From the NCBI GenBank assembly GCA_945872065.1, contig CAMBYH010000010.1, positions 1 to 61,672 of the forward strand: 61,672 bases of DNA. The letters are read 5' to 3'. The translations under genes and the position numbers were made by a program. Position 1 is the stretch's first letter. Every line of letters starts with the position of its first letter. The notes under the pieces were generated by a model. That model had not been told where the DNA came from. It did no database searches and was given only the letters and a program-made list of their open reading frames with translations. This document shows positions 1 through 61,672 of the stretch, in pieces. The stretch comes from Arsukibacterium tuosuense. Lineage in GTDB: Bacteria > Pseudomonadota > Gammaproteobacteria > Steroidobacterales > GCA-2729495.

Positions 1-2
1 CC

Positions 3-1505
3 GGCATGATTTACGCGGGTTACCGTTCCTGCAAGTGGCTGCACGGTGACAAGCTCCACCGTGCCTGGTTGTTGATGTGCGCGCTCACCGGCAACACGGG
101 CCGGGACGGTGGCGGCATGCAGACCACGCAGCTGGCGAAGGGCGATGGCTTTGCCCAGTTTGTGTTTGCCGGCATCGGTCCCCGCGTCAAGGTCGCAGCG
201 ATTTCCGTCTGGGACTACGCCAAAGGCGACGGCAAGGCGCTGAACACCGCGACCTATGGCAATGAGATCGCGGACCACTTCGACAAGCACTATCGCGCAT
301 CCATCAACAACGGCTGGCTCCCGGACTACGCCAAGACGCCCTGGAAGATGGCCTTCATGTGCGGCCACAACACCGCCAACTGGCGCGCGGCCGGCACGCG
401 CTTCCGGGAAACGGTGCTGGCCAAGCTCGAAACGATCGTCGCGATGACGCCCGACATGAGCGTTACGGCAATGTACTCAGATTACGTACTTCCGGTCGCC
501 CAGCACTACGAGCGCCAGGACTTCGTGATGGAAGGCCGCACGCCCTTCATCCAGGTTCTCGACCGGGCAGTGCCGCCCCTCGGGGAGTCCGAGGATGACT
601 GGCAGATCATGGCTCGTATCGCCAAAGCAATCAGCGAGAAGGCGGTGGCCCGGCAGCTGCCACCCGTGAAGGATGTTCTCTACGGCAAGCCCATCGAGCA
701 CGACTACAGCAAAGTGCACGAACTGTTTACCATGAACGGCAAGATCACCAGTACCAGGGACATCGCCCAGTTTCTTATCGACAACTCGGAAGGTATTCCG
801 AAGATGTCGTTTGAAGAGCTGGCCAAGAAGGGCTTCGTCCGGGGCGATGACTCGGAAGGCACCCAGTTCGGTCCCAAGTCGCCCTACAGCTATGACATCC
901 TCTTCAGTACCCGCGACAAAAGGCCCTACGCCACGCTCACCGGGCGCCAGCAGTTCTATTTCGATCACGACTGGTTCCTGCAGGAAGGTGAAGCACTGCC
1001 CGTGTACGTTGATCCCCTTGTCATCAAGGGTTTCCCGCTACGGCTCACGATGGGGCACGCCCGGCACGGTATCCACAGCATGTGGCGGGATGATGCGTTT
1101 CTCCTCAGCCTCCAGCGGGGCGAGCCGGACGTCTACGTGAATCCGGATGATGCGGCCAAACGGGGGGTCAAGGACGGCGACCTGATCCGGACCTTCAACT
1201 CCCTGGGCGGCTTCATTGCCATGGCTCATGTCACCTCCAGCATGCAGCCCGGCGCGATGTTCATGTACCACGGTTGGGATCCCATGATGTTTCGGGGCCG
1301 GCAGAACTTCAGCGGCGCGATTCCGACTGCGGGCCTGTTGAAGCCGACGTCGCTCGTGGGGAATTACGGCCACATCCGCTACAACACGCCGAATTACGTC
1401 CCCAACCAGACCTATCACGATCACACGGTTGAATTTGAGAAGCACGTTCCGGCCAAGCCGGTGGCCGGACCTGCTTTCACTGCGACTACCGCCGTTCGCG
1501 CCTGA
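3..1505 (+). CDS. Molybdopterin oxidoreductase alpha subunit, type II DMSO reductase family (5' truncated)
   Basis: This is the C-terminal ~500 residues of a bis-MGD molybdoenzyme. The frame is open to the left edge, so the N-terminal Fe-S ligands and any Tat signal lie outside. From about visible residue 345 it has the dinucleotide-binding domain, including MGHARHGIHSMWRDD and, near the end, NYGHIRYNTPNYVPNQTYHD. This C-terminus, with the four-cluster beta subunit 40 bp downstream, fits the ethylbenzene dehydrogenase / dimethylsulfide dehydrogenase / steroid C25 dehydrogenase group, periplasmic enzymes that hydroxylate with water. The substrate cannot be read from this fragment. Its TGA stop lies inside a dispersed repeat arm, so the last residues are repeat-encoded. 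Confidence 0.85.
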   Translation, partial: GMIYAGYRSCKWLHGDKLHRAWLLMCALTGNTGRDGGGMQTTQLAKGDGFAQFVFAGIGPRVKVAAISVWDYAKGDGKALNTATYGNEIADHFDKHYRASINNGWLPDYAKTPWKMAFMCGHNTANWRAAGTRFRETVLAKLETIVAMTPDMSVTAMYSDYVLPVAQHYERQDFVMEGRTPFIQVLDRAVPPLGESEDDWQIMARIAKAISEKAVARQLPPVKDVLYGKPIEHDYSKVHELFTMNGKITSTRDIAQFLIDNSEGIPKMSFEELAKKGFVRGDDSEGTQFGPKSPYSYDILFSTRDKRPYATLTGRQQFYFDHDWFLQEGEALPVYVDPLVIKGFPLRLTMGHARHGIHSMWRDDAFLLSLQRGEPDVYVNPDDAAKRGVKDGDLIRTFNSLGGFIAMAHVTSSMQPGAMFMYHGWDPMMFRGRQNFSGAIPTAGLLKPTSLVGNYGHIRYNTPNYVPNQTYHDHTVEFEKHVPAKPVAGPAFTATTAVRA

Positions 1506-1520
1506 AGGCGCTCCTACGAA
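1494..1520 (-). repeat. Dispersed gtaggagcg-type palindromic repeat arm
   Basis: Read on the minus strand this is cgtaggagcgccttcaggcg followed by cg, a short GC-rich hairpin arm found at about ten places in the window. It overlaps the end of the molybdenum subunit gene and provides its TGA stop. It resembles REP-type elements of gammaproteobacteria. Confidence 0.7.
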
Positions 1521-1545
1521 TAGCCAGAGCAAGAGGCAAAGAGCA

Positions 1546-2557
<1,012 letters not shown>

Positions 2558-2562
<5 letters not shown>

Positions 2563-2582
2563 GAGCGCGTTCACGCGCGACA
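2558..2582 (+). repeat. Dispersed gtaggagcg-type repeat arm
   Basis: The arm gtaggagcgcgttcacgcgc overlaps the 3' end of the beta-subunit gene and supplies its TAG stop codon. The hairpin arms are gagcgcg and cgcgc around a short loop. Confidence 0.65.
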
Positions 2583-2598
2583 CCGTACTCCGTAGCCC

Positions 2599-2676
2599 GC
2601 GGCAGCCCGGCCGGGATCCCTTCTGCTACCGTGAGTACACGGTGAGCGCAGAAGGGACACCCGTCCACGCTGCCGC
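2599..2676. repeat. 78-bp palindromic element, copy A
   Basis: A long hairpin with nested arms: gcggcagc (2599-2606) pairs with gctgccgc (2669-2676), tcccttctgc (2617-2626) with gcagaaggga (2648-2657), and accgtg (2628-2633) with cacggt (2638-2643) around an agta loop. A second 78-bp copy lies at 46037-46114 with compensatory changes in the middle stem. It falls between the beta subunit and the DUF2269 gene. It contains no coding frame that I can support. Confidence 0.75.
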
Positions 2677-2681
2677 TACTC

Positions 2682-2705
2682 TGTAGGAGCGGGTTTAGCC
2701 GCGAC
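2682..2705 (+). repeat. Dispersed gtaggagcg-type repeat arm
   Basis: The arm tgtaggagcgggtttagccg followed by cgac ends directly against the ATG of the DUF2269 gene. The repeat therefore occupies the place of that gene's ribosome-binding region, and no other Shine-Dalgarno is obvious. Confidence 0.65.
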
Positions 2706-3158
2706 ATGATCCGCCTGCTCCACATCGTCAGCTCCGCCCTGATGTTCGGCGTCGGCATCGGAGCCTTCTGGTTCATGGTGACGGCGGCCCGCTCCGGGAG
2801 CCCCGCCGCCATCGCCGTCACCACCCGCAACGCGGTGCGGGCCGAGTGGTTCATCGCGGCGCCCGTCGCTCTGCTTCAGCCGACGACCGGCTACCTGCTG
2901 ATGTTGCAGCTGGGGTATCCCTTGCAATCGAGCTGGTTCGTCGCCGTGGTGGCGCTCTATATCGTCGCCGGGATGTGCTGGGTGTACCTGGTGAAGACTG
3001 AGCTGAAGCTGCGGGATCTGACGGCGGGGTCCAGTGCCGAAAAAGGGCTGCCCGCCGGGTTCGCGCCCCTGTTCCAGCGCTGGACGCGTCTGGCGCTGGG
3101 TTCCTTTGCCGGCGTTCTGGCGATCTTCTGGCTCATGGTGTTTCGGCCCGGGCTCTGA
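2706..3158 (+). CDS. DUF2269-like integral membrane protein
   Basis: A 150-residue protein with four hydrophobic segments (about residues 3-24, 47-70, 76-97, 129-146). It starts with an MIRLLHIVSSALMFGVG-type N-terminus, and the pattern fits the DUF2269 family, whose function is not known. The ATG abuts a dispersed repeat. It is followed after 3 nt by a GTG-started frame, so the two were probably co-transcribed. It could have been inserted behind the molybdoenzyme genes rather than belong to them functionally. Membrane nature is clear; the family name is from recall of the pattern. Confidence 0.75.
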   Translation: MIRLLHIVSSALMFGVGIGAFWFMVTAARSGSPAAIAVTTRNAVRAEWFIAAPVALLQPTTGYLLMLQLGYPLQSSWFVAVVALYIVAGMCWVYLVKTELKLRDLTAGSSAEKGLPAGFAPLFQRWTRLALGSFAGVLAIFWLMVFRPGL

Positions 3159-3161
3159 GTC

Positions 3162-3546
3162 GTGTTCTCCGTACAGTCCTGTCCACTGCCCGACAATGCC
3201 CTGCTGGCCCGCTATCGCCGGTCGGGCGCGTTCACGGACTGTTACGCGGTGGACATGCCCGGTGCCGTATCCCTCGCCCGGTACGTGGCGGCCTTTTACA
3301 CCACCCCGGTGTTCAGGCTGGAGCGCCTGATCCTGCAGTGGGTAGTATCCCGGCCCTCCACGGATGCCCAGGCGGAGCAGCTGGCGGCTGGGGAGATCGA
3401 CACGTTCGCGGCGTGGCACGTGGAAGCCCGGAGCCCGGATCAGCTGCTACTCGCAGACCTTCGGGGCCCTCATGGGCTTTCACAAGGTCTACTCACAGGT
3501 GCTTCTGTCGGCAGCACAGTCACGCCTGGCTGCGGTGGAGAGCTGA
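3162..3546 (+). pseudogene. Conserved hypothetical protein, probably disrupted by an internal deletion/frameshift
   Basis: From a GTG 3 nt after the previous stop, one frame gives a conserved-looking protein (DCYAVDMPGAVSLARYVAAF, then HVEARSPDQLLLAD). After about 3455 that frame becomes low-complexity-like. A family-like C-terminus (FGALMGFHKVYSQVLLSAAQ then SRLAAVES and a stop at 3546) continues in the +1 frame. As I recall related proteins, about 40 residues (an RTRSWLM-type strand region) should lie between these halves, so an internal deletion that also shifts frame is likely. The first frame otherwise runs on to 3587 with an unrelated tail. No function is assigned. Confidence 0.45.
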
Positions 3547-3619
3547 TTGCCTTAGGGCAGGGCGGGGACTATCGTTGGTCCTCCTGAATCCACCACCGAA
3601 TTCCCTGGAGCAAGTATCC

Positions 3620-5098
3620 ATGCATAAACCAAGGCGCCTCAGCATTGTTGGCGTCCTGGCGGGTGCCCTCGTCCTTGCCCTGTTGGCCGGCTGCGGCAAG
3701 AAGGCTGACCCCGTTGTTGCGGCTGATCAGGCGGACAAGTCTGCGGGAGTCGCCGCACCGGGTATTGCCGAGACCAAGGCGATTGTCGAGGAAGCGTTTA
3801 TCTATGGCCTGCCCATCGTGATGAACTACGCGGTGATGAACGAGTTTTTGATCGACAAGAACTCCGGACAGTACAAGGCGCCCTTCAACACGATCAGCAA
3901 CGAAGCCCGGGTCTTCACCTACAAGGACACGGCGGTGGTCACGCCGAACAGCGACACTCCCTATTCCATGCTCTGGCTGGACCTGCGCGCGGAGCCGATG
4001 GTGATCTCGGTGCCTGCCGTCGACAAGGCCCGCTACTATTCGGTGCAGCTGATCGACGGCAACGCCTACAACTACGGCTACATCGGCAGCCGGGCGACAG
4101 GCGTGGAGGCGGGCGACTATCTGGTCGTCGGTCCTGGCTGGAACAGCCCGACGCCTCCGGGCATCCGGCAGGTCTTCCAGTCGACCACGCCCTTTGCCCT
4201 CACCATTTTCCGCACCCAGCTGTTCAACGCCGACGACATGCCCAACGTCGTCAAGGTCCAGGCGGGATTCCGGGGCCAGCCGTTGTCTTCGTTTCTGAAG
4301 CAAGCCGCGCCTCCCGCCGCGCCTGCCATCGATTTCCTGCCCGCCACTACGGCTGGCATCAAGGAGAACTTTTACCAGTACCTGGATGCCGCCCTGGAGT
4401 TCGTGCCCGAGACGCCGGACACGAAGGACCTGCGCGCGCGCCTGGCCAGTATCGGCATTGGTCCCGGCAAGACCTTTGCAATGAAGGATCTCTCGGCCGA
4501 GCACAAGGCCGCCATCCTGCTGGCGATGAAGGAGGGTGATGACAAGGTGGACCAGTACCTGGCCACCGGGTCCAAGGACATCAACGGCTGGAAGGTAGGC
4601 GCGCTGTTTGGCGATGCCAGCTTCTACAAAGGGAACTGGTTGATTCGCGCCGCTGCCGCCAAGGGCGGCATTTATGGCAACGACGCCGTCGAGGCCATGT
4701 ATCCCATGACCCGTGTGGACACGACGGGGGAGACCCTGGACGGCAGCAAGCACAACTACACGCTGACCTTCGCCGCTGGCCAGCTTCCCCCTGTGAATGC
4801 CTTCTGGTCGGTGACCATGTACGACGGCAAGAGCCAGCTGCTGATCGAGAACCCGATCAACCGCTATCTCATCAACTCCCCGATGTTGCCCGGCATGAAA
4901 AAGAATGCGGATGGTTCACTGACCCTCTATATCCAGAAGGACTCGCCCGGCAAGGACCTGGAGGCCAACTGGCTGCCGGCACCCAACGACACGATCTACC
5001 TGGTGATGCGGCTCTACTGGCCCAAGACGGAAGCGCCATCCATCCTGCCGGCCGGCGAGGGCAGCTGGAGCCCGCCGGGCCTTGTGCAGGTGAAGTGA
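3620..5098 (+). CDS. DUF1254/DUF1214 domain lipoprotein
   Basis: A 492-residue predicted lipoprotein with signal peptide and lipobox LLAGC, lipidated Cys at 25. The DUF1254 domain lies at about residues 55-200 (AFIYGLPIVMNYAVMNEFLI, then TPNSDTPYSMLWLDLRAEP) and DUF1214 at about 370-485 (VNAFWSVTMYDGKSQLLIEN). Proteins of this family are large envelope proteins of undefined function, often found in catabolic or stress-related loci. The ATG at this start follows a short leader and puts the signal peptide at the N-terminus; a longer in-frame extension would bury it. The next gene starts 13 nt downstream, suggesting co-transcription. Confidence 0.85.
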   Translation: MHKPRRLSIVGVLAGALVLALLAGCGKKADPVVAADQADKSAGVAAPGIAETKAIVEEAFIYGLPIVMNYAVMNEFLIDKNSGQYKAPFNTISNEARVFTYKDTAVVTPNSDTPYSMLWLDLRAEPMVISVPAVDKARYYSVQLIDGNAYNYGYIGSRATGVEAGDYLVVGPGWNSPTPPGIRQVFQSTTPFALTIFRTQLFNADDMPNVVKVQAGFRGQPLSSFLKQAAPPAAPAIDFLPATTAGIKENFYQYLDAALEFVPETPDTKDLRARLASIGIGPGKTFAMKDLSAEHKAAILLAMKEGDDKVDQYLATGSKDINGWKVGALFGDASFYKGNWLIRAAAAKGGIYGNDAVEAMYPMTRVDTTGETLDGSKHNYTLTFAAGQLPPVNAFWSVTMYDGKSQLLIENPINRYLINSPMLPGMKKNADGSLTLYIQKDSPGKDLEANWLPAPNDTIYLVMRLYWPKTEAPSILPAGEGSWSPPGLVQVK

Positions 5099-5111
5099 GC
5101 GGCCCCGGGGA

Positions 5112-5621
5112 GTGCAAGCACCCGCTCCCGTAACCATAGGCCTGCTGGCGTTCTTCCCACTGCTGGTGTGGCGTGTCTACGCCCGCGTGCGGCGGATGAC
5201 CGGTCGTCAGAAACTCTCCCGCGCCCGGGTCTGGACGATGCTTGTGGTGTTCCCGGCGCTGATCGCGCTGCTTGCCTTCGCTGCACACGCCCACGGGGAA
5301 GCGCTGCTGGGGCTGGCCGCCGGCCTGGCGATTGGTTCGGTGATGGGCCTGTATGGCCTGCGCCTCACGCGCTTCGAAGCCACGGACGAGGGCGGGTTCT
5401 ACACCCCAAGCGCCTATCTGGGCATTGCGGTCTCACTGTTGCTGGCCGGCCGCCTGCTCTACCGGTTGGTGGAGATCCTTCGGGGCGACCCCGCGGCGGT
5501 CAGCCTCGCGCTGAGTCCGCTCACGCTGCTGGTCGTCGGCCTGCTGGCCGGCTATTACGTGGCCTACGCCATCGGGCTGCTGCGGTGGCGAGCGCCGAAC
5601 GTCAGCGCTTCTTCGCCGTAG
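5112..5621 (+). CDS. Integral membrane protein, possibly DUF1453/CcdC-like
   Basis: A 169-residue protein with about five hydrophobic segments and a basic loop near residues 20-40 (WRVYARVRRMTGRQKLS). The hydrophobic pattern and the N-terminal loop resemble small DUF1453/CcdC-like membrane proteins, but this match is tentative. It sits 13 nt after the DUF1254 lipoprotein and its 3' end overlaps the convergent TPR lipoprotein gene by 20 bp. Function unknown. Confidence 0.65.
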   Translation: MQAPAPVTIGLLAFFPLLVWRVYARVRRMTGRQKLSRARVWTMLVVFPALIALLAFAAHAHGEALLGLAAGLAIGSVMGLYGLRLTRFEATDEGGFYTPSAYLGIAVSLLLAGRLLYRLVEILRGDPAAVSLALSPLTLLVVGLLAGYYVAYAIGLLRWRAPNVSASSP

Positions 5622-6114
5622 CAATCAGCTGCTCTGACCTTGCTGTCAGGGCCGCGTCGCCTGCCGACAGGCTCAGGGCCTTGCGCCCCATGCTTTCCGC
5701 CTGGGGAAAGTCGCCTTCCTTCAGCCGGATGTTGCCGAGCTCCAGCCAGAGCAGGGGCTGGCGGGGTTCGATGCGCAGCGCGCGCTCGATGGATGCCGCC
5801 GCCTGGGCGTAGTCACCGGTCGCCTGATAGGTCCGGCTCTGGGTCAGCAGGGTCTGAGCAGCAGCGCCGGCGGGCGGGGCGGTCCGTGCTGGCGGCGATG
5901 GGGACTCAACGCTGCCAGCAGGCGTGGACGGCAGATCCGGAACCGGACTGATCACGGCTACCGGTGGCGGCGGGGCGGTCTTTACCGGGACCGGCGTGCG
6001 GGACACGGGCTCAGGGGTGCCGAACTCGGGGGGCACACAGCCGGCAACCAGTAGCAGGGCTCCAAGCAGGTTGCCACCGAGCTTGAGTTTCAGTTCAGTA
6101 TGCCCCGCAACCAT
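5602..6114 (-). CDS. TPR-containing lipoprotein
   Basis: A 170-residue protein with a lipobox LLVAGC, lipidated Cys near residue 26. A Pro-rich linker (about residues 30-85) is followed by two tetratricopeptide-like helices pairs (about 88-165; YQATGDYAQAAASIERALRI, then LWLELGNIRLKEGDFPQAES). Such proteins are usually periplasmic scaffolds anchored to a membrane. Its start overlaps the end of the PBP1B gene by 25 bp, so it is translationally linked downstream of PBP1B and may assist it. That partnership is inference from position. Its end overlaps the convergent membrane-protein gene. Confidence 0.8.
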   Translation of the reverse strand: MVAGHTELKLKLGGNLLGALLLVAGCVPPEFGTPEPVSRTPVPVKTAPPPPVAVISPVPDLPSTPAGSVESPSPPARTAPPAGAAAQTLLTQSRTYQATGDYAQAAASIERALRIEPRQPLLWLELGNIRLKEGDFPQAESMGRKALSLSAGDAALTARSEQLIATAKKR

Positions 6115-8417
6115 TCAATGCCCCGTTCCGCGAATCCGTCCAGGTTGTCGAACCCTGCGCCGCACATCGGGTTGGGTGGCAGGACCGTCCCGACAGGCAG
6201 GGGCAGGGTCACCGTGTCGCCGCAGCCCGCCACCGCCATCATGCCTGTCGAGAAATCGAAAGGCACATTCTGCATACCTTCCGCCGGCATCGATTCGTAA
6301 CCGGCATCCCCAAACCCGGCCACCAGCCGGGCCCAGACGGGCAGTGCCCCCGACGCCCCGGTAAGCCCTGTCGGGGAGTTATCGTCTGCCCCCACCCAGA
6401 CCACGACCACGTGATCGTTGGTGAACCCGGCGAACCAGCTGTCCCGCAGGTCGTCGGAAGTACCGGTCTTGCCGGCCACCGCGAGGCCCGGGGGCAGCCA
6501 GGCACGGGCCCCCCGGGCTGTGCCCCGATCCACCACCTGGGTCAGGCTCGCGTTCAGCTCCTGGACCGCGGCCGGGTCTGCCGCGCGACTGATCTTCAGC
6601 TGGTAGCGGTCCAGTGGCTTCCCCTCTGCATCGAGCACCGCGCGCACGGCCTTGAGTGGAGCGCGAAAGCCGCCGTTCGCCAGACTGTTGTAGACCTGTG
6701 CGACTTCAATGGGCGAGAGCTCCAGCGAACCCAGTAGTAGCGATGGCAGCGGCCGGGGTGCGGTCTCGAGGCCCAGGCCCTTGAAGAGGGCGGCAACGCG
6801 CTTCGGACCCACGTCCATGCCGAGCCGGACGGTGGGTGTGTTCAGGGATTCCGCCAGAGCCCGGACGGCCGGTACAGGGCCCCTGTACTGGCGATCGTAG
6901 TTCTGGGGCTGCCAGGTCTTGCCCGTGTCGAGCTTTACGGTGAGCGGTGCATCCTCAATGACTGTTGCCGCTGTGTAACGGCCCGACTCGAAGCCTGCCA
7001 GGTAGACCACGGGTTTCACCAGCGAGCCAATGGGGCGCCGGGCGTCCAGGGCCCGGTTGAAGCCCTTGAGCCGGGCATTGCGCCCGCCGACGATCGCCAC
7101 CACGTCGGGCGTCTGGGTCCCGGTGACAATGATCGCGCCGTCCAGCGGGCTCGCCTTCTTCGTGCGGCGATTGCGCTCCAGCGTCGTGAGACCTTCCGTG
7201 AGCCGCAGTTCCGCGAGGGCCTGAATGCGCGGGTCGAGGGTGGTCATGATGCGTAGCCCGGCGGTCTGCAGGTCTTCTTCCTGGTAATCCGCCTGCAGTT
7301 CCCGGCGGACCAGGTCCATGAAGCTGGGGTTGTAGCTGGCGAAGTTGCTGGCGGTGCCGCGCACGCCCAGATCTCGGCGCTTCGCGCTGTCAGCCTCTTC
7401 CGGCGTGAGCACGACAAATTCAGCCATGAGGCCGAGCACCATGTTGCGCCGTTCCCGCGCCCGCTCCGGGTGGCGGCGCGGGTCGTAGTAGGACGGGCCG
7501 CGCACCACGGCGATCAGCAGCGCGATGTCCTGGATCTGGAGTTCGGCCAGCGGTCTGCCGAAGTAGAACTGACTGGCAAGGCCGAAGCCGTGAATGGCCC
7601 GGTCCCCCGACTGGCCCAGGTAAATCTCGTTGACGTAGGCGTTGAGGATGTCCGGCTTTTCGAAGTGGAGTTCCAGCAGCACCGACATCAGCGCTTCCCG
7701 GAGTTTGCGGGTGAGCGTCCGGCTGTTGTTCAGGAAGTAACTGCGGACCAGCTGCTGGGTAAGGGTGCTGCCGCCCTGTTCAATGCCACCCGCCCGTACG
7801 TTAGCCCACATCGCCCGGGCGATCGCACGGAGGGATACGCCGCCGTGCCGGTCGAAGTCCCGGTCCTCCACCACCTTCAGGCCTTCGAGCAGTGTTGTCG
7901 GGACGCTGTCCGGCCCCAGGACGATCCGGTCCTCGCCATGAGTGGTAAAGATATTGCCGATCAGGGGCGGGTCGAGCCGGAGCAGGGGCAAATCCCTGCC
8001 GCTGCTGTCCGCCAGACCCACCACCGTCGCCCCGTCGAACCGGATGGTCGCCTTCCGGGAGGGTTCTGCCCCATCCCAGAACTGGAAGGGGCGGGTGACC
8101 AGGCTGACCCGCTGCGGGCCTCTGCTGAACGTCCCCTGGGTTTTCGCGGCGCTGTTGCTCGAGTAGCCGAGGGCCGTGAGTTCCCGTTGCAGCTCATCTG
8201 CGCTCAGCCGGAGGCCGGCATAGAGCTCCAGGGGCCGGGCATAAACCTGAGCGGGGAGGTCCCAGCGGCGGCCCTCAAACTGCCGGACGATCTGCCGGTC
8301 GAGGAGCGCAACGTAGCCAATGAAGATGACCAGCAAGGTGCCCGCCGCCATGGCGAGACTGACCAGCACACGTTTCGAGAGGTACTGGCGCAATCCGCGC
8401 CGGGGCTTGCGTGCCAA
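6090..8417 (-). CDS. mrcB: Penicillin-binding protein 1B, bifunctional glycosyltransferase/transpeptidase
   Basis: A class A PBP that polymerises and crosslinks peptidoglycan. It has a short cytoplasmic N-terminus, a TM segment (VLVSLAMAAGTLLVIFIGYV), a UB2H-like region, then the GT51 domain (EDRDFDRHGGVSLRAI, GGSTLTQQLVRSYFLN) and a transpeptidase domain with SLVK in RRPIGSLVKPVVYLAG, SLN in ALAESLNTPTVRLG, and KTG in AGKTGTSDDLRDSWFAG. I start it at a TTG (ARKPRRGLRQYLSKR) because the frame upstream, to a GTG at 8501, is partly encoded by a dispersed repeat. Neither start has a clear Shine-Dalgarno. The product would be 775 residues. The TPR lipoprotein gene follows and overlaps. Confidence 0.93.
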   Translation of the reverse strand: MARKPRRGLRQYLSKRVLVSLAMAAGTLLVIFIGYVALLDRQIVRQFEGRRWDLPAQVYARPLELYAGLRLSADELQRELTALGYSSNSAAKTQGTFSRGPQRVSLVTRPFQFWDGAEPSRKATIRFDGATVVGLADSSGRDLPLLRLDPPLIGNIFTTHGEDRIVLGPDSVPTTLLEGLKVVEDRDFDRHGGVSLRAIARAMWANVRAGGIEQGGSTLTQQLVRSYFLNNSRTLTRKLREALMSVLLELHFEKPDILNAYVNEIYLGQSGDRAIHGFGLASQFYFGRPLAELQIQDIALLIAVVRGPSYYDPRRHPERARERRNMVLGLMAEFVVLTPEEADSAKRRDLGVRGTASNFASYNPSFMDLVRRELQADYQEEDLQTAGLRIMTTLDPRIQALAELRLTEGLTTLERNRRTKKASPLDGAIIVTGTQTPDVVAIVGGRNARLKGFNRALDARRPIGSLVKPVVYLAGFESGRYTAATVIEDAPLTVKLDTGKTWQPQNYDRQYRGPVPAVRALAESLNTPTVRLGMDVGPKRVAALFKGLGLETAPRPLPSLLLGSLELSPIEVAQVYNSLANGGFRAPLKAVRAVLDAEGKPLDRYQLKISRAADPAAVQELNASLTQVVDRGTARGARAWLPPGLAVAGKTGTSDDLRDSWFAGFTNDHVVVVWVGADDNSPTGLTGASGALPVWARLVAGFGDAGYESMPAEGMQNVPFDFSTGMMAVAGCGDTVTLPLPVGTVLPPNPMCGAGFDNLDGFAERGIEWLRGILN

Positions 8418-8475
8418 ACACCGTGATCCATTCAGGGAATGTTGGGCATGGTAGCACCGGGTGATGAACGGGGCC

Positions 8476-8532
8476 TGTAGGAGCGCCGACCGGCGCGACA
8501 CCTAAATGATCGCGCCTAAAGGCGCTCCTACA
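8476..8532. repeat. Inverted pair of dispersed gtaggagcg-type arms
   Basis: A forward arm (8476-8500, tgtaggagcgccgaccggcg) faces a reverse arm (8508-8532) across 7 nt, making a BIME-like double hairpin. It separates the PBP1B and VOC genes. The reverse arm provides the TAG stop of the VOC gene. Confidence 0.7.
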
Positions 8533-8962
8533 TCCCGAACTCCAGCAACTCGACGATATTGCCGTCGGGATCCCGCCCATAGGTCACGAAGCCGCCCTCC
8601 TGGGCCTGGGGCGGGGCGTGAAACCGCATACCGGCCTGTTGCAGGCGGGCGTACTCGGCCTGACTGTCGCGCACCTCGAGGCAGATGTGCGTGATGCCGT
8701 GGTCGCAGGCCGGGCGCTCCGGATTGCCGGGTTGGGGAGTGGGAGAGCTGAACTCGAAGATCTCGAGATAGCTCTCGCCGAGCTGCAACATCACCGCCCT
8801 GGCGGCGGAGTTCTGCAGGCCCGTCAGCGCATCCGCCTCGGGGATGCCGGCCGGCCAGCCAAACTCCCGCACGACCTTGCAGCCGAAGAGTTCGCTGTAG
8901 AAGCGCACGGCGCGGTCCAGGTCCGGCGTGGAGATGGCGGCGTGATGAAAGCCCTTGAGCAT
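8528..8962 (-). CDS. VOC (glyoxalase/dioxygenase superfamily) protein
   Basis: A 144-residue single-chain vicinal-oxygen-chelate protein with two beta-alpha-beta-beta-beta modules. Likely metal ligands are the early His in GFHHAAISTPDLDRA, Glu in SYLEIFEF, His in THICLEV, and Glu in GNIVELLEF. Substrates in the family include methylglyoxal-thiol adducts, methylmalonyl-CoA and catechols; nothing here decides which. The stop codon TAG is part of a dispersed repeat. The DMT exporter gene lies 9 nt upstream on the same strand, so the two may be one transcript. Confidence 0.85.
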   Translation of the reverse strand: MLKGFHHAAISTPDLDRAVRFYSELFGCKVVREFGWPAGIPEADALTGLQNSAARAVMLQLGESYLEIFEFSSPTPQPGNPERPACDHGITHICLEVRDSQAEYARLQQAGMRFHAPPQAQEGGFVTYGRDPDGNIVELLEFGM

Positions 8963-8971
8963 GGCGGGATT

Positions 8972-9829
8972 CTACTGGCGCCTGGCGATGAGTACACCAG
9001 TCAGTACCAGGGTCGCGCAGAGCGCATCCAGCAGGCCGAGCCCTTCGCCCAGCCACAGCCAGCCGAGCCCGGCGGCCACCACGGGCTGGATCAGGATCAC
9101 CACGGAGGACAGCGATGCCGGGAGTTGCCCCAGCGCCCAGATGATCCCGCCCTGGCCAATGACGTGGACGAGGAGGGCGAGCCCGAGCAGGACCGCCCAG
9201 CCTGAGCCCGACGCGGGCCAGAAGTTCTCGCCGAAGTACAGCGCCACCGCGCCGGTGATCAGCATGGCCACGGCCGTACTGGCCAGGGTCACTTGCAGGG
9301 CGTTGCCCGTGGTGCGTGCCCGTTCAGCCGCGAGCAGGTACCCGGCATAGGCAAGCGCGGTTATGACGCCGTAGAGATCGCCCAGCAGCACATTGCCGCC
9401 CGGATTGCCAGCCGGTGGCCTGCTGCCGAGGGCCAGGCCGGCCGCGCCCGCGAGCGCCAGTGCCGCACCCGCAGAGAAGCGCAGGGTGGGTCGCTGCCGC
9501 ATGACGAGCCAGTAAAACAGCACCACGAAGATCGGCGTCAGGTTAGCCAGGAGCGTGGCATTGGCAACAGACGTGAGAGCTATGGAGGCGTGCCAGAAAA
9601 TCAGGTCCAGTGCGAAGCAGAGCCCGGCAACGGCGAGCAGGCCACGACCATTGACCGGCACCAGGGGCTGACTGCCGGTGCGGCGGGAGAGGAGCCAGAG
9701 CGCGGGCAGTGCCAGGGCCAGCCGCCAGAACGCCGTCGCGTTCAGGCCGACCTCGCTCCAGCGCACGAAGATCGGCGCAAAGCCGATGGCGATGGCGCCG
9801 CCGACAAGTGCCAGCATTGGATGCAGCAC
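8972..9829 (-). CDS. EamA/DMT-family inner membrane transporter
   Basis: A 285-residue protein with about ten transmembrane helices arranged as two EamA halves, a drug/metabolite exporter fold. The first half includes PIFVRWSEVGLNATAFWRLA and LTSVANATLLANLTPIFVV, and the second half repeats the pattern (AVLLGLALLVHVIGQGGIIW, ending LGEGLGLLDALCATLVLTGV). Substrate is unknown; relatives export amino acids, nucleobases or toxic metabolites. It is followed closely by the VOC gene and preceded, 6 nt away, by the VapC gene on the same strand. Confidence 0.88.
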   Translation of the reverse strand: MLHPMLALVGGAIAIGFAPIFVRWSEVGLNATAFWRLALALPALWLLSRRTGSQPLVPVNGRGLLAVAGLCFALDLIFWHASIALTSVANATLLANLTPIFVVLFYWLVMRQRPTLRFSAGAALALAGAAGLALGSRPPAGNPGGNVLLGDLYGVITALAYAGYLLAAERARTTGNALQVTLASTAVAMLITGAVALYFGENFWPASGSGWAVLLGLALLVHVIGQGGIIWALGQLPASLSSVVILIQPVVAAGLGWLWLGEGLGLLDALCATLVLTGVLIARRQ

Positions 9830-9835
9830 CGTCTC

Positions 9836-10267
9836 CTATGTTGCCAGCGGATTCAGCCACCGCAGTGTGGAAAACCGCCCGAAGTCGCCATCGGTAGAAC
9901 AAAGGGTCAGGCCGTGTTCGATGGCCAGTGCAGCGAGGTCGGCGTCAGGCACGAGATTGCCCTGCACGCCGGCGGTGGCCAGAAGCGGGCCCAGTACCTC
10001 CGCATGCCGCTCCGTCGCCTGCGGGACCCAGACGTTGTCCTGGCGCAGCCACTCCTGTACCTGCGTCCAGGCGTCTTCGGTGCGTTCGGGCTTCTCGAAG
10101 ATCCGTGGGTTCGTTACCAGCCGCAGGAATGCCAGCAGGCTTGGCCAGGGCAGACCGACCTGCGTCGCGCCGTTCAACTGACTATCGAGCCACTCCCTGG
10201 CCCGTTCGTGTTGCGCGAAGCTCGAGACGTGGGCATACACCAGCAGGTTGGCGTCCACCAGAATCAA
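9836..10267 (-). CDS. vapC: PIN-domain ribonuclease toxin, VapC family
   Basis: A 143-residue PIN domain, a Mg-dependent RNase toxin. It opens with MILVDANLLVYA, giving the first catalytic Asp, and has late acidic residues in VPDADLAALA and STDGDF. The second acidic position after the LPWPSLLAFLRLV strand is not obvious, as in the subfamily with this LAFLRL signature. It overlaps the antitoxin gene by 4 bp (ATGA), the usual toxin-antitoxin coupling. Confidence 0.87.
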   Translation of the reverse strand: MILVDANLLVYAHVSSFAQHERAREWLDSQLNGATQVGLPWPSLLAFLRLVTNPRIFEKPERTEDAWTQVQEWLRQDNVWVPQATERHAEVLGPLLATAGVQGNLVPDADLAALAIEHGLTLCSTDGDFGRFSTLRWLNPLAT

Positions 10268-10512
10268 CGGAACGTCTCGCCCTCGCCGACGGCCAGCACG
10301 TCGGCGACGTTATCCACGTTGCCAACGCGGCACTGACCCAGCGCCACCGCGCGGGTGTGGATCGTCGCGCGGCGTTTCGGCCGCCCGGTCATCTGCTTCA
10401 ACCCCTCTCGCAGAGCCTCGTTGACCAGGTCCCGGAGGCTCGCATCCCGGCCTTTGCGCAGGCGTTCCAGAGTGGCAGCCACGTCGTCGTCCAGGGTCAG
10501 TGTGGTGCGCAT
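10264..10512 (-). CDS. vapB: Ribbon-helix-helix antitoxin, VapB-like
   Basis: An 82-residue protein starting MRTTLTLDDDVAATLERLRK, a typical ribbon-helix-helix DNA-binding N-terminus; the C-terminal half is the expected toxin-neutralising segment. It should bind VapC and repress its own promoter. An in-frame ATG 12 nt upstream also exists, but it lies within the promoter -10 region. Neither ATG has a Shine-Dalgarno, and the start used here begins close to the predicted transcription start, so a leaderless mRNA is possible. Confidence 0.85.
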   Translation of the reverse strand: MRTTLTLDDDVAATLERLRKGRDASLRDLVNEALREGLKQMTGRPKRRATIHTRAVALGQCRVGNVDNVADVLAVGEGETFR

Positions 10513-10519
10513 GCATCGG

Positions 10520-10549
10520 AGCATATGTATGCTGATGCTGTGATGTCAA
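10520..10549 (-). promoter_or_regulatory. vapBC promoter with overlapping inverted repeat
   Basis: On the minus strand a perfect TTGACA (10549-10544) is followed, 18 nt later, by TATGCT (10525-10520). The -10 lies in the inverted repeat agcata-tg-tatgct (10520-10533), a good operator for an RHH antitoxin. Two more TTGACA hexamers lie just upstream (10565-10560 and 10571-10566). Confidence 0.5.
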
Positions 10550-10765
10550 GAACATGATGTGTCAATGTCAAGCTGGCTCCGGCTGTTGGCGACGCATGGA
10601 TGGTCTGACGGCAGACTGGAGCGCGAGGGGCCGGAATTCCAGTCGCGTTAATGGCCTGTTCGGCGGGAAATGGGGCAGGGCCCCGCCGGAAGGGCTGAAG
10701 AACGAGATTCCTTCATCCATACTGTCAGACACGTCACCTACATCCACCCGGGAGGACGCACTGCC

Positions 10766-11377
10766 ATGTCCAGAATAACGTCAAGCAGGGCACTTGCCAC
10801 GCTCCTGGCTTTCACCACGCTGCTGCTCTCCGGCTGCGGCTACAACGCCATCCAGGGTGGCGATGAGGGCGTCAAGGCCTCCTGGGCAGAGGTGGTGAAC
10901 CAGTACAAGCGCCGGGCCGATCTGATTCCCAACCTCGTCAAGACGGTGGAAGGCTTCGCCCAGCAGGAGCGGGACGTGCTGATCCAGGTCACCGAGGCCC
11001 GCGCCCGGGTGGGGTCCGTTCAGGCCACGCCGGAAACGCTGGCCGATCCGGCGGCGTTCGACAAGTTCCAGGCTGCCCAGGGCGAACTGTCCGGTGCCCT
11101 GTCCCGCCTGCTGGTTGTGGTCGAGAAGTACCCCGAACTCAAGTCCGATCAGAATTTTCGCGACCTCCAGGCCCAGCTCGAGGGCACGGAGAACCGCATC
11201 GCGGTGGCCCGCAACCGCTTCATCGAGGCCACCCGGGAGTACAACACTCTCGTGCGCTCCTTCCCGAACAACCTGACGGCCATGGTCTTTGGCTACAAGG
11301 TCAAGCCAACCTTCACCGTTGAGAACGAGGCCGAGATCAGCAAGCCACCGGAAGTGAACTTCGGCAAGCAAGGGTGA
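10766..11377 (+). CDS. lemA: LemA family lipoprotein
   Basis: A 203-residue LemA protein: N-terminal hydrophobic segment with lipobox LLLSGC (Cys 24), then a long helical bundle (WAEVVNQYKRRADLIPNLVK, later ATREYNTLVRSFPNNLTAMV). LemA proteins are membrane-bound with an exposed helical domain; their function is still unclear. The ATG is chosen because GGGAGG lies 10-11 nt upstream and the signal sequence then starts properly. Two TPM-domain genes follow within 20 nt each, a frequent LemA-TPM arrangement. Confidence 0.92.
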   Translation: MSRITSSRALATLLAFTTLLLSGCGYNAIQGGDEGVKASWAEVVNQYKRRADLIPNLVKTVEGFAQQERDVLIQVTEARARVGSVQATPETLADPAAFDKFQAAQGELSGALSRLLVVVEKYPELKSDQNFRDLQAQLEGTENRIAVARNRFIEATREYNTLVRSFPNNLTAMVFGYKVKPTFTVENEAEISKPPEVNFGKQG

Positions 11378-11392
11378 TGAACCGGACTTGAC

Positions 11393-12277
11393 GTGTTCCG
11401 GCGTTTCCCCCTGCTGCACCTGCTAGCCGCAACACTGCTGCTCTGGGCTGGTGCCCTGCTGGCCCAGCAGCCGGTCGCAGTACCGGCGCTGACGGCCCGG
11501 GTCATTGACGAAACGGGGACCCTGTCGCCTGCTGAAAAGGCATCGCTCGACACCCGGCTGGCAGAGCTGGAAGCCCGCAAGGGGAGCCAGATCGCCGTGC
11601 TGATCGTACCGACGGTCAGACCCGAGAGCATCGAGCAGTTTTCCCTGCGGGTGGCGGAAGCCTGGAAGCTGGGCCGCAAGGGGGTCGACGACGGCCTTCT
11701 CCTGCTGGTTGCCAAGGATGACCGGGAGGTGCGTGTCGAGGTGGGTTACGGCCTCGAGGGCGCAATTCCCGACGCGACGGCCAACCGGGTCATCGACGAG
11801 TTCATCCTGGCCCGGTTCCGCGAGGGTGACTACGCCGGTGGCATCAGTGCCGGTGTTGATCGTCTCATCGGTCTGGTGGATGGCGAGTCGCTGCCGGCGC
11901 CCACCCCGCAGGGTTCCCGTGGCCCCTCTGGGGGACTGGAGAACATCCTGCCGATCATCTTCATCGTCTCCCTGGTTGTCGGTAACGTCCTGCGGCGGGC
12001 CCTCGGGCAACTCCCCGGCGCTGCGGCCACCGGTGCGGTGGCTGGCGGCGTGACCTGGCTGCTGGCTGGCGTGCTCGGCCTGACGTTATTCATGGCCGCG
12101 GTCGGTTTCATTATCGGTCTTACGGCGGGCGCGAGTGGCGGCCGGTGGGCCAGTCATCCCCGCGGTAGGACCGGTGGTGGCTTCGGGGACGGAGGGGGCG
12201 GCGGGTTCGGCGGCGGCGGGGGGGTTGGCGGCGGTGGCGGGGGCTTCGGAGGCGGCGGCGCGTCGGGCCGCTGGTAA
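11393..12277 (+). CDS. TPM domain membrane protein (YgcG-like)
   Basis: A 294-residue protein: signal peptide (to about residue 25), TPM domain at about 35-160 (VIDETGTLSPAEKASLDTRL, GLLLLVAKDDREVRVEVGYG), then hydrophobic segments near 185-245 and a Gly-rich C-terminus. TPM domains are found in YgcG and in thylakoid TLP18.3/Psb32, where acid phosphatase activity has been reported. It starts with GTG 15 nt after lemA, with which it is presumably co-transcribed. Confidence 0.87.
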   Translation: MFRRFPLLHLLAATLLLWAGALLAQQPVAVPALTARVIDETGTLSPAEKASLDTRLAELEARKGSQIAVLIVPTVRPESIEQFSLRVAEAWKLGRKGVDDGLLLLVAKDDREVRVEVGYGLEGAIPDATANRVIDEFILARFREGDYAGGISAGVDRLIGLVDGESLPAPTPQGSRGPSGGLENILPIIFIVSLVVGNVLRRALGQLPGAAATGAVAGGVTWLLAGVLGLTLFMAAVGFIIGLTAGASGGRWASHPRGRTGGGFGDGGGGGFGGGGGVGGGGGGFGGGGASGRW

Positions 12278-12283
12278 CTGTCG

Positions 12284-12778
12284 ATGATGCGCCGCTGGCT
12301 CCAGCACCTGTTTACGACACCCCTGGCGTTGCGCCGCTGTTATCCACGTGCAACGCTGGCGGCAGTTGATGCTGCCATCAGTGCATCCGAAGCCCACCAC
12401 CGGGCCGAGATCCGCTGCGCTGTCGAAACGACCCTCTCAGCTGGTCACCTCTACCGGGGGGTTGGCAGTCCCCAGCGCGCCGCAGAGGTCTTCTCGCAAC
12501 TCGGGATGTGGGACACCGCGGAGAACAATGGGGTTCTGCTCTACGTCCTCCTGGCAGAACGGGCCATAGAGATCGTGGCCGACCGGGGATTCGCGGAGCG
12601 TGTGACAACCACAGAGTGGACCAGCATCTGTGCCCAGATGGAGGTGGCCCTGGGCGCAGGCCGTTATAGACAGGGGACCCTTGAGGCTATCGAACGGATC
12701 ACCGCCCTCGCCGCCGAACACTGCCCTGCCGGGTCGGCTGATCGCAACGAGCTTGAGGACAGGACTGTCTTGCTGTGA
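12284..12778 (+). CDS. Small TPM-domain protein
   Basis: A 164-residue protein beginning 6 nt after the larger TPM gene. It has a second, divergent TPM domain (SASEAHHRAEIRCAVETTLS, MWDTAENNGVLLYVLLAERA, then a C-terminal ITALAAEHCPA helix). It has no signal peptide or clear TM segment, so it is probably cytoplasmic or peripheral, unlike its neighbour. LemA plus a secreted and a soluble TPM protein is a recurrent three-gene set; its role is not established. Confidence 0.8.
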   Translation: MMRRWLQHLFTTPLALRRCYPRATLAAVDAAISASEAHHRAEIRCAVETTLSAGHLYRGVGSPQRAAEVFSQLGMWDTAENNGVLLYVLLAERAIEIVADRGFAERVTTTEWTSICAQMEVALGAGRYRQGTLEAIERITALAAEHCPAGSADRNELEDRTVLL

Positions 12779-12804
12779 GTGCCCAGGGGTGAGGGCGCGG
12801 CTGA

Positions 12805-12918
12805 CTAGAAAATGTCGGCCAGCAGGATAAAGCGGACGATTCCGGCCAGCGCCGCCACTGCCAGCACGACAATGATGCCGACTTCCACGTAGCGGGTGAG
12901 GTTGTTGACGAAAGACAT
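12805..12918 (-). CDS. 37-residue single-pass membrane protein
   Basis: A very short gene: ATG with AAGGAA about 7 nt upstream, then 37 codons ending TAG. The product starts MSFVNNLTRYVEVGIIVVLA and ends FILLADIF, with a continuous hydrophobic helix from about residue 12 to 34. It is divergent from the phospholipase D-like gene, 52 bp away. No family recognised. The ribosome-binding site, clean membrane helix and gap-filling position support it. The gap 12779-12970 holds only this gene and the divergent leader. Confidence 0.6.
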   Translation of the reverse strand: MSFVNNLTRYVEVGIIVVLAVAALAGIVRFILLADIF

Positions 12919-12970
12919 ACAGTATTCCTTGTGTCAGTGGAGACTGGGTTCGCTGAATCCACGCCAGCGG

Positions 12971-14485
12971 ATGTCCCGAGTCCGTATCGGGCGTGCGCTA
13001 ATGGTACTCCTCGCCATGGGTCTGCTGACAGCGGGTCCTGCCCGTCTTGCGTGGGCATTCTCCCTCCAGGAGGCGACTGAGGCGCTCGCCACTGAGTATC
13101 CGGGGCGATCCGGGGTCCTGCTGCTTGATACCGGCGCGGAGGCCCTTACGCAGCGGGACGCCCTCATCTCGGCGGCCAGAGCCACTCTCGACGCCCAGTA
13201 CTACATCTGGAACTCCGATGCTGCCGGGCGCTACCTCGCTGCCCGTCTCCTGGCCGCCGCGGAGCGGGGCGTGCGTGTGCGTGTGTTGCTGGATGACATC
13301 AACGTGGCAGGCCGGGACGCCGTCTTTGCCCGCCTTGTCGCCCATCCAAACGTGCAGATCCGTATCTACAACCCCTCGTCCGCGCGTCAGGGCGTCCTCC
13401 GCCTTCTGGGGTTTGTCCGGAACTTCTCGCAGCTCAATCGCCGGATGCACAACAAGTCATTCACCGCCGATGGGGCCATCACCATTGTGGGCGGGCGCAA
13501 TGTGGGCGATGAGTACTTCGATCTTGATCCGGAGGTGAACTTCCGGGACCGGGAGCTGCTGGTAGCCGGGCCAGTTGTTGCGGAGGTTATTGCAGGGTTT
13601 GAGGCCTTCTGGAACAGCACCTGGACAAAGCCTGTCCTGGCCCTCACCGGGCCCGCGGACCCGGTGGATTTGTCCGGACTCCTGGCCGCCGCGACGGCGG
13701 AAGTCGGGAAGCTGGGCTATGTTGCTCCGCCTGACCAGAACAGCCTGATGGCCACGCAGACACTGCCAGCTCTGCTATGGGCCCCAGCCCGTCTGGTTTT
13801 CGACCCGCCCCCGACGGCAGAGCAGATTACAGACGCAGCGGCGCCGCAGCCCGTGGCGCTGGCACTGCAGGCGCTGGTGGCTACTGCCCGCAGCGAGCTT
13901 CTGGTGGAGTCGGCCTACCTGATCCTGGCTGAGCAGAGCCTGACTGAGGCGGCCCGTCTGCACGGTGCGGGCGTCCGGCTGCGCGCGCTGACCAATTCCC
14001 TCGCCTCCAACGACCTCGTCACCAATCATTCCGGTTATGCCCGGCGCCGGCTGGAGATGCTCGATGCGGGGATAGAACTCCACGAGCTGCGTCCCGACGC
14101 AGCGGCGTGCCAGCGGCTGATCACGGTCTCCCTGGCCTGTGCGGCGCACCCGGCCTTCGCGCTGCACTCCAAGTCCCTCGTTCTGGACCGGCGGGTGGTC
14201 TATATCGGCTCCTTCAACCTCAACCTGCGGTCCACCTACCTGAACTCGGAGACGGCGCTGATCGTCGACAGTGAGGAGCTGGCTAACCGGGTGGCGGCGT
14301 CCATCGACGAGCTGCTCCGTCCCGACAGCAGCTGGCAGGTCCTGCGGCGCAAGGGCGGGGGGCTCGAGTGGGTAACGGAGATCGATGGCCAGGAAGTGCG
14401 GGACACCCACGAACCCATGACGGGCTTCTGGAAGCGGTTCTCGTCCCGAATCTACCGCCTCTTTCCCCTGGAGAAGTATCTCTAG
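12971..14485 (+). CDS. Exported phospholipase D / cardiolipin synthase-like protein
   Basis: A 504-residue protein with an N-terminal signal (ALMVLLAMGLLTAGPARLAW) and two HKD motifs: H160-N-K162...D167 in MHNKSFTADGAITIVGGRN, and H399-S-K401...D406 in LHSKSLVLDRRVVYIGSFN. This is the PLD superfamily, acting on phosphodiesters; the closest functional type is cardiolipin synthase C-like or a periplasmic PLD. The chosen ATG (MSRVRIG) places the signal peptide at the N-terminus; an upstream in-frame start would overlap the divergent small gene. Confidence 0.88.
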   Translation: MSRVRIGRALMVLLAMGLLTAGPARLAWAFSLQEATEALATEYPGRSGVLLLDTGAEALTQRDALISAARATLDAQYYIWNSDAAGRYLAARLLAAAERGVRVRVLLDDINVAGRDAVFARLVAHPNVQIRIYNPSSARQGVLRLLGFVRNFSQLNRRMHNKSFTADGAITIVGGRNVGDEYFDLDPEVNFRDRELLVAGPVVAEVIAGFEAFWNSTWTKPVLALTGPADPVDLSGLLAAATAEVGKLGYVAPPDQNSLMATQTLPALLWAPARLVFDPPPTAEQITDAAAPQPVALALQALVATARSELLVESAYLILAEQSLTEAARLHGAGVRLRALTNSLASNDLVTNHSGYARRRLEMLDAGIELHELRPDAAACQRLITVSLACAAHPAFALHSKSLVLDRRVVYIGSFNLNLRSTYLNSETALIVDSEELANRVAASIDELLRPDSSWQVLRRKGGGLEWVTEIDGQEVRDTHEPMTGFWKRFSSRIYRLFPLEKYL

Positions 14486-14492
14486 CGGGGGC

Positions 14493-15734
14493 TCAGTCGA
14501 GTACGTGAGACAGCAGGCCGTCGGCCAGCTTCGGCTCGAACCACGTAGACTTGGGCGGCATCACCTGATTCGCATCGGCCACTGCCATCAGCGCCTCAAG
14601 GCTGGTGGGGAACATGGCGAAGGCAACCGCCATCTCGCCGCTGTCGACGCGGCGCTCCAGCTCCGGCAGGCCCCGAATGCCGCCGACGAAGTCGATGCGC
14701 TTGTCCCGCCGGGGATCCCCGATACCCAGTACCGGGGCCAGCAGGTGATCCTGCAGCAGACTGACATCAAGGCTGGCAACCGGATCTTTCGGGATCAGTC
14801 CGCGCTGGATGTCCAGCCGGTACCATTGGCCCTCAAGGTACATGCCGAACTGGCCGGCGTGGGCGGGCCTGGCCGGTTCTGCCACGGGTGTCACCGTAAA
14901 CTTGAGGCCGATGCGCAGCAGAAAGTCCGTGGCCGAGAGGCCGTTGAGATCCCTGACGACGCGGTTGTAGTCGAGGATACGCATCTCGTCGTGGGGGAAG
15001 GCCACACAGAGAAAGTAGTTGTAGTCCAGATCGCCCGAATGGCGCGGGTTCCCGGCGCCGCGCGCGGCCGCCACCCGGGAGGCGGAGGCCGAGCGATGAT
15101 GGCCGTCAGCGATGTAGAGCGAATCCATGGCATCCACGATGCGGGTCACCGCGCTGACCTGCTCCGGGTCCTGAATCAGCCAGACGGTGTGCACGACGCC
15201 GTCGTCCGCCTTGACTTCGCAGGCTGGCAGGCCGCGCGCGTTCTGCACGATGATCTGGCGCAGTTCAGGGTTGCTGCGGTAAGCGAGCAGTACCGGTCCC
15301 GTCTGGGCATTCAGCGCCGTGATCTGGCGGACGCGGTCGTCCTCCTTGTCCGGCCGGGTGTACTCGTGTTTGCGAATACGATTACGGTCGTACTCGACAA
15401 CACTGCCCACACCGGCGATGCCGGTCTGCAGATGCTCGCCCATCCGGATCTGGTAGACGTAGTAGTGCGGCTTCTCATCGCGCAGGAGCACGCCGGTTTC
15501 GATCAGATGCCGGAGATTCTCCGCCCCCTTGGCGTAGACCACGGGCGAGTAGGGGTCTGTTCCTTCCGGCAGGTCGATCTCCGGCTTGGAAATGTGCAGG
15601 AAGCTGGACGGCTTGCCGTGGGCCCGGTGCCGGGCCTCCACCGTGTTCAGCACGTCATAAGGTGGTGCGGCCACGGCGGCAGCTTTGCCTGGGGCCGGGC
15701 GCAGCGCGCGGAAGGGCTTGATCAGGGTGTGCAT
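14493..15734 (-). CDS. DUF1015 family protein
   Basis: A 413-residue cytoplasmic protein with the DUF1015 signatures RIRKHEYTRPDKEDDR, YIADGHHRSASASR, and the C-terminal MPPKSTWFEPKLADGLLSH. The family is often found near serine biosynthesis genes and has been suggested to act as a kinase in serine metabolism (SerK-like) in some archaea. The bacterial role here is unknown. It converges with the phospholipase D gene, leaving only 7 bp. The amine-oxidase-like gene lies just downstream on the genome but upstream in transcription direction would be that gene, 29 bp away, so both may share a transcript. Confidence 0.85.
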   Translation of the reverse strand: MHTLIKPFRALRPAPGKAAAVAAPPYDVLNTVEARHRAHGKPSSFLHISKPEIDLPEGTDPYSPVVYAKGAENLRHLIETGVLLRDEKPHYYVYQIRMGEHLQTGIAGVGSVVEYDRNRIRKHEYTRPDKEDDRVRQITALNAQTGPVLLAYRSNPELRQIIVQNARGLPACEVKADDGVVHTVWLIQDPEQVSAVTRIVDAMDSLYIADGHHRSASASRVAAARGAGNPRHSGDLDYNYFLCVAFPHDEMRILDYNRVVRDLNGLSATDFLLRIGLKFTVTPVAEPARPAHAGQFGMYLEGQWYRLDIQRGLIPKDPVASLDVSLLQDHLLAPVLGIGDPRRDKRIDFVGGIRGLPELERRVDSGEMAVAFAMFPTSLEALMAVADANQVMPPKSTWFEPKLADGLLSHVLD

Positions 15735-15745
15735 AATTTATGAGT

Positions 15746-15768
15746 TCGCGCCGGTCGGCCCTCCTACA
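15746..15768 (-). repeat. Dispersed gtaggagcg-type repeat arm (variant)
   Basis: On the minus strand tgtaggagggccgaccggcg followed by cga, a variant of the common arm. It supplies the TAG stop of the flavoprotein gene and lies just upstream of the DUF1015 start. Confidence 0.6.
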
Positions 15769-17227
15769 CCAGGCCCAGGATTTCGAAGGCAGCGCGTTCG
15801 CCGGATTCCATGGCGCCCTCCATACCCCGGTTGGAGACGGCCGTGTGCTCGCCGCAGAAGTGGATTCGTGCATGGGGCTTGCCGACGACGGCCGCGAAGG
15901 CGGTGACCTGTCCCGGGGCCCAGACTGCCCAGTCCCCCGCGGAAAACTGGTCGCGGTACCAGGAGTGGTAGACCTTGGGTTCCACCTTGCCCTTGGCGGC
16001 AGGCCGGATGCGGTGGAAATCGTCCATGATCGCGGCGACAGCCTCTTTGGACTCCAGCGTGTCCATCCACGTGGCGTTCCGTCCCCGGACCCAGATGGTC
16101 AGGCTGGTGATCTCCTGGGGCGTCTTGCCCTTGCGTTCCGCCACCACCATGCCGGCGAGGCCGTTGCTGAAGATATTCGGGTTGCGGCCGTCGTCTTCCC
16201 AGAAGGGCTTGTTGACGATGAGGTGGAGCATGTTGACGGGCTGGGAGGCCAGCGTGTTGATGGCCAGTCCCTGGGGGCCGGTAACCAGCGGGTCCAGGTG
16301 GACGCGGCGGAGCACGGGGCTGGGCAGTGAGCACACCACATAGTCGGCCTTGTAGACCGTGCCATCAGCGCACTGGATCTCGGTGCCACTCTTTGTGGAG
16401 CGAATGCCAACGACGTTACGGCCGAAAAGGATGGGCTTCTTGAGACCTTTGGCCATGGCCTCCGGGATTGCCTGGTTACCACCGACCGCGGTGTAGCCAA
16501 AGATCTTGCCACCCAGCTGAGCCTGCATCATGGCGAACGTACTGCCGGAGAGGGCGAGCATGGCGGAAACGTCGTAGGCCGTCGTGCCGTAGTTGGGGTT
16601 ATTGTTCCAGCAGAGATCGATGATTTCGTCCGAGACGCCAATACTGCTAAGCCACTGATGAAGCGATACGTCATATTTGGCGTTGGCTGGGTCGAGCCAG
16701 GCGTCCGCATTTTTCAGCGGGTTGTTCTTGCCGATGATGGGGTTGAGGTAGGACCAGGGCATGCTCTGCTTGAACGCCGCGGGAAACGGATTCAGCGGGC
16801 TGGCAGGCCACTCGGCCTTCGTAATCAGCTTGCCATCGAGGACCAGTTCCCGGTCGCCGAAAAAAGGCACGATGGGCGTCACGTCGATTGTGCCCACCTT
16901 GAACTTCTTGCAGGCGTCCATCAGCCGGGCATAACCGGCACCGAAGGAGGTACCGCCGGATTCCGGGTTGCCGGGGACGTCCCGGTGGGACAGCACGCGC
17001 CCACCGACCCGCTGCCGCCCCTCGAGCACCTGCACGTCGACGCCTTGCTCTTCCAGGAGCAGGGCGGCATTCAGTCCGGACAGACCGGCCCCTATGACAA
17101 TGACTTTGGAGCGGTTCTGCGCCCGGACCGGCCCGGACGCCAGGGAGGAACCGAGAGCCGCAGCGAGGGGGAGTGCGCCCATGCCCTTGACGAGGGTCCG
17201 GCGGCTGAGGTTCTGCGACTTGGACAT
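15764..17227 (-). CDS. Tat-exported flavin amine oxidase-like protein
   Basis: A 487-residue flavoprotein of the monoamine oxidase fold. A Tat signal (SRRTLVKGMGALPLAAALG, residues 8-26) precedes the FAD Rossmann motif VIVIGAGLSGLNAALLLEEQ (about 42-61), the GRQRVGGRV FAD-contact stretch and the C-terminal HFCGEHTAVSNRGMEGAMES flavin-binding strand. Tat export implies folding with FAD before transport to the periplasm. The substrate (amine, carotenoid-like or sterol-derived) cannot be called. I use the ATG of MSKSQNL because AGGA lies about 8 nt upstream; other ATGs further up add a non-signal extension. Its stop comes from a repeat. Confidence 0.87.
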   Translation of the reverse strand: MSKSQNLSRRTLVKGMGALPLAAALGSSLASGPVRAQNRSKVIVIGAGLSGLNAALLLEEQGVDVQVLEGRQRVGGRVLSHRDVPGNPESGGTSFGAGYARLMDACKKFKVGTIDVTPIVPFFGDRELVLDGKLITKAEWPASPLNPFPAAFKQSMPWSYLNPIIGKNNPLKNADAWLDPANAKYDVSLHQWLSSIGVSDEIIDLCWNNNPNYGTTAYDVSAMLALSGSTFAMMQAQLGGKIFGYTAVGGNQAIPEAMAKGLKKPILFGRNVVGIRSTKSGTEIQCADGTVYKADYVVCSLPSPVLRRVHLDPLVTGPQGLAINTLASQPVNMLHLIVNKPFWEDDGRNPNIFSNGLAGMVVAERKGKTPQEITSLTIWVRGRNATWMDTLESKEAVAAIMDDFHRIRPAAKGKVEPKVYHSWYRDQFSAGDWAVWAPGQVTAFAAVVGKPHARIHFCGEHTAVSNRGMEGAMESGERAAFEILGLV

Positions 17228-17313
17228 GGGAGGCATCCTGCTGGCGGGAGGGCATGAGTATCGGGACTGCATGCTACCGCTAGAAGGCCACCCGGCCAAC
17301 TTCTGGGCGAGCT

Positions 17314-17877
17314 TTACGAACCTGTACTGCCAGTCCCGGGAGCAGCGGGGGCGTTCCTGATCTCGCTACTGCTGTTGCTGCCAAGTCCCTGGAACTCCTG
17401 CCGTTGCGGGCCGGGCACGGGGGTCGCAAGGGCAGGGTTTGCGCCACACTCGTCGTCAAAGTTCTTGAGTGACCGGGTAAACATCGCATAGCGCTGGTCC
17501 GAGGGCCCCAGATTCACCAGGAGGGTTACGCACCGGATGATGCTGTCGGCGGCCTGGGTGATCGACGGTGGTGCCACACGGAGCAGGTCGCCGTAGTCGT
17601 CGCGGATCTGATAACGACTGCCGTAGGTGCCATGGCCCTGATTGACCGCCGACTCCACCGCGTCGTTCACGCTCTTGCGGAAGCGGACATAGATGGCCTG
17701 GCGTTCAATCAGGCTCTGCCGGGCGGTGGTAAAAAGGAGGGAGTCTGTGCCCTCGGTCGAGCCGGCAGGCCGCCTCATTCTCAGCTGCTGCCAGTCGCCC
17801 GCCAGGTCCACCACCCGCTTGAGGGCATAGCCCAGTGCGACGAGTAGAAGGTACGTTACTGACTCCGGCCAGCCCAT
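17314..17877 (-). CDS. Hypothetical membrane-anchored protein
   Basis: A 187-residue protein with one N-terminal hydrophobic segment (SVTYLLLVALGYALKRVVDL), a charged helical middle part (SLIERQAIYVRFRKSVNDAV) and a Ser/Pro/Gly-rich low-complexity tail. No family recognised. It is separated from the flavoprotein by 86 bp and from the Sel1-like gene by about 100 bp (17878-17974), in which I see nothing. Confidence 0.6.
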   Translation of the reverse strand: MGWPESVTYLLLVALGYALKRVVDLAGDWQQLRMRRPAGSTEGTDSLLFTTARQSLIERQAIYVRFRKSVNDAVESAVNQGHGTYGSRYQIRDDYGDLLRVAPPSITQAADSIIRCVTLLVNLGPSDQRYAMFTRSLKNFDDECGANPALATPVPGPQRQEFQGLGSNSSSEIRNAPAAPGTGSTGS

Positions 17878-17974
17878 GACGACGGACGTCCAAACCCTGA
17901 TCAGGTCTTTAGTCGGCAGCCCGGACTACAAGTTGAGGGAACCGCGTCATAACTCCCCGGGGATCGGCGGAGCC

Positions 17975-18505
17975 TCACTCGCTCTTGCGGGCGAGTTCCT
18001 CTTCGCAGCGACGGATCTGGACCCGGTAGTCGAGCGCCTTCCGGGCGTTCACCGGCAGACCCAGTTCCCCCCGTTCCCAGGCGTCGGCAAGCCGTTGTAG
18101 CGCCAGCCGATGCCTCCCTGCGGCAGCTTTCTCGTACCAGCCGAGGGCGATGGCGGGGTCGTGGGGCAATTCGGGTCCGGACTCGGACTGCCAGGCGAGC
18201 CAGTACTGGGCTTCGGTGACGCCCCGGTCTGCGGCCGACCGAAGCAGGGGAATCGCCTGCTCCGGCTGCCAGTTACCTCCCAGGCCAAGGGCGAAAAATG
18301 CCAGCTGGTAGGTAGCCTCTGCATCCCCTGCGTCGGCTTCGGCACGGCACAGGGACTGCACCTGCTGAAGTGCCTCCGGGGCGGGATTGCTGGCGAGGAG
18401 CAGGGGTCTCACCTGGGCCCGGCATTCGCCGGCCAGAGCGGGGGCCGCGCCCGAGCTCAGGCCCAGCAGGAGCAGGGAACAGAGGAGGGACGAGCAAAGG
18501 CGCAT
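17975..18505 (-). CDS. Exported Sel1-repeat/TPR-like protein
   Basis: A 176-residue protein with a signal peptide (LCSSLLCSLLLLGLSSGAAP, cleavage near ALA-GE). Sel1-type alpha-helical repeats follow at about residues 58-145 (GDAEATYQLAFFALGLGG, AIPLLRSAADRGVTEAQYWL, GWYEKAAAGRHRLALQRLAD). These form scaffolds for protein interaction in the periplasm. Three Cys residues occur (near 27, 53 and 168). Partner unknown; its neighbour is a DUF882 cell-wall peptidase. Confidence 0.8.
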   Translation of the reverse strand: MRLCSSLLCSLLLLGLSSGAAPALAGECRAQVRPLLLASNPAPEALQQVQSLCRAEADAGDAEATYQLAFFALGLGGNWQPEQAIPLLRSAADRGVTEAQYWLAWQSESGPELPHDPAIALGWYEKAAAGRHRLALQRLADAWERGELGLPVNARKALDYRVQIRRCEEELARKSE

Positions 18506-18543
18506 GGTGCCCAGTTTAACGCGCGGGAGCCGCCGGGACCGCC

Positions 18544-19098
18544 TTACCAGCTGCGGACGCGGCCGGTATCCAGGTGTACGAAGTCAGATCCCGGGTAGTA
18601 GCCGACCCCGCCGTTTGCCAGGTGAAGTCCGGCAAGGCGCAGGTCACTGGTGCGGACCCCGGGTAACCGGACGTCGATTGCCTGGCCCTGAAGGTGCAGG
18701 CTGTGGTCCGCCACACCGCCACTTCTGCTCGCAAGCATCTGATTAGTGGCGGGAGAACGGTAGGCGGAAATGATTTCAAAGCGGCCATGGCCACCGCCGG
18801 TAGCCTGCTGCACGTCATGCAGGATATCGAGCAGGGCTGGATCGATCGGGTGGCTATCCCCGGTGCGGAAGTCCCGGAACAGGTGATGCACTTCCTTCAG
18901 CGCATCTGGCACGTACACACCGCCTTCGCTGTAGACGACATCCAGTGTTTCCGCCGTGTGTGTGTGATAAAAGGCCAGGCGCCGGGATTCGCTGTTCGTG
19001 GCAGGGCTGGTTGCCTGCACAATACCCGGACAGGCAACCAGAGGCGCCAGCAGCAGGGCAGACCGGAGAAACTCTCGGCGGTGGAGCTGGGGGGGCAT
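18544..19098 (-). CDS. DUF882/YcbK-family (MepK-like) peptidase
   Basis: A 184-residue exported protein. An N-terminal twin-arginine-like signal (LHRREFLRSALLLAPLVACP) is followed by the M15-like fold: YHTHTAETLDVVY, ISAYRSPATNQMLA, DHSLHLQGQAIDVR and DFVHLD. The His and Asp in the third and His in the last motif are the likely zinc ligands. E. coli YcbK/MepK cleaves L,D- (3-3) crosslinks in peptidoglycan. It is divergent from a YcbB-like L,D-transpeptidase, the enzyme that makes such crosslinks, as in E. coli, which supports a maker/cutter pair. Confidence 0.88.
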   Translation of the reverse strand: MPPQLHRREFLRSALLLAPLVACPGIVQATSPATNSESRRLAFYHTHTAETLDVVYSEGGVYVPDALKEVHHLFRDFRTGDSHPIDPALLDILHDVQQATGGGHGRFEIISAYRSPATNQMLASRSGGVADHSLHLQGQAIDVRLPGVRTSDLRLAGLHLANGGVGYYPGSDFVHLDTGRVRSW

Positions 19099-19199
19099 GA
19101 CGACATTTTCACCAGCGAGGCGGCCCGCCGCAACCCCTGATCCATGGATTCTTGACGCAGGCCCGCACAGACAGGCGCCCCGGAGGCAGGGCCCGCAAT

Positions 19200-20861
19200 A
19201 TGCAAAATCATCCCCGCACGGCAGTGGCGCTTGTCCTGGCCTTCCTCGGGCTCGGCCTCGCGGTCGCGCCAGTCGCCCTGGCTGCCCCCGCGGAGCGGGC
19301 GGTGCAGCAACAGCTGGTCGTTCAGGTCGGGAAGCTGCGGGCCAGTGGTGGCCTTTACCTGCAGGGGCTTGCCATTGCCTCGGGAAGTCTCGTTCCCGAT
19401 TTCTATGGGGCGCGGAACTATGCGCCGGTCTGGACGCGGCCGGGCCGGGTCGATGAGTTACTGACGCTGCTCGCCAGTGCAGAGAGCCACGGCCTCTCCA
19501 GTGAGGATTACTACCTGTCGCCGCTCAAGGCACTGCGCCAGCGGGTGGCATCCAGCGACGATGCCGCTCTGGCCGCGGACTTCGATCTGCTGCTTACCGA
19601 GAGCCTGGTCCGCTTCGGCTACCACCAGCGTTTCGGCAAGGTGAATCCCCAGCGACTCGAGTCCACATGGAACTTCACCCGCCACTTCCGACCCGGTCTC
19701 GAGCCCCTGAAGACCCTGAGCGATGCGGTGGCCGCGCCTTCGCTGGACGAATTTCTCGGCCGTTGGCTTGACCGGGTACCCCTTTACCGGGCTCTCCAGG
19801 ACAGGCTGGCCGAGTATCGGACTCTCGCTGCCGCCGGGGGCTGGCCCGAGGTGCCGGAGGGGCCAACCCTCAAGCCGGGCGCTGCAGACGCCCGGCTGCC
19901 ACTGCTCCGCGAGCGGCTGATCGTCACCGGTGATCTGCCCGCCACGACACCGGTGTCGGGAACCTATAACGAGATCCTCGTCGCGGGCGTACAGCGTTTC
20001 CAGGCCCGGCACGCGCTGGACGCCGACGGAGTGCTGGGCGCCCGGACCCTGGCCGCCCTCAACGTACCCGTCAGTGTCCGTATCGACCAGCTGCGCCTGT
20101 CGCTGGCGCGCGCCCGGTGGGTGCTGGAAGACACGGCGGGCGAGGTCGTAGTGGTCAACGTCGCGGGCTACGAGGTCTTTGCGGCCCGCAATGGTGTGCC
20201 GTTCTGGTGGCGTCGCGCCGTTGTGGGTACCCAGGCCCGCGAGACACCCATCTTCAGGGCGTCGATCACTTACCTGGACCTGAATCCCACCTGGACGGTG
20301 CCGCCCACGATCCTGCGGGAAGATATTCTGCCGAAGGTCCGGCAGGATCCAGGCTACCTCCGCAGTCAGAACATCAGCGTGCTGGAGCCGAACGGCCGGC
20401 CCGTGAATGCCGCCACCATCAACTGGCGGGCCGTGGGCAGTCGTCCGCCCTATATCCTGCGGCAGGGACCCGGCCCCCGGAACGCGTTGGGGCGCATCAA
20501 GTTCATGTTCCCCAATGCGCACTCGGTTTTTCTGCACGATACGCCAAGCCGCGGCCTGTTTGAGAAGGCAGAGCGGAACTTCAGTTCCGGTTGCATCCGG
20601 CTTGAGGACCCGCTGTCGCTGGCCGAGATCCTGCTGGCGGACCCCGAACACTGGAATCGCGCCGGGCTGGAAGCTGCCATCGCCACCGGGACTACCCGGA
20701 CTGTGCGCCTGCCGAAGCCCTGGCCGATCCTGATCCTCTACTGGACCGCTGAACTGGATGCCGAGGGCCGCGTCAGGTTCCTGCCGGATGTATACCGGCG
20801 GGATCCGGGCCTGCTGCAGGCGCTGAATGGTGAGGTAGTCATCGACTTTCCCTCGTTATAA
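19200..20861 (+). CDS. YcbB-type L,D-transpeptidase
   Basis: A 553-residue exported enzyme that forms 3-3 crosslinks in peptidoglycan. It has a signal peptide (VALVLAFLGLGLAVAPVALA), an N-terminal scaffold domain, a peptidoglycan-binding domain (GVQRFQARHALDADGVLGAR) and a YkuD catalytic domain with H446 in HDTPSRGLF and nucleophile C465 in FSSGCIRLEDP. The ATG is chosen because the signal peptide begins there; the frame extends upstream only from a TTG. It faces the DUF882 peptidase gene across about 100 bp. The stop codon overlaps a TATAAT box for the next gene. Confidence 0.92.
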   Translation: MQNHPRTAVALVLAFLGLGLAVAPVALAAPAERAVQQQLVVQVGKLRASGGLYLQGLAIASGSLVPDFYGARNYAPVWTRPGRVDELLTLLASAESHGLSSEDYYLSPLKALRQRVASSDDAALAADFDLLLTESLVRFGYHQRFGKVNPQRLESTWNFTRHFRPGLEPLKTLSDAVAAPSLDEFLGRWLDRVPLYRALQDRLAEYRTLAAAGGWPEVPEGPTLKPGAADARLPLLRERLIVTGDLPATTPVSGTYNEILVAGVQRFQARHALDADGVLGARTLAALNVPVSVRIDQLRLSLARARWVLEDTAGEVVVVNVAGYEVFAARNGVPFWWRRAVVGTQARETPIFRASITYLDLNPTWTVPPTILREDILPKVRQDPGYLRSQNISVLEPNGRPVNAATINWRAVGSRPPYILRQGPGPRNALGRIKFMFPNAHSVFLHDTPSRGLFEKAERNFSSGCIRLEDPLSLAEILLADPEHWNRAGLEAAIATGTTRTVRLPKPWPILILYWTAELDAEGRVRFLPDVYRRDPGLLQALNGEVVIDFPSL

Positions 20862-20862
20862 T
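20857..20862 (+). promoter_or_regulatory. Candidate -10 box for the DUF4397 lipoprotein gene
   Basis: A perfect TATAAT straddles the stop codon of the L,D-transpeptidase gene, 94 bp before the next ATG. No good -35 is visible at 16-18 nt upstream, so an activator or an extended context would be needed. The remaining leader (20863-20956) holds a Shine-Dalgarno AAAGG and nothing else clear. Confidence 0.35.
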
Positions 20863-20956
20863 GAAGTCGTCAGCAACAAGAAGAAGCAGTCACATGCAGC
20901 GCTTTCATTCTCTCCTCGCTCGCCAGGTCGGCCAGTTTCTCCAAAGGTAATTCTTT

Positions 20957-22477
20957 ATGAGCGTATTTCCGCGCACGTTGCGTCTCGCCGTGCTTGGGGC
21001 CTGCGGCCTGGGTCTGGTCCTGGGGCTGGCGAGTTGCGGGTCCGAGGCCGACAACAAGGGCTCCTTCCGGATGATCCAGGCCTCGCCGGATCTCGCCCCC
21101 GTGAACTTCCTGGTTGACGGCGTCGCGCTTCGGTCCGCGATTGAATACAAAGGCGGGCCCGGCTTTCTCAGCGTTACGCCCAAGACCTACACGTTCGCTG
21201 TGGAGGCGATCCTGCCCGACGAAAACGGGCTGCCCGTTACCGAGCCGGTTATAGAGCCCGTCGCCCAGGCCATCGCGGAGGGGCGGGAATACACGCTCAT
21301 TACCCTCGGCAAGGCTTCTGTCGCCGACGCTGCTCCCAACGACACCGATGCACTGCGGCCGCTGGTCATCGAGAACCTGATCGAGGACGTGCCGGCTGGC
21401 AATGCCCGCCTGCAGTTGGTCCACGCCGCTCCCGATGTTCCGGCGGTGGTGGATATCTACCTGACTGCGGTCCCCGTGGCGCCCGGAGTCCTGCCGGACC
21501 TCTCGACCCAGACACCCATCGCCCAGGTCACCTATGGTGCCCAGCCCGCCCCTCGTCAGCTGGTGCAGACGGGGACCTATATCATTCGAATTACCCTGCC
21601 GGGGTCCACCGTCCCCGTTTTCCAGTCCAATAACATCGGGCTGAACAACGGGAACGACCTGCTCATCGTCGCGGTCGACAACAACCTCGTGGGCCCCGCG
21701 CCGATCTCGCTCTCCATCAGCAGCGGTTTTCGCGGGTTCTTTACTCCGGTCGGTACCGCAGAACTCCTGGACAAGGACACGCTGACGAACCTCCGGGTGG
21801 TCCAGGTGTCCCCGGATGCACCAACCATGAATATCCTGGGTACCCGGCCGCAGGAACCTGCGATTCCGCCTTCCACCGTGCTGCCTCCGCTCCGGGAAGT
21901 GACTTTCGCCACCGCGCTGAACTACCTGGACTTCACGGGTTATGTATCGACCTTTCCGGATACCTACAGCCTTAGGGGTGTCAGGACCGCGGACCCGACA
22001 GCCACGACGCCGCTGTTCACGGTCTTCCCCAATCCCACCCCCCTGGCGCTGGGCCAGCGGGCCACTCTGTTCGTGATCGGCCTTGCCCTGACGACGCCGT
22101 CGACCTTCGATCCGCTGGTGCTCCCCGATGAGATCCGGTCCGTGTTTGGCGAAGGCAAGCTGCGGATCGTGGACGCCTCGCTGGCTGCCGGTGTAGTCGA
22201 CGTCTACATTCTGAAGGCGGGTACATCCATCGCCGATGTGTCCCCCACTCTCCAGAACCTCTCGTCGCGACTTGCAACCCCTTATCTGCCGTTGTTTCCC
22301 CAGGACTACCGAGTGACCTTTACGACGGCGGGCACCAAGACCGTACTGGCCGCAGTGGATATTGCGGCAACCTCGGGCACCGTGCAGACAGCGATCCTGG
22401 TGGACGCCCCGCGCCCGGACGCCACGAGCGATGGCAAGCCACCCGCTGTGCTGCTGCTGAACGATCTGGCGAGCTAG
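20957..22477 (+). CDS. DUF4397 repeat lipoprotein
   Basis: A 506-residue predicted lipoprotein: lipobox LASC with Cys 27, then DUF4397-like beta-rich modules. The repeat signature recurs: FRMIQASPDLAPVNFLVDG at about 37, ARLQLVHAAPDVPAVVDIYL near 150, LRVVQVSPDAPTMNILG near 280 and LRIVDASLAAGVVDVYIL near 400. So four tandem modules are visible. The domain is usually found on cell-surface or envelope proteins; function not defined. AAAGG lies about 10 nt before the ATG. A convergent gene follows after 41 bp. Confidence 0.88.
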   Translation: MSVFPRTLRLAVLGACGLGLVLGLASCGSEADNKGSFRMIQASPDLAPVNFLVDGVALRSAIEYKGGPGFLSVTPKTYTFAVEAILPDENGLPVTEPVIEPVAQAIAEGREYTLITLGKASVADAAPNDTDALRPLVIENLIEDVPAGNARLQLVHAAPDVPAVVDIYLTAVPVAPGVLPDLSTQTPIAQVTYGAQPAPRQLVQTGTYIIRITLPGSTVPVFQSNNIGLNNGNDLLIVAVDNNLVGPAPISLSISSGFRGFFTPVGTAELLDKDTLTNLRVVQVSPDAPTMNILGTRPQEPAIPPSTVLPPLREVTFATALNYLDFTGYVSTFPDTYSLRGVRTADPTATTPLFTVFPNPTPLALGQRATLFVIGLALTTPSTFDPLVLPDEIRSVFGEGKLRIVDASLAAGVVDVYILKAGTSIADVSPTLQNLSSRLATPYLPLFPQDYRVTFTTAGTKTVLAAVDIAATSGTVQTAILVDAPRPDATSDGKPPAVLLLNDLAS

Positions 22478-22492
22478 GGCTCTGCTTCGCAG

Positions 22493-22510
22493 CCCTGGCG
22501 CTGGCCAGGG
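22493..22510. terminator. Hairpin between convergent genes
   Basis: ccctggc-gctg-gccaggg, a perfect 7-bp stem, lies midway between the convergent DUF4397 and glutaredoxin-fusion genes. A weaker hairpin (ctgc-ttc-gcag) is just to its left. There is no T tract, so intrinsic termination is uncertain. Confidence 0.35.
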
Positions 22511-22518
22511 CGGGGAGC

Positions 22519-23451
22519 CTAGTAGGCAGGAACCGTGGGGTCGATTTCCCGGGACCAGGCGTCGATGCCGCCGGCCAGGTTGTAGAGGTTGGTGTAGCCC
22601 CGCCGGCGGTAGCGTTCGGCAACGGCCTGGCTCCGACCGCCCCGGTGACAATGGAAGACGATCGGTGTGTCCGTTGCCAGCCCCTCGATGGTGCGGACGC
22701 CATCCTCGTCCCAGGGCTTGGCGGCTGACAACGAGGCGATCGCGCGCTCGTCCTCGCCCCGCACGTCAAAGAGCCAGGGCTTTTTACCGGAGGCCAGGGT
22801 GGCAGTGAGGGCGGCCTGCAGTTCCTGCACCGACATCTGCTTTACCGGTGGTGGCGCGTTGGGGTTTTCGAAACTGAAGCCCTGGCCCTGCAGCGCTTCC
22901 TTCACGCGAATCCGGAGGCCATCGGCCCGGGCTGCGCTCCAACGGTCGATCTGCAGCCCAACCGGACCGCTGGTCACGTCGAGGCTACCGGGCTTCGGCG
23001 GCCCCAGGGTCATGGAATGTTCGAAGGCCGCGTCGATCTTCAGGTGAATGGTCTGGCCGGGGCGGCTCTGCACGGCATTGACCATGATTTCCGCAGCGGC
23101 CGGGTCAATCTCGATCTGCGGTGGCCTGCCCGTGGGCTCGGCCAGGCCGAGCACGTTGCCGAGTTCGCCGGAATCAAACATCTCGGTAACGATGTCGCTG
23201 CCGCCGATCAGTTCGCCTGCCACGTAGAGCTGGGGCACCGTGGGCCAGTTACCGTAGGCCTTGATGCCTTCCCGGATCTCCGGATCCTGCAGCACGTCGA
23301 TGGTGAGGTAGTCGGGCAGCACCATGTCCAGCGCCGCGACTGTCTTGGCCGAGAACCCGCACTGGGGCTGGGCCCGATTGCCCTTCATGAACAACACGAC
23401 GCGGTTGCTGCTGAGGAGGTCGTCGATGGCGGTGCGGATGTCGCTGTTCAT
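22519..23451 (-). CDS. Monothiol glutaredoxin - degenerate A-type carrier - rhodanese fusion
   Basis: A 310-residue three-domain protein. Residues 1-105 are a Grx4/Grx5-type monothiol glutaredoxin with the CGFS site at C31. Residues about 108-205 align by eye with the neighbouring ErpA (IEIDPAAAEIMVN...; GPVGLQIDRW...FSFENPNAP) but lack all three cluster-binding Cys. Residues about 208-310 are a rhodanese domain with HCHRGGRS, Cys 268. CGFS glutaredoxins carry [2Fe-2S] clusters; rhodaneses handle sulfane sulfur. It lies directly downstream of erpA, so a role in Fe-S delivery is likely. Confidence 0.87.
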   Translation of the reverse strand: MNSDIRTAIDDLLSSNRVVLFMKGNRAQPQCGFSAKTVAALDMVLPDYLTIDVLQDPEIREGIKAYGNWPTVPQLYVAGELIGGSDIVTEMFDSGELGNVLGLAEPTGRPPQIEIDPAAAEIMVNAVQSRPGQTIHLKIDAAFEHSMTLGPPKPGSLDVTSGPVGLQIDRWSAARADGLRIRVKEALQGQGFSFENPNAPPPVKQMSVQELQAALTATLASGKKPWLFDVRGEDERAIASLSAAKPWDEDGVRTIEGLATDTPIVFHCHRGGRSQAVAERYRRRGYTNLYNLAGGIDAWSREIDPTVPAY

Positions 23452-23478
23452 CGTTTTGTATCGTTCCTGGATTGCGCC

Positions 23479-23535
23479 TGTAGGAGCGCCTTTAGGCGCG
23501 ATCCTTAATGGCTTCGCGCCGGTCGGCGCTCCTAC
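23479..23535. repeat. Inverted pair of dispersed gtaggagcg-type arms
   Basis: A forward arm (tgtaggagcgcctttaggcg, 23479 on) faces a reverse arm ending at 23535. The pair fills the gap between the Grx-fusion gene and erpA and supplies the erpA TAG stop. A double hairpin here may set relative expression within the two-gene transcript. Confidence 0.7.
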
Positions 23536-23897
23536 ACGGAGAAGCTGGAGCCGCAGCCGCAGGTGGTAGCAGCGTTCGGATTGCGGATGACGAAGCGGGC
23601 GCCTTCGAGATCGCTCTTGTAGTCGATCTCGGCGCCGGCCAGGTACTGGATGCTCATGGGGTCGATCAGCAGGGTGACGCCCTCGTTGCGCACCTGGGTA
23701 TCGCCGTCTTCCAGCTTCTCGTCGAAGGTAAAGCCATACTGAAAGCCGGAGCAGCCACCGCCCGAAATAAACACCCGCAGCTTGAGATTCGGGTTGCCTT
23801 CCTCGGCGATCAGCTCCGCCACCTTGGCGGCGGCGGAGTCGGAGAAGTTCAGGCTCGGGGCGCCAGTGGTCGAGGGTGCAGCGATTTGTGTATCCAT
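23532..23897 (-). CDS. erpA: Iron-sulfur cluster insertion protein ErpA
   Basis: A 121-residue A-type carrier with the three conserved cysteines C49 ([13 protein letters not shown]), C113 and C115 (TTCGCGSSF). It accepts an Fe-S cluster from the Isc/Suf machinery and delivers it to target proteins in the cytoplasm. Length and N-terminal leader fit ErpA better than IscA. The Grx-rhodanese fusion follows on the same strand 80 bp away, separated by a repeat pair. Its start is close to the divergent phosphotransferase gene, 29 bp between the two starts. Confidence 0.93.
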
Positions 23898-23926
23898 TTC
23901 AAAAGTCTGACGGCAGAATCCAGCGC

Positions 23927-24970
23927 ATGCAAGGCCTTGAAGTCCCGAATTTAGTCCTCAGTGCCTGGAATCTCGGCGGCAGCACGGTCTCGCCGCTCGG
24001 CGGCGGCCTGATCAACCACACCGCGCTGGTCACCGCCGGCGCAGACCGTTATGTCCTGCAGCAGCTAAACCCCGTCTTTCCGCCGGAGATCAATGAGGAT
24101 ATCCAGGTGGTTACGGCCCATCTTCGGGCCCGGGGCCTGGTGGCCCCCGAGCTGCTGCCCACGGTCGATGGCCGCCTCTGGGTGGAAATCGACGGGCGGG
24201 TCTATCGCCTGATGACCCACCTGGACGGCGTCAGCCGGAACCGGCTGAACAGCCCCGGGGAAGCCCGGGAGGCTGGTGGCCTGCTGGCCCGTTTTCACCG
24301 GGCACTGGCGGACCTGGATTACGCGTTCCCGCACCGGCGCCTGGGTGTCCACGATACCGCCCGACACATGGCGGTACTGCGTCAGGCCTTGCTGGACCAC
24401 CCGGGCCACAGAGACTTCGCGGCCATCGCGCCCCTGGCAGGGGAGATTCTCGACCTCGCTGCAGCCCTGCCGACTCTGCCCCCAGTCCCCGAGCGCGTGG
24501 TGCACGGCGACCCGAAGATCAACAACCTGCTGTTCGCTACGACAACAGGCCGTGCCCTGTGCTTCATTGATCTCGACACCCTGGGCCCTATGGCTTTGCC
24601 CCTCGAGCTCGGTGACGCCTTTCGCTCCTGGTGCAATCCGGCCGGGGAGGATCACCGGCAATCCGCCTTCGCGCTGGACCTGTTCACGCCGGCCGTTTCT
24701 GGCTATGCCGAGGTGGCCACTGGCTGGATTACGCCCGAAGAGTCGGGCGCCATCGTGGCGGGAACCCTGACCATCTACGTCGAACTCGCGGCGCGCTTTT
24801 GTGCCGATGCGCTCCGGGAAAGTTACTTTGGCTGGGATCCCCAGCGCTTTCCCACCCGCAGCGCTCACAACCAGGCGCGGGCGGCCAACCAGTTAACCGC
24901 GGCGCGCTCGCTCTGGGATCTGCGGAGCGCCGCCGAGGAAGTGGTGCGCAGAGCGTTCGGCTCAGGCTGA
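23927..24970 (+). CDS. Phosphotransferase of the APH/choline kinase-like fold
   Basis: A 347-residue kinase-fold protein. N-terminal [20 protein letters not shown] is the nucleotide-binding beta hairpin with the likely Lys-equivalent region. [11 protein letters not shown] (H193, D195) is the catalytic loop and CFIDLDTLG holds the Mg-binding Asp. Relatives include aminoglycoside phosphotransferases, homoserine kinase type II and N-acetylhexosamine kinases; the [10 protein letters not shown] form resembles sugar-kinase-like members. Substrate unknown. I start at MQGLEV since the divergent erpA promoter and leader lie just upstream. Confidence 0.85.
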
Positions 24971-25058
24971 CGGGTTATTACCCGGCGCGCTAAAAACAGG
25001 ACGAAATGCCGAGAAATCCAGGTTGTCCAGCCGGTCGATACCCGGTAGCTTGTACTCC

Positions 25059-25376
25059 ATGGATTACCTCTACTCGCTGTATGATGCCCTCGTCAGCATC
25101 AACGTCCCGAACGACAAGGCTCGGGCTGTCGTTGATGCCATGGAGCGCGACATGGGCACGACCATCGCCACCAAGTCAGACCTGCAGATGCTTCGTCAGG
25201 AGTTGGTGGCGATGATTGCCAATCTGGCCACCCGTGAAGAAACTCAGGAGGTCAGGTCCGATATCGCGCTGGTGCGCAAGGACCTGGAGATTCTCTCCGC
25301 CGCGATGACCGTCCGTCTGGGGTCTATGTTGATCGTCGGGCTGGGCCTGCTGTTCGCCGCCCTCAAGCTGACCTGA
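25059..25376 (+). CDS. Coiled-coil single-pass membrane protein, DUF1640-like
   Basis: A 105-residue protein starting MDYLYSLYDALVSINVPNDK. It has a helical region of coiled-coil type (about residues 20-80, with ATKSDLQMLRQELVAMIANL) and a C-terminal membrane segment (LGSMLIVGLGLLFAALKL). This arrangement is that of DUF1640/CCDC90-like proteins, which assemble as membrane-anchored trimeric coiled coils; a bacterial function is not known. Its 3' end overlaps the convergent MFS gene by 14 bp. Confidence 0.75.
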   Translation: MDYLYSLYDALVSINVPNDKARAVVDAMERDMGTTIATKSDLQMLRQELVAMIANLATREETQEVRSDIALVRKDLEILSAAMTVRLGSMLIVGLGLLFAALKLT

Positions 25377-26748
25377 CTGCCCGTCCCCAGCTCTCCGCCT
25401 CCCGGACGCTCGCCCGGTAGTGGGGGAGATGCAGCAGCAGAAACGTCAGCCCCATGACGCTAGCTCCCGCGCACACAATCGCCAGGGAATAGCGCAGCGC
25501 GCCGTCGTCCCCAAAGCCGAAGTCGGTGACGAGGCCCACGGCGGTGGGGCCCAGCAGCCCCAGGATGTTGATGACGAAGTAGTAGAGCGCGGTCGTCTGC
25601 GCCCGCATCTGGTTCGGCGCGATCATCTGCAGGGCTGCGGCACCCGTCGCGGTCACCCACGCACCACCGATGGAGACAGGGACGAGCAGGGCGAGGGCCA
25701 GCTGCCCCGTGGGCATCAGCGGCGTCAGGATCGAGGCCGGGATCAGGAAGACCACAGCGCCGAAGACGCAGGTGCGCATGAGTGCGTCCTCGTGCCCCTG
25801 CTCGCGCAGGCGTTGCGCAACCCAGCCGCTGACCACCACGCCGAGCGGGCCGGCAGTGATGGTGATAAGCCCGTAGCCCAGACTGATCTCGGGGATGGTC
25901 CAGCCCCACGTCCGGACGAACATGCTGGGCACCCAGAAGAAGTAGTTGTAGCCGAGGATGGTCACCACTGACATGCCGAGAAAGTGGGTGAGGTAGGTGC
26001 GCCAGCGCTGCCGCAGGTAGCCCACGGTCTGTTTCAGTGTCAGGTCTTCGGTAATCCGGCCATCGGCCAGCTGGATCTGCAGCCGGTCCCGGCGGACCGG
26101 TTCCCGGACCGTCACCATGAGCAGGGCGACCACCAGTCCGGGCAGACCCACCAGAATGAATACCGTCTGCCAGGCGCGGAGCTCGCCTATCCCGGGCACA
26201 TCCAGGGGCGGCGCGGAGGCGACCCAGGCAATCAGCTGACCGCCGAAGATCAGCGCAACGCCCACGCCCAGCGATACCCCCATGTTGTAGAAGGTCAGGG
26301 CCCGGCCCCGGGTTTTCCGGGGAAAGTAGTCACTGATCAGGGAGAGCGCTGCGGGATTCAGCGCTGCTTCACCGACACCAACGCCGACCCGGGCGAGAAA
26401 GAGCTGACCGAAGTTGCGCGCCAGCCCGCACAGTGCCGTCATCAGGCACCAGATGGTTATGCCCGCCGCAATGATGCCGCGTCGGCTGAACCGGTCCGCA
26501 GCCCGGCCAATGGGCAGGCCAAGGATGGTGTAGAACAGACCGAACGCGAGATTCCCGAGCAGGCTGACCTGGGTGTCAGAGATGTCCAGATCCCGGCGGA
26601 TCGGCTCGACCATCAGGGCAAGGATCTGGCGGTCGAGGAACGACAGCAGGTAGGCGACGGTGAGGATGCTGACGACATACCAGGCATAACCCGGGTTGGG
26701 ATAGCCGGAGTCCTGATCCTGTGCCGTCGGGTTCATGGACCGGATCAT
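25363..26748 (-). CDS. MFS transporter, spinster-like
   Basis: A 461-residue twelve-helix carrier. The first helix has NFLDRQ-type LLSFLDRQILALMVEPIRRD, then the MFS loop motif GRAADRFSRRGI between helices 2 and 3 and GVGVGEAALNPAALSLISDY in helices 4-5, the pattern of spinster-like/hexuronate-type MFS proteins common beside catabolic genes in steroid and aromatic degraders. Substrate not known. Two starts (Met 1 or Met 5, MNPTAQDQ) are possible. It is downstream of the haem-flavoprotein gene on the same strand (24 bp), so it could move that enzyme's substrate or product. Confidence 0.88.
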   Translation of the reverse strand: MIRSMNPTAQDQDSGYPNPGYAWYVVSILTVAYLLSFLDRQILALMVEPIRRDLDISDTQVSLLGNLAFGLFYTILGLPIGRAADRFSRRGIIAAGITIWCLMTALCGLARNFGQLFLARVGVGVGEAALNPAALSLISDYFPRKTRGRALTFYNMGVSLGVGVALIFGGQLIAWVASAPPLDVPGIGELRAWQTVFILVGLPGLVVALLMVTVREPVRRDRLQIQLADGRITEDLTLKQTVGYLRQRWRTYLTHFLGMSVVTILGYNYFFWVPSMFVRTWGWTIPEISLGYGLITITAGPLGVVVSGWVAQRLREQGHEDALMRTCVFGAVVFLIPASILTPLMPTGQLALALLVPVSIGGAWVTATGAAALQMIAPNQMRAQTTALYYFVINILGLLGPTAVGLVTDFGFGDDGALRYSLAIVCAGASVMGLTFLLLHLPHYRASVREAESWGRAVRSA

Positions 26749-26772
26749 AGCCCGGTCGCCGCTCGTCCGAGG

Positions 26773-28542
26773 CTAGTGGCAGGTGCTGCAGGCGTTGAGT
26801 TGCACCTGCCGCTGGGCCAGCGAGTTGGCAGGGCTCGTGGGCCAGACGGGCGTGTGACACGCCGTGCAATCCAGGGCTCGCTCCAGCACGATCCGGTGGG
26901 CAACTTCGAAATGCCAGTAGCCCGGGCGCTGGGCGTTGACCAGCTGGGGTAGCGCTCCGTCGGGCACGGTGATCGCCCTGCCGCGGTACTCGGGATCGAC
27001 GGATACTGTGAGGGTTGCGGGTGGTGCAACCGCCTTCGGCTCGATCCTCAGTGCGCCATCGCCGCCGGAAACAGCGCGGCCGGCGAGGCGACCAAGAAAA
27101 ACCGACGGCCCAAGAAAGGTGCCCTCACCCCCGTAGCGACCATTGATGCCGGCCACGCCCGTGACTTCGCCGGCGGCGTAGAGTCCCCGGACAGGCCTCC
27201 CCGCGGCATCGACGACCCGCGCGGATGAATCAATCGCCAGGCCGCCCATGCTCTTGCGGGTCATGGGAAAAAGCTGAATGGCGTAGAAGGGCGCTTTGCG
27301 CAGCTGGCGCGCACTGGAGTCGGGTTTGGCCTCAGTGAAGCGACCGAACTCCGCATCACCGCCGGCGAGCACGGCTGCATTCCAGTGCTCCACGGTCGCC
27401 GCCAGCGCCGCTTCCGGCAGGCCAGCCTGTGCCGCCAGGGCCGCCAGCGAATCGGCGTGGTGGATCAGTCCCGCGGCTTTGAGGGGCCCGATACCCGCCG
27501 GGTTGCCCAGCCACACCGCATCCCGGATTCGCAGGGTCCGCAGCCCATCCGCATCGAAGATCAGCCAGTGTGTTGCGGGTGACTGCTGCAGCACCGTCTC
27601 GTCGGCAACCTTGCTCGGCGCCCGCTCGTTCATGAAGCGGTGGCCACTGGCATTGACCCAGATGGCGGATGCGTTCTCGGTCTGCAGGGCGCGGGTCCCC
27701 GTGGGGTCCAGTGGGTCTGGTATGCCGCTCGCAAAAATCACCTGATGGTCCATGCGGGTGGTCGCGGCGCCGGCTTCCTCGCCGAGCCCGATGCCGGACC
27801 CGGTCGCGAAGTGACCCGCACCCACATAGAGGCGCGGCGGCGCCGGCACAGACGCTGGCCACGCCCGCCGCACGAAGGCCAGGTCACCTTGCCAGCCACC
27901 GGTGGCAATGATCACTGCCGGGGCCCGCAGTTCGCCCTCGAGTCCCGTGCGCAGATCCCGGATGCGCACGCCCTGCAGGTTGCCGTTTCTCTGTATCAGG
28001 GACGTCGCCTCGGTATTCCAGCGGAAGTCCAGGTTTCCCCTGGTGAACGCTGCCCGCATCATCGGCACCACCACGTTCAGTGCCGGGCCGCTGGCGAAAT
28101 GAAACCGGGGCACGGAGTGCTCGGGAGTGTCCAGGACGAAGCCCCAGCGCACGCCGAAGCCCGCCAGCCAGTCGTAGACTTCGGTACGGGAGTTGGTCAC
28201 ATAGCGGTGTACCCACTCCGCGTCTGCGTCCTCGCCCCAGGCCAGCAGGTCCCGTGCAGCAATCTGCGGATTGTCCTTGAAGCCCTTCTTTTCCTGGAGG
28301 GGCGTGCCCACCAGGGCGAAGCCGCCCGCCTTGACGGCGTGACCGCCGCCCACGGAGTTGGCGTCCAGCACCAGGACGCTTTGCCCAGCGGCCCCGGCCT
28401 CCAGCGCTGCAGACAATCCGGCGATACCGCTCCCGATGACGATGACGTCCGCGTCCGGCAGCGGCCGGGTGCAGCTGCTCAACAGCACGGCGCAGGTCAG
28501 CCAGCAGAGCCGAGTCCGGAACATCGCAATGAGTATACTCAT
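26773..28542 (-). CDS. FAD-dependent oxidoreductase lipoprotein with C-terminal di-haem c motifs
   Basis: A flavoprotein of the fumarate reductase / 3-ketosteroid Delta1-dehydrogenase fold. It has a lipobox-like LLSSC near residue 24, then the FAD motif DVIVIGSGIAGLSAALEAGA, a GGGHAVKAGGFA segment, and a C-terminal flavin strand GLYAAGEVTGVAGINGRYGG. After about residue 500 comes an extension ending in CTACH and CSTCH; the final His is the last residue. So two covalent haems c are predicted, giving a self-contained periplasmic electron path. Start is ambiguous among three in-frame ATGs; I use the middle one, with GGAAT upstream. It is divergent from the molybdenum hydroxylase gene and upstream of an MFS gene. 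Confidence 0.85.
   Translation of the reverse strand: MSILIAMFRTRLCWLTCAVLLSSCTRPLPDADVIVIGSGIAGLSAALEAGAAGQSVLVLDANSVGGGHAVKAGGFALVGTPLQEKKGFKDNPQIAARDLLAWGEDADAEWVHRYVTNSRTEVYDWLAGFGVRWGFVLDTPEHSVPRFHFASGPALNVVVPMMRAAFTRGNLDFRWNTEATSLIQRNGNLQGVRIRDLRTGLEGELRAPAVIIATGGWQGDLAFVRRAWPASVPAPPRLYVGAGHFATGSGIGLGEEAGAATTRMDHQVIFASGIPDPLDPTGTRALQTENASAIWVNASGHRFMNERAPSKVADETVLQQSPATHWLIFDADGLRTLRIRDAVWLGNPAGIGPLKAAGLIHHADSLAALAAQAGLPEAALAATVEHWNAAVLAGGDAEFGRFTEAKPDSSARQLRKAPFYAIQLFPMTRKSMGGLAIDSSARVVDAAGRPVRGLYAAGEVTGVAGINGRYGGEGTFLGPSVFLGRLAGRAVSGGDGALRIEPKAVAPPATLTVSVDPEYRGRAITVPDGALPQLVNAQRPGYWHFEVAHRIVLERALDCTACHTPVWPTSPANSLAQRQVQLNACSTCH
28529..28542. promoter_or_regulatory. 14-bp perfect palindrome between divergent oxidoreductase genes
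   Basis: atgagtatactcat is its own reverse complement. It lies in the short gap between the flavocytochrome-like gene and the molybdenum hydroxylase gene, overlapping the start region of the former. A dimeric repressor site controlling both is plausible; no regulator gene is adjacent. Confidence 0.35.
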
Positions 28543-28565
28543 CAGCATTCCGGAGGACGCTGCCT

Positions 28566-30887
28566 ATGGCCGTGACACGCCGACAACTGCTTGGTACCGG
28601 CATCGTGTCGGGTCTCGCTGTTGGCGGTGGTCTTGGTGTCCTGTATGTCCGTCGCCTCCTCGACGACGGCGATGCGTTGGCGAAATTCGCAGCCACGAGT
28701 CCCGGTACCGCAACGCTCAACGCCTGGCTGAAGATTGGTACTGACGGCCGCATCACCTGCGGGGTCCATCGGGCAGAAATGGGTCAGGGGGTCACCACCT
28801 CGCTGCCCATGCTGCTGGCCGAGGAGCTCGATGCTGACTGGGGCCAGGTGAGCTATGAGTTCACGCCGGTCGACAAGGATTACTTCAACTTCGGCATTCT
28901 CCTGCGCGGCGAACCTCTCGGGCCGACGGCTGGCCGGTTCTGGCCCGGGCTCGGGGCGGGGCTCATCCGGGAAGTCTTTCACCAGTTGGGCATGTCCGTG
29001 ACCATCGCCAGCTCCAGCACGATCGATGCCTGGGACACGCTGCGCCAGGCGGGAGCGGAGGCGCGCGGCCTCCTGGTTGCCGCTGCAGCCGAGCGCTGGT
29101 CCGTGCCCGCGGGGCGGCTGTTGACGGCTGCCAGCGTGGTCACCGATCCGGCCACTGGCGCAACGCTCAGCTATGGCGAGCTGGCCGAGGCGGCGGCCCG
29201 GCAACGGCCTCGGGGCAAGCCCCTGCTGAAGACGCCAACCCAGTTTCGCCTGATCGGCCGGTCACTGCCGCGCCTCGATGTCCCGGCCAAGGTCACGGGG
29301 ACGGCACGCTTTGCCATCGACACGGTATTGCCGGGGATGCTGTACGGCGCCGTCCGGCACTCGCCCCATGTGGGTGGACGCATTGGCAGCCTGGACGCGG
29401 GCGCCGCGCTGGCCATGCCCGGCGTTGAGCACGTCCTGCGTCTCGGTGACCGGGCCGTAGCAGTGCTGGCGGGCGACACCTGGAGCGCCCAGCGGGCAGC
29501 CGCCGTCCTGCAGATCGGGTCCGTCGCCGGGGATCTTGTGCAGCCTGATTCTGCAGTGCTGCAGGCGTCCTACCGGCAGGCACTGGACTCACCCGGTGCC
29601 TCCGTCTTCCGGGACGACGAGGGCGTGGCCGCCGCCTTGGCTGCCGAGCCGGGCTCCGAGCCTTTGTCGGCCATCTATGAACTGCCCTTCCTGGCCCATG
29701 TGTGCATGGAACCGATGAACTGCACGGCGCTGTTCGAGGCCGGTCGGCTGACTGTCTGGGCACCCACCCAGGCGCCCAGCATTGCCCGGGACGAAGCCGC
29801 CAAGGCCGCCGGACTGCCGCCCGGGCAGGTGGACATCCGCTCCACCCTGATGGGCGGCGGCTTTGGCCGGCGGGCCGAGATGGACTTCGTCATCGAGGCG
29901 GCCCAGGCCGCCGTCGCGGTGCCCGGCCGGCCGGTAAAGCTCACCTGGTCCCGGGAGGAGGATCTGCGCCACGACATGTACCGGCCCGCGGCTACCGGTC
30001 GCGTGCGTGGCGCGCTGGGCAGCGATGGCCGGATTGCGGCCCTCGACTACACGCTGGTGTCCGAGTCGGTGGTGGCAAGCAACTATCAGCGCACGCCCAC
30101 GGCCCGGGGCGGTGACGCTGCCAAAGACAAGACGGCACTGAGCGGCGCTTTCAGCCCGCGTTATGCACTACCGCTGGCCCGCATGGCCTATGTGCCCAGG
30201 GAGGACGGGATTCCAACAGGCTTCTGGCGGAGCGTTTCGACTTCGATCAATGCGTTTCTTCTGGAGAGCTTCGTGGACGAGCTGGCAGCGAGTGCCGGCG
30301 TTGATCCGGTGGAGTTTCGCCTGCGGCACCTGGACGGCCTCCCCGCGGAGCAGGCGGTGCTGCGGGCCGCCGCGCGGCTGGGCCGCTGGGGCGAACCGTT
30401 ACCCCGGGTTCCCGGCCGGCGTTTTGGCCGGGGCGTCGCCTTCCTTGAGAGTCATGACAGTCTCGTCGCCCAGGTTGTCGAGGTCAGCGTGGCGGCGGAC
30501 GGCGCCCTGCGTGTCGAACGGGTGGCCTGTGTGGTGGACTGCCGGACGGTTATCCACCCGGATGCTGTCGAGGCACAGATCACGGGCAGCATCCAGGACG
30601 CGCTGAGCGCGGCACTTCACGGGCGGATTACCGTGCGCAATGGCGCAGTGGAGCAGGGCAACTTCAACGATTATCCCTGGCCGCGGCTGGCAGACGTCCC
30701 GGAGATCGTCGTCGAGTTGCTGCCCCAGGGCGGACGTCCTGGCGGTGTTGGTGAGCCGGGACTTCCGGGCATTGCTCCGGCGCTGGCCAATGCCATTTTT
30801 GCGGCGACGGGCCAGCGGCTGAGAAGCCTGCCCGTCGGCGCGTCTGTAGGAGCGCCTTTAGGCGCGATGGCTATTGATCGCGCCTAA
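28566..30887 (+). CDS. Xanthine dehydrogenase-family molybdenum subunit, IorB-like, membrane-anchored
   Basis: A 773-residue molybdenum hydroxylase large subunit. The N-terminus has a Tat-type motif and hydrophobic segment (TRRQLLGTGIVSGLAVGGGL). Two molybdopterin-binding halves follow: about 45-200 (HRAEMGQGVTTSLPMLLAEE) and 255-740 (LMGGGFGRRAEMDFVIEA; GVGEPGLPGIAPALANAIFA with the catalytic Glu of GEPG). This is the split arrangement of isoquinoline 1-oxidoreductase IorB and membrane aldehyde dehydrogenases. The usual small [2Fe-2S] partner gene is not adjacent. CGGAGGA lies 9 nt before the ATG. The last dozen residues are encoded by an inserted dispersed repeat, which supplies the stop. 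Confidence 0.88.
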   Translation: MAVTRRQLLGTGIVSGLAVGGGLGVLYVRRLLDDGDALAKFAATSPGTATLNAWLKIGTDGRITCGVHRAEMGQGVTTSLPMLLAEELDADWGQVSYEFTPVDKDYFNFGILLRGEPLGPTAGRFWPGLGAGLIREVFHQLGMSVTIASSSTIDAWDTLRQAGAEARGLLVAAAAERWSVPAGRLLTAASVVTDPATGATLSYGELAEAAARQRPRGKPLLKTPTQFRLIGRSLPRLDVPAKVTGTARFAIDTVLPGMLYGAVRHSPHVGGRIGSLDAGAALAMPGVEHVLRLGDRAVAVLAGDTWSAQRAAAVLQIGSVAGDLVQPDSAVLQASYRQALDSPGASVFRDDEGVAAALAAEPGSEPLSAIYELPFLAHVCMEPMNCTALFEAGRLTVWAPTQAPSIARDEAAKAAGLPPGQVDIRSTLMGGGFGRRAEMDFVIEAAQAAVAVPGRPVKLTWSREEDLRHDMYRPAATGRVRGALGSDGRIAALDYTLVSESVVASNYQRTPTARGGDAAKDKTALSGAFSPRYALPLARMAYVPREDGIPTGFWRSVSTSINAFLLESFVDELAASAGVDPVEFRLRHLDGLPAEQAVLRAAARLGRWGEPLPRVPGRRFGRGVAFLESHDSLVAQVVEVSVAADGALRVERVACVVDCRTVIHPDAVEAQITGSIQDALSAALHGRITVRNGAVEQGNFNDYPWPRLADVPEIVVELLPQGGRPGGVGEPGLPGIAPALANAIFAATGQRLRSLPVGASVGAPLGAMAIDRA

Positions 30888-30916
30888 AGGCGCTCCTAAC
30901 AAGGCGCTCCTGCAGG
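30845..30916. repeat. Dispersed gtaggagcg-type arms, inverted pair plus partial third arm
   Basis: A forward arm (tgtaggagcgcctttaggcg), a reverse arm (atcgcgcctaaaggcgctcc, then taac) and a trailing partial arm (aaggcgctcctgcagg). The first two arms are translated as the C-terminal tail of the molybdenum hydroxylase, and the TAA stop is in the reverse arm. Confidence 0.7.
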
Positions 30917-30925
30917 CCCGTCAGC

Positions 30926-33151
30926 TCAGTAGTTGACCGTCAACGTCAGCATGTAGTCCGCCGGCGGCAAGGGCGTGCGCACGTTGGTAAAGCCGTTGAC
31001 GAAGATCCCGGAGACGTTGTCCTGACGGTCCGTGATGTTCGTCGCGGCGAGGACGATCTGCCACTGCCGGTCGTCGGCGCCCAGGCCCAGAAAGCCATTG
31101 AGTCGCGAGTAGTCGTCAATCTTCACGAGGTTGCGGGATTCCGTGAAGTAATCGTCCGAGTGGAACAGGTCAAAGCCGTAAAAGAAGGCCAGCCGGTTGT
31201 TCAGGGGAACGTTGTAGTCGAAGCCGATCTTGCCCTGCCACCGGGGATTGGAAGGCAGCTCGTCCGTTGGTGGCGCCTGGCCATTCAGGCCACCCGGGGG
31301 CGAGGCGGGGTCCACCGACCCGAAGTTGCTCTTCTGGTAGCCGGACTGGGCAAAGACATTGAGGTCTGCGAAGGGCGACCAGCTGATTTCCAGTTCGAGA
31401 CCGTAGACATCCACGTCACCGATGTTGTCGATGGGAAAGCCGCCCCCGCTGTTGATGACGATCTGCTGGATGTCATCGTACCGGGCATAGAAAGCCGCCA
31501 CGTTCAGACGCACTGTGTTGTCCGCCAGAGCACTCTTCCAGCCCAGCTCATAGCTGCCCACGGTCTGGGGCTCGAAGGCGCTGCCGCCGCAGCCCGTGGC
31601 GCCGGTGTCGGAAGTCAGGTCGCCGAAGCAGAGGGTACGGAAGCCCCCCGCCTGAAAGCCGGTGGAATAGGCCAGGTACAAGAGTTCGTCGTCGGCCAGC
31701 TGGTAGTCCAGGCCCACCTTGTAGGTCACCTCATTCCAGTTGTCGTCCAGAGCGACGCTGGCCGCACCGGACCCCAGCGGATCCTCATCTGACTGGCAGA
31801 AGGCGCCAACGCAGTCGTCCGAGTAGGTCTTTTCATCCCTGGTCCAGCGGGCTCCGCCGGTGACCGAGAGCGTCTTCGTGATCTGATAAGTCGCTTCGCC
31901 ATACACCGCGTAGCTGTTGGTCTCGCTGTCGATGGCTTCGTCAAAGGCGGGCGTGGCCGAGAGGCCCGGTACCGTTCCGGAAAACTGCTGCTGGCCATCT
32001 TCATTCAGGTAGTAGGCGCCGAGTTGCCAGAGCACTTGATCACGCCAGTTGCCCAGCAACTGGAGTTCCTGACTCACCTGGTCGAAGCTCGAATCCGATG
32101 CAATGAGCAGGCCAAAAGGACCGGCCCCGCCGCCAGCCAGGTCGAAGCCGAACTGCGTATCCGTGGTGGCATACCCGGAGATGGACCGCAGCGTGACCGA
32201 GCCGAGATCAACGCTCAGATGGAGGTTGGCCCCGCCCTGCTGGGAGCCGCCGTAGTTGACGCCTGCCGCGCTGAAGGTGTCGTAGAAGCCCCCCTGGGGG
32301 GCACTGTCGGCGGGGGCGGGACTGAAGTCCGGGTTCGGACCATTGTCGAAAGGTACATAGGGCACCCCGTTGTAGCCATCGTTGTCCAGGTCGGCTACCC
32401 AGCCGGTCAGGGTCGCCTCCAGCCGGTCGCTGCCGAACCAGTGGAGCTTGCCCCTGGCGGCCTTGTTGTCGTACTCGCCGGGCTGGTCGCCCGTGACCGG
32501 GTCGTACTGCCAGCCCCGGTTGCGTTTCTCATAAACCCCGGCAATGGAGCCTGCCAGCGCACCCTCCTGGATGGGGCCACCCGCCGAGAATCCGAGCCTC
32601 GTCGTGTCGAACTTGCCGAAGCCTGCCGAACCGGTCGCCCAGCCGTCGTCCCCGGGCGTGCGGGTCACGATCTTGATCGCGCCCGCGATGGTGTTGCGGC
32701 CGTATAGCGTGCCCTGGGGGCCCCGCAGGACTTCCAGGCGCTCCACGTCCAGCAAATCGAGATTGATGCTGGCGAGGCGGCCGTAGTAGACGTCGTCCAC
32801 GTAGATGCCAACGGGCGATTCGGAGACGTTGAAGCCCGGGTTCTGGACGCTGGCGCCCCGGGCATGAATCTGGATGGCTTCGGAACCGGCGGTTACCGTG
32901 TAGGTCTGGAGATTCGGGACGTTCTGCCCGATGTCCTTGACCGTATCGATCTGGAGGGTAGCTATCTGCCCGGCACCGAAGGCGCTGACGGCCACGGGCA
33001 CGTCCTGGAGGCTCTGGCTTTCTACCCTGCGCTGGGCCGTGACCAGGATCTCTTCCACCTCCGCTTGAGAGGGGCTGCCTGTCAGCACCAGCAACAGACC
33101 ACCCGCGACGCTGGCTGCACGCAGGTCAACCCGGCGCATTGGCATACTCAA
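30926..33151 (-). CDS. TonB-dependent outer membrane receptor
   Basis: A 741-residue receptor: signal peptide (to about residue 30), a plug domain starting EEILVTAQRRVESQSLQDVP and containing DVERLEVLRGPQGTLYGRNT, then a 22-strand-type beta barrel ending in LTLTVNY. There is no N-terminal secretin/STN domain and no obvious TonB box beyond the EILVTA segment. This fatty-acid/steroid-type TBDR family is abundant in degraders of hydrophobic compounds. The ligand is not iron-siderophore by any direct sign. It is adjacent to and downstream of the two paralogous unknown genes on the same strand. Confidence 0.9.
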   Translation of the reverse strand: MSMPMRRVDLRAASVAGGLLLVLTGSPSQAEVEEILVTAQRRVESQSLQDVPVAVSAFGAGQIATLQIDTVKDIGQNVPNLQTYTVTAGSEAIQIHARGASVQNPGFNVSESPVGIYVDDVYYGRLASINLDLLDVERLEVLRGPQGTLYGRNTIAGAIKIVTRTPGDDGWATGSAGFGKFDTTRLGFSAGGPIQEGALAGSIAGVYEKRNRGWQYDPVTGDQPGEYDNKAARGKLHWFGSDRLEATLTGWVADLDNDGYNGVPYVPFDNGPNPDFSPAPADSAPQGGFYDTFSAAGVNYGGSQQGGANLHLSVDLGSVTLRSISGYATTDTQFGFDLAGGGAGPFGLLIASDSSFDQVSQELQLLGNWRDQVLWQLGAYYLNEDGQQQFSGTVPGLSATPAFDEAIDSETNSYAVYGEATYQITKTLSVTGGARWTRDEKTYSDDCVGAFCQSDEDPLGSGAASVALDDNWNEVTYKVGLDYQLADDELLYLAYSTGFQAGGFRTLCFGDLTSDTGATGCGGSAFEPQTVGSYELGWKSALADNTVRLNVAAFYARYDDIQQIVINSGGGFPIDNIGDVDVYGLELEISWSPFADLNVFAQSGYQKSNFGSVDPASPPGGLNGQAPPTDELPSNPRWQGKIGFDYNVPLNNRLAFFYGFDLFHSDDYFTESRNLVKIDDYSRLNGFLGLGADDRQWQIVLAATNITDRQDNVSGIFVNGFTNVRTPLPPADYMLTLTVNY

Positions 33152-33188
33152 ACCCCCCTGAAAGCGGGCCGGATGTTAGCAGAAGGCT

Positions 33189-33218
33189 CCGCGCACCGGC
33201 CAACTGGCCGGTGCGCGG
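33189..33218. terminator. Perfect 13-bp hairpin between the unknown-paralog operon and the TonB receptor gene
   Basis: ccgcgcaccggcc-aact-ggccggtgcgcgg. It lies about 40 bp after the stop of the 208-residue gene and about 40 bp before the receptor start on the same strand. A transcription terminator or an attenuating leader structure are the options. No T tract follows on the minus strand. Confidence 0.45.
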
Positions 33219-33266
33219 AAGCGCTGGGGTTTTGCAGAGTGGATCGCGAAGAGAGAAGGAGCGGAG

Positions 33267-33893
33267 TTACGCCTCGACGCCGCAGGTGATCATGCCGTCT
33301 TCCTGCCAGGGGGAGACATACATCTTCACGCCCATGGTGTTGCCGTAGCCGACGAGCCGGGGCGTGGTCCAGGTTTCGTGAATTTCCTGGGGCGTCAGGT
33401 CGAACTGGCCGATCTTGCGGCAGTGGGTGAGTACCCAGCCGAAGGGATCCTTCCAGGTGCGGCTCAGGCCGTCGCCCGAACTGGTCAGGGCGAGCGCGTA
33501 GTGGCAGGCGGTGCGGTCGAATAGCGCGATCACGGCAATCTCCGGATTGCCCGTCTTATCGATGATCTGCTTCATGCGCAGGTTGATCGGTTCCATGTTC
33601 TTGATGTCCATGGCCACGTACTGATCCAGGGCGCCCATGTTCTTGGCGAACTGGATGGCGGTCAGATGGGCCTTGACGAGGGGGTCGTTCATCTCGTGGG
33701 CATAGCCCGCGTGATGGCCCAGCATCTTCAGCAGGATCGACATGGACAGGCCAAGTTCGCCCTCGCGGCCCTCATAGCCACTGAGGGTCTTGTACTGATT
33801 CAGGTTCCCCGTCGCCGCCTGCGGGGGGGCATGGGGCGGAACCTCGGCAATGCTGGGCTTGGTGGCGGTCTGAGTAGCAGTCTGGGCATTCAT
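33267..33893 (-). CDS. Protein of unknown family, paralog 1
   Basis: A 208-residue soluble protein with a disordered Thr/Pro/Ala-rich N-terminus (about 30 residues) and then a compact domain shared with the next gene upstream: GYEGREGELGLSMSILLKML, AHLTAIQFAKNMGALDQYVA, TGNPEIAVIALFDRTACHYA, IGQFDLTPQEIHETWTTPRL and SPWQEDGMITCGVEA. Conserved candidate functional residues between the paralogs are Glu (EGRE), His (AHL), Arg-Thr-x-Cys, His (EIH) and a Cys close to the C-terminus. AGGAG lies about 8 nt before the ATG. I do not recognise the family and assign no function. Confidence 0.75.
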   Translation of the reverse strand: MNAQTATQTATKPSIAEVPPHAPPQAATGNLNQYKTLSGYEGREGELGLSMSILLKMLGHHAGYAHEMNDPLVKAHLTAIQFAKNMGALDQYVAMDIKNMEPINLRMKQIIDKTGNPEIAVIALFDRTACHYALALTSSGDGLSRTWKDPFGWVLTHCRKIGQFDLTPQEIHETWTTPRLVGYGNTMGVKMYVSPWQEDGMITCGVEA

Positions 33894-33950
33894 CGCAACA
33901 CTCCTGATTGAATCACGCGTGCAGTGGTGGGTCTGTGCTGTTTTCGGGGG

Positions 33951-34598
33951 TCAGGCCAGTTCGCAGGACAGCCAGCCGCTGTCCTGCCAGGGAGAGATCT
34001 TCACCTTGATGCCGATGTCGGCGGCGTACCCCTGGATGCGGGGCACCGTCCATTCTGCATGGATTTCCTGCTCGGTCAGATCAAACTGGCCGAGGCGTTT
34101 GCCCATTTCCAGGACGGTGTGAAAGGGCGAGCGCCAGGAGCGCCGGCCCGGCTCTACGGTCCACTCCAGCACCAGCTGGTACCAGCAGTCTGTCCGTTCA
34201 AAGAGGCCGACCAGCCCGTACTCGGGATTACCGGTTCTGGCGACCAGCTGACCGACCCGCTTGTTGATGGGGGCAAGGGTCTTGACGTCGTGGGCCACCA
34301 GCTGGGGCAGCATGCCGTGGTTCTTGGCAAACTGGATGGCGTTCAGGTGGGCCTTCAGGGCCGCGTCATTGAGGTGATGCTGGTAGGGGGCGTCGGCAAT
34401 CACCGTCTTGAGCAGCTGCACGAGGCCCCGGCCCAGGAGTTCCTCCCGGCCCTCAAAGCCGGACCAGAGGCCAAAGTCCTGGACGGTCGGCATGGCGGGG
34501 GGTGCCTGCCCCGGGACGGCGACTGGGGGTCCCGCGGGCTTCTGGGCGGCCGGCAAGGCCGGGGCTGCGTTCCTTAGGGTGCGGGCGGGTTCGGCCAT
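33951..34598 (-). CDS. Protein of unknown family, paralog 2
   Basis: A 215-residue paralog of the preceding entry, upstream of it in the same transcript (57-bp gap). It shares GFEGREELLGRGLVQLLKTV, KAHLNAIQFAKNHGMLPQLV, TGNPEYGLVGLFERTDCWYQ and GQFDLTEQEIHAEWTVPRIQ, with a Pro/Ala-rich N-terminus of about 55 residues. I start at MAEPART because GAGGAG is 9-10 nt upstream; the frame extends further up with an Arg-rich non-conserved stretch. It is divergent from the first Rieske oxygenase gene across 177 bp, in which I see no clear sigma-70 promoter. Confidence 0.75.
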   Translation of the reverse strand: MAEPARTLRNAAPALPAAQKPAGPPVAVPGQAPPAMPTVQDFGLWSGFEGREELLGRGLVQLLKTVIADAPYQHHLNDAALKAHLNAIQFAKNHGMLPQLVAHDVKTLAPINKRVGQLVARTGNPEYGLVGLFERTDCWYQLVLEWTVEPGRRSWRSPFHTVLEMGKRLGQFDLTEQEIHAEWTVPRIQGYAADIGIKVKISPWQDSGWLSCELA

Positions 34599-34775
34599 GG
34601 CAGGCGCTCCTCGAGGTTTATCCACGCAGCCAATCCTACGCCGGAACTGCTTCATTCGCCGGCGGCGGCCGTTCGGTTCCCGCTCCGGCCGCACCGCGAA
34701 CCGGGCCGCAGGGCCCTGCCGCCCGCCGCCTTGCCTGTGCGACTATTTCGTTAACTTAAGCTCGGGCGGTCCGCC

Positions 34776-35924
34776 ATGTACATCAACTTCTGGTATCCCG
34801 TAGTCCTCAGCAAGGATCTGGATGACAAGCCCAGGGTCGTCAGGATCCTGAGCCTGGATTTTGCCGTGTTCCGGGACAGCCAGGGCAGGGCCCAGGTGCT
34901 CGCCAACATCTGCCCCCACCGGGGCGGATCCCTGGCCGGCGGCAAGGTCAAGGGCGACAACCTGCAGTGCCCGTATCACGGCTGGCAGTTCGACGGCACG
35001 GGGCAGTGCCACAAGATTCCCTCGCTGGGTTCCGCCGCCCGCATCCCGGCCCGAACCCGGGTGGATGGCTACCCCGTCGTGGAGAAGTACGGGATCGTGT
35101 TCGCGTTCCTCGGCGATCTGCCCGAGGCCGAGCGGCCGCCGATGCTGGAGGTGCCCGAGTTCGACCGGGAGGGCTGGCGGGCCACCTGGATGAATTTCCA
35201 GATTCCCTACAGCTACGAGCGGTCGGTGGAGAACGGCCTCGATGCCGCCCACAACGAGTTTGTGCATCCCACCCACGGCTTCTCCGGGGAAAGCACCGAG
35301 TACAAGGTGAATGACCTCCGGTGGGTCGGTGACCCGGAGTGGGGTGTCGGTTTCTTTACCAAATTCAAGTCGCCGGCCTCCAAGGATGGCGAGTTCGCTA
35401 AAATGAAGCAGGCGAGCGACTCCCGGGAAGCGGGCACCGGCGTCATCGGGCCAAACGGGGTGTGGACCTATATCAAGTTCGCCGTCGACAAGAGAATGCA
35501 CCAGTACATGTGGGAGGCGCCCATTGATGAGCACACCACCAACATCTTCTTCATGAACATGCGGTCCACCTTCCTCGACGCGGAGATGGACCAGAAGGTC
35601 AACGAGATGAACTGGATGATCGCCGCCCAGGACATCACGGTGCTCTCGGCCCTCCAGCCACCCCTGACGCCCGAGACCAATACAAAAGAATTTATGGTTC
35701 CCGCTGACGAGCCGATCCTGCGCTACCGCAAGAAGCTCAAGGAGTGGGAGCAGCGGGGCTGGCGCATTGACATGGCCGAACTCAATCGCCAGCGGCAGCG
35801 GGTTGCCTGCGCGATTCCCGGGCCGGAACGGCGCAATCACAAGGGCTGGGTCCTGGATTCGGTGCCCCTGGTGGCGCCTTCCCGGCAGTCCGCGGCCGAA
35901 CTCAAGGCCGCGGCGGAGCACTAG
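34776..35924 (+). CDS. Rieske non-haem iron oxygenase, paralog 1
   Basis: A 382-residue oxygenase component. The Rieske [2Fe-2S] ligands are C46/H48 (CPHRGGSLAGGKVKGD) and C65/H68 (QCPYHGWQFDG). The catalytic iron site is in NGLDAAHNEFVHPTHG, with bridging D156 and ligands H159 and H164; a later AAQD probably gives the third ligand. It would use electrons from a reductase, not seen nearby, to hydroxylate or demethylate an organic substrate. The N-terminus and length match the second Rieske protein at 43.1 kb closely, so the two are recent paralogs or a heteromeric pair. Cytoplasmic. Confidence 0.9.
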   Translation: MYINFWYPVVLSKDLDDKPRVVRILSLDFAVFRDSQGRAQVLANICPHRGGSLAGGKVKGDNLQCPYHGWQFDGTGQCHKIPSLGSAARIPARTRVDGYPVVEKYGIVFAFLGDLPEAERPPMLEVPEFDREGWRATWMNFQIPYSYERSVENGLDAAHNEFVHPTHGFSGESTEYKVNDLRWVGDPEWGVGFFTKFKSPASKDGEFAKMKQASDSREAGTGVIGPNGVWTYIKFAVDKRMHQYMWEAPIDEHTTNIFFMNMRSTFLDAEMDQKVNEMNWMIAAQDITVLSALQPPLTPETNTKEFMVPADEPILRYRKKLKEWEQRGWRIDMAELNRQRQRVACAIPGPERRNHKGWVLDSVPLVAPSRQSAAELKAAAEH

Positions 35925-36002
35925 CCTGGCAACCGCATCTGCGCCGCTTGCGGGCCGCGCAGTTCGGTGGAACTATGACGCACCTTTAGGGGAGAACACT
36001 CG

Positions 36003-36653
36003 ATGGCACAGGCGACGGCCGCCAAGAATTACGCTGGCGTATGGGATAACCGGCTCGGCTTCGGCAAGAAAACCGCGCTGCTGGTCATCGACCTGCTCCA
36101 GGGCTACACGCTGCAAGGCGCCCCACTGTTCGCGCCGGGGGTCGTCAAGGCGGTCGCCGAAATGCCGGCCCTCCTGAAGGCGGCGCGGGCGAAGAAAATG
36201 CCCATCATCCACACCCGCGTGTTCTACAACCCGTCGGACTTTGCGGATGGCGGCATCTGGATCAAGAAGGCCCCGGTCCTGAAGAGCCTGGTGCCCGGTA
36301 ACAAGTACGCCCAGTTCTGCAAGGGCGTCGAGCCGAAGAAGGGCGAGCTGGTCATCGTGAAGAACTACGCCAGCTGCTTCTTCGGCACGTCACTGGCCGC
36401 CACGCTGACCGCCATGGGTGTCGACACGGTCATGATCACCGGTTGCACAACATCCGGCTGTATCCGGGCCTCGGCCGTGGACGCGGTGCAGAACGGCTTT
36501 CGCCCGATTGTGGTGCGGGAGTGCGTGGGGGATCGCCACGACGGGCCCCACGAAGCCAATCTCTTCGACATCAACGCCAAGTACGGTGATGTGATCAGCA
36601 AGGCGGAAGCAATGAAGCACATCAAAGGCCTCAAACGGCAGGAGCGCCTGTAG
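36003..36653 (+). CDS. Isochorismatase-like cysteine hydrolase
   Basis: A 216-residue hydrolase with the family triad D30 (LLVIDLLQG), K120 (VIVKNYAS) and nucleophile C153 (TTSGCIRASAVDA). The family hydrolyses amides and carbamoyl groups: nicotinamide, N-carbamoylsarcosine, ureidoacrylate and biuret. The RECVGDRH segment after the nucleophile resembles the N-carbamoylsarcosine amidase branch. AGGGGAG lies about 7 nt before the ATG. It lies between a Rieske oxygenase and a PuuE-like deacetylase. The TAG stop is from a dispersed repeat. Confidence 0.87.
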   Translation: MAQATAAKNYAGVWDNRLGFGKKTALLVIDLLQGYTLQGAPLFAPGVVKAVAEMPALLKAARAKKMPIIHTRVFYNPSDFADGGIWIKKAPVLKSLVPGNKYAQFCKGVEPKKGELVIVKNYASCFFGTSLAATLTAMGVDTVMITGCTTSGCIRASAVDAVQNGFRPIVVRECVGDRHDGPHEANLFDINAKYGDVISKAEAMKHIKGLKRQERL

Positions 36654-36724
36654 GAGCGCCTTTAGGCGCGATAAATTAAATCGCGATAAGTTTAAGTATT
36701 GAATCGCGGCTGAAGCCGCTCCAA
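36649..36724. repeat. Inverted pair of dispersed arms with a 30-nt AT-rich spacer
   Basis: A forward arm at 36649-36672 (tgtaggagcgcctttaggcg) and a reverse arm of a different subtype at 36702-36724 (gaatcgcggctgaagccgct). The spacer is unusually AT-rich for this region (aaattaaatcgcgataagtt). The forward arm gives the stop codon of the cysteine hydrolase. Confidence 0.65.
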
Positions 36725-36756
36725 CAGCAAGAAACATACAACAGGGAAACGAAACC

Positions 36757-37668
36757 ATGGCAACGAAACCCGAAAAAGTCGACCGCAGCAAGCTCACCCA
36801 GAGCCCGCACTATGACTACGTGCCGATCATCGACCGGCCCAAGTTCAAGCTCCCGAAGGGTGCGCGGGTGGCGGTGCTGCCGTATATCAACATCGAGCAC
36901 TTCCCTCATAACGTGCCCGGTACCGCCATTATTCCCGGCACCCAGCAGTTCAATCCGGATCCGCTGAACTATGGCTGGCGGGACTACGGCAACCGGGTTG
37001 GCCTCTGGAGGATGATCGAGCTGATGGACCAGCTCGGCATGCGTGGCACGGTGTGCCTGAATTCCGAGATCATTCGCGAGTATCCGCGCATCGTCGAGGA
37101 AACCAACAAGCGCAAGTGGGCCTTCATCGGTCACGGCATCAACAACGCTCCGGCGAATTTCCTGTCCGGTATCGACGAGAAGAAGGAACGGGAGATCATC
37201 GGCAGCGTACTGCAGGCCATGGAGAAGGCGATCGGTCGCAAGACCAAGGGCTGGCTCTCGCCGTTCCTGACGCACACCAACAACACGCCGAATATCCTGG
37301 CTGAATTTGGCGTTGAGTACCTGTGCGATTACACGGCGGACGATCACCCGTTCCCCTTCAACGTCAAGAAGGGCAGCCTGATCTCGGTGCCCTACACCGT
37401 AGAGCTGAACGACATTCCGGCGTTTGCCAACGCCGGCGTCAGTTCCGAGGCCTTTGGCGACATGATCGTTGACCAGTTCGATGTGCTCTACGACGAGGGT
37501 GCCGACAACGCCCGCTGCATGCCGATCTGCCTGCATACGTTCTGGGTCGGCCAGCCCAACAAGTTCAAGCACCTCAAGCGCGCCTTCGCGCATATCGCCA
37601 GCCATAAAGACGTGTGGATGGCGACGGGCGATGAGGTGAACGACTGGTACCGGAAGAGCTACAAATAA
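36757..37668 (+). CDS. Polysaccharide deacetylase-fold protein, PuuE-like
   Basis: A 303-residue NodB-fold protein without signal peptide, so cytoplasmic. Conserved segments: VAVLPYINIEHFPH, PDPLNYGWRDYGNRVGLWRM, RGTVCLNSEIIREYPRIVEE, WAFIGHGINNAPANFLSGID and GWLSPFLTHTNNTPNILAEF. This is the PuuE branch of the family, in which members act as allantoinases or amidases on small N-rich molecules and not on polysaccharide. The DYGNRVG segment is typical of that branch. AGGGA lies about 10 nt upstream. It precedes an 88-residue protein and a bicupin in one transcript. Confidence 0.85.
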   Translation: MATKPEKVDRSKLTQSPHYDYVPIIDRPKFKLPKGARVAVLPYINIEHFPHNVPGTAIIPGTQQFNPDPLNYGWRDYGNRVGLWRMIELMDQLGMRGTVCLNSEIIREYPRIVEETNKRKWAFIGHGINNAPANFLSGIDEKKEREIIGSVLQAMEKAIGRKTKGWLSPFLTHTNNTPNILAEFGVEYLCDYTADDHPFPFNVKKGSLISVPYTVELNDIPAFANAGVSSEAFGDMIVDQFDVLYDEGADNARCMPICLHTFWVGQPNKFKHLKRAFAHIASHKDVWMATGDEVNDWYRKSYK

Positions 37669-37686
37669 GGATTGGGAAGCGCAGAT

Positions 37687-37953
37687 ATGACCAAGCGAGT
37701 ACAGGACGCGAAGCCAGCCCGGTCGAAGGACACGGACGCCTGGTTCAAGGAGAACGTGGCGGAGCAGAAGAAGCGCTACGCGGCGATTGTGCAGGAGCAG
37801 GATGGCCTGGCAGCCCAGCGCGAGAAGTGGGTTGAGGCTTTCCTGCAGATCATCCAGACCAAGGGTTTCAACGTAAACGGCGATACCCGGCGGGTGATCA
37901 AGCCCAGCGAGATTGCCAAGAAGCCCAAGGGTAAGCATCAGGTCGTCTTCTAA
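37687..37953 (+). CDS. Small conserved-looking protein (88 residues)
   Basis: A Lys/Glu-rich, probably helical protein (DAWFKENVAEQKKRYAAIVQ, ending in KKPKGKHQVVF). No Cys and no membrane segment. It begins 18 nt after the deacetylase gene and ends 44 nt before the bicupin gene, all on one strand, so it is likely part of the same functional unit. I do not recognise the family. Confidence 0.65.
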   Translation: MTKRVQDAKPARSKDTDAWFKENVAEQKKRYAAIVQEQDGLAAQREKWVEAFLQIIQTKGFNVNGDTRRVIKPSEIAKKPKGKHQVVF

Positions 37954-37997
37954 CAGAGGCGCGCAAGTCGTCGTAAGGATTTTAAGGAGTAGTTTTC

Positions 37998-38951
37998 GTG
38001 GCACGACCGCATATTGAGCCGTACGTTGAACTTGACCACCCGTTCAAGAAGTTTGGCGTCTCCGGCTTCAAGGGCAGCAACTACAAGGTGCTGTCACTGG
38101 ACACCGATACCGGTGCCTGCACCCTCAAGGTGCGCTTTGACGGTGGCTTCAAGCGCAAGCCGGGCCTGAGCTACTCCGACATGGAGATCTTCGTCCTGAA
38201 CGGGAAGATCAAGGTCGGCAAGCAGACCTGGAGCGAAGGGCACTATGCCTTTATTCCCGCCGGCATGGCCGTGGGGGCCATCGAGGTGTCCCAGGGCGCA
38301 GAGGCGCTGCTGATGTTCAACGACAGTGAGCCGAGCTTTGTGGAGTCCGACAAGAACCACCAGCTGGCCCTCACCGACGCGTTTTCGTCAGTCAACAGCT
38401 ATGAGGACAAGCCCTGGGGTGGCGGCAGCATCGTCTCGCCGTCCGTGGCCACGGGCTGCCTGATCAAGCTGCTGCACTTCGATCCGCTCACGGAGGCGCT
38501 GAGCTTCCTGTACTGCATGACGCCGCGGTTCGCCCAGGACAACATTTCTTACCACGACAGCGCCGAGGAGTCGTACCACATCTGGGGCACGTCCTGGATG
38601 ATGCAGTTCGGCGAGCTGCCGACCGGCGGCTACTTCTGGCGGCCGCCCTACATCAACCACGGCTCTTTCCGCTGCAAGTACGGCACCATTGCCTTTGGCC
38701 GTACCGACTCGGTGCTGTTCAACTACTTCCACTTCAATCCCTGGACCAATCCGGACGAGAACAAGCTGCGCGCAGCCTCCACGCTGTATCGCAAGCGTCC
38801 GCAGCTTTACCAGTGGGCGGCCTCCGACGGCCACAACCACCCCCACGGGCCGCCGGACTTCGAGAATGCGGATTACCACAGTGACCCGCAGGTGCGGATG
38901 CTGCACGGTGAACCGGTGGGCGGCAGCGTCGGCAAAAAACGCCGCAAGTAG
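37998..38951 (+). CDS. Bicupin protein (DUF4437/ureidoglycine aminohydrolase-like)
   Basis: A 317-residue two-cupin protein, GTG start with AAGGAG 10 nt upstream. The first cupin covers about residues 50-115 (MEIFVLNGKIKVGKQTWSEG, HYAFIPAGM) and the second about 165-260 (ISYHDSAEESYHIWGTSWMM, FWRPPYINHGSF). In the second module His/Glu of YHDSAEESYH and NHG are likely metal ligands. Bicupins of this shape include DUF4437 enzymes and (S)-ureidoglycine aminohydrolase. It follows the PuuE-like gene, which fits a ureide-type reaction series. Stop from a repeat; a strong terminator follows. Confidence 0.8.
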   Translation: MARPHIEPYVELDHPFKKFGVSGFKGSNYKVLSLDTDTGACTLKVRFDGGFKRKPGLSYSDMEIFVLNGKIKVGKQTWSEGHYAFIPAGMAVGAIEVSQGAEALLMFNDSEPSFVESDKNHQLALTDAFSSVNSYEDKPWGGGSIVSPSVATGCLIKLLHFDPLTEALSFLYCMTPRFAQDNISYHDSAEESYHIWGTSWMMQFGELPTGGYFWRPPYINHGSFRCKYGTIAFGRTDSVLFNYFHFNPWTNPDENKLRAASTLYRKRPQLYQWAASDGHNHPHGPPDFENADYHSDPQVRMLHGEPVGGSVGKKRRK

Positions 38952-38970
38952 GAGCGCCTTGAGGCGCGAG
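38948..38970 (+). repeat. Dispersed gtaggagcg-type repeat arm
   Basis: gtaggagcgccttgaggcgc followed by gag; supplies the TAG stop of the bicupin gene and lies immediately before the terminator hairpin. Confidence 0.6.
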
Positions 38971-38974
38971 AGAG

Positions 38975-39006
38975 AACGGCGGGCAGCAATGCCCGCCGTT
39001 TTTTTT
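38975..39006 (+). terminator. Rho-independent terminator
   Basis: Stem aacggcgggca with tgcccgccgtt (11 bp) around a gcaa loop, ending in a run of eight T (38999-39006). It ends the Rieske-hydrolase-deacetylase-bicupin transcript. The T tract overlaps the stop codon of the convergent nhaA gene. Confidence 0.9.
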
Positions 39007-40183
39007 AGGCCCGGACCACCTGGTCGTCATTGCGCAGGAGCAGGGCTCCCAGCGTGAGTCCAACGACCGCCGACACCAGCGACCCGCCGAGCACGCCGAG
39101 CTTCATGGAGTCGAGCAGCACTCCCTCTTCAAAGGCCAGGCTGCCGATGAAGATCGACATCGTAAAACCGATGCCGGCGAGAGCGCCGATGACCGCGATG
39201 CCCCCCCAGCCGACGCCGGCAGGCAGCGTGATGAGGCCGAGGCGCTCTGCCAACCAGCTGGCCGCCAGAATGCCGAGGGGCTTGCCCAGTACAAGGCCCA
39301 GGACCACCCCCGTGAAGATATCCAGCGCCAGCTTGTCCCCCAGCGGATTGCCTGCGATGTTCACCCCCGCGTTGGCCAGGGCAAACACCGGCATGACCAG
39401 GAACGTGCTCCAGCCGTGCAGGCGTTCCTGCAGCCAGACCACTGGCGGACGCAAGTCGTCGCCAGGGCGCGGCGCGGAATTGGCGACTGCCGGTGTGAGT
39501 AATCCGACGACCACACCGCCCACCGACGGGTGGATCCCTGCCTGCAGAAGGCCAAACCAGATCACCGCGCCGGGGACCACGTAGACCAGCGGTCGCCAGA
39601 TCCCCAGTCGTTGCAGCGCGAAGACGGCGAGGATGCCGGCCGCGCTGATGCCAATGCCCGTCAGGGTGACGCCGTCGGAGTAGACAAAGGCGATGATCAG
39701 GATGGCGGCAATATCGTCAATGATCGCGACAGACAGCAGCAGGATGCGCAGCGCCGGTGGCACACGCTTGCCGAGCAGGGCGAGCACGCCAACGGCGAAG
39801 GCGATGTCTGTCGCCGTCGGTACGGCCCAGCCGGGGCGGGCGACGGGATCCGAATTCCAGGCCAGGTAGAGCAAGGCGGGCAGAAGGACGCCACCCAGCG
39901 CGGCGATCAGCGGCAGGGCTGCCTGCCGCCGGTCGGCCAGAGTCCCGTCGTGCAGTTCCCGGCGGATCTCGAGGCCCACGACAAAAAAGAACAGCGTCAT
40001 CAGGCCGTCGTTGATCAGGAAGTGGAGGTCCGGGCGCAGGCCGATAGCCGGCAGGGTCACGCCGGCGTGCCACAGCGCCTGATAGCTGTCCGCCCAGGGC
40101 GAGTTTGCCCAGAGCAGGGCAACGCCAGCCGCCGCCAGCAGCACGATGCCGCCAGCCGCGTCGGAGTGCAGGAGAGCCTTCAG
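39005..40183 (-). CDS. nhaA: Na+/H+ antiporter NhaA
   Basis: A twelve-helix antiporter. Key features: the paired aspartates in LLSVAIIDDIAAILIIAF (D163/D164 of E. coli), the helix 8 IHPSVGGVVVGLL and GLVLGKPLGILA. It exchanges cytoplasmic Na+ for H+. The first usual start codon in frame is a GTG at 40144, but the codons above it read KALLHSDAAGGIVLLAAAG, the conserved NhaA N-terminus. I therefore start at a CTG preceded by GAGGA 6-7 nt upstream, giving 392 residues against 388 in E. coli. This CTG lies in a degenerate repeat arm. It is 10 bp after the amidohydrolase stop. Confidence 0.9.
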   Translation of the reverse strand: MKALLHSDAAGGIVLLAAAGVALLWANSPWADSYQALWHAGVTLPAIGLRPDLHFLINDGLMTLFFFVVGLEIRRELHDGTLADRRQAALPLIAALGGVLLPALLYLAWNSDPVARPGWAVPTATDIAFAVGVLALLGKRVPPALRILLLSVAIIDDIAAILIIAFVYSDGVTLTGIGISAAGILAVFALQRLGIWRPLVYVVPGAVIWFGLLQAGIHPSVGGVVVGLLTPAVANSAPRPGDDLRPPVVWLQERLHGWSTFLVMPVFALANAGVNIAGNPLGDKLALDIFTGVVLGLVLGKPLGILAASWLAERLGLITLPAGVGWGGIAVIGALAGIGFTMSIFIGSLAFEEGVLLDSMKLGVLGGSLVSAVVGLTLGALLLRNDDQVVRA

Positions 40184-40190
40184 GCGCGAT
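40169..40190 (-). repeat. Degenerate dispersed repeat arm at the nhaA start
   Basis: caggagagccttcaggcgcg on the plus strand, resembling the caggagcgcc-ttcaggcgcga type arm with one lost pair. It overlaps the predicted first codons of nhaA. Confidence 0.4.
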
Positions 40191-40193
40191 TCC

Positions 40194-41696
40194 TCAGCCG
40201 CCAGCCTTTAGAAGGGCAAAGAATTCCCGCCGCGTCTGCGGCCCGTAGGTGAGGTAAGTCGGGTCCGGCTGTTCGGCATTGATGCCCTTGGCTTTCTGCA
40301 GGGTGTCCGCCAGGAAGCTCTGGCGGATATCAGTGACGTCAAGGCCGTAGGGCTTCAGGGCATTAAGCCCGAATACCTTGGCGCGGAGTTCTGGCGTCAT
40401 CGCGGGGTAGCCAAACTTTTCCTGGTACTCCCGGCTGATCTGGAAGGTCCGGAAGGCCTGAATCTGGTCCTGGGGTGAGCCGTACCAGATCGAGTCGGTG
40501 CCCCAGACGACGTTGTTCTCACCCACGTACTTGAAGAGCTTGCCCATGGCATGAGCCGCCTCATTGGGGTCTTTCATCAGGTAACGCCAGGTGGTGCCCA
40601 GTTCGGCATAGACGTTGCTGTTGGGCTTCACACCGTTGTCCTGCAGCGACTGGATCAGGGAGTCGATGCCGATCTCATGCTTGCCGGGCACGAACTCCTC
40701 GCCACGAAACTTCAGATCGTAGCCGGAGTGGTAGATGATGAAATTGATGTCCGGGTTCTGGCGCGCGGCCTTGCCCACGTCGCCGCAGCCGCCGAACTTC
40801 CGGTTCTTGCCGGTCATGAAGGGCGTTGGCAGGGGCACACCCTTGTGGATACAGATGGTCTTCACGCCGGTCTTGCGCGCCATCTCGATCAGGCGGGCAC
40901 CGTGCTCCTCGTCATCCAGCCACCAGCCCGTTTCGCCGGCCGGGTCGGCCTGGGTGTAGGTCTTCCAGGCCGAGACCTTCCACTTCTCGGCAAGTTCCGG
41001 CATGCGCTCGATGTCGCCTGCGACGTTGGGCACCACACGCCCGTGCACCAGCAGGCGATGACCATCGTTCATGGCCGCGACCATCTCCCGGGTGGCTTCC
41101 GCCTCGTCCTGGGTCAGGGGCATGTCTTCGTAGGTCGTGGGCGTGAAGGTCAGCACCGCCATGTCGGTGTCACTGTCCAGGAACATCTCCTTGACGAAGG
41201 CCTGGCTGGTGAAGCACTTCATATGGCCATACTCGGACTTGGGATCCAGGTAGGCGCACTTGGACTGGGGCATGAACTTGAGGCCCGTGGCCGTCAGCAT
41301 GTTCGGCGCTTTCCAGCGCTCCAGCGCATTCACGTGGTGGCCCTGGATGTCGAAGATGAACTCCCGCTTGGCGAGGGTGGCGTCGGCAGCGCCCCCGTCC
41401 AGCGCAGCGAGCTGCGGGATGTCGTAAAAGCTGCCCGTCTTGCCCAGCGCCGCGTGCACCTCGTTGAAGGCCAGCAGGGTGGTGGCGGCGCCGGCAGAAC
41501 TCGTGAGGAAGTTGCGTCGGCTGAGGCCCAGGCGCCGGGCATTGATCCCCACCTGCTCGACCGCGCGCTCGTTGGCGAGAACGCTGTGGCGTTCCAGGGG
41601 CCGCGGTACAAACTCCCCGTTGCTGGTTGTGTCCAGCTTGATGGGCAGGCGCGTGCCCTCGGGATCGAAGCGCGACGTATCCTGTTTCCGGGCCAT
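40194..41696 (-). CDS. Tat-exported amidohydrolase (amidohydrolase-2 family)
   Basis: A 500-residue TIM-barrel hydrolase. A twin-arginine motif GLSRRNFLTSSAGAATTLLA starts near residue 57, after an unusually long N-terminal region. Metal-site segments are FDIQGHHVNALE (early His pair), ICIHKGVPLP, IIYHSGYD and WGTDSIWYGSP (final Asp). Family members decarboxylate or hydrolyse aromatic acids and lactones in a metal-dependent way. Export is predicted to be folded and metal-loaded. GGGAGAG lies about 6 nt before the ATG. Its role with the neighbouring Rieske enzymes is inferred from location. Confidence 0.87.
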   Translation of the reverse strand: MARKQDTSRFDPEGTRLPIKLDTTSNGEFVPRPLERHSVLANERAVEQVGINARRLGLSRRNFLTSSAGAATTLLAFNEVHAALGKTGSFYDIPQLAALDGGAADATLAKREFIFDIQGHHVNALERWKAPNMLTATGLKFMPQSKCAYLDPKSEYGHMKCFTSQAFVKEMFLDSDTDMAVLTFTPTTYEDMPLTQDEAEATREMVAAMNDGHRLLVHGRVVPNVAGDIERMPELAEKWKVSAWKTYTQADPAGETGWWLDDEEHGARLIEMARKTGVKTICIHKGVPLPTPFMTGKNRKFGGCGDVGKAARQNPDINFIIYHSGYDLKFRGEEFVPGKHEIGIDSLIQSLQDNGVKPNSNVYAELGTTWRYLMKDPNEAAHAMGKLFKYVGENNVVWGTDSIWYGSPQDQIQAFRTFQISREYQEKFGYPAMTPELRAKVFGLNALKPYGLDVTDIRQSFLADTLQKAKGINAEQPDPTYLTYGPQTRREFFALLKAGG

Positions 41697-41803
41697 GGCA
41701 GCTCTCCCTGAAGAGTTTTTACGCGGAGGCCAAACCTTAGCCTATCCACGTTTAGGTCGCACGGTGCGGCGCCAGCGCTGCCACGCCGTGGCCATCGGTT
41801 AGG

Positions 41804-43003
41804 ATGACGCTCATGCCCATCCTGCTGCTGACGATCCTCCTGTCCGGGATGGGCTTTGGCCTCATCCTGCCCGGCTTTCCCTTTGTCGCCGAGAAACTGG
41901 GGGTGCCCCACTGGGCAGGGCCGATGATGCTGGGCCTGTATGCCATCGGGCAGTTCATTGCGACGCCCTTCTGGGGCCGGTACAGCGACCGCTTTGGCCG
42001 GCGGCCCATGCTCCTCGGCAGCATTGCCGGCGGCGTGGTGGGCCACCTGATCTGTGCTTTCGCACCCGACCCCTACATCCTGGCCGCCGGCCGGTTGTTG
42101 ACGGGACTCATGGGGGGCAATGTCGCGGTGGCCATGGCCTATGCGGCGGACATCTCGCCGCCGGACCAGCGGGCCAAGACCCTGGGCCGGGTGGGGGCGG
42201 CGCTGTCTCTTGGTTTCATTGTCGGGCCGATGGTCGGGGGGCTGCTGGGCGGCGCTGACGCGGCCTCTGCGACACTACTCTGGCCCGGCCTGGCGGCGGC
42301 CTCCGTCTGCTTCATGGCCCTCTGCGGTGCCTTCTTCTTTCTCCGCGAGAGCCTGCCCCCCGAGAAGCGCGCCGGCGCCAATAAGCTAAGCGACCCGGCC
42401 GCCCAGCCGGTTGGCTTTCGCCAGGTCCTCAAGCGGCCGGTGCTGGGCTCGCTGCTGGCGGTCGGCTTCCTGGCCTACCTGGCCATGGCGGCCTTCGAGA
42501 CCAACTTCCCCTTCTGGGCAGGCGACCGCTTTGGCTGGGGTCCCCGGGAGATTGGCCTGTCCTTTACCTATCTGGCCGTGCTGGTGGTGACCACCCAGGG
42601 GCTGCTCGTCGGGCCGCTGGTGAAACGCTTCGGCGAGAAGCGGCTGCTGATTGGCGGACTGGCGTCTTATGTCATCGGGCTGCTGGTGATGACCCAGTCG
42701 CTCTTCTGGGGGCTCATGCTCTTCGGCATCACCTTCACGACCACCGGCAGTGCGCTTTATATGGCCACCGTGAACAGCCTGGTGTCGAAGCAGGCCGGCG
42801 AGTCCGAGCAGGGCCTGGTGCTGGGCACCTTCAACACGGCGAGCTGGTTCGGTCGGGCCCTGGGGCCGGGGATAATCGCCCTGCTCGGCGTCGCGGGCCT
42901 GGGCCGGGATGCACCGCTGTTTGCCGCCGCCCTTATCTTGCTGCCCTGCATTGCCATAGTCCGGGGTCTGCGGTCCCGGGCGGCAGGGGTTGCAGAGCGC
43001 TGA
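41804..43003 (+). CDS. MFS efflux-type transporter
   Basis: A 399-residue twelve-helix MFS protein. The loop 2-3 motif GRYSDRFGRRPMLLG and helix 5 motif LGFIVGPMVGGLLGG place it with TetA/Bcr-like H+ antiporters (DHA1). Either ATG 1 or the ATG 9 nt downstream could start it; TAGGA is better spaced for the second. It is divergent from the amidohydrolase gene and precedes the second Rieske gene by 90 bp. It could export a product or toxic intermediate of the local pathway. Confidence 0.87.
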   Translation: MTLMPILLLTILLSGMGFGLILPGFPFVAEKLGVPHWAGPMMLGLYAIGQFIATPFWGRYSDRFGRRPMLLGSIAGGVVGHLICAFAPDPYILAAGRLLTGLMGGNVAVAMAYAADISPPDQRAKTLGRVGAALSLGFIVGPMVGGLLGGADAASATLLWPGLAAASVCFMALCGAFFFLRESLPPEKRAGANKLSDPAAQPVGFRQVLKRPVLGSLLAVGFLAYLAMAAFETNFPFWAGDRFGWGPREIGLSFTYLAVLVVTTQGLLVGPLVKRFGEKRLLIGGLASYVIGLLVMTQSLFWGLMLFGITFTTTGSALYMATVNSLVSKQAGESEQGLVLGTFNTASWFGRALGPGIIALLGVAGLGRDAPLFAAALILLPCIAIVRGLRSRAAGVAER

Positions 43004-43093
43004 GCTGGCCCCCGGGCGCCGTCCGTGCTGCTTGGCGACGGGTCGCCGCCGGCCTATAGTTCACGCAGTTAAAAACACTGGTAAGCCACGCGC

Positions 43094-44245
43094 ATGTATA
43101 TCAATTTCTGGTACCCGATGACGTCCACGGTGGAGCTGACCGACCAGCCCCTGAAGGTCCGGGCCCTCGGTCAGGACTTTGTGGTCTACCGGGACACCCA
43201 GGGCAAGGCCCACTGCCTGGCCAACACCTGCACGCATCGCGGCGGCTCCCTCGCCGGGGGCAAGGTCAAGGGCGACTGCATCCAGTGCCCGTACCACGGC
43301 TGGCAGTTCGACGGTGAGGGCAACTGCACGCGGATTCCGTCCCTGGGCAGCAAGGCAAGCATCCCGGGCCGCACCCGCATCGATGCGTACCCCGTGGACG
43401 AGCGTTACGGCCTGGTCTTCGCGTTCCTGGGCGACCTCCCCGAGGCCGAGCGCCCGCCAATCCTGGCCGTGCAGGAGTGGGAGGAGCCCGGCTGGCGCTC
43501 CACACTCCAGCATTTTCAGCTCAACGGCTATTACGAGCGCTCGATTGAGAACGGCCTGGACCCGGCGCACAACGAGTACGTGCACGATACCCACGGCTTC
43601 AGTGGCGAGCGCGAGGATATCTACAACATCGGCGACATGCGCATCCAGGACGGTGGCATCTGGGGTAAGGGCTTCTGGCACACCTTCCAGGCACCCCCGC
43701 TGCCCGGCGAGCTCAAGAAATTCCGTCCGGGCGAAGGCACGCTGGAGGCGGGCACCGGTTATCACGGCACTAATCACGTCTGGACTTACATCCACCCGAG
43801 TCCGACGTTCTTCATTCACCAGTACCTCTACGAACGGCCTATCGACGAGAAGAGCACCCATCTCTATCTGGTCTGTGCCCGCAACTTCTCCATAGAGGAA
43901 AAGTCGGACGCCTATGTCAAGGAGCGCAACCAGTACGTGGCGAACCAGGACGTCAAGATCATTGAGAACCTGCGGCCTGCGATAACGCCGGACAAGAACA
44001 CGAGGGAGTTCATGGTCCCGGCCGATTCGGTCATCCTGGAGTACCGGGCCAAGCAGAAGGAGTGGGCCGCGAAGGGCTGGAAAATCGATATGGAAGAGGT
44101 GGCGCGCACCGCCAGTCGTGTGGCCTATGCCATTCCGAGCCCGGCGCGGCGCCAGACCAAGGGCTGGGTGCTGGACTCTATTCCCATTGTCGACCCGGCG
44201 AAGTATGCCGAGGCGGCGGGGGATCTGAAGGCCGTGAGCGGCTAG
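43094..44245 (+). CDS. Rieske non-haem iron oxygenase, paralog 2
   Basis: A 383-residue oxygenase that matches the protein at 34.8 kb through most of its length (shared MYINFWYP, HRGGSLAGGKVKGD, CPYHGWQFDG, FAFLGDLPEAERPP). Rieske ligands are Cys/His in NTCTHRGG and QCPYHGW; the iron site is NGLDPAHNEYVHDTHG with the downstream VANQD. Both are the same length, so neither is a truncated copy. The substrate-pocket half after residue 170 differs much more than the Rieske half, consistent with different substrates. The following exported SDR gene begins 16 nt later. Confidence 0.9.
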   Translation: MYINFWYPMTSTVELTDQPLKVRALGQDFVVYRDTQGKAHCLANTCTHRGGSLAGGKVKGDCIQCPYHGWQFDGEGNCTRIPSLGSKASIPGRTRIDAYPVDERYGLVFAFLGDLPEAERPPILAVQEWEEPGWRSTLQHFQLNGYYERSIENGLDPAHNEYVHDTHGFSGEREDIYNIGDMRIQDGGIWGKGFWHTFQAPPLPGELKKFRPGEGTLEAGTGYHGTNHVWTYIHPSPTFFIHQYLYERPIDEKSTHLYLVCARNFSIEEKSDAYVKERNQYVANQDVKIIENLRPAITPDKNTREFMVPADSVILEYRAKQKEWAAKGWKIDMEEVARTASRVAYAIPSPARRQTKGWVLDSIPIVDPAKYAEAAGDLKAVSG

Positions 44246-44261
44246 CCGCAGGGCTGCCCCC

Positions 44262-45107
44262 GTGGCGGAGCAGGACGGATCGAGCGGCCGGCGCGAGTTT
44301 CTGCGTGGGGCCGCGCTGCTCGCGGCGCTTGGGCCCCTGGTCGAGCGCCTGTCTGCTGCCGAGTCCCCCTTGCCACCGGTCACGCTGCCTGCCTCCGCGG
44401 GTCCGCCCACCGTCCTGATCACCGGTTCCAACCGCGGCATCGGTCTGGAGTTCGCGCGACGCTACGCCGAGCGGGGCTGGCGCGTACTGGCCACGTGCCG
44501 GAGCCCGGCGGCGGCACCAGAACTGCAAGCCCTGGCGAAGAAGTTCCCCCTGCTGAGCGTCGAGACCCTGGATGTGCTGGATCACGTGGGGGTCGATGCA
44601 CTGGCGCAGCAGTTTGCGGCTCTGCCCATTGATGTGTTGCTGAACAACGCGGGCATCGGCGGCGGTGGCGACAACCAGCTGTTCACCAGGCTCAACTACG
44701 ACGTCTTTTATGAAGTGATGGCGGTCAATGCCGTGGGCCCCATCAAGGTCTGCGAGGCATTCCTCAAGAATGTCCAGGCCAGCAGGCAGAAGAAGATGAT
44801 CACCGTGTCCAGCAGCCAGGGATCCATCGGCAGCGTCGATTCACCCCGGCTCTACTGGTACCGGGCCAGCAAGTCGGCCGTGAACATGGTGATGGTGAAT
44901 CTGGCCTTCCAGTTGAAGAGCCGCGGCATCACCATTGGCCTCGTCACACCCGGAGCCACCGACACTGACTTCATGAAGGGCCTGCCAAAGCGCATGCTGC
45001 GGCCCGTGGCGGACGCGGTGAACGACATGCTGCGGGAGATCGACCGCTTTGATATCGCGCGCACGGGGCAGTTCGTCGATACGACCGGGGACATATTGCC
45101 CTGGTAA
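44262..45107 (+). CDS. Tat-signal short-chain dehydrogenase/reductase, paralog 1
   Basis: A 281-residue SDR preceded by a twin-arginine signal (GRREFLRGAALLAALGPL). The Rossmann motif is ITGSNRGIGLEF, followed by NNAG, the catalytic Ser in VSSSQGSIGS and YRASK. SDRs use NAD(P)H, which is cytoplasmic; a Tat signal would let the enzyme be exported folded with a bound cofactor. GTG start, 16 nt after the Rieske gene. The stop lies in a 28-bp palindrome. A paralog follows. Confidence 0.85.
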   Translation: MAEQDGSSGRREFLRGAALLAALGPLVERLSAAESPLPPVTLPASAGPPTVLITGSNRGIGLEFARRYAERGWRVLATCRSPAAAPELQALAKKFPLLSVETLDVLDHVGVDALAQQFAALPIDVLLNNAGIGGGGDNQLFTRLNYDVFYEVMAVNAVGPIKVCEAFLKNVQASRQKKMITVSSSQGSIGSVDSPRLYWYRASKSAVNMVMVNLAFQLKSRGITIGLVTPGATDTDFMKGLPKRMLRPVADAVNDMLREIDRFDIARTGQFVDTTGDILPW

Positions 45108-45130
45108 GGGCGCCGACCGGCGCCCTTACC
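45103..45130. repeat. 28-bp perfect palindrome with 12-bp stem
   Basis: ggtaagggcgcc-gacc-ggcgcccttacc, a variant of the dispersed repeat. It contains the TAA stop of the first SDR gene. No T tract follows, so its role may be mRNA 3' end protection more than termination. Confidence 0.6.
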
Positions 45131-45169
45131 ATTGGCGCCAGATCCAGAAGAATGACCAGGAGAATAGCC

Positions 45170-46030
45170 ATGACCACCACCCGTCGACTTGCCACCGTGC
45201 TGCTCGCCACGATCGTCCTCAACGTCGGCGGGGTCGCTACGGCCCAGGCAGGAGCCCACACCTCAGCAGAACCCGCCCCGGTGAGCGCAGCGCCTGCGGT
45301 GCCGAGGCCGGAGGGCTACGTGCCGACAGTGCTGGTGACAGGCGCGAACCGGGGCATCGGCCTGGAGCTGACCCGCCAGTATGCAGCCCGGGGCTGGAAG
45401 GTCATCGGGACGGCCCGGAAGCCCGCCGAGGCGAAGGAGCTCAACGCACTGGCGGCCGCTAGTGATGGCAGGGTGGTAGTGGAGGGTCTGGATGTCATGG
45501 ACCTCGCGGCCATCGATGCGCTGGCCCAGAAGTACGCCGGTAAATCCGTGGACATTCTCTTCAACAATGCCGGCGTTACGGGCGGCGGTGCCAACCAGCA
45601 GTTCGCCAAGAACATGCATTGGGAGCTGTTTGATTCCGTCCACCGCACCAATGTTGTGGGGCCGCTGAAGCTGGCTGAGGCCTTCCTGCCGAACCTGCTC
45701 GCAGGCTACGAGAAGAAGATCAGCAACGTCTCCAGCAGCCAGGGGTCCATCGGGACCACGAAGACGGGCACCTTGTACATCTACCGGTCCAGCAAGGCGG
45801 CGCTGAACATGGTCATGGTCAATCTGGCCAATCAGCTGAAGAGCAAGGGTATTGCTGTCGCGCTGATCGACCCGGGTCCCGTGGACACCGACATGATGGC
45901 CAGCCTGCCCAAGAAGATGCTCCGGCCCGTGACCACGGCCGGCAGCGACCTGATCCGCATTACCGATCAGCTCACGGTGCAGAACACCGGAACTTACTGG
46001 ACCTTCGACGGCACCGTGCTGCCCTGGTAG
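45170..46030 (+). CDS. Exported short-chain dehydrogenase/reductase, paralog 2
   Basis: A 286-residue SDR with a Sec-type signal (RRLATVLLATIVLNVGGVAT, then AQA). The Rossmann motif is VTGANRGIGLEL, with NNAGVTGGG, Ser in VSSSQGSIGT and YRSSK. It is a close paralog of the gene upstream. AGGAGA lies 7-8 nt before the chosen ATG; an in-frame ATG 18 nt upstream lies before this Shine-Dalgarno. Sec export unfolds the protein, so a periplasmic NAD(P) enzyme is unexpected; the N-terminal segment could instead be a membrane anchor. Confidence 0.85.
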   Translation: MTTTRRLATVLLATIVLNVGGVATAQAGAHTSAEPAPVSAAPAVPRPEGYVPTVLVTGANRGIGLELTRQYAARGWKVIGTARKPAEAKELNALAAASDGRVVVEGLDVMDLAAIDALAQKYAGKSVDILFNNAGVTGGGANQQFAKNMHWELFDSVHRTNVVGPLKLAEAFLPNLLAGYEKKISNVSSSQGSIGTTKTGTLYIYRSSKAALNMVMVNLANQLKSKGIAVALIDPGPVDTDMMASLPKKMLRPVTTAGSDLIRITDQLTVQNTGTYWTFDGTVLPW

Positions 46031-46036
46031 GGGCCC

Positions 46037-46114
46037 GCGGCAGCCCGGCCGGGATCCCGTCCGCTACCGTGAGTACACGGTGAGCGCGGACGGGACACCC
46101 GGCCACGCTGCCGC
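46037..46114. repeat. 78-bp palindromic element, copy B
   Basis: The same 78-bp architecture as 2599-2676: gcggcagc (46037-46044) with gctgccgc (46107-46114), ggccggg with cccggcc, tcccgtccgc with gcggacggga, and accgtg-agta-cacggt at the tip. Relative to copy A, two base pairs in the third stem have changed on both sides, so pairing is kept. It starts 6 nt after the SDR stop and lies between convergent genes. Confidence 0.75.
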
Positions 46115-46139
46115 TGCACTCCCAGTTAACCCGGCAGAG

Positions 46140-47090
46140 TTAACCGGGGTACTGGGCGAGTCCGGCGAGTGAGCGCAGGGCGCCGGTTTCGGCCTTGGCC
46201 ACTATGGCCCCGGTGGCGAGGCTGAACTTCGCTACGGTACCGGTAAAGAAGTTGCCGAGCAGTACCGTGTCTGCTTCCGTTGACTGCCCCAAGGCGGCCC
46301 AGCCGGGGCCGGGGAGGGGATATTCGCGCAGGACGGCACCCGTCTCGCTCAGGTGCTCCAGGAAGAAGCCCGCCTTGAAGTTCGCCCGGATGTGCAGCAG
46401 CTTGCCGTCCGGGGTGTACATGACCGTCATGGCCATGTTGCCGCTGTCCGGTGCGTAGGTGACCAGGTTGGGCAGTGGCTTGTCGTTGGCCACGTCCCAG
46501 CAGCGAATGCTGTCGCTGAGTTCCGAGAGATAGAGGATCGACTTGCCGTCCGCGCGCAGCGCTGCGCCCGTCAGCCCGAGGAAGCCCGGCATGCCGCCAT
46601 GGACAGGCGTTTTGAACTCCTTCAGCAGTTTGCCGTCCTGGGTGAACTGGCAAAGCAGGCCGTCGCCGAACCGGTCAGTGCCCGGGAGCAGAGGGAGGGT
46701 GGTGCCCAGGGTGGTGCCGGGCCGGGTCCGCACTGTGTTGCCGACCAGGTGTTCGCCCAGGTAAATCGTGCCGTCTTGCGCGAAATTGATATTGGAGAAC
46801 GCCCGGTCAGCGAACTTGATGTGGGGCAGCTGCTTGCCCTGGGGGCTGACGCGCAGCACCTTGAAGCTGTTGCTGTCGAAGCCCCAGAGGGTGCCATCCG
46901 GGGCAAAGGCGAGGCCGCCGATAAGGTGGGTAGTACCCTCGGTCCAGAGGATGCCTTTTTCGTTGAGATTGCTGTCGTACTGGATGATCCGGCCATCGCC
47001 CGCGTGGTCGTCTTCCGGTCGGTTCAGGACCGTGGCGCCGGCGAAAATGTCGCCCTTGGCAAAGGGCTTGAGAGTGGACGCGTTGGTCAT
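46140..47090 (-). CDS. SMP-30/gluconolactonase-like beta-propeller protein
   Basis: A 316-residue protein with repeated propeller blades: GGLAFAPDGTLWGFDSNSFK, NINFAQDGTIYLGEHLVGN, GAALRADGKSILYLSELSDS and VMYTPDGKLLHIRANFKAG. It has no signal peptide. SMP-30-like proteins are lactonases or sugar-lactone hydrolases; several are simply binding proteins, so hydrolase activity here is a guess. GGAG lies about 7 nt before the ATG. It is divergent from DAHP synthase. Confidence 0.75.
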   Translation of the reverse strand: MTNASTLKPFAKGDIFAGATVLNRPEDDHAGDGRIIQYDSNLNEKGILWTEGTTHLIGGLAFAPDGTLWGFDSNSFKVLRVSPQGKQLPHIKFADRAFSNINFAQDGTIYLGEHLVGNTVRTRPGTTLGTTLPLLPGTDRFGDGLLCQFTQDGKLLKEFKTPVHGGMPGFLGLTGAALRADGKSILYLSELSDSIRCWDVANDKPLPNLVTYAPDSGNMAMTVMYTPDGKLLHIRANFKAGFFLEHLSETGAVLREYPLPGPGWAALGQSTEADTVLLGNFFTGTVAKFSLATGAIVAKAETGALRSLAGLAQYPG

Positions 47091-47101
47091 GGCAGTACTC
47101 C

Positions 47102-47134
47102 GGATTGGCTGGGGATTGGCTGGGGATTGGCTGG
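47102..47134. repeat. Short tandem repeat, 11-bp unit, about three copies
   Basis: attggctgggg repeated nearly three times in the 130-bp gap between the SMP-30-like gene and the DAHP synthase gene. It is upstream of both divergent starts. Confidence 0.6.
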
Positions 47135-47220
47135 ACTGAGCCGGTTTTTCCGGGGCTCATTCTACAGCGTGGCCACTCCCATGTTGCCCGGTCCGTGGCC
47201 AGACCTCTATCCTTTGCAGT

Positions 47221-48306
47221 ATGGACATTCCCGGCGAGAGCCAGATCTACAACGTCAACGTCGTCGCCCGCACGATCCTGCCGACCCCGGCGCAGGTCAA
47301 GGCCGATTACCCCTTGAGTCCCGCCCTGGAGGGCTTCATCCTCCGCAACCGGCGCACCCTCCAGAACATCATCGATGGGCGGGATCCCCGGCTGTTCGTG
47401 GTGGTGGGGCCCTGCTCCATCCACGATGTCACGGCCGCCCTCGACTACGCGAAGCGCCTGAAGACCCTCGCAGACGCCGTCAGCGACTCGCTGGTGCTGG
47501 TGATGCGGGTGTACTTTGAAAAGCCCCGGACAACGGTAGGCTGGAAGGGGCTCATCAACGATCCGGACATGGACGATTCCTTCCACATCGAGAAGGGCAT
47601 CGGCGTGGCCCGTAAGCTGCTGCTGGACCTGGCGAAGCTCGGGTTGCCGACTGCCACGGAAGCGCTGGACCCGATCATGCCCCAGTACCTGGGCGACCTG
47701 ATCACCTGGAATGCGATTGGCGCGCGCACTACGGAGTCCCAGACCCATCGGGAAATGGCCAGCGGCCTGTCGACGCCGGTCGGCTTCAAGAACGGTACCG
47801 ACGGATCACTGACGGTGGCGATCAACGCCCTGAAGTCGGCGCGCCAGCCCCACCATTTTCTCGGCATCAACGAAGACGGCCGGACTGCCGTCATGCAGAC
47901 GCGGGGGAACGCCTATGGCCACGTCGTCCTCCGCGGCGGAGCCGGGCGCACGAACTACGATTCGGTGAGTGTTGCCCTGTGCGAAAAGGAGTTGCACAAG
48001 GCCGGACTGCCGGCGAGCATCGTCATCGACTGCAGTCACGGCAATTCCAGCAAGGAACCGTCACTGCAGCCGCTGGTGGCCCGGGACTGCATCGAGCAGG
48101 TGGTCAACGGCAACCGCTCCATCATCGGGCTGATGCTGGAGAGCAACCTGGAGGCTGGCAATCAGGAAATTCCCGCTGACCGGTCCAAGCTGCGCTACGG
48201 GGTGTCCGTGACCGACGGCTGCATCGACTGGCTGACCACGGACAAGAGCCTGCGGGAACTCGCGATACTGCTGAAGCCTGTGGTTCAGGCGCGCAAGTCT
48301 GCCTGA
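47221..48306 (+). CDS. 3-deoxy-7-phosphoheptulonate (DAHP) synthase, class I
   Basis: A 361-residue enzyme making DAHP from PEP and erythrose 4-phosphate, first step of the shikimate pathway. Motifs: VVGPCSIHD, MRVYFEKPRTTVGWKG, GFKNGTDGSL, VIDCSHGNSSK and ESNLEAGNQ, with Cys, His, Glu and Asp metal ligands present. This is the AroF/G/H type. Which amino acid feeds back cannot be told. The ATG has no clear Shine-Dalgarno and follows a weak TTGCCC/TATCCT pair with only a few nt between, so the leader may be very short. Confidence 0.92.
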   Translation: MDIPGESQIYNVNVVARTILPTPAQVKADYPLSPALEGFILRNRRTLQNIIDGRDPRLFVVVGPCSIHDVTAALDYAKRLKTLADAVSDSLVLVMRVYFEKPRTTVGWKGLINDPDMDDSFHIEKGIGVARKLLLDLAKLGLPTATEALDPIMPQYLGDLITWNAIGARTTESQTHREMASGLSTPVGFKNGTDGSLTVAINALKSARQPHHFLGINEDGRTAVMQTRGNAYGHVVLRGGAGRTNYDSVSVALCEKELHKAGLPASIVIDCSHGNSSKEPSLQPLVARDCIEQVVNGNRSIIGLMLESNLEAGNQEIPADRSKLRYGVSVTDGCIDWLTTDKSLRELAILLKPVVQARKSA

Positions 48307-48331
48307 GCACTCCGCCCTCGACCATCTCATC

Positions 48332-49276
48332 GTGACCCTTGCCGGGGCCTGGGCCTGGGTTCGCCACCCGCGGCTGGTCTGGCTGTTTCGGCAGCGCGTG
48401 GAGCGCTTCCCCGGCATCGGCCGTCCGCTGGGCTTCAACGACAAGATCCTCTGGCGGAAGATCTTCGACCACAACCCGCTGTTTGTGACCTTTTCAGACA
48501 AGGTTGCCTGCAAGGCCTGGCTGGGGGCTCTCTGTCCGGAACTCCCCGTGGCGACCCTGCTCTGGTCGGGCGAGCGGCCCGAAGCTATACCCGATGGAAT
48601 TCTCCGGCCCGGGGTGGTCGTCAAGGCCAGGGGTGGCTGCAACCTGCTCCGCTTCATTGAGGCCGGCGATACGCAGGATCGGGAGGTGCTGAACGCCGGG
48701 CTGCAGAAGCTGCTGCACTGGGAATTCGGCGCCCGGCACGGTGAATGGGCCTATTCCAGAGTGCCGACAGGCCTGCTGGTGGAGGAGCGGCTCGGCGACG
48801 CCTCCGGATCGCCGCTCATCGATCTCATCGTCTTTACCTTCGGCAAGCGGGTCGAACTCATTGTCGCCACTGTGGGCGAGAAGACTCCGGCGGAGCGCGT
48901 GGGTCTCTTCGACCGCGAGGGGCGCCGGATCGCCAACGCCTCGCTGAAGCGAGCGTTGCCAGGCCAGCGTTTGCCGGAGGATTTTGTGCTGCCCTGTGAT
49001 CCCGCCGTGCTCGGGCGCTGGTCAGCGGAGATCGCCGGGGACCTGGACTTCGTGCGGGTGGACTTCATGTGGGCGGACGGCCAGCTCCACGGCTGCGAGG
49101 TCACCGCCTATCCCGGCAGCGGCTACAAGCGCTATCAGGAGCCCTCTCTCAGCGACGCGCTGTCCGCCGCCTGGGACCTTCGCCGCTCCTGGTTCCTGTC
49201 AACGCCGCAGCCGGGTTGGCGGGGCATCTATGCCCGGGCGCTGGGCCGCCTGCTCGACGCGGGCCCGGGCGGGTAG
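48332..49276 (+). CDS. TupA-like ATP-grasp family protein
   Basis: A 314-residue protein. N-terminal KILWRKIFDHNPLFVTFSDK, then VVKARGGCNLLRFI, LLVEERLGD and IDLIVFTFGKRVELIVATV, with a C-terminal FMWADGQLHGCEVTAYPGSG. This is the ATP-grasp fold seen in TupA (teichuronopeptide) and glycosyltransferase-associated proteins. GTG start, 25 nt after the DAHP synthase stop. The exact ligated substrate is unknown. The 118-bp gap after it (49277-49394) holds nothing I can support. Confidence 0.75.
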   Translation: MTLAGAWAWVRHPRLVWLFRQRVERFPGIGRPLGFNDKILWRKIFDHNPLFVTFSDKVACKAWLGALCPELPVATLLWSGERPEAIPDGILRPGVVVKARGGCNLLRFIEAGDTQDREVLNAGLQKLLHWEFGARHGEWAYSRVPTGLLVEERLGDASGSPLIDLIVFTFGKRVELIVATVGEKTPAERVGLFDREGRRIANASLKRALPGQRLPEDFVLPCDPAVLGRWSAEIAGDLDFVRVDFMWADGQLHGCEVTAYPGSGYKRYQEPSLSDALSAAWDLRRSWFLSTPQPGWRGIYARALGRLLDAGPGG

Positions 49277-49394
49277 CTGGCTCCGGCGCTTATCGCCCCT
49301 TAGTCTGGGTTAGCGTGTCCGACTGGGTGGTAGAGGACGCTGTGCCGCCGGGGTTGGACAGTGCGGGAAACCCCCCGAGAAAGTGGCGGAGGTC

Positions 49395-50381
49395 TCAGCC
49401 CATCCGAACGACGACTTTGCCATCCCGGTCTGCACCGGTGCAACCAGCGCGCTCGCAGGCGTCGACGATGTGCTCAAGCGCATAAACCCCGGCAATCCGC
49501 GCGCGCAGTTCGCCGCTTGCCATGTGCCCCGCAAGCCGGGCGTACATCTGCCGCACTGCCTGGGGTGTGCGCCGTCGTTCCAACTGGCGCAGAAAGCTCA
49601 CGCCGACGAGGGTGATATCGCGACTGAACATGAGATAGAAGTCGAGATGACAGGGCTCACCTGACATCGACCCATAGCTCGCCAGAGTTGTGCCGGGCGC
49701 AAGGCACTCTGCGAGCCGCTGCGTAGCCGCGCCGCCCACTGCATCCATCCCTACCATGATCGGAGCGCCGCCGACCGCCGTGGCAACTCTCCCGGCCAGG
49801 TCGTCGCCATCCAGTACCACGACATCACCGCCCAGGGCGCGCAGTTCGTCGATCATCTCCCGGCGGCGAACCACGTTTACGGTACGGACGCCTTTGAGTC
49901 GCGCTAGCCTGACCAGGTAGCGGCCGCAGCTGGAGTTCGCCGCGTTCTGGATCAGCCAGTCACCGGGGGCCAGATCCGCAAAATCATTGAGCAGCACTTC
50001 GGCCGTTGGCCCGTTAACCGTCAGCAAGGCAAGCTGGACGGCATCGCCCTCGGGTGCGGGCATGCAGGCGTCGGCCTTACAGCGCACTTCCTCGCGAAAC
50101 GTGCCACCGGCCAGCGGGGGAAAAACGCGATCGCCGATCTCGAAGTTCAGCACCGCCTCGCCGGTGCGCACCACACGACCGATGCCCTCAAAGCCCGGTG
50201 TTCGGGGCAGTGGGAACCGGAAGCCGGGCTCGCCCTGAATCGTGCGCAGGTCGGCGATATGCATCGCAGCTGCTTCCATCCGCACCACGACCTCGTCGGC
50301 GGCCGGGTCTTCGGGCGGTACATCAACGAGGCGAAGTACGTCCCGCGGCTGACCATAAGCAGACTGCAGTACGGACTTCAT
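49395..50381 (-). CDS. Medium-chain dehydrogenase/reductase, 2-enoyl thioester reductase-like
   Basis: A 328-residue MDR. GroES-like N-terminus (EVVVRMEAAAMHIADLRTIQ), PGFEGIGRVV and GDRVFPPLAGGTF, then Rossmann region WLIQNAANSSCGRYLVRLAR with R of NVVRRREM contacting NADPH. The absence of the structural zinc Cys cluster and the NAANSSCGR segment fit the MECR/Etr1 trans-2-enoyl-CoA reductase branch. It would reduce enoyl thioesters in the cytoplasm with NADPH. It lies 41 bp downstream (in transcription) of three tiny membrane-protein genes on the same strand. Confidence 0.85.
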   Translation of the reverse strand: MKSVLQSAYGQPRDVLRLVDVPPEDPAADEVVVRMEAAAMHIADLRTIQGEPGFRFPLPRTPGFEGIGRVVRTGEAVLNFEIGDRVFPPLAGGTFREEVRCKADACMPAPEGDAVQLALLTVNGPTAEVLLNDFADLAPGDWLIQNAANSSCGRYLVRLARLKGVRTVNVVRRREMIDELRALGGDVVVLDGDDLAGRVATAVGGAPIMVGMDAVGGAATQRLAECLAPGTTLASYGSMSGEPCHLDFYLMFSRDITLVGVSFLRQLERRRTPQAVRQMYARLAGHMASGELRARIAGVYALEHIVDACERAGCTGADRDGKVVVRMG

Positions 50382-50422
50382 CCCTCGCTCTGGCCCAGGG
50401 GCAGACGAGCGGGCATCAGTCG

Positions 50423-50563
50423 TTACTCGCCGCGCAAGCCCTGACTCTTCTGGTTGGTGGCTAGCTTGTTCATCTTCCGGAACTCCAGGCCCGTCAGGAC
50501 GATACCAATTACCATCAGCGTAAAGACGCCGATCGCGAAGTAGAGAATTGTGCCGGTACTCAT
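50423..50563 (-). CDS. 46-residue membrane protein
   Basis: A single-helix protein starting MSTGTILYFAIGVFTLMVIG and ending in a basic, polar tail (TNQKSQGLRGE). It overlaps the previous gene by 4 bp (ATGA), evidence of translational coupling. Third gene in a run of three small membrane-protein genes. No family recognised. Confidence 0.65.
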   Translation of the reverse strand: MSTGTILYFAIGVFTLMVIGIVLTGLEFRKMNKLATNQKSQGLRGE

Positions 50564-50739
50564 GACCGGGACCCGCTCTGGGCCATCAGCTTGAAATAGA
50601 TGCCGAAGCACAGGATGGAAGGCACCCAGAGAGCGGTGAAGAGCCCTTCCTCGCGCTGCCCCGAGAACCATAAGAATCCGGACAGGGCGAAGGAAATGGC
50701 TACCGCCAAAAGAATGAACACATCAGATTGCTTGATCAT
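50560..50739 (-). CDS. 59-residue membrane protein
   Basis: Two hydrophobic segments (SDVFILLAVAISFALSGFLW and EGLFTALWVPSILCFGIYF). I start it at MIKQSD because AAGGAGA lies 6-7 nt upstream; a longer in-frame form has a Pro/Ser-rich, non-membrane extension. Coupled to the next gene by a 4-bp overlap. Function unknown. Confidence 0.7.
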   Translation of the reverse strand: MIKQSDVFILLAVAISFALSGFLWFSGQREEGLFTALWVPSILCFGIYFKLMAQSGSRS

Positions 50740-50755
50740 CGTCGTTCTCCTTGAA

Positions 50756-50962
50756 TCAGATATCCGCGGACCCAATGGCGGCGAGTAGACACCCGCCGAC
50801 GGCCGCACTGCCAATCACCCGCAGGCCAGAGTAGCCGGCAATCTCCGCCATCTCGGTCGGCAGAACACCCAACATGCCGCCGAAGAGCCAGAGTGCCGCA
50901 GGGATCAGGAGTGTGATCCCGACAAGCCGGAGGCCAGTCAGAAGCTTCCTTTTCCCACTCAC
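50756..50962 (-). CDS. 68-residue membrane protein
   Basis: Two hydrophobic segments (GLRLVGITLLIPAALWLFGG and LRVIGSAAVGGCLLAAIG). It starts with GTG and ends 16 nt before the next gene's start. First gene of the small-membrane-protein run. Basic N-terminus (SGKRKLLTG) suggests cytoplasmic start. No family recognised. Confidence 0.6.
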   Translation of the reverse strand: MSGKRKLLTGLRLVGITLLIPAALWLFGGMLGVLPTEMAEIAGYSGLRVIGSAAVGGCLLAAIGSADI

Positions 50963-51054
50963 CTGTTAATGTATCCCTCTGTTCCCACGGGATGAATTAC
51001 GCCACGTACCGGGGATCAGATTCACCGGCGCGAAGGATAAGACCAGGTCCTGGC

Positions 51055-51798
51055 TCAGAAAGGAAGGCGCTGACCGTCCCAGGCGTAGGCATTGCCGGAG
51101 GCCGAAGAGTCGAGGGTGTCGATCACGTGCAGGAGGTGCTCCGCGGCCTGGCGCGGCTGGAACAATCGGCCCTCTGGCACCGTCGACCGGAACGGCTCCG
51201 ACAATGCCGTGGCCACTGTCCCGGGATGCAAGGCGATGCAGAGGGCCGTGGGATTCCTGCGCGCCAGCTCGATGGCGAAGGTACGCATCAGCATGTGCAG
51301 GGCTGCCTTCGCCGCGCGGTAGGAGTACCAGCCGCCCAGCCGGTTGTCCGCAATGGAGCCTACCCGCGCCGAGAGTGCTGCGAACACGGCCTTCTCGCCC
51401 TTCGTGAGGTCCTCCAGGAAGTGCTTCGCGAGCAGCGCGGGCCCAATGGCATTCACGACGAAGGACTCAGCCAGCGCCGCCGAGTTCAGCGCGCGCCAGC
51501 TCTTTTCCGGCTGCAGGCCTGCTCCGCTATGCAGGACACCGGTAGCGACGAACACGAGGTGCAGCGGTCCATCGGCCCGACAGCGGGCGGCAGCCGCTGC
51601 GATGGAGGTCTCGTCCCTGAGGTCAAAAGTGATGGGCAAAACCCGGGGACTCGCGAGAGCAGGCCGGGTCCGGGTCAGGGCGTACACCTGGGCCACCTGC
51701 GGCGATTCGGCCAGTAACTCCACCACCGCGTTGCCGATCCCGCCACCGGCCCCCACGACCACGGCGCGCAGACCCGCGGGAAAAGACTCAAGTCTCAT
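51055..51798 (-). CDS. Short-chain dehydrogenase/reductase, C-factor-like
   Basis: A 247-residue SDR with Rossmann motif VVVGAGGGIGNAVVELLAES, catalytic Ser in ALSARVGSIADN, Tyr and Lys in YSYRAAKAALHM. The VGSIADNRLGGWYSYRAAKA stretch is close to that of C-factor (CsgA)-like SDRs. No signal peptide, so cytoplasmic. Substrate unknown. It does not overlap its neighbours; the next gene on the same strand starts about 50 bp away. Confidence 0.85.
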   Translation of the reverse strand: MRLESFPAGLRAVVVGAGGGIGNAVVELLAESPQVAQVYALTRTRPALASPRVLPITFDLRDETSIAAAAARCRADGPLHLVFVATGVLHSGAGLQPEKSWRALNSAALAESFVVNAIGPALLAKHFLEDLTKGEKAVFAALSARVGSIADNRLGGWYSYRAAKAALHMLMRTFAIELARRNPTALCIALHPGTVATALSEPFRSTVPEGRLFQPRQAAEHLLHVIDTLDSSASGNAYAWDGQRLPF

Positions 51799-51848
51799 CC
51801 GGGGGACCGTTCATATGACATGCCCGCTGTCTCTCCGAGGGACAAGGG

Positions 51849-52322
51849 TTAGCGCCAGACGGGGGCGAGGGCGCCGATGGCCAGGCACAGGCACGCGAAG
51901 ACAGTCAGGCGCAGGCGCAGCGGCAGGTACCAGGCCGGCAGATTCGCAAAGGCTGCGAGGCGCCGGTCTTGCCCGTAGTGAGCAATGAAGCCTGCGATGA
52001 GCAGGGCGCTGGCAGGGGCTGTCGGTACCAGCAATGCCGGCCAGGCGAGCAATGCCGGAACCACGCTCCATAAGAAGGATTCGCTTCTCCGCCGTTGACC
52101 GGATTCAGTGTTGAATTCGCCCAGGGCCATAGCGAAACCCCAGTGCAGCGCGCCGACGAAACTGAGAATCACGGCACCGTAGGCGATCAGGGCAGCGCTG
52201 AACAATACCGCCCGCTGATTGTCGATCAGGATGCCGACGGCCAGAAGGATAAACGGCAGCAAGCCGCCATAGCCAAGCCAGGCGGCGGTGGGTGGGATAG
52301 TGGCCCGCAGCGGTGCGTGCAT
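51849..52322 (-). CDS. DUF3429 family membrane protein
   Basis: A 157-residue protein with about five TM helices (AAWLGYGGLLPFILLAVGIL; LIAYGAVILSFVGALHWGFA; a SFLWSVVPALLAWPALLVP segment). The FVGALHWGFAM motif is the DUF3429 hallmark. Function unknown; it is divergent from the JmjC-like gene by about 115 bp. Confidence 0.8.
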   Translation of the reverse strand: MHAPLRATIPPTAAWLGYGGLLPFILLAVGILIDNQRAVLFSAALIAYGAVILSFVGALHWGFAMALGEFNTESGQRRRSESFLWSVVPALLAWPALLVPTAPASALLIAGFIAHYGQDRRLAAFANLPAWYLPLRLRLTVFACLCLAIGALAPVWR

Positions 52323-52438
52323 CACACCTCAGGGCGCTGTGCGGCGAGCCGGAGGTCACGCATGGCGAGGACTGGCGGGACAACCGAACCGCAGCCAGTG
52401 GCGAACAGCTTCTGTCGGATCCTGTTCGGTCGTTTGCC

Positions 52439-53305
52439 ATGAGCCATAGCAGCATTTCGTCCCAAGCCATCACGCGCATCGGTGCACGGTCTGCTCGTAG
52501 TCGGCGCCCGGTGGCGCGCCAGGAACTGCCGTGGGTTTTCGAGTATAGCGGGCTGTGGCCCCACCCGGTCTCCCTGGTCGACACGCTGTCGGCGACCTAT
52601 GGCCACCTCGATTTTGCGCGGCTGCAGGGTTCCTATGGCTGGGTGATTCGTAACGATCAGGCCAAGAACCGGGAGGCGTTGGGGATCTCGACCTTGAGGG
52701 ATTACCTGCGGCTGTTCCGGCAGCCGAACGGGCCGAAGCTCCCCTACCTCATGCACCTGTCGGTAAACCGCCATCTGCCCCGTCTCCGGTCCCAATTCGT
52801 TCTGCCGCCGGAGTTCGCCCCAAACTGGGCAGACCTGCCCAGCCTCGACCGGATCAGCGGCCCCGAACTGTTCATCGGCCAGCGGGGCACGGGTTTCGGA
52901 CCTGTGCACGTCGATCACGTCGCCGTGCACGTCGGCTTCATCCAGCTGGAGGGCGAGAAGGAGTTCCTGCTGTTTCCTCCCGAGGATGGCCCGTACCTCT
53001 ATCGCTACGTGGGCGCGCAGTTTCCCTGGCAGCTGCGAAACTCAGCGGTCTACAACCTCAAACCGGCATCCCTCGACCGGTTTCCGCTCCTGCGCAGGAC
53101 CCACCCGGTGTCACTGGTGCTGAAGGCCGGTCAGGCACTCTTCATGCCGGCTAACTGGTGGCACACGACCATGAACCATTCCAACACCGTCAGTTACAGT
53201 ATCCGCATTGTTAATCACACCAATGTGCTCCGCACTGTCGCGGAGTACGCCGCGGGTCTACCGCGTCTGCTGTCCAGGCTGGGGGCGCCCTGCTGGCCGG
53301 CCTGA
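52439..53305 (+). CDS. Cupin-like (JmjC-domain) protein
   Basis: A 288-residue protein. A cupin-8/JmjC region contains GPVHVDHVAVHVGFIQLEGE with the HxD iron ligands and FMPANWWHTTMNHSNTVSYS with the distal His. Members are 2-oxoglutarate/Fe(II) oxygenases that hydroxylate proteins or small molecules. The N-terminal ~100 residues are unfamiliar. The ATG shown begins MSHSSISSQ; an in-frame extension upstream is not conserved in look. The next gene, an alpha/beta hydrolase, starts 22 nt later. Confidence 0.8.
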   Translation: MSHSSISSQAITRIGARSARSRRPVARQELPWVFEYSGLWPHPVSLVDTLSATYGHLDFARLQGSYGWVIRNDQAKNREALGISTLRDYLRLFRQPNGPKLPYLMHLSVNRHLPRLRSQFVLPPEFAPNWADLPSLDRISGPELFIGQRGTGFGPVHVDHVAVHVGFIQLEGEKEFLLFPPEDGPYLYRYVGAQFPWQLRNSAVYNLKPASLDRFPLLRRTHPVSLVLKAGQALFMPANWWHTTMNHSNTVSYSIRIVNHTNVLRTVAEYAAGLPRLLSRLGAPCWPA

Positions 53306-53327
53306 TCCTTGTTGTAGTATTGAGGCT

Positions 53328-54473
53328 ATGGCCCGGCGCTCAAAGACGTTCTATGTCCTGTGGAGCCTTACCGGCCTCATTACCCTGGTGCTACTGATCG
53401 GGTTCCTGAAATCTGGTGGCCTCACGACGCCGCTGCAGGCCGTACCGGGAACCCGGCTGGCGACAGCCGCAGAGATGCCGGGCGTCCGCTGCCAGCGGCA
53501 AGTCATCCCGGTGCGCCTGGCGGAAGGCAGCTGGTTGCGCTTCGACGCGGTGGGGGAACTCTGCAGCCTGGGCGAGCTGGACGGCAAGGTGTTGCAGGTG
53601 CTGGTGTCCGGGGCTGGTTATGGGTCCATCTACTGGGACTTTCCCTATCAGCCGGAGACTTATTCCTATACCCGGGCGGCGCTGCGGGCCGGCTATGCCA
53701 CCTTCAATTTTTCCCGCCTGGGCATGGGCGAGAGTGATCATCCTCCGGGCCTGCTGCTCAACGTCGACAATCAGGCTCACGTACTCGGGCAGATCATCAC
53801 GGCTCTTCGCGCCACCCACGATTATCCGGCGGTGCTGACTGTCGGGCATTCTTTTGGCTCCGTTATTGCCATTGCCCATGGCCTGACGCATCCGGACCAG
53901 GTGGCCGGCATTGTGCTCACAGGATTTGCCCACAACACCAACCCTGGATTTGTCATGGCGATGCGCACTGGCGTGGACCTGGCGGCGTTCAAGGGACCCT
54001 TTGCCGGACGACTGGTGGATCCCACCTACCTGATCTCCAAGCCTGATACGCGGGGCGATACCTTCTACACGCGGGCCAGGGCGGATCCCCTCGTGATCGA
54101 GACCGATGAACTCAACCGGCAAACAACGGCCGCCGCCGAGGCCATCTCGGCCAGCAAGTACTTCGGGCCCCAGTCCCGCGGGCTACAGGTGCCGGTATTC
54201 CTGTTGCTGGGGGAAGATGACTTTGTGGTCTGTGGTGGAGAGCTGAACTGTCGGGAGCACGCCGGGGCTATTGTCCACGAGGAGGCCTTCTTCCCGCCTG
54301 CCGCCTGTCTGGAGATGATCGTTCTGGATGACACAGGTCACAACAGCGCGTTGCACCTTGACGCACCCCGGAACTTTGCGCTGATGCTGGACTGGGCTGC
54401 CCGGCGGGTGGGTGCCGGTGATGGGTCGGCGCCGACCGGGCCCTGTCGCCCGGCCGGCAAGCGACCAGCGTGA
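53328..54473 (+). CDS. Membrane-anchored alpha/beta hydrolase
   Basis: A 381-residue hydrolase with an N-terminal signal-anchor (FYVLWSLTGLITLVLLIGFL). The nucleophile elbow is GHSFGS with S175; the later acid is in LLLGEDDFVVCGG, and the base His in DDTGHNSALH. A pair of Cys around CGGELNC is seen. Substrate is not predictable. It follows the JmjC-like gene directly and faces the DUF1838 gene convergently across 6 bp. Confidence 0.83.
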   Translation: MARRSKTFYVLWSLTGLITLVLLIGFLKSGGLTTPLQAVPGTRLATAAEMPGVRCQRQVIPVRLAEGSWLRFDAVGELCSLGELDGKVLQVLVSGAGYGSIYWDFPYQPETYSYTRAALRAGYATFNFSRLGMGESDHPPGLLLNVDNQAHVLGQIITALRATHDYPAVLTVGHSFGSVIAIAHGLTHPDQVAGIVLTGFAHNTNPGFVMAMRTGVDLAAFKGPFAGRLVDPTYLISKPDTRGDTFYTRARADPLVIETDELNRQTTAAAEAISASKYFGPQSRGLQVPVFLLLGEDDFVVCGGELNCREHAGAIVHEEAFFPPAACLEMIVLDDTGHNSALHLDAPRNFALMLDWAARRVGAGDGSAPTGPCRPAGKRPA

Positions 54474-54479
54474 CCTCGA

Positions 54480-55478
54480 CTACAGCGCCGGCAGGGGCGT
54501 GTTCTCCCGGGCGTAGACGCTGAAGCTCGAATCGTTCTTGCTGCCCCAGGTGTCCGGCGACGGCGCCTGAAAATACTCGGGCAGGCGCTCCGTGATGATG
54601 GCCTTCAGATCCGGCGGCAGCTGATCCGCCGACTTCAGCTTGGTCATGAAGGTGCGGAACACCAGGCTGCCGTCCGCCTGGCCCTGACGCATCCAGGGCA
54701 GCCAGGGGCCGACCCGGGTCCAGGTGCCGGAGAAATCGGTGCTCGTGGTGTCCGGATTCTCGACCTCAGAGAGGCTGGCAACCCGCTGGAAGATCTCCGC
54801 AATGCGCAGGACCTTGCCGGCGGATTCCCGCGGCCACTTCTCCGGGGTGAGCTCGCTGGGAAACGAGGTGTGGACCTCGAAGGTTGAGAACACCTTGTCG
54901 TCGAAAACATTCCAGCCCAGGGGCAGAGGCACCTGCATCAGCTTGCCGTCAAAATCCATCTCGATGGCAGTGCCGAATTTTGGGCTCACGATCAGGTGCG
55001 CATTGACCGTCATGTTGTGAATGGATTTCACATCGCACATTTCGCCGGTGTAGGGGTTTTTCCACTGATCAATGAACTTGCCGGTCTTGAGATCCGTGTA
55101 GAACGCGCATTCCCGGTTGAAGACCCGGAAGGAGCCGTCCGGTTGTGCCTCGGTACGGACCACGCCGAAGCCCTGGATGCCGAACAGCGGCTGCAGCGGC
55201 CGGTCCCGCCGTGTATCGCCGAAAATGGTGCCGCCGAACCAGCCCGGTGTTTCCTTCTTCGGGTCCAGATCGCCGGTCAGCTTGATGAACGACCGCAGGC
55301 TCTGCGCGGGATCCTGAAAATTCACCGGCACACGCTTTGCACCGGTTGGCGCCGGTCGGCCAGCGCTCGCGCAGGCGCCGAGAAGCAGGCCGCCGGCAGC
55401 GATGCCGCCGATGCCGAGGGCTGATTGCAGGGCTGTACGCCGGCTCTGCGGCTGGGTCATCCAGTTACTGTCCATCAT
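54480..55478 (-). CDS. DUF1838 family exported protein
   Basis: A 332-residue protein with a twin-arginine motif QSRRTALQS and a lipobox-like LLGAC (Cys 36), so a Tat lipoprotein is possible. The DUF1838 pattern includes FNRECAFYTDLKTGKFIDQW, NPYTGEMCDVKSIHN and GTWTRVGPWLPWMRQGQADG. Function unknown; the family is often found beside Rieske, SDR and amidohydrolase genes in sterol or aromatic degraders, which fits this neighbourhood. It precedes purU on the same strand by 39 bp in the opposite order of transcription (purU first). Confidence 0.85.
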   Translation of the reverse strand: MMDSNWMTQPQSRRTALQSALGIGGIAAGGLLLGACASAGRPAPTGAKRVPVNFQDPAQSLRSFIKLTGDLDPKKETPGWFGGTIFGDTRRDRPLQPLFGIQGFGVVRTEAQPDGSFRVFNRECAFYTDLKTGKFIDQWKNPYTGEMCDVKSIHNMTVNAHLIVSPKFGTAIEMDFDGKLMQVPLPLGWNVFDDKVFSTFEVHTSFPSELTPEKWPRESAGKVLRIAEIFQRVASLSEVENPDTTSTDFSGTWTRVGPWLPWMRQGQADGSLVFRTFMTKLKSADQLPPDLKAIITERLPEYFQAPSPDTWGSKNDSSFSVYARENTPLPAL

Positions 55479-55517
55479 TCATCTCCATCAAGGGTTCTTG
55501 TATTGGCGCAGCACTGC

Positions 55518-56378
55518 TTACCGCAGTACTACCGTCTTCATCCCGTTCACAAACACCCGGTGCTCCAGCTGCAGCTTTACGGCCCGCGCCAGGGTAATTG
55601 ATTCGACGTCGCGGCCAATCGCCGCGAGATCCTCCGGGGACATCGTGTGGTCCGCCCGTTCCACCGCCTGCTCGATGATCGGGCCCTCGTCCAGCTCGGC
55701 GGTGACGTAGTGGGCAGTGGCTCCAATCAGCTTGACGCCGCGCCGGTGGGCCTCGTGGTAGGGCTTCGCGCCCTTGAAGCCCGGCAGGAACGAGTGGTGA
55801 ATATTGATCACCCGCCCGGGGTACTTCTCGCACAGGGCGGGGGAGAGGATCTGCATGTAGCGAGCCAGCACGATCAGGTCCGCCTGGCAGTCCGCTGCGA
55901 TTTCCAGCAAACGGGACTCGGACGCCGCCTTGGAGTCGGGAGTCACCGGCACGTGGAAGTAGGGCACCTTGTGCCAGCCGGCGAGTCCGGCCAGATCCAT
56001 GTGATTGGAGACGATCGCCGGGATCGCCATCCGTAGGGCGCCGGTGCGGTAGCGGTACAGCAGGTCATTCAGGCAGTGATCGTACTTCGAGACCAGGATC
56101 AGCACCCGGGGCAGGATCCGCGTGTCGTGCACCTGCCACTCCATGCCGAAGCGGGTGGCTATCGCCCCAAAGCCGGCGGTGAAGGCGGTCCGGGAGTAGC
56201 CCTGGTCCCGGGGAACGAACCGGGTGCGCATGAAGAACGTGCCGGTATCCGGGTCACCGAAGTGGGTGGACTCCTCGATGAAATAGTTCTGGCTGGTGAG
56301 GAAGCCGGCCACGGCCGCGACGATCCCGACGGCGTCGGGACAAACCACGGTCAAAATGAAGGATTGTGCGTCGGACAT
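55518..56378 (-). CDS. purU: Formyltetrahydrofolate deformylase
   Basis: A 286-residue enzyme that hydrolyses 10-formyl-THF to THF and formate. The ACT domain covers residues 1-85 (LTVVCPDAVGIVAAVAGFLT). The formyltransferase fold has the catalytic Asn in IVSNHMDL, His in NIHHSFLPGFKGAKPYHEAH, and Asp in ATAHYVTAELDEGPIIEQ. Length matches PurU. It is divergent from the glutamine-synthetase-like gene with about 70 bp between starts. Confidence 0.93.
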   Translation of the reverse strand: MSDAQSFILTVVCPDAVGIVAAVAGFLTSQNYFIEESTHFGDPDTGTFFMRTRFVPRDQGYSRTAFTAGFGAIATRFGMEWQVHDTRILPRVLILVSKYDHCLNDLLYRYRTGALRMAIPAIVSNHMDLAGLAGWHKVPYFHVPVTPDSKAASESRLLEIAADCQADLIVLARYMQILSPALCEKYPGRVINIHHSFLPGFKGAKPYHEAHRRGVKLIGATAHYVTAELDEGPIIEQAVERADHTMSPEDLAAIGRDVESITLARAVKLQLEHRVFVNGMKTVVLR

Positions 56379-56447
56379 GCGGAGCGAATGTTAGCAGGAT
56401 CGACGCGGCGACCGGGATTGGTCAGAATCGCCCAAGGGAGAGGGACG

Positions 56448-57839
56448 ATGGTCAGTAAACCCAAAGAAGTGCCAGCGGCGGCCGCCGACTTTCTGGCGGC
56501 TAACCCCGAGGTTCGCGCCGTCGAACTCCTGCTGCCGGATCTCAATGCCATTCTCCGGGGCAAGCGGGTCAGCCGGCGTGAGCTCGCCGGACTCTTTCGC
56601 GATGGCATCACGTTTCCCGCGACCGGCATCCTGATGGACAGCCGGGGTTCCCTCATCGACGGCCTGGCCCACGGCAGTGACGATGGCGATCCCGACTACG
56701 TCTGTTTGCCCGTTGGGGGATCGCTGGCCCGGGTGCCCTGGTCGAAGACCCCGCTGGGGCAATGCCTGATCTCCATGTACGAGCGGGACGGCCGGCCCTA
56801 CTTTGCCGACGCACGGCACGTGCTCGCCGGCGTCCTCGCCCGCTTTACGGCGCTGGGCCTGACGCCTGTGGTCGCCGTCGAGTACGAGTTTTACCTGCTG
56901 GACGATACCCGGGGGGAAATCCCCCGCACGCGCACCGGCCGGGTGCCTGGCACGGAGCGCAGCCCCGCCGGGCCCCGGGCCTATAGCCTGGAAGATCTGC
57001 ACGATCTCGACGGGTTCTTCGCTCAGGTCCAGGCCGCTGCTGGTGAGCAGGGTGTCCCCGCGGGCGCCATCGTGTCCGAGTACGGTGCTGGACAGTTCGA
57101 GGTGAACCTGCACCACGAGAACGATGCTCTGGCTGCCTGCGATCACGCGATCCTGCTCCGGCGCCTGATTCGTGGCATCGCCCGCCAGGAAGGCCTGGCC
57201 GCGACGTTCATGGCGAAGCCGTTCAAGGATCTGGACGGTTCCGGGATGCACGTGCATTTCAGCCTGCTGGACCGGGCCGGGCGCAATGTCTTCGGGCCCG
57301 CTCCCCCGGGGGCGACGCCGGACGCCTACCCGGACACGCTGCGGCACGCGGTAGGCGGCATGCTGGGCGCGTTGCCGGAGTCCCTGGCGATCTTCGCGCC
57401 CAACGCCAACTCCTACCGCCGGTTCCGTCCCGGGTTTTTTGTGCCGATCGCGCCGAACTGGGGTCCGAACCACCGGCAGGTCGCGCTGCGGATTCCCACG
57501 TCGGATGACGCCAACGTGCGTGTCGAGCACCGGGTGGCCGGCGCGGACTGCAATCCCTATCTCGCCATGGCAGCGATTCTCGCTGCCGCCCACGCCGGCA
57601 TCACGGGCCGGGTCGAGCCGCCGCCCATGATCCGAGCCGGCGAGCCCGTGGCGCTGCCAACCGGGCCATCACCCCGGTGGGAGACAGCCCTGGCGGCTTT
57701 TGACCGCAGTACCCTCTGGCCTGACTACCTCGGCGCCGAGTTCACCAGGGTTTATGGTGCAGCCCGGCGTTACGAGGCCGACGCTTATCACGCCGAGGTG
57801 CCTGGTCTCGATTACGAGTGGTATCTCGGGGCCGTCTGA
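56448..57839 (+). CDS. Glutamine synthetase-family ligase, gamma-glutamylputrescine synthetase-like
   Basis: A 463-residue ligase. ATP/Glu/metal residues in VVAVEYEFYLLD, FKDLDGSGMHVHFSLLDRAG, NANSYRRFRPGFFVPIAPNW and the R-rich HRQVALRIPTSDDANVRVEH. It is more like PuuA than GlnA: no adenylylation Tyr loop and a shorter N-terminal domain. PuuA joins glutamate to putrescine. The ATG follows GGGAG by about 6 nt; a long in-frame open stretch upstream is inside purU and not coding. The 119 bp after it (57840-57958) hold only the leader of the thiolase gene. Confidence 0.87.
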   Translation: MVSKPKEVPAAAADFLAANPEVRAVELLLPDLNAILRGKRVSRRELAGLFRDGITFPATGILMDSRGSLIDGLAHGSDDGDPDYVCLPVGGSLARVPWSKTPLGQCLISMYERDGRPYFADARHVLAGVLARFTALGLTPVVAVEYEFYLLDDTRGEIPRTRTGRVPGTERSPAGPRAYSLEDLHDLDGFFAQVQAAAGEQGVPAGAIVSEYGAGQFEVNLHHENDALAACDHAILLRRLIRGIARQEGLAATFMAKPFKDLDGSGMHVHFSLLDRAGRNVFGPAPPGATPDAYPDTLRHAVGGMLGALPESLAIFAPNANSYRRFRPGFFVPIAPNWGPNHRQVALRIPTSDDANVRVEHRVAGADCNPYLAMAAILAAAHAGITGRVEPPPMIRAGEPVALPTGPSPRWETALAAFDRSTLWPDYLGAEFTRVYGAARRYEADAYHAEVPGLDYEWYLGAV

Positions 57840-57958
57840 CCTGTCGGCCGGGTTTTTTCCCCCGCCCCGGTCTTCCCCCGCCCTGACCCGGCAGCGTAGG
57901 CTTGGGGTCAGTGCCCCCAGGGGCCCGCCCCAGAAAATCAGAAGGACAGGGCAAGCCA

Positions 57959-59167
57959 ATGATCGACGCTTTCATCTTTGATCACGTGCGCTCCCCTCGT
58001 GGCCGGGGCAAGGCCTCCGGCGCGCTCCACGAGGTGACACCTATTGAGTTGCTGACGCAGGTACTGCGGGGTCTTCGCGACCGCAATCAGCTGGACACGA
58101 GTCGTCTCGACGACGTGATCATGGGCTGCGTGGCCCCGGTGGGGGAGCAGGGTGCGGACATCGCCCGGGTGGCAGTGCTGAACGCGGATTACGCGGAGAC
58201 CGTGCCTGGCAAACAGCTGAACCGCTTCTGCGCCTCCGGTCTCGAGGCCGTGAACACGGCGGCTGCCCAGGTGATGTCGGGCCAGTCGGACCTGTGCATT
58301 GGCGGCGGCGTGGAGTCCATGTCCCGGGTGCCCATGGGCGCGGATGGCGGCGCGATGGCGAGCGATCCCCAGGTGGCCTACAAAACCTACTTCGCGCCCC
58401 AGGGTATCGGTGCCGATCTCATTGCGACCAAGTACGGTATCAGCCGGCAGGACTGCGACAGCTACGCCGCTGAGAGCCAGAAGCGTGCCGGCCAGGCCTG
58501 GTCAGCGGGTTACTTTCGCAATTCGGTCCTGCCCATCCGGGATTCTCTCGGGCTCACGCTGCTGGACCACGACGAGCATATGCGGCCGGACACGACCGCT
58601 GCGGGCCTCGCCGAGCTGAAGCCGGCCTTCACCATGATGGGTGAGCAGTTCGGCTTTGATTCCGTCGCCTTGCAGCGCTATCCCGAAGTGGAGCGCATCA
58701 ATCACGTGCACACCGGCGGTAATTCCTCCGGCATTGTCGATGGTGCCGCCGCCGTGCTCGTCGGCACCCGGGAGATGGGCAAGGCGCTCGGCCTCAAGCC
58801 CCGGGCCCGTATCGTCGGCTTCGCCTCCATCGGCTCCGAGCCCACCATCATGCTGACCGGACCTGGACCCTCGGCAGAGAAGGTCCTAAAGCGCTGTGGC
58901 ATGCAGGCCAGTGACATCGATCTCTTCGAACTGAACGAGGCTTTTGCCTCGGTCGTCCTGCGCTTCATGCAGATCCTCAACATTCCCCACGACCGGATCA
59001 ATGTGAATGGCGGCGCCATTGCCATGGGGCACCCCCTGGGGGCGACCGGCGCGATGATTCTCGGCACGGTGCTGGACGAACTCGAGCGGCGGCAGCAGGG
59101 AACGGCGCTGGTCACCCTGTGCATCGGTGCCGGTATGGGTACCGCCACGATCATCGAGCGGGTGTAA
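57959..59167 (+). CDS. Acetyl-CoA C-acyltransferase (thiolase)
   Basis: A 402-residue thiolase of the FadA/FadI type. The nucleophilic Cys is in [14 protein letters not shown], the His in [17 protein letters not shown], and the second Cys in [15 protein letters not shown]. It cleaves 3-ketoacyl-CoA in beta-oxidation. The ATG was chosen because the N-terminal strand [17 protein letters not shown] starts just after it. The FadB/J-like gene starts 2 nt downstream, so they are coupled. Confidence 0.93.
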
Positions 59168-59169
59168 CC

Positions 59170-61359
59170 ATGAACCAGGACCAGAAGCAGAGTATTCATA
59201 TTGCTGTCGATGGCCAGGGCATCGCCACCCTCACGATCGACATGCCCGACCGGTCGATGAATGTCATCACCCCGGCGTTCACTGCCGAGCTGGCTCAGGC
59301 CGTCGACCGGATCCTCAGCGATGCCGCCATCAAGGCCGCGCTGATCACTTCCGGCAAGCCGGCGTTCATTGCCGGCGCGGACCTGATGGACATCGTGAAC
59401 ATCTACGGCAGCGGCGTGAGCGGGCCGGAACTGATGCGGGAGATCAGCCGCTACTCCGGGGTCCTGCGCAAGCTGGAGACCGGCGGCAAGCCCGTCGCCG
59501 CCGCGATCAATGGCACCGCGCTGGGTGGCGGCCTGGAGCTCTGTCTGGCCTGCCACTTCCGCGTGCTGAGCAACGATCCCAAGGCTGTCGTCGGCTTGCC
59601 GGAGGTCCAGGTTGGCCTCCTGCCCGGCGCTGGCGGGACCCAGCGCCTGCCCCGGCTGATTGGCATCCAGCCGGCGCTGGAGCTGATGACCCAGGGCACC
59701 CACGTGGAACCCGAGAAGGCGAAGGCGCTGGGCATCGTGCACGCACTGGCGGCCCCGGCCGAGCTGCTGAACGTGGCGCGTCGCTGGCTGCTCGAGGCCG
59801 CGGAACCCGGGCAGCCCTGGGACAAGAAGGGCTTTCGCTGGCCCGGCGGGGCCGGAGCCCTGCATCCCGGTGCCCAGCAAACCTTCATGGCGGGCTCTGC
59901 GCTCATCGCGGACAAGACCCAGCACAACTATCCGGCGCCGATTGCGATTTTGTCTGCTGTCTACGAGGGCAGCATCGTGCCCTTCGACACGGGCCTGAAG
60001 ATCGAGGCCCGCTATTTCGTAAGCCTGCTGCTCAATCCGGTCTACCGGAACATGACCCGGACGCTGTTCATCAACAAGGGCGCCGCCGACAAGCTGGTCC
60101 GGCGTCCCGCGGGCGTGGCTAAGTCGAAGGTCACGCGCCTCGGCATGCTGGGCGCCGGCATGATGGGCGCCGGGATTGCCTATGTCTCCGCCCGGGCCGG
60201 CATGGACGTGGTTTTGCTCGACAGCACCGCCGAGGCAGCTGCGAAGGGCAAGGACTACTCCCGCGCGCTGCTCCAGAAGCGGGTGGATCAGGGCCGCACG
60301 ACAGCGGCAGAAATGGCCGGCATTCTTGCCCGTATCCACCCCACGACGGACTATGGTGACCTCAAGGGCTGTGAGCTGGTGATCGAGGCGGTCTTTGAGA
60401 GCCGGGAGATCAAGGCGGACGTCACCCGGAAGACGGAGGCCGTGATTCCCGACACCGCGATTTTTGCCTCCAACACGTCCACGCTGCCGATCACGGGCCT
60501 GGCTGAAGCGTCAAAACGGCCTGCAAGCTTCATCGGGCTGCATTTCTTCTCGCCGGTGGACAAGATGCCGCTGGTGGAAGTTATTCTGGGTCAGAAAACA
60601 TCGGACGAAGCCGTGGCCCGGGCGTTGGACTATGTGCAGCGGATCAAGAAGACGCCCATCGTCGTCAATGACAGCCGCGGGTTCTACACCAGCAGGGTGT
60701 TCATGACCTACTGCAACGAGGGCATGGCCTTGTTGCAGGAAGGGGTGCTGCCGGCGCTGATCGAGAATGCCGGGAAGCAGGCGGGGATGCCTGTAGGTCC
60801 GCTGGCGGTGCACGACGAAGTCAGCCTGGAGCTGTCGGCGAAGATTCACCAGCAGACCCAGCTGGACCTGGGCGACAAGTACACAGGGCCGTCTGCTATC
60901 GCCGTGGCACTCAAGTTTGCGGTGGACCTGGACCGGAAGGGCAAGAAGTTCGGCAAGGGCTTCTATGAATATCCGAAAGACGGCAAGAAGTACCTCTGGC
61001 CGGGCATCGCCGGTGTGTACCCAGCAGCAGCGCAGCAGCCCGCGGTGGAAGAAGTGAAGAAGCGCCTGCTCTACGCGCAGGCGGTCGAGACGGTCCGGTG
61101 CCTTGACGAAGGCGTGGTTACAGACCCCGCCGATGCGGATATCGGCTCGATCCTCGGCTGGGGCTATCCACCCTGGACGGGCGGCACGCTGTCCTTCATC
61201 GAGACGATCGGTCTCAAGGCCTTTGTGGCCGAGTGCGACCGGCTGGCGGCGGCCTACGGGCCACGCTTCCAGGTGCCGGCGTCGCTTCGGGACCGGGCGG
61301 CGAAAGACCAGCCGTACTACCCGCCCGCGAGCGCAACTCCGCGCCGCTCTGCTGCCTGA
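59170..61359 (+). CDS. Bifunctional enoyl-CoA hydratase/3-hydroxyacyl-CoA dehydrogenase (FadB/FadJ-like)
   Basis: A 729-residue multifunctional enzyme. Enoyl-CoA hydratase domain at about residues 5-190 with both catalytic Glu regions ([37 protein letters not shown]). NAD-binding at about 320-500 ([20 protein letters not shown]) and the 3HCDH domain with [18 protein letters not shown] to about 610. It pairs with thiolase FadA/I; the two are 2 nt apart. Long-chain, sterol side-chain or aromatic acid substrates are all possible. Confidence 0.93.
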
Positions 61360-61362
61360 AGC

Positions 61363-61672
61363 ATGGAGCGACATCTCTTTGAGCCCGAGCACCAGATGTT
61401 CCGGGACTCGGTGCGGCGTTTCTTCCAGAAGGAAGTAGAGCCCCACCGGGATCGCTGGCACGCCGCAGGCCAGGTGGACCGGGAAATTTTCGCAAGGGTG
61501 GCGAGCAGGGCCTGCTGCTGATGCAGGCGGACGAGCAGTACGGCGGCGCCGGCATTCGGGACTTCCGCTACGAGCAGATTCTCATCGAGGAGAACCTGCG
61601 CTACGGTGACAGCGGGCTGTATTTCACTCTGCATTCCCGTCTTGTGGCGCCCTCCATGTTCGCGGGCCGTTC
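61363..61672 (+). pseudogene. Acyl-CoA dehydrogenase, frameshifted in this sequence and cut by the window end
   Basis: ATG 3 nt after the FadB/J-like stop starts MERHLFEPEHQMFRDSVRRF and continues with family-like FQKEVEPHRDRWHAAGQVD, then meets TGA at 61519-61521 after 52 codons. Beyond the break, a typical acyl-CoA dehydrogenase sequence (GEQGLLLMQADEQYGGAGIR, YGDSGLYFTLHSRLVAPSMF) goes on in another frame to the end of the window. Adding one T to the TTTT run at 61487-61490 restores REIFRKGGEQGLLL. So either a real one-base deletion or a sequencing error in a homopolymer. Confidence 0.8.

Follow-up and report, generated by a model that had tools for sequence, protein, structure and literature searches.

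In an uncultivated bacterial family, a block of genes has stayed together, and its co-location is not accidental. The block lies in the window (the whole 61,672-nt stretch of DNA that was analysed), and four of its genes, encoding a cysteine hydrolase (CysH), a PuuE-like deacetylase (DEAC), an 88-residue protein (E88) and a bicupin (CUP), are retained in 15 of 19 loci of the window's family. We report conserved synteny, paralogy, family assignments and genome-wide co-occurrence for this block, and we propose, at a probability of roughly 0.5, that the window holds the upper half of a distributed catabolic pathway for a cyclic amide/imide or lactam N-heterocycle. The E88 family, together with its partner bicupin, and the A1/A2 family, both uncharacterised, are thereby placed in a catabolic neighbourhood and linked to a plasmid island; the enzymes of that island suggest a definite, testable order of reactions. 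The genes are as follows, where "related loci" are the 15 family loci.

26773..28548, minus strand: FAD_binding_2 flavoprotein (flavocytochrome c / ketosteroid-dehydrogenase superfamily), optional upstream member, 7/15 related loci
28566..30887, plus strand: molybdenum hydroxylase large subunit (xanthine dehydrogenase-like), optional upstream member, 5/15 related loci
30926..33151, minus strand: TonB-dependent receptor, family match, 12/15 related loci
33267..33893, minus strand: A1, unknown family with a predicted, possibly TRAPP/Bet3-like fold, no Pfam/NCBIfam match, 13/15 related loci
33951..34598, minus strand: A2, A1 paralog (46% identity), 1/15 related loci at ≥40% identity
34776..35924, plus strand: R1, Rieske oxygenase of VanA_C type (Pfam), 2/15 related loci
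36003..36653, plus strand: CysH, isochorismatase-family amidohydrolase, D30-K120-C153 (Pfam and structure alignment)
36757..37668, plus strand: DEAC, PuuE-like putative ring hydrolase, polysaccharide deacetylase family (Pfam/NCBIfam and structure homology)
37687..37953, plus strand: E88, 88-residue protein of no family, no Pfam/NCBIfam match, conserved locus
37998..38951, plus strand: CUP, bicupin (DUF4437/Cupin_7; Pfam), E88 adjacent in 76/79 loci
40194..41696, minus strand: AMH, Amidohydro_2 protein with an internal twin-arginine signal (Pfam), 5/15 related loci
41804..43003, plus strand: MFS transporter, best NCBIfam match the Tet efflux group, below cut-off, 13/15 related loci
43094..44245, plus strand: R2, Rieske oxygenase of VanA_C type (Pfam), 11/15 related loci
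44262..45107, plus strand: S1, SDR with a twin-arginine signal, S1 or S2 in 9/15 related loci
45152..46030, plus strand: S2, SDR with a Sec-type signal (family match and N-terminus)
46140..47090, minus strand: PROP, SMP-30/propeller-like, weak SGL match, 11/15 related loci

All open reading frames listed in an earlier note on this DNA are present where it placed them, and its Rieske, cysteine hydrolase, deacetylase, bicupin, amidohydrolase, MFS, NhaA and SDR labels agree with Pfam/NCBIfam families. Its SMP-30-like propeller label has an SGL match, but a weak one (14 bits, cut-off 26.3). The 88-aa form of E88 begins at the ATG at 37687, and a 93-aa ORF from an upstream TTG is also present; A2 most likely starts at the ATG at 34598, giving 215 aa. 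The conserved unit reaches left to the TonB receptor (12/15) and sometimes to the FAD (7/15) and molybdenum hydroxylase (5/15) genes. NhaA, which the note had included, was rejected as a member along with a TupA-like protein and an ADH, each being kept in 0/15 related loci. A DAHP synthase adjoins the unit in 9/15 related loci and is treated as a neighbour.

The 15/19 count refers to main loci, which were examined for 19 of the 31 other family genomes with E88. It leaves out the own-family loci L058, L077 and L078 (second E88 copies or a short contig), where neither CysH nor DEAC was seen; the second copies are at L077, with no CysH or DEAC nearby, and at L078, with no recognised CUP. Most of the 15 loci also have the TonB receptor, A1, the MFS transporter, R2 and the propeller. 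We also compared 79 named loci, which represent the best 80 of 215 confirmed relatives and several of which are the same contigs as genomes in the own-family set. In 76 of these 79, found by CUP alone, E88 lies directly upstream of CUP on the same strand, with a gap of 14–182 bp (median 58), and in two of the three exceptions CUP is at the very start of its contig. CysH and DEAC homologs occur together in 27/79 of these best-ranked loci, own family included. Locus counts use tblastn identity cut-offs of 40% (flanking genes) and 45% (core), and the flanking-gene counts are lower bounds because 11/40 regions are shorter than 20 kb and contig ends were uncorrected. The E88-CUP core occurs in records titled Gamma-, Alpha- and Betaproteobacteria, its carriers by title being Woeseiaceae, SAR92, Porticoccaceae, Kordiimonas, Rhodoferax and Rubrivivax, mostly metagenome-assembled. 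The "dedicated pathway" of the earlier note is supported by a neighbourhood conserved within the family and a core that extends beyond it.

Gene families around E88 loci are CoA-transferase III, Amidohydro_2, LeuC/LeuD-like, HydA/HydB, CN_hydrolase and HMGL. Outside the family, these neighbourhoods have several enzyme types in common with an island on the Sphingomonas plasmid pJE1: hydrolases that open rings, a cysteine hydrolase, hydratases of the LeuCD type, a CoA-transferase and an enzyme resembling HMG-CoA lyase (HMGL). A 45-kb stretch of pJE1 holds two PuuE-like proteins, two LeuCD pairs, a methylisocitrate/dimethylmalate-lyase-like enzyme, HMGL, CaiB, an isochorismatase and HydAB. Identity between its genes and those of E88 loci reaches 73%, and at least three pJE1 homologs at ≥45% are present in 18/79 named loci (the best 80 of 215 relatives). 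The window's genome has LeuC (63%), LeuD (58%), CaiB (58%) and HMGL (67%) at one locus on contig C61, and HydA (56%) and HydB (63%) on contig C1. This lower module, elsewhere in the same genome, was absent from the earlier note's list. The best match of the CoA-transferases is succinate-glutarate CoA-transferase, far below cut-off.

Among 296 genomes (kinship uncorrected), an HMGL ortholog is present in 68/75 with E88 vs 23/221 without it, so that seven genomes have E88 without the ortholog and 23 show the reverse. Outside the window's family, the figures are 38/43 and 16/213. The control gene hmgA showed no such co-occurrence (6/75 vs 53/221) and is itself unevenly spread, with one match in the window's family.

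Two plasmids, pJE1 (Sphingomonas sp. JE1) and pTomTYG65b (Sphingobium sp. TomTYG65), resemble the combined modules in their TonB receptor, GntR regulator, PuuE-like pair, isochorismatase, LeuCD, CaiB, HMGL and cupin, with HydAB seen on pJE1. However, the pJE1 cupin is only 27.5% identical to CUP, and E88 had no match on plasmids at E≤1e-5. The pJE1 LeuCD-like hydratase beside an ICL/PEP-mutase-family lyase recalls 2,3-dimethylmalate and methylisocitrate lyase routes, but this lyase matched only three compared loci: L125 and L060 (one contig) at 67% and L153 at 31%. The literature searched contained nothing on strain JE1 or its plasmid.

We infer all catalytic steps and the substrate as follows. 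The TonB receptor and MFS carrier would import the compound, and its oxidation would fall to the Rieske oxygenases and exported SDRs, joined in certain relatives by a molybdenum hydroxylase. DEAC would then open the ring, or HydAB (contig C1) in the case of lactams, and CysH would hydrolyse the resulting amide, freeing nitrogen as ammonia. In the lower module, the LeuCD-like enzyme would hydrate a substituted maleate, the CaiB-like enzyme would add CoA and the HMG-CoA-lyase-like enzyme would cleave the product. E88 and CUP may act jointly in one step, CUP perhaps being a metal cupin and E88 its small partner.

CysH matches Pfam PF00857 at 121.4 bits (cut-off 27), and its D30, K120 and C153 align with 26st, 3ot4 and 1nba; isochorismatase-like cysteine amidohydrolases have an Asp-Lys-Cys triad. 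DEAC matches the PuuE structures 3s6o, 1z7a and 3cl6 (E 4e-23 to 5e-21) over about residues 75–300, and this main-domain homology places it in the PuuE / cyclic imide hydrolase superfamily as a putative ring hydrolase. It is closer to PuuE (78 bits) than to the 3qbu group (27 bits), which passages of PMC9304392 relate to cyclic imidases. In the Aspergillus nidulans nicotinate pathway, the same passages have the HxnM imidase open the ring before the HxnN amidase acts, and they relate HxnM-type imidase to PuuE and 3qbu (PMC9304392). This is a precedent in N-heterocycle catabolism for the imidase-then-amidase order, but its ring is six-membered, and LeuCD, CoA and HMGL steps are absent from those passages (PMC9304392).

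On chemical grounds, the substrate may be dialkyl-maleimides, for instance fragments of tetrapyrroles. It is doubtful, however, that the pathway breaks tetrapyrroles (bilins, chlorophyll catabolites) down to the point of mineralising their pyrrole rings. If it did, oxidised rings would leave as pyrrolinones and dialkyl-maleimides (hematinic acid, methyl-ethyl- or methyl-vinyl-maleimide), which imidases and the cysteine hydrolase would convert to substituted maleates. LeuCD-like enzymes would hydrate hematinate to a homologue of 2-methylisocitrate, one carbon longer, and lyases would yield pyruvate plus glutarate or a butyrate-type acid. The duplicate sets on pJE1 (PuuE-like proteins, hydratase pairs and lyases, two of each) would correspond to the two kinds of ring in bilins, and E88-CUP would act as a metalloenzyme that processes bilins or dipyrroles. 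We searched 44 genomes or records (35 of the 75 E88 genomes, eight genomes of named loci, and pJE1). Heme oxygenase (PF01126) matched in 5/44, four over cut-off, with the match in G103 on a contig other than that of its E88; Staygreen (PF12638) matched in 0/44, and control genomes likewise had no match. These searches give the tetrapyrrole reading no support and are weak evidence against it. In the leaves studied in PMC7318184, hematinic acid was found and maleimides were undetected. Were this reading true, it would provide a route for chlorophyll and heme carbon and nitrogen and explain how bacteria recycle that nitrogen.

A ureide or hydantoin route is an unlikely alternative to N-heterocycle catabolism of the kind we propose. 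DEAC would open a hydantoin, allantoin-like or dihydropyrimidine ring, CysH would cut the N-carbamoyl product, and LeuCD/CaiB/HMGL would serve the adjoining carbon skeleton. Among solved structures, CysH is closest to an N-carbamoylsarcosine amidohydrolase (174 bits), with 3ot4/3uao scoring 142 bits, which favours such a route. The known ureide pathway (PuuE allantoinase, UGlyAH cupin, cysteine hydrolases) has the same three superfamilies side by side, DEAC is near PuuE allantoinase, CUP has trace similarity to (S)-ureidoglycine aminohydrolase, and a sequence cluster of AllB/dihydropyrimidinase-like enzymes is represented in six E88 loci (an example at L110 scores 240.6 bits of 357.85). However, the window proteins miss the NCBIfam equivalog cut-offs by far: DEAC scores 124.3 bits for PuuE (TIGR03212, cut-off 424.6), CUP 14.2 for UGlyAH (TIGR03214, cut-off 200), and CysH 57.8 of 370 for biuret hydrolase and 39.6 of 377.95 for RutB. 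A pure ureide route would also have no need of a maleate-type hydratase, CoA-transferase or lyase, and the lyase co-occurs with E88.

It is quite improbable that the block serves steroid, terpenoid or aromatic breakdown by Rieskes and SDRs and that the C-N hydrolases deal solely with a transport conjugate or a side group containing nitrogen. R1 and R2 match VanA_C (and a 4beta-methylsterol monooxygenase model below cut-off), and a ketosteroid-dehydrogenase-superfamily flavoprotein is close by. Retention, however, is widest for E88 and CUP, followed by CysH and DEAC, and not for the Rieskes; beyond the window's family, an R2-like gene was found within the flanks examined at L123 and L124 only.

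Pyridine-type catabolism that leads to maleamate/maleate, the pattern seen when nicotinate or vitamin B6 is degraded, is very improbable. CysH does resemble 3ot4/3uao, which we take to be the maleamate amidase NicF (maleamate amidohydrolase), and a molybdenum hydroxylase is present at 5/15 loci. However, maleate itself would not need a second hydratase-lyase set, and none of those pathways' ring-cleaving enzymes was recognised among that part of the neighbours that was annotated. Accidental co-location of unrelated genes, to which the unconserved NhaA, TupA-like and ADH genes in or beside the interval might point, is contradicted by the synteny and the E88/HMGL co-occurrence and has almost no probability left.

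The earlier note knew of no described pathway with this combination, and in the literature searched we likewise found no paper combining at least five of six gene-family words. Among the matches listed for imide and bilin degradation (titles and abstract beginnings), there was no bacterial pathway of such composition, and no paper was found on DUF4437. As far as could be searched, the substrate and several protein families of the block are undescribed.

E88 is predicted to be a helical hairpin plus a beta hairpin, and its model gave two Foldseek matches (best E 2.8), none reaching Z 2. For A1, neither Pfam nor NCBIfam gives a match at E≤1; A2 has sub-threshold matches only, and an A2-like fragment occurs at locus L047. 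The predicted A1 model (pLDDT 74.2, pTM 0.63) had a best Foldseek E of 0.026; structural comparison gave Z 9.3 to human TPC6, then Bet3, BcsD, H-NOX, MopR and YslB at Z 5.3–8.3, a list that also includes designed proteins with Z as high as 8.3. A1/A2 may be TRAPP/Bet3-fold proteins that bind small molecules. In phylum-wide draws, E88 and A1 were each found in 1/398 genomes, the window's own, which indicates rarity and not absence because the draw missed groups carrying E88.

The three paralog pairs of the earlier note are real (A1/A2 46%, R1/R2 55% and S1/S2 48% identity). In trees from which 17 duplicate loci (named loci identical to own-family contigs) were dropped, R1 and R2 fall in separate, well-supported groups, each with several genera, R1 grouping with genes of three other loci; S1 and S2 are also in separate groups, with lower support. 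The duplications therefore look old, and they do not define the unit because relatives often lack R1, A2 and one SDR; the claim "assembled by duplication" holds only in part. The suggestion of a partly periplasmic pathway is supported at the sequence level, judged by eye: relatives likewise have signal-like N-termini on their SDRs and a twin-arginine stretch in the amidohydrolase.

The cluster is a conserved catabolic system, and its substrate is most likely an N-heterocycle of the cyclic-imide or lactam type. No published description of such a system was found in the literature searched. An earlier note had proposed a dedicated pathway assembled by duplication; its observations are confirmed, every gene it named being present, and its interpretation is supported in part. 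The genome to which the window belongs, as contig C10, measures 2.71 Mb in 130 contigs and has a completeness rating of 100%.

A sequence search found E88, the 88-residue protein, in 75 of 296 genomes of the window's order (20 of 68 genera), and 40 regions around it were retrieved for comparison. The sample from the window's own family comprised 19 main loci, drawn from 31 other genomes with E88, and 15 of these keep all of CysH (an isochorismatase-family amidohydrolase), DEAC (a PuuE-like ring hydrolase), E88 and CUP (a bicupin). Homologs therefore do cluster elsewhere, and the co-location is not accidental. Among those 15 loci, A1 (from a family without a name) and the MFS carrier each occur in 13, the TonB receptor in 12, the Rieske oxygenase R2 and the SMP-30-like propeller in 11, DAHP synthase and at least one SDR in nine, the FAD protein in seven, and the Mo-hydroxylase and Tat amidohydrolase in five; the paralogs R1 and A2 occur in two and one, respectively. 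NhaA, TupA and ADH were each found in none of the 15, so NhaA (39005-40144, between CUP and the amidohydrolase) loses the place in the cluster that the note had given it. Three further loci in the family (L058, L077 and L078) lack CysH and DEAC; two are second E88 copies and one is on a 4.3-kb contig.

A scan with CUP only, independent of E88, gave 215 relatives, the best 80 of which fell in 79 named loci with record titles from Gamma-, Alpha- and Betaproteobacteria. In 76 of these 79, CUP is directly preceded by E88 in the same orientation, the two genes being 14 to 182 bases apart. In two exceptions (L089, L101) the cupin match starts less than 190 bases from the contig start; the third (L126) gave no E88 match. 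Conservation is strong in the second half of CUP, where several histidines are invariant. E88 is predicted to form a helical hairpin plus a beta hairpin (pLDDT 89, pTM 0.59), a model with no convincing match among solved structures. A phylum-wide sample of 397 further genomes, which passed over groups in which E88 does occur, yielded neither A1 nor E88. Recurring close to E88, in 27 loci, is an apparent membrane protein with a histidine-rich loop (L106:5020-5742 and its cluster), which by eye resembles nickel/cobalt permeases; the L106 copy and another cluster member gave no family match.

In other lineages, genes recurring near E88-CUP encode a class III CoA-transferase, an Amidohydro_2 protein, a GntR/UTRA regulator, LeuC- and LeuD-like proteins, HydA/HydB, CN_hydrolase, an HMG-CoA-lyase-like protein (HMGL), CysH and, often, two DEAC paralogs. 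Plasmid pJE1 of Sphingomonas sp. JE1 was reached through a distant cupin homolog; its first 45 kb carry a comparable set plus two LeuCD pairs, HydAB and a lyase akin to the methylisocitrate and dimethylmalate lyases. An island like it lies on a Sphingobium plasmid. Top identities between pJE1 and E88-locus genes are 73% (isochorismatase), 69% (HMGL), 66% (HydA), 64% (LeuC2), 63% (HydB), 61% (CaiB), 59% (PuuEb) and 45% (PuuEa), and 18 of the 79 named loci (from the best 80 of 215 CUP relatives) hold at least three pJE1 homologs at 45% identity or more. On pJE1 no E88 was found, and between the plasmid's cupin and CUP the identity is just 27.5%. The two sphingomonad plasmids with these islands (L177, NZ_KM017071.1 1-45 kb, and L178) are predicted to be one mobilizable and the other conjugative. 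A second E88-CUP locus in MAG-239 (L077/L082) adjoins three genes similar to pJE1 ones, for an SDR (56%), a HapK-like protein (47%) and a methyltransferase (38%).

The window's genome also carries a putative lower module. Its 14-kb contig C61 carries LeuC, LeuD, CaiB and HMGL (63%, 58%, 58% and 67% identical to pJE1), and contig C1 carries HydA (56%) and HydB (63%). Of three aconitase-family proteins in this genome, the one on C1 adjoins genes read by eye as leucine-biosynthesis genes, and the C61 LeuCD therefore looks like a second, catabolic pair. HMGL orthologs (at least 52% identity, remaining matches at most 46%) occur in 68 of 75 E88 genomes versus 23 of 221 others, and, once the window's family is set aside, in 38 of 43 versus 16 of 213, with kinship ignored in both counts. 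A control catabolic gene, homogentisate dioxygenase, occurs in 6 of 75 versus 53 of 221; although the window's family has almost none of it, it argues against a general tie to catabolic gene content. Some HMGL matches (e.g., G121:C6:329232-330161) have one internal stop codon, which may be an end effect or mark a broken gene.

DEAC is homologous to PuuE across the main domain but does not score as a PuuE proper. CysH retains Asp30, Lys120 and Cys153 and is similar to N-carbamoylsarcosine amidohydrolase and to 3ot4/3uao. As a pair they resemble a ring-opening amidohydrolase and a subsequent amidase, an order like that of HxnM/HxnN in the Aspergillus nidulans nicotinate pathway (PMC9304392). DEAC would open the ring, CysH would hydrolyse the amide, and LeuCD, CoA-transferase and lyase steps would follow; these lower steps suggest a substituted maleate as intermediate. 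A ureide route is a live rival, and the ring-opening/amidase pair together with maleate-type lower steps by inference makes cyclic imides, five-membered foremost, more likely than ureides.

Chlorophyll and heme breakdown yields dialkyl-maleimides and hematinic acid, chemistry that is the sole basis for a tetrapyrrole source, and searches for heme oxygenase and Staygreen in 44 genomes or records gave it no support. PMC7318184 cites earlier reports of both product types from senescent leaves and lake sediments, while the leaves examined in that study yielded hematinic acid but no detectable maleimides.

The note's three pairs are genuine paralogs, with amino-acid and DNA identities of 46% and 64% (A1/A2), 55% and 69% (R1/R2) and 48% and 65% (S1/S2, SDRs). 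In a 27-row Rieske tree, R1 clusters with genes from three other loci and R2 sits in a separate group with 13 others, all of this cluster type; S1 and S2 are likewise separate, with lower support. By these sequence trees, the duplications therefore look old rather than recent. The genome has 15 Rieske domain matches, several 42-54% identical to R1/R2. NAD(P)-type SDRs exported out of the cytoplasm are unusual, and the pair here is as follows:

44262-46030: two SDRs with export signals read by eye, S1 of twin-arginine and S2 of Sec type, recurring in relatives

Most displayed SDR relatives have such signal-peptide-like N-terminal extensions, and the amidohydrolase's internal twin-arginine stretch is, by eye, kept in relatives whose displayed part reached it.

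The A1 structure model is moderately confident (pLDDT 74), and Foldseek gave no match to it below E 0.001. Re-alignment of this moderate model listed, at Z 5.3 to 9.3, human TPC6, Bet3, BcsD, H-NOX, YslB, some designed proteins and the aromatic-sensor domains of MopR, PoxR and DmpR. Most natural proteins on that list presumably share one fold, and several bind small or lipid-like ligands. Our guess from the model is that A1/A2 might bind a ligand beside the TonB receptor. A third, more distant A1-family gene (G000:C19:27809-28300, 180.8 bits) lies elsewhere in the window's genome.
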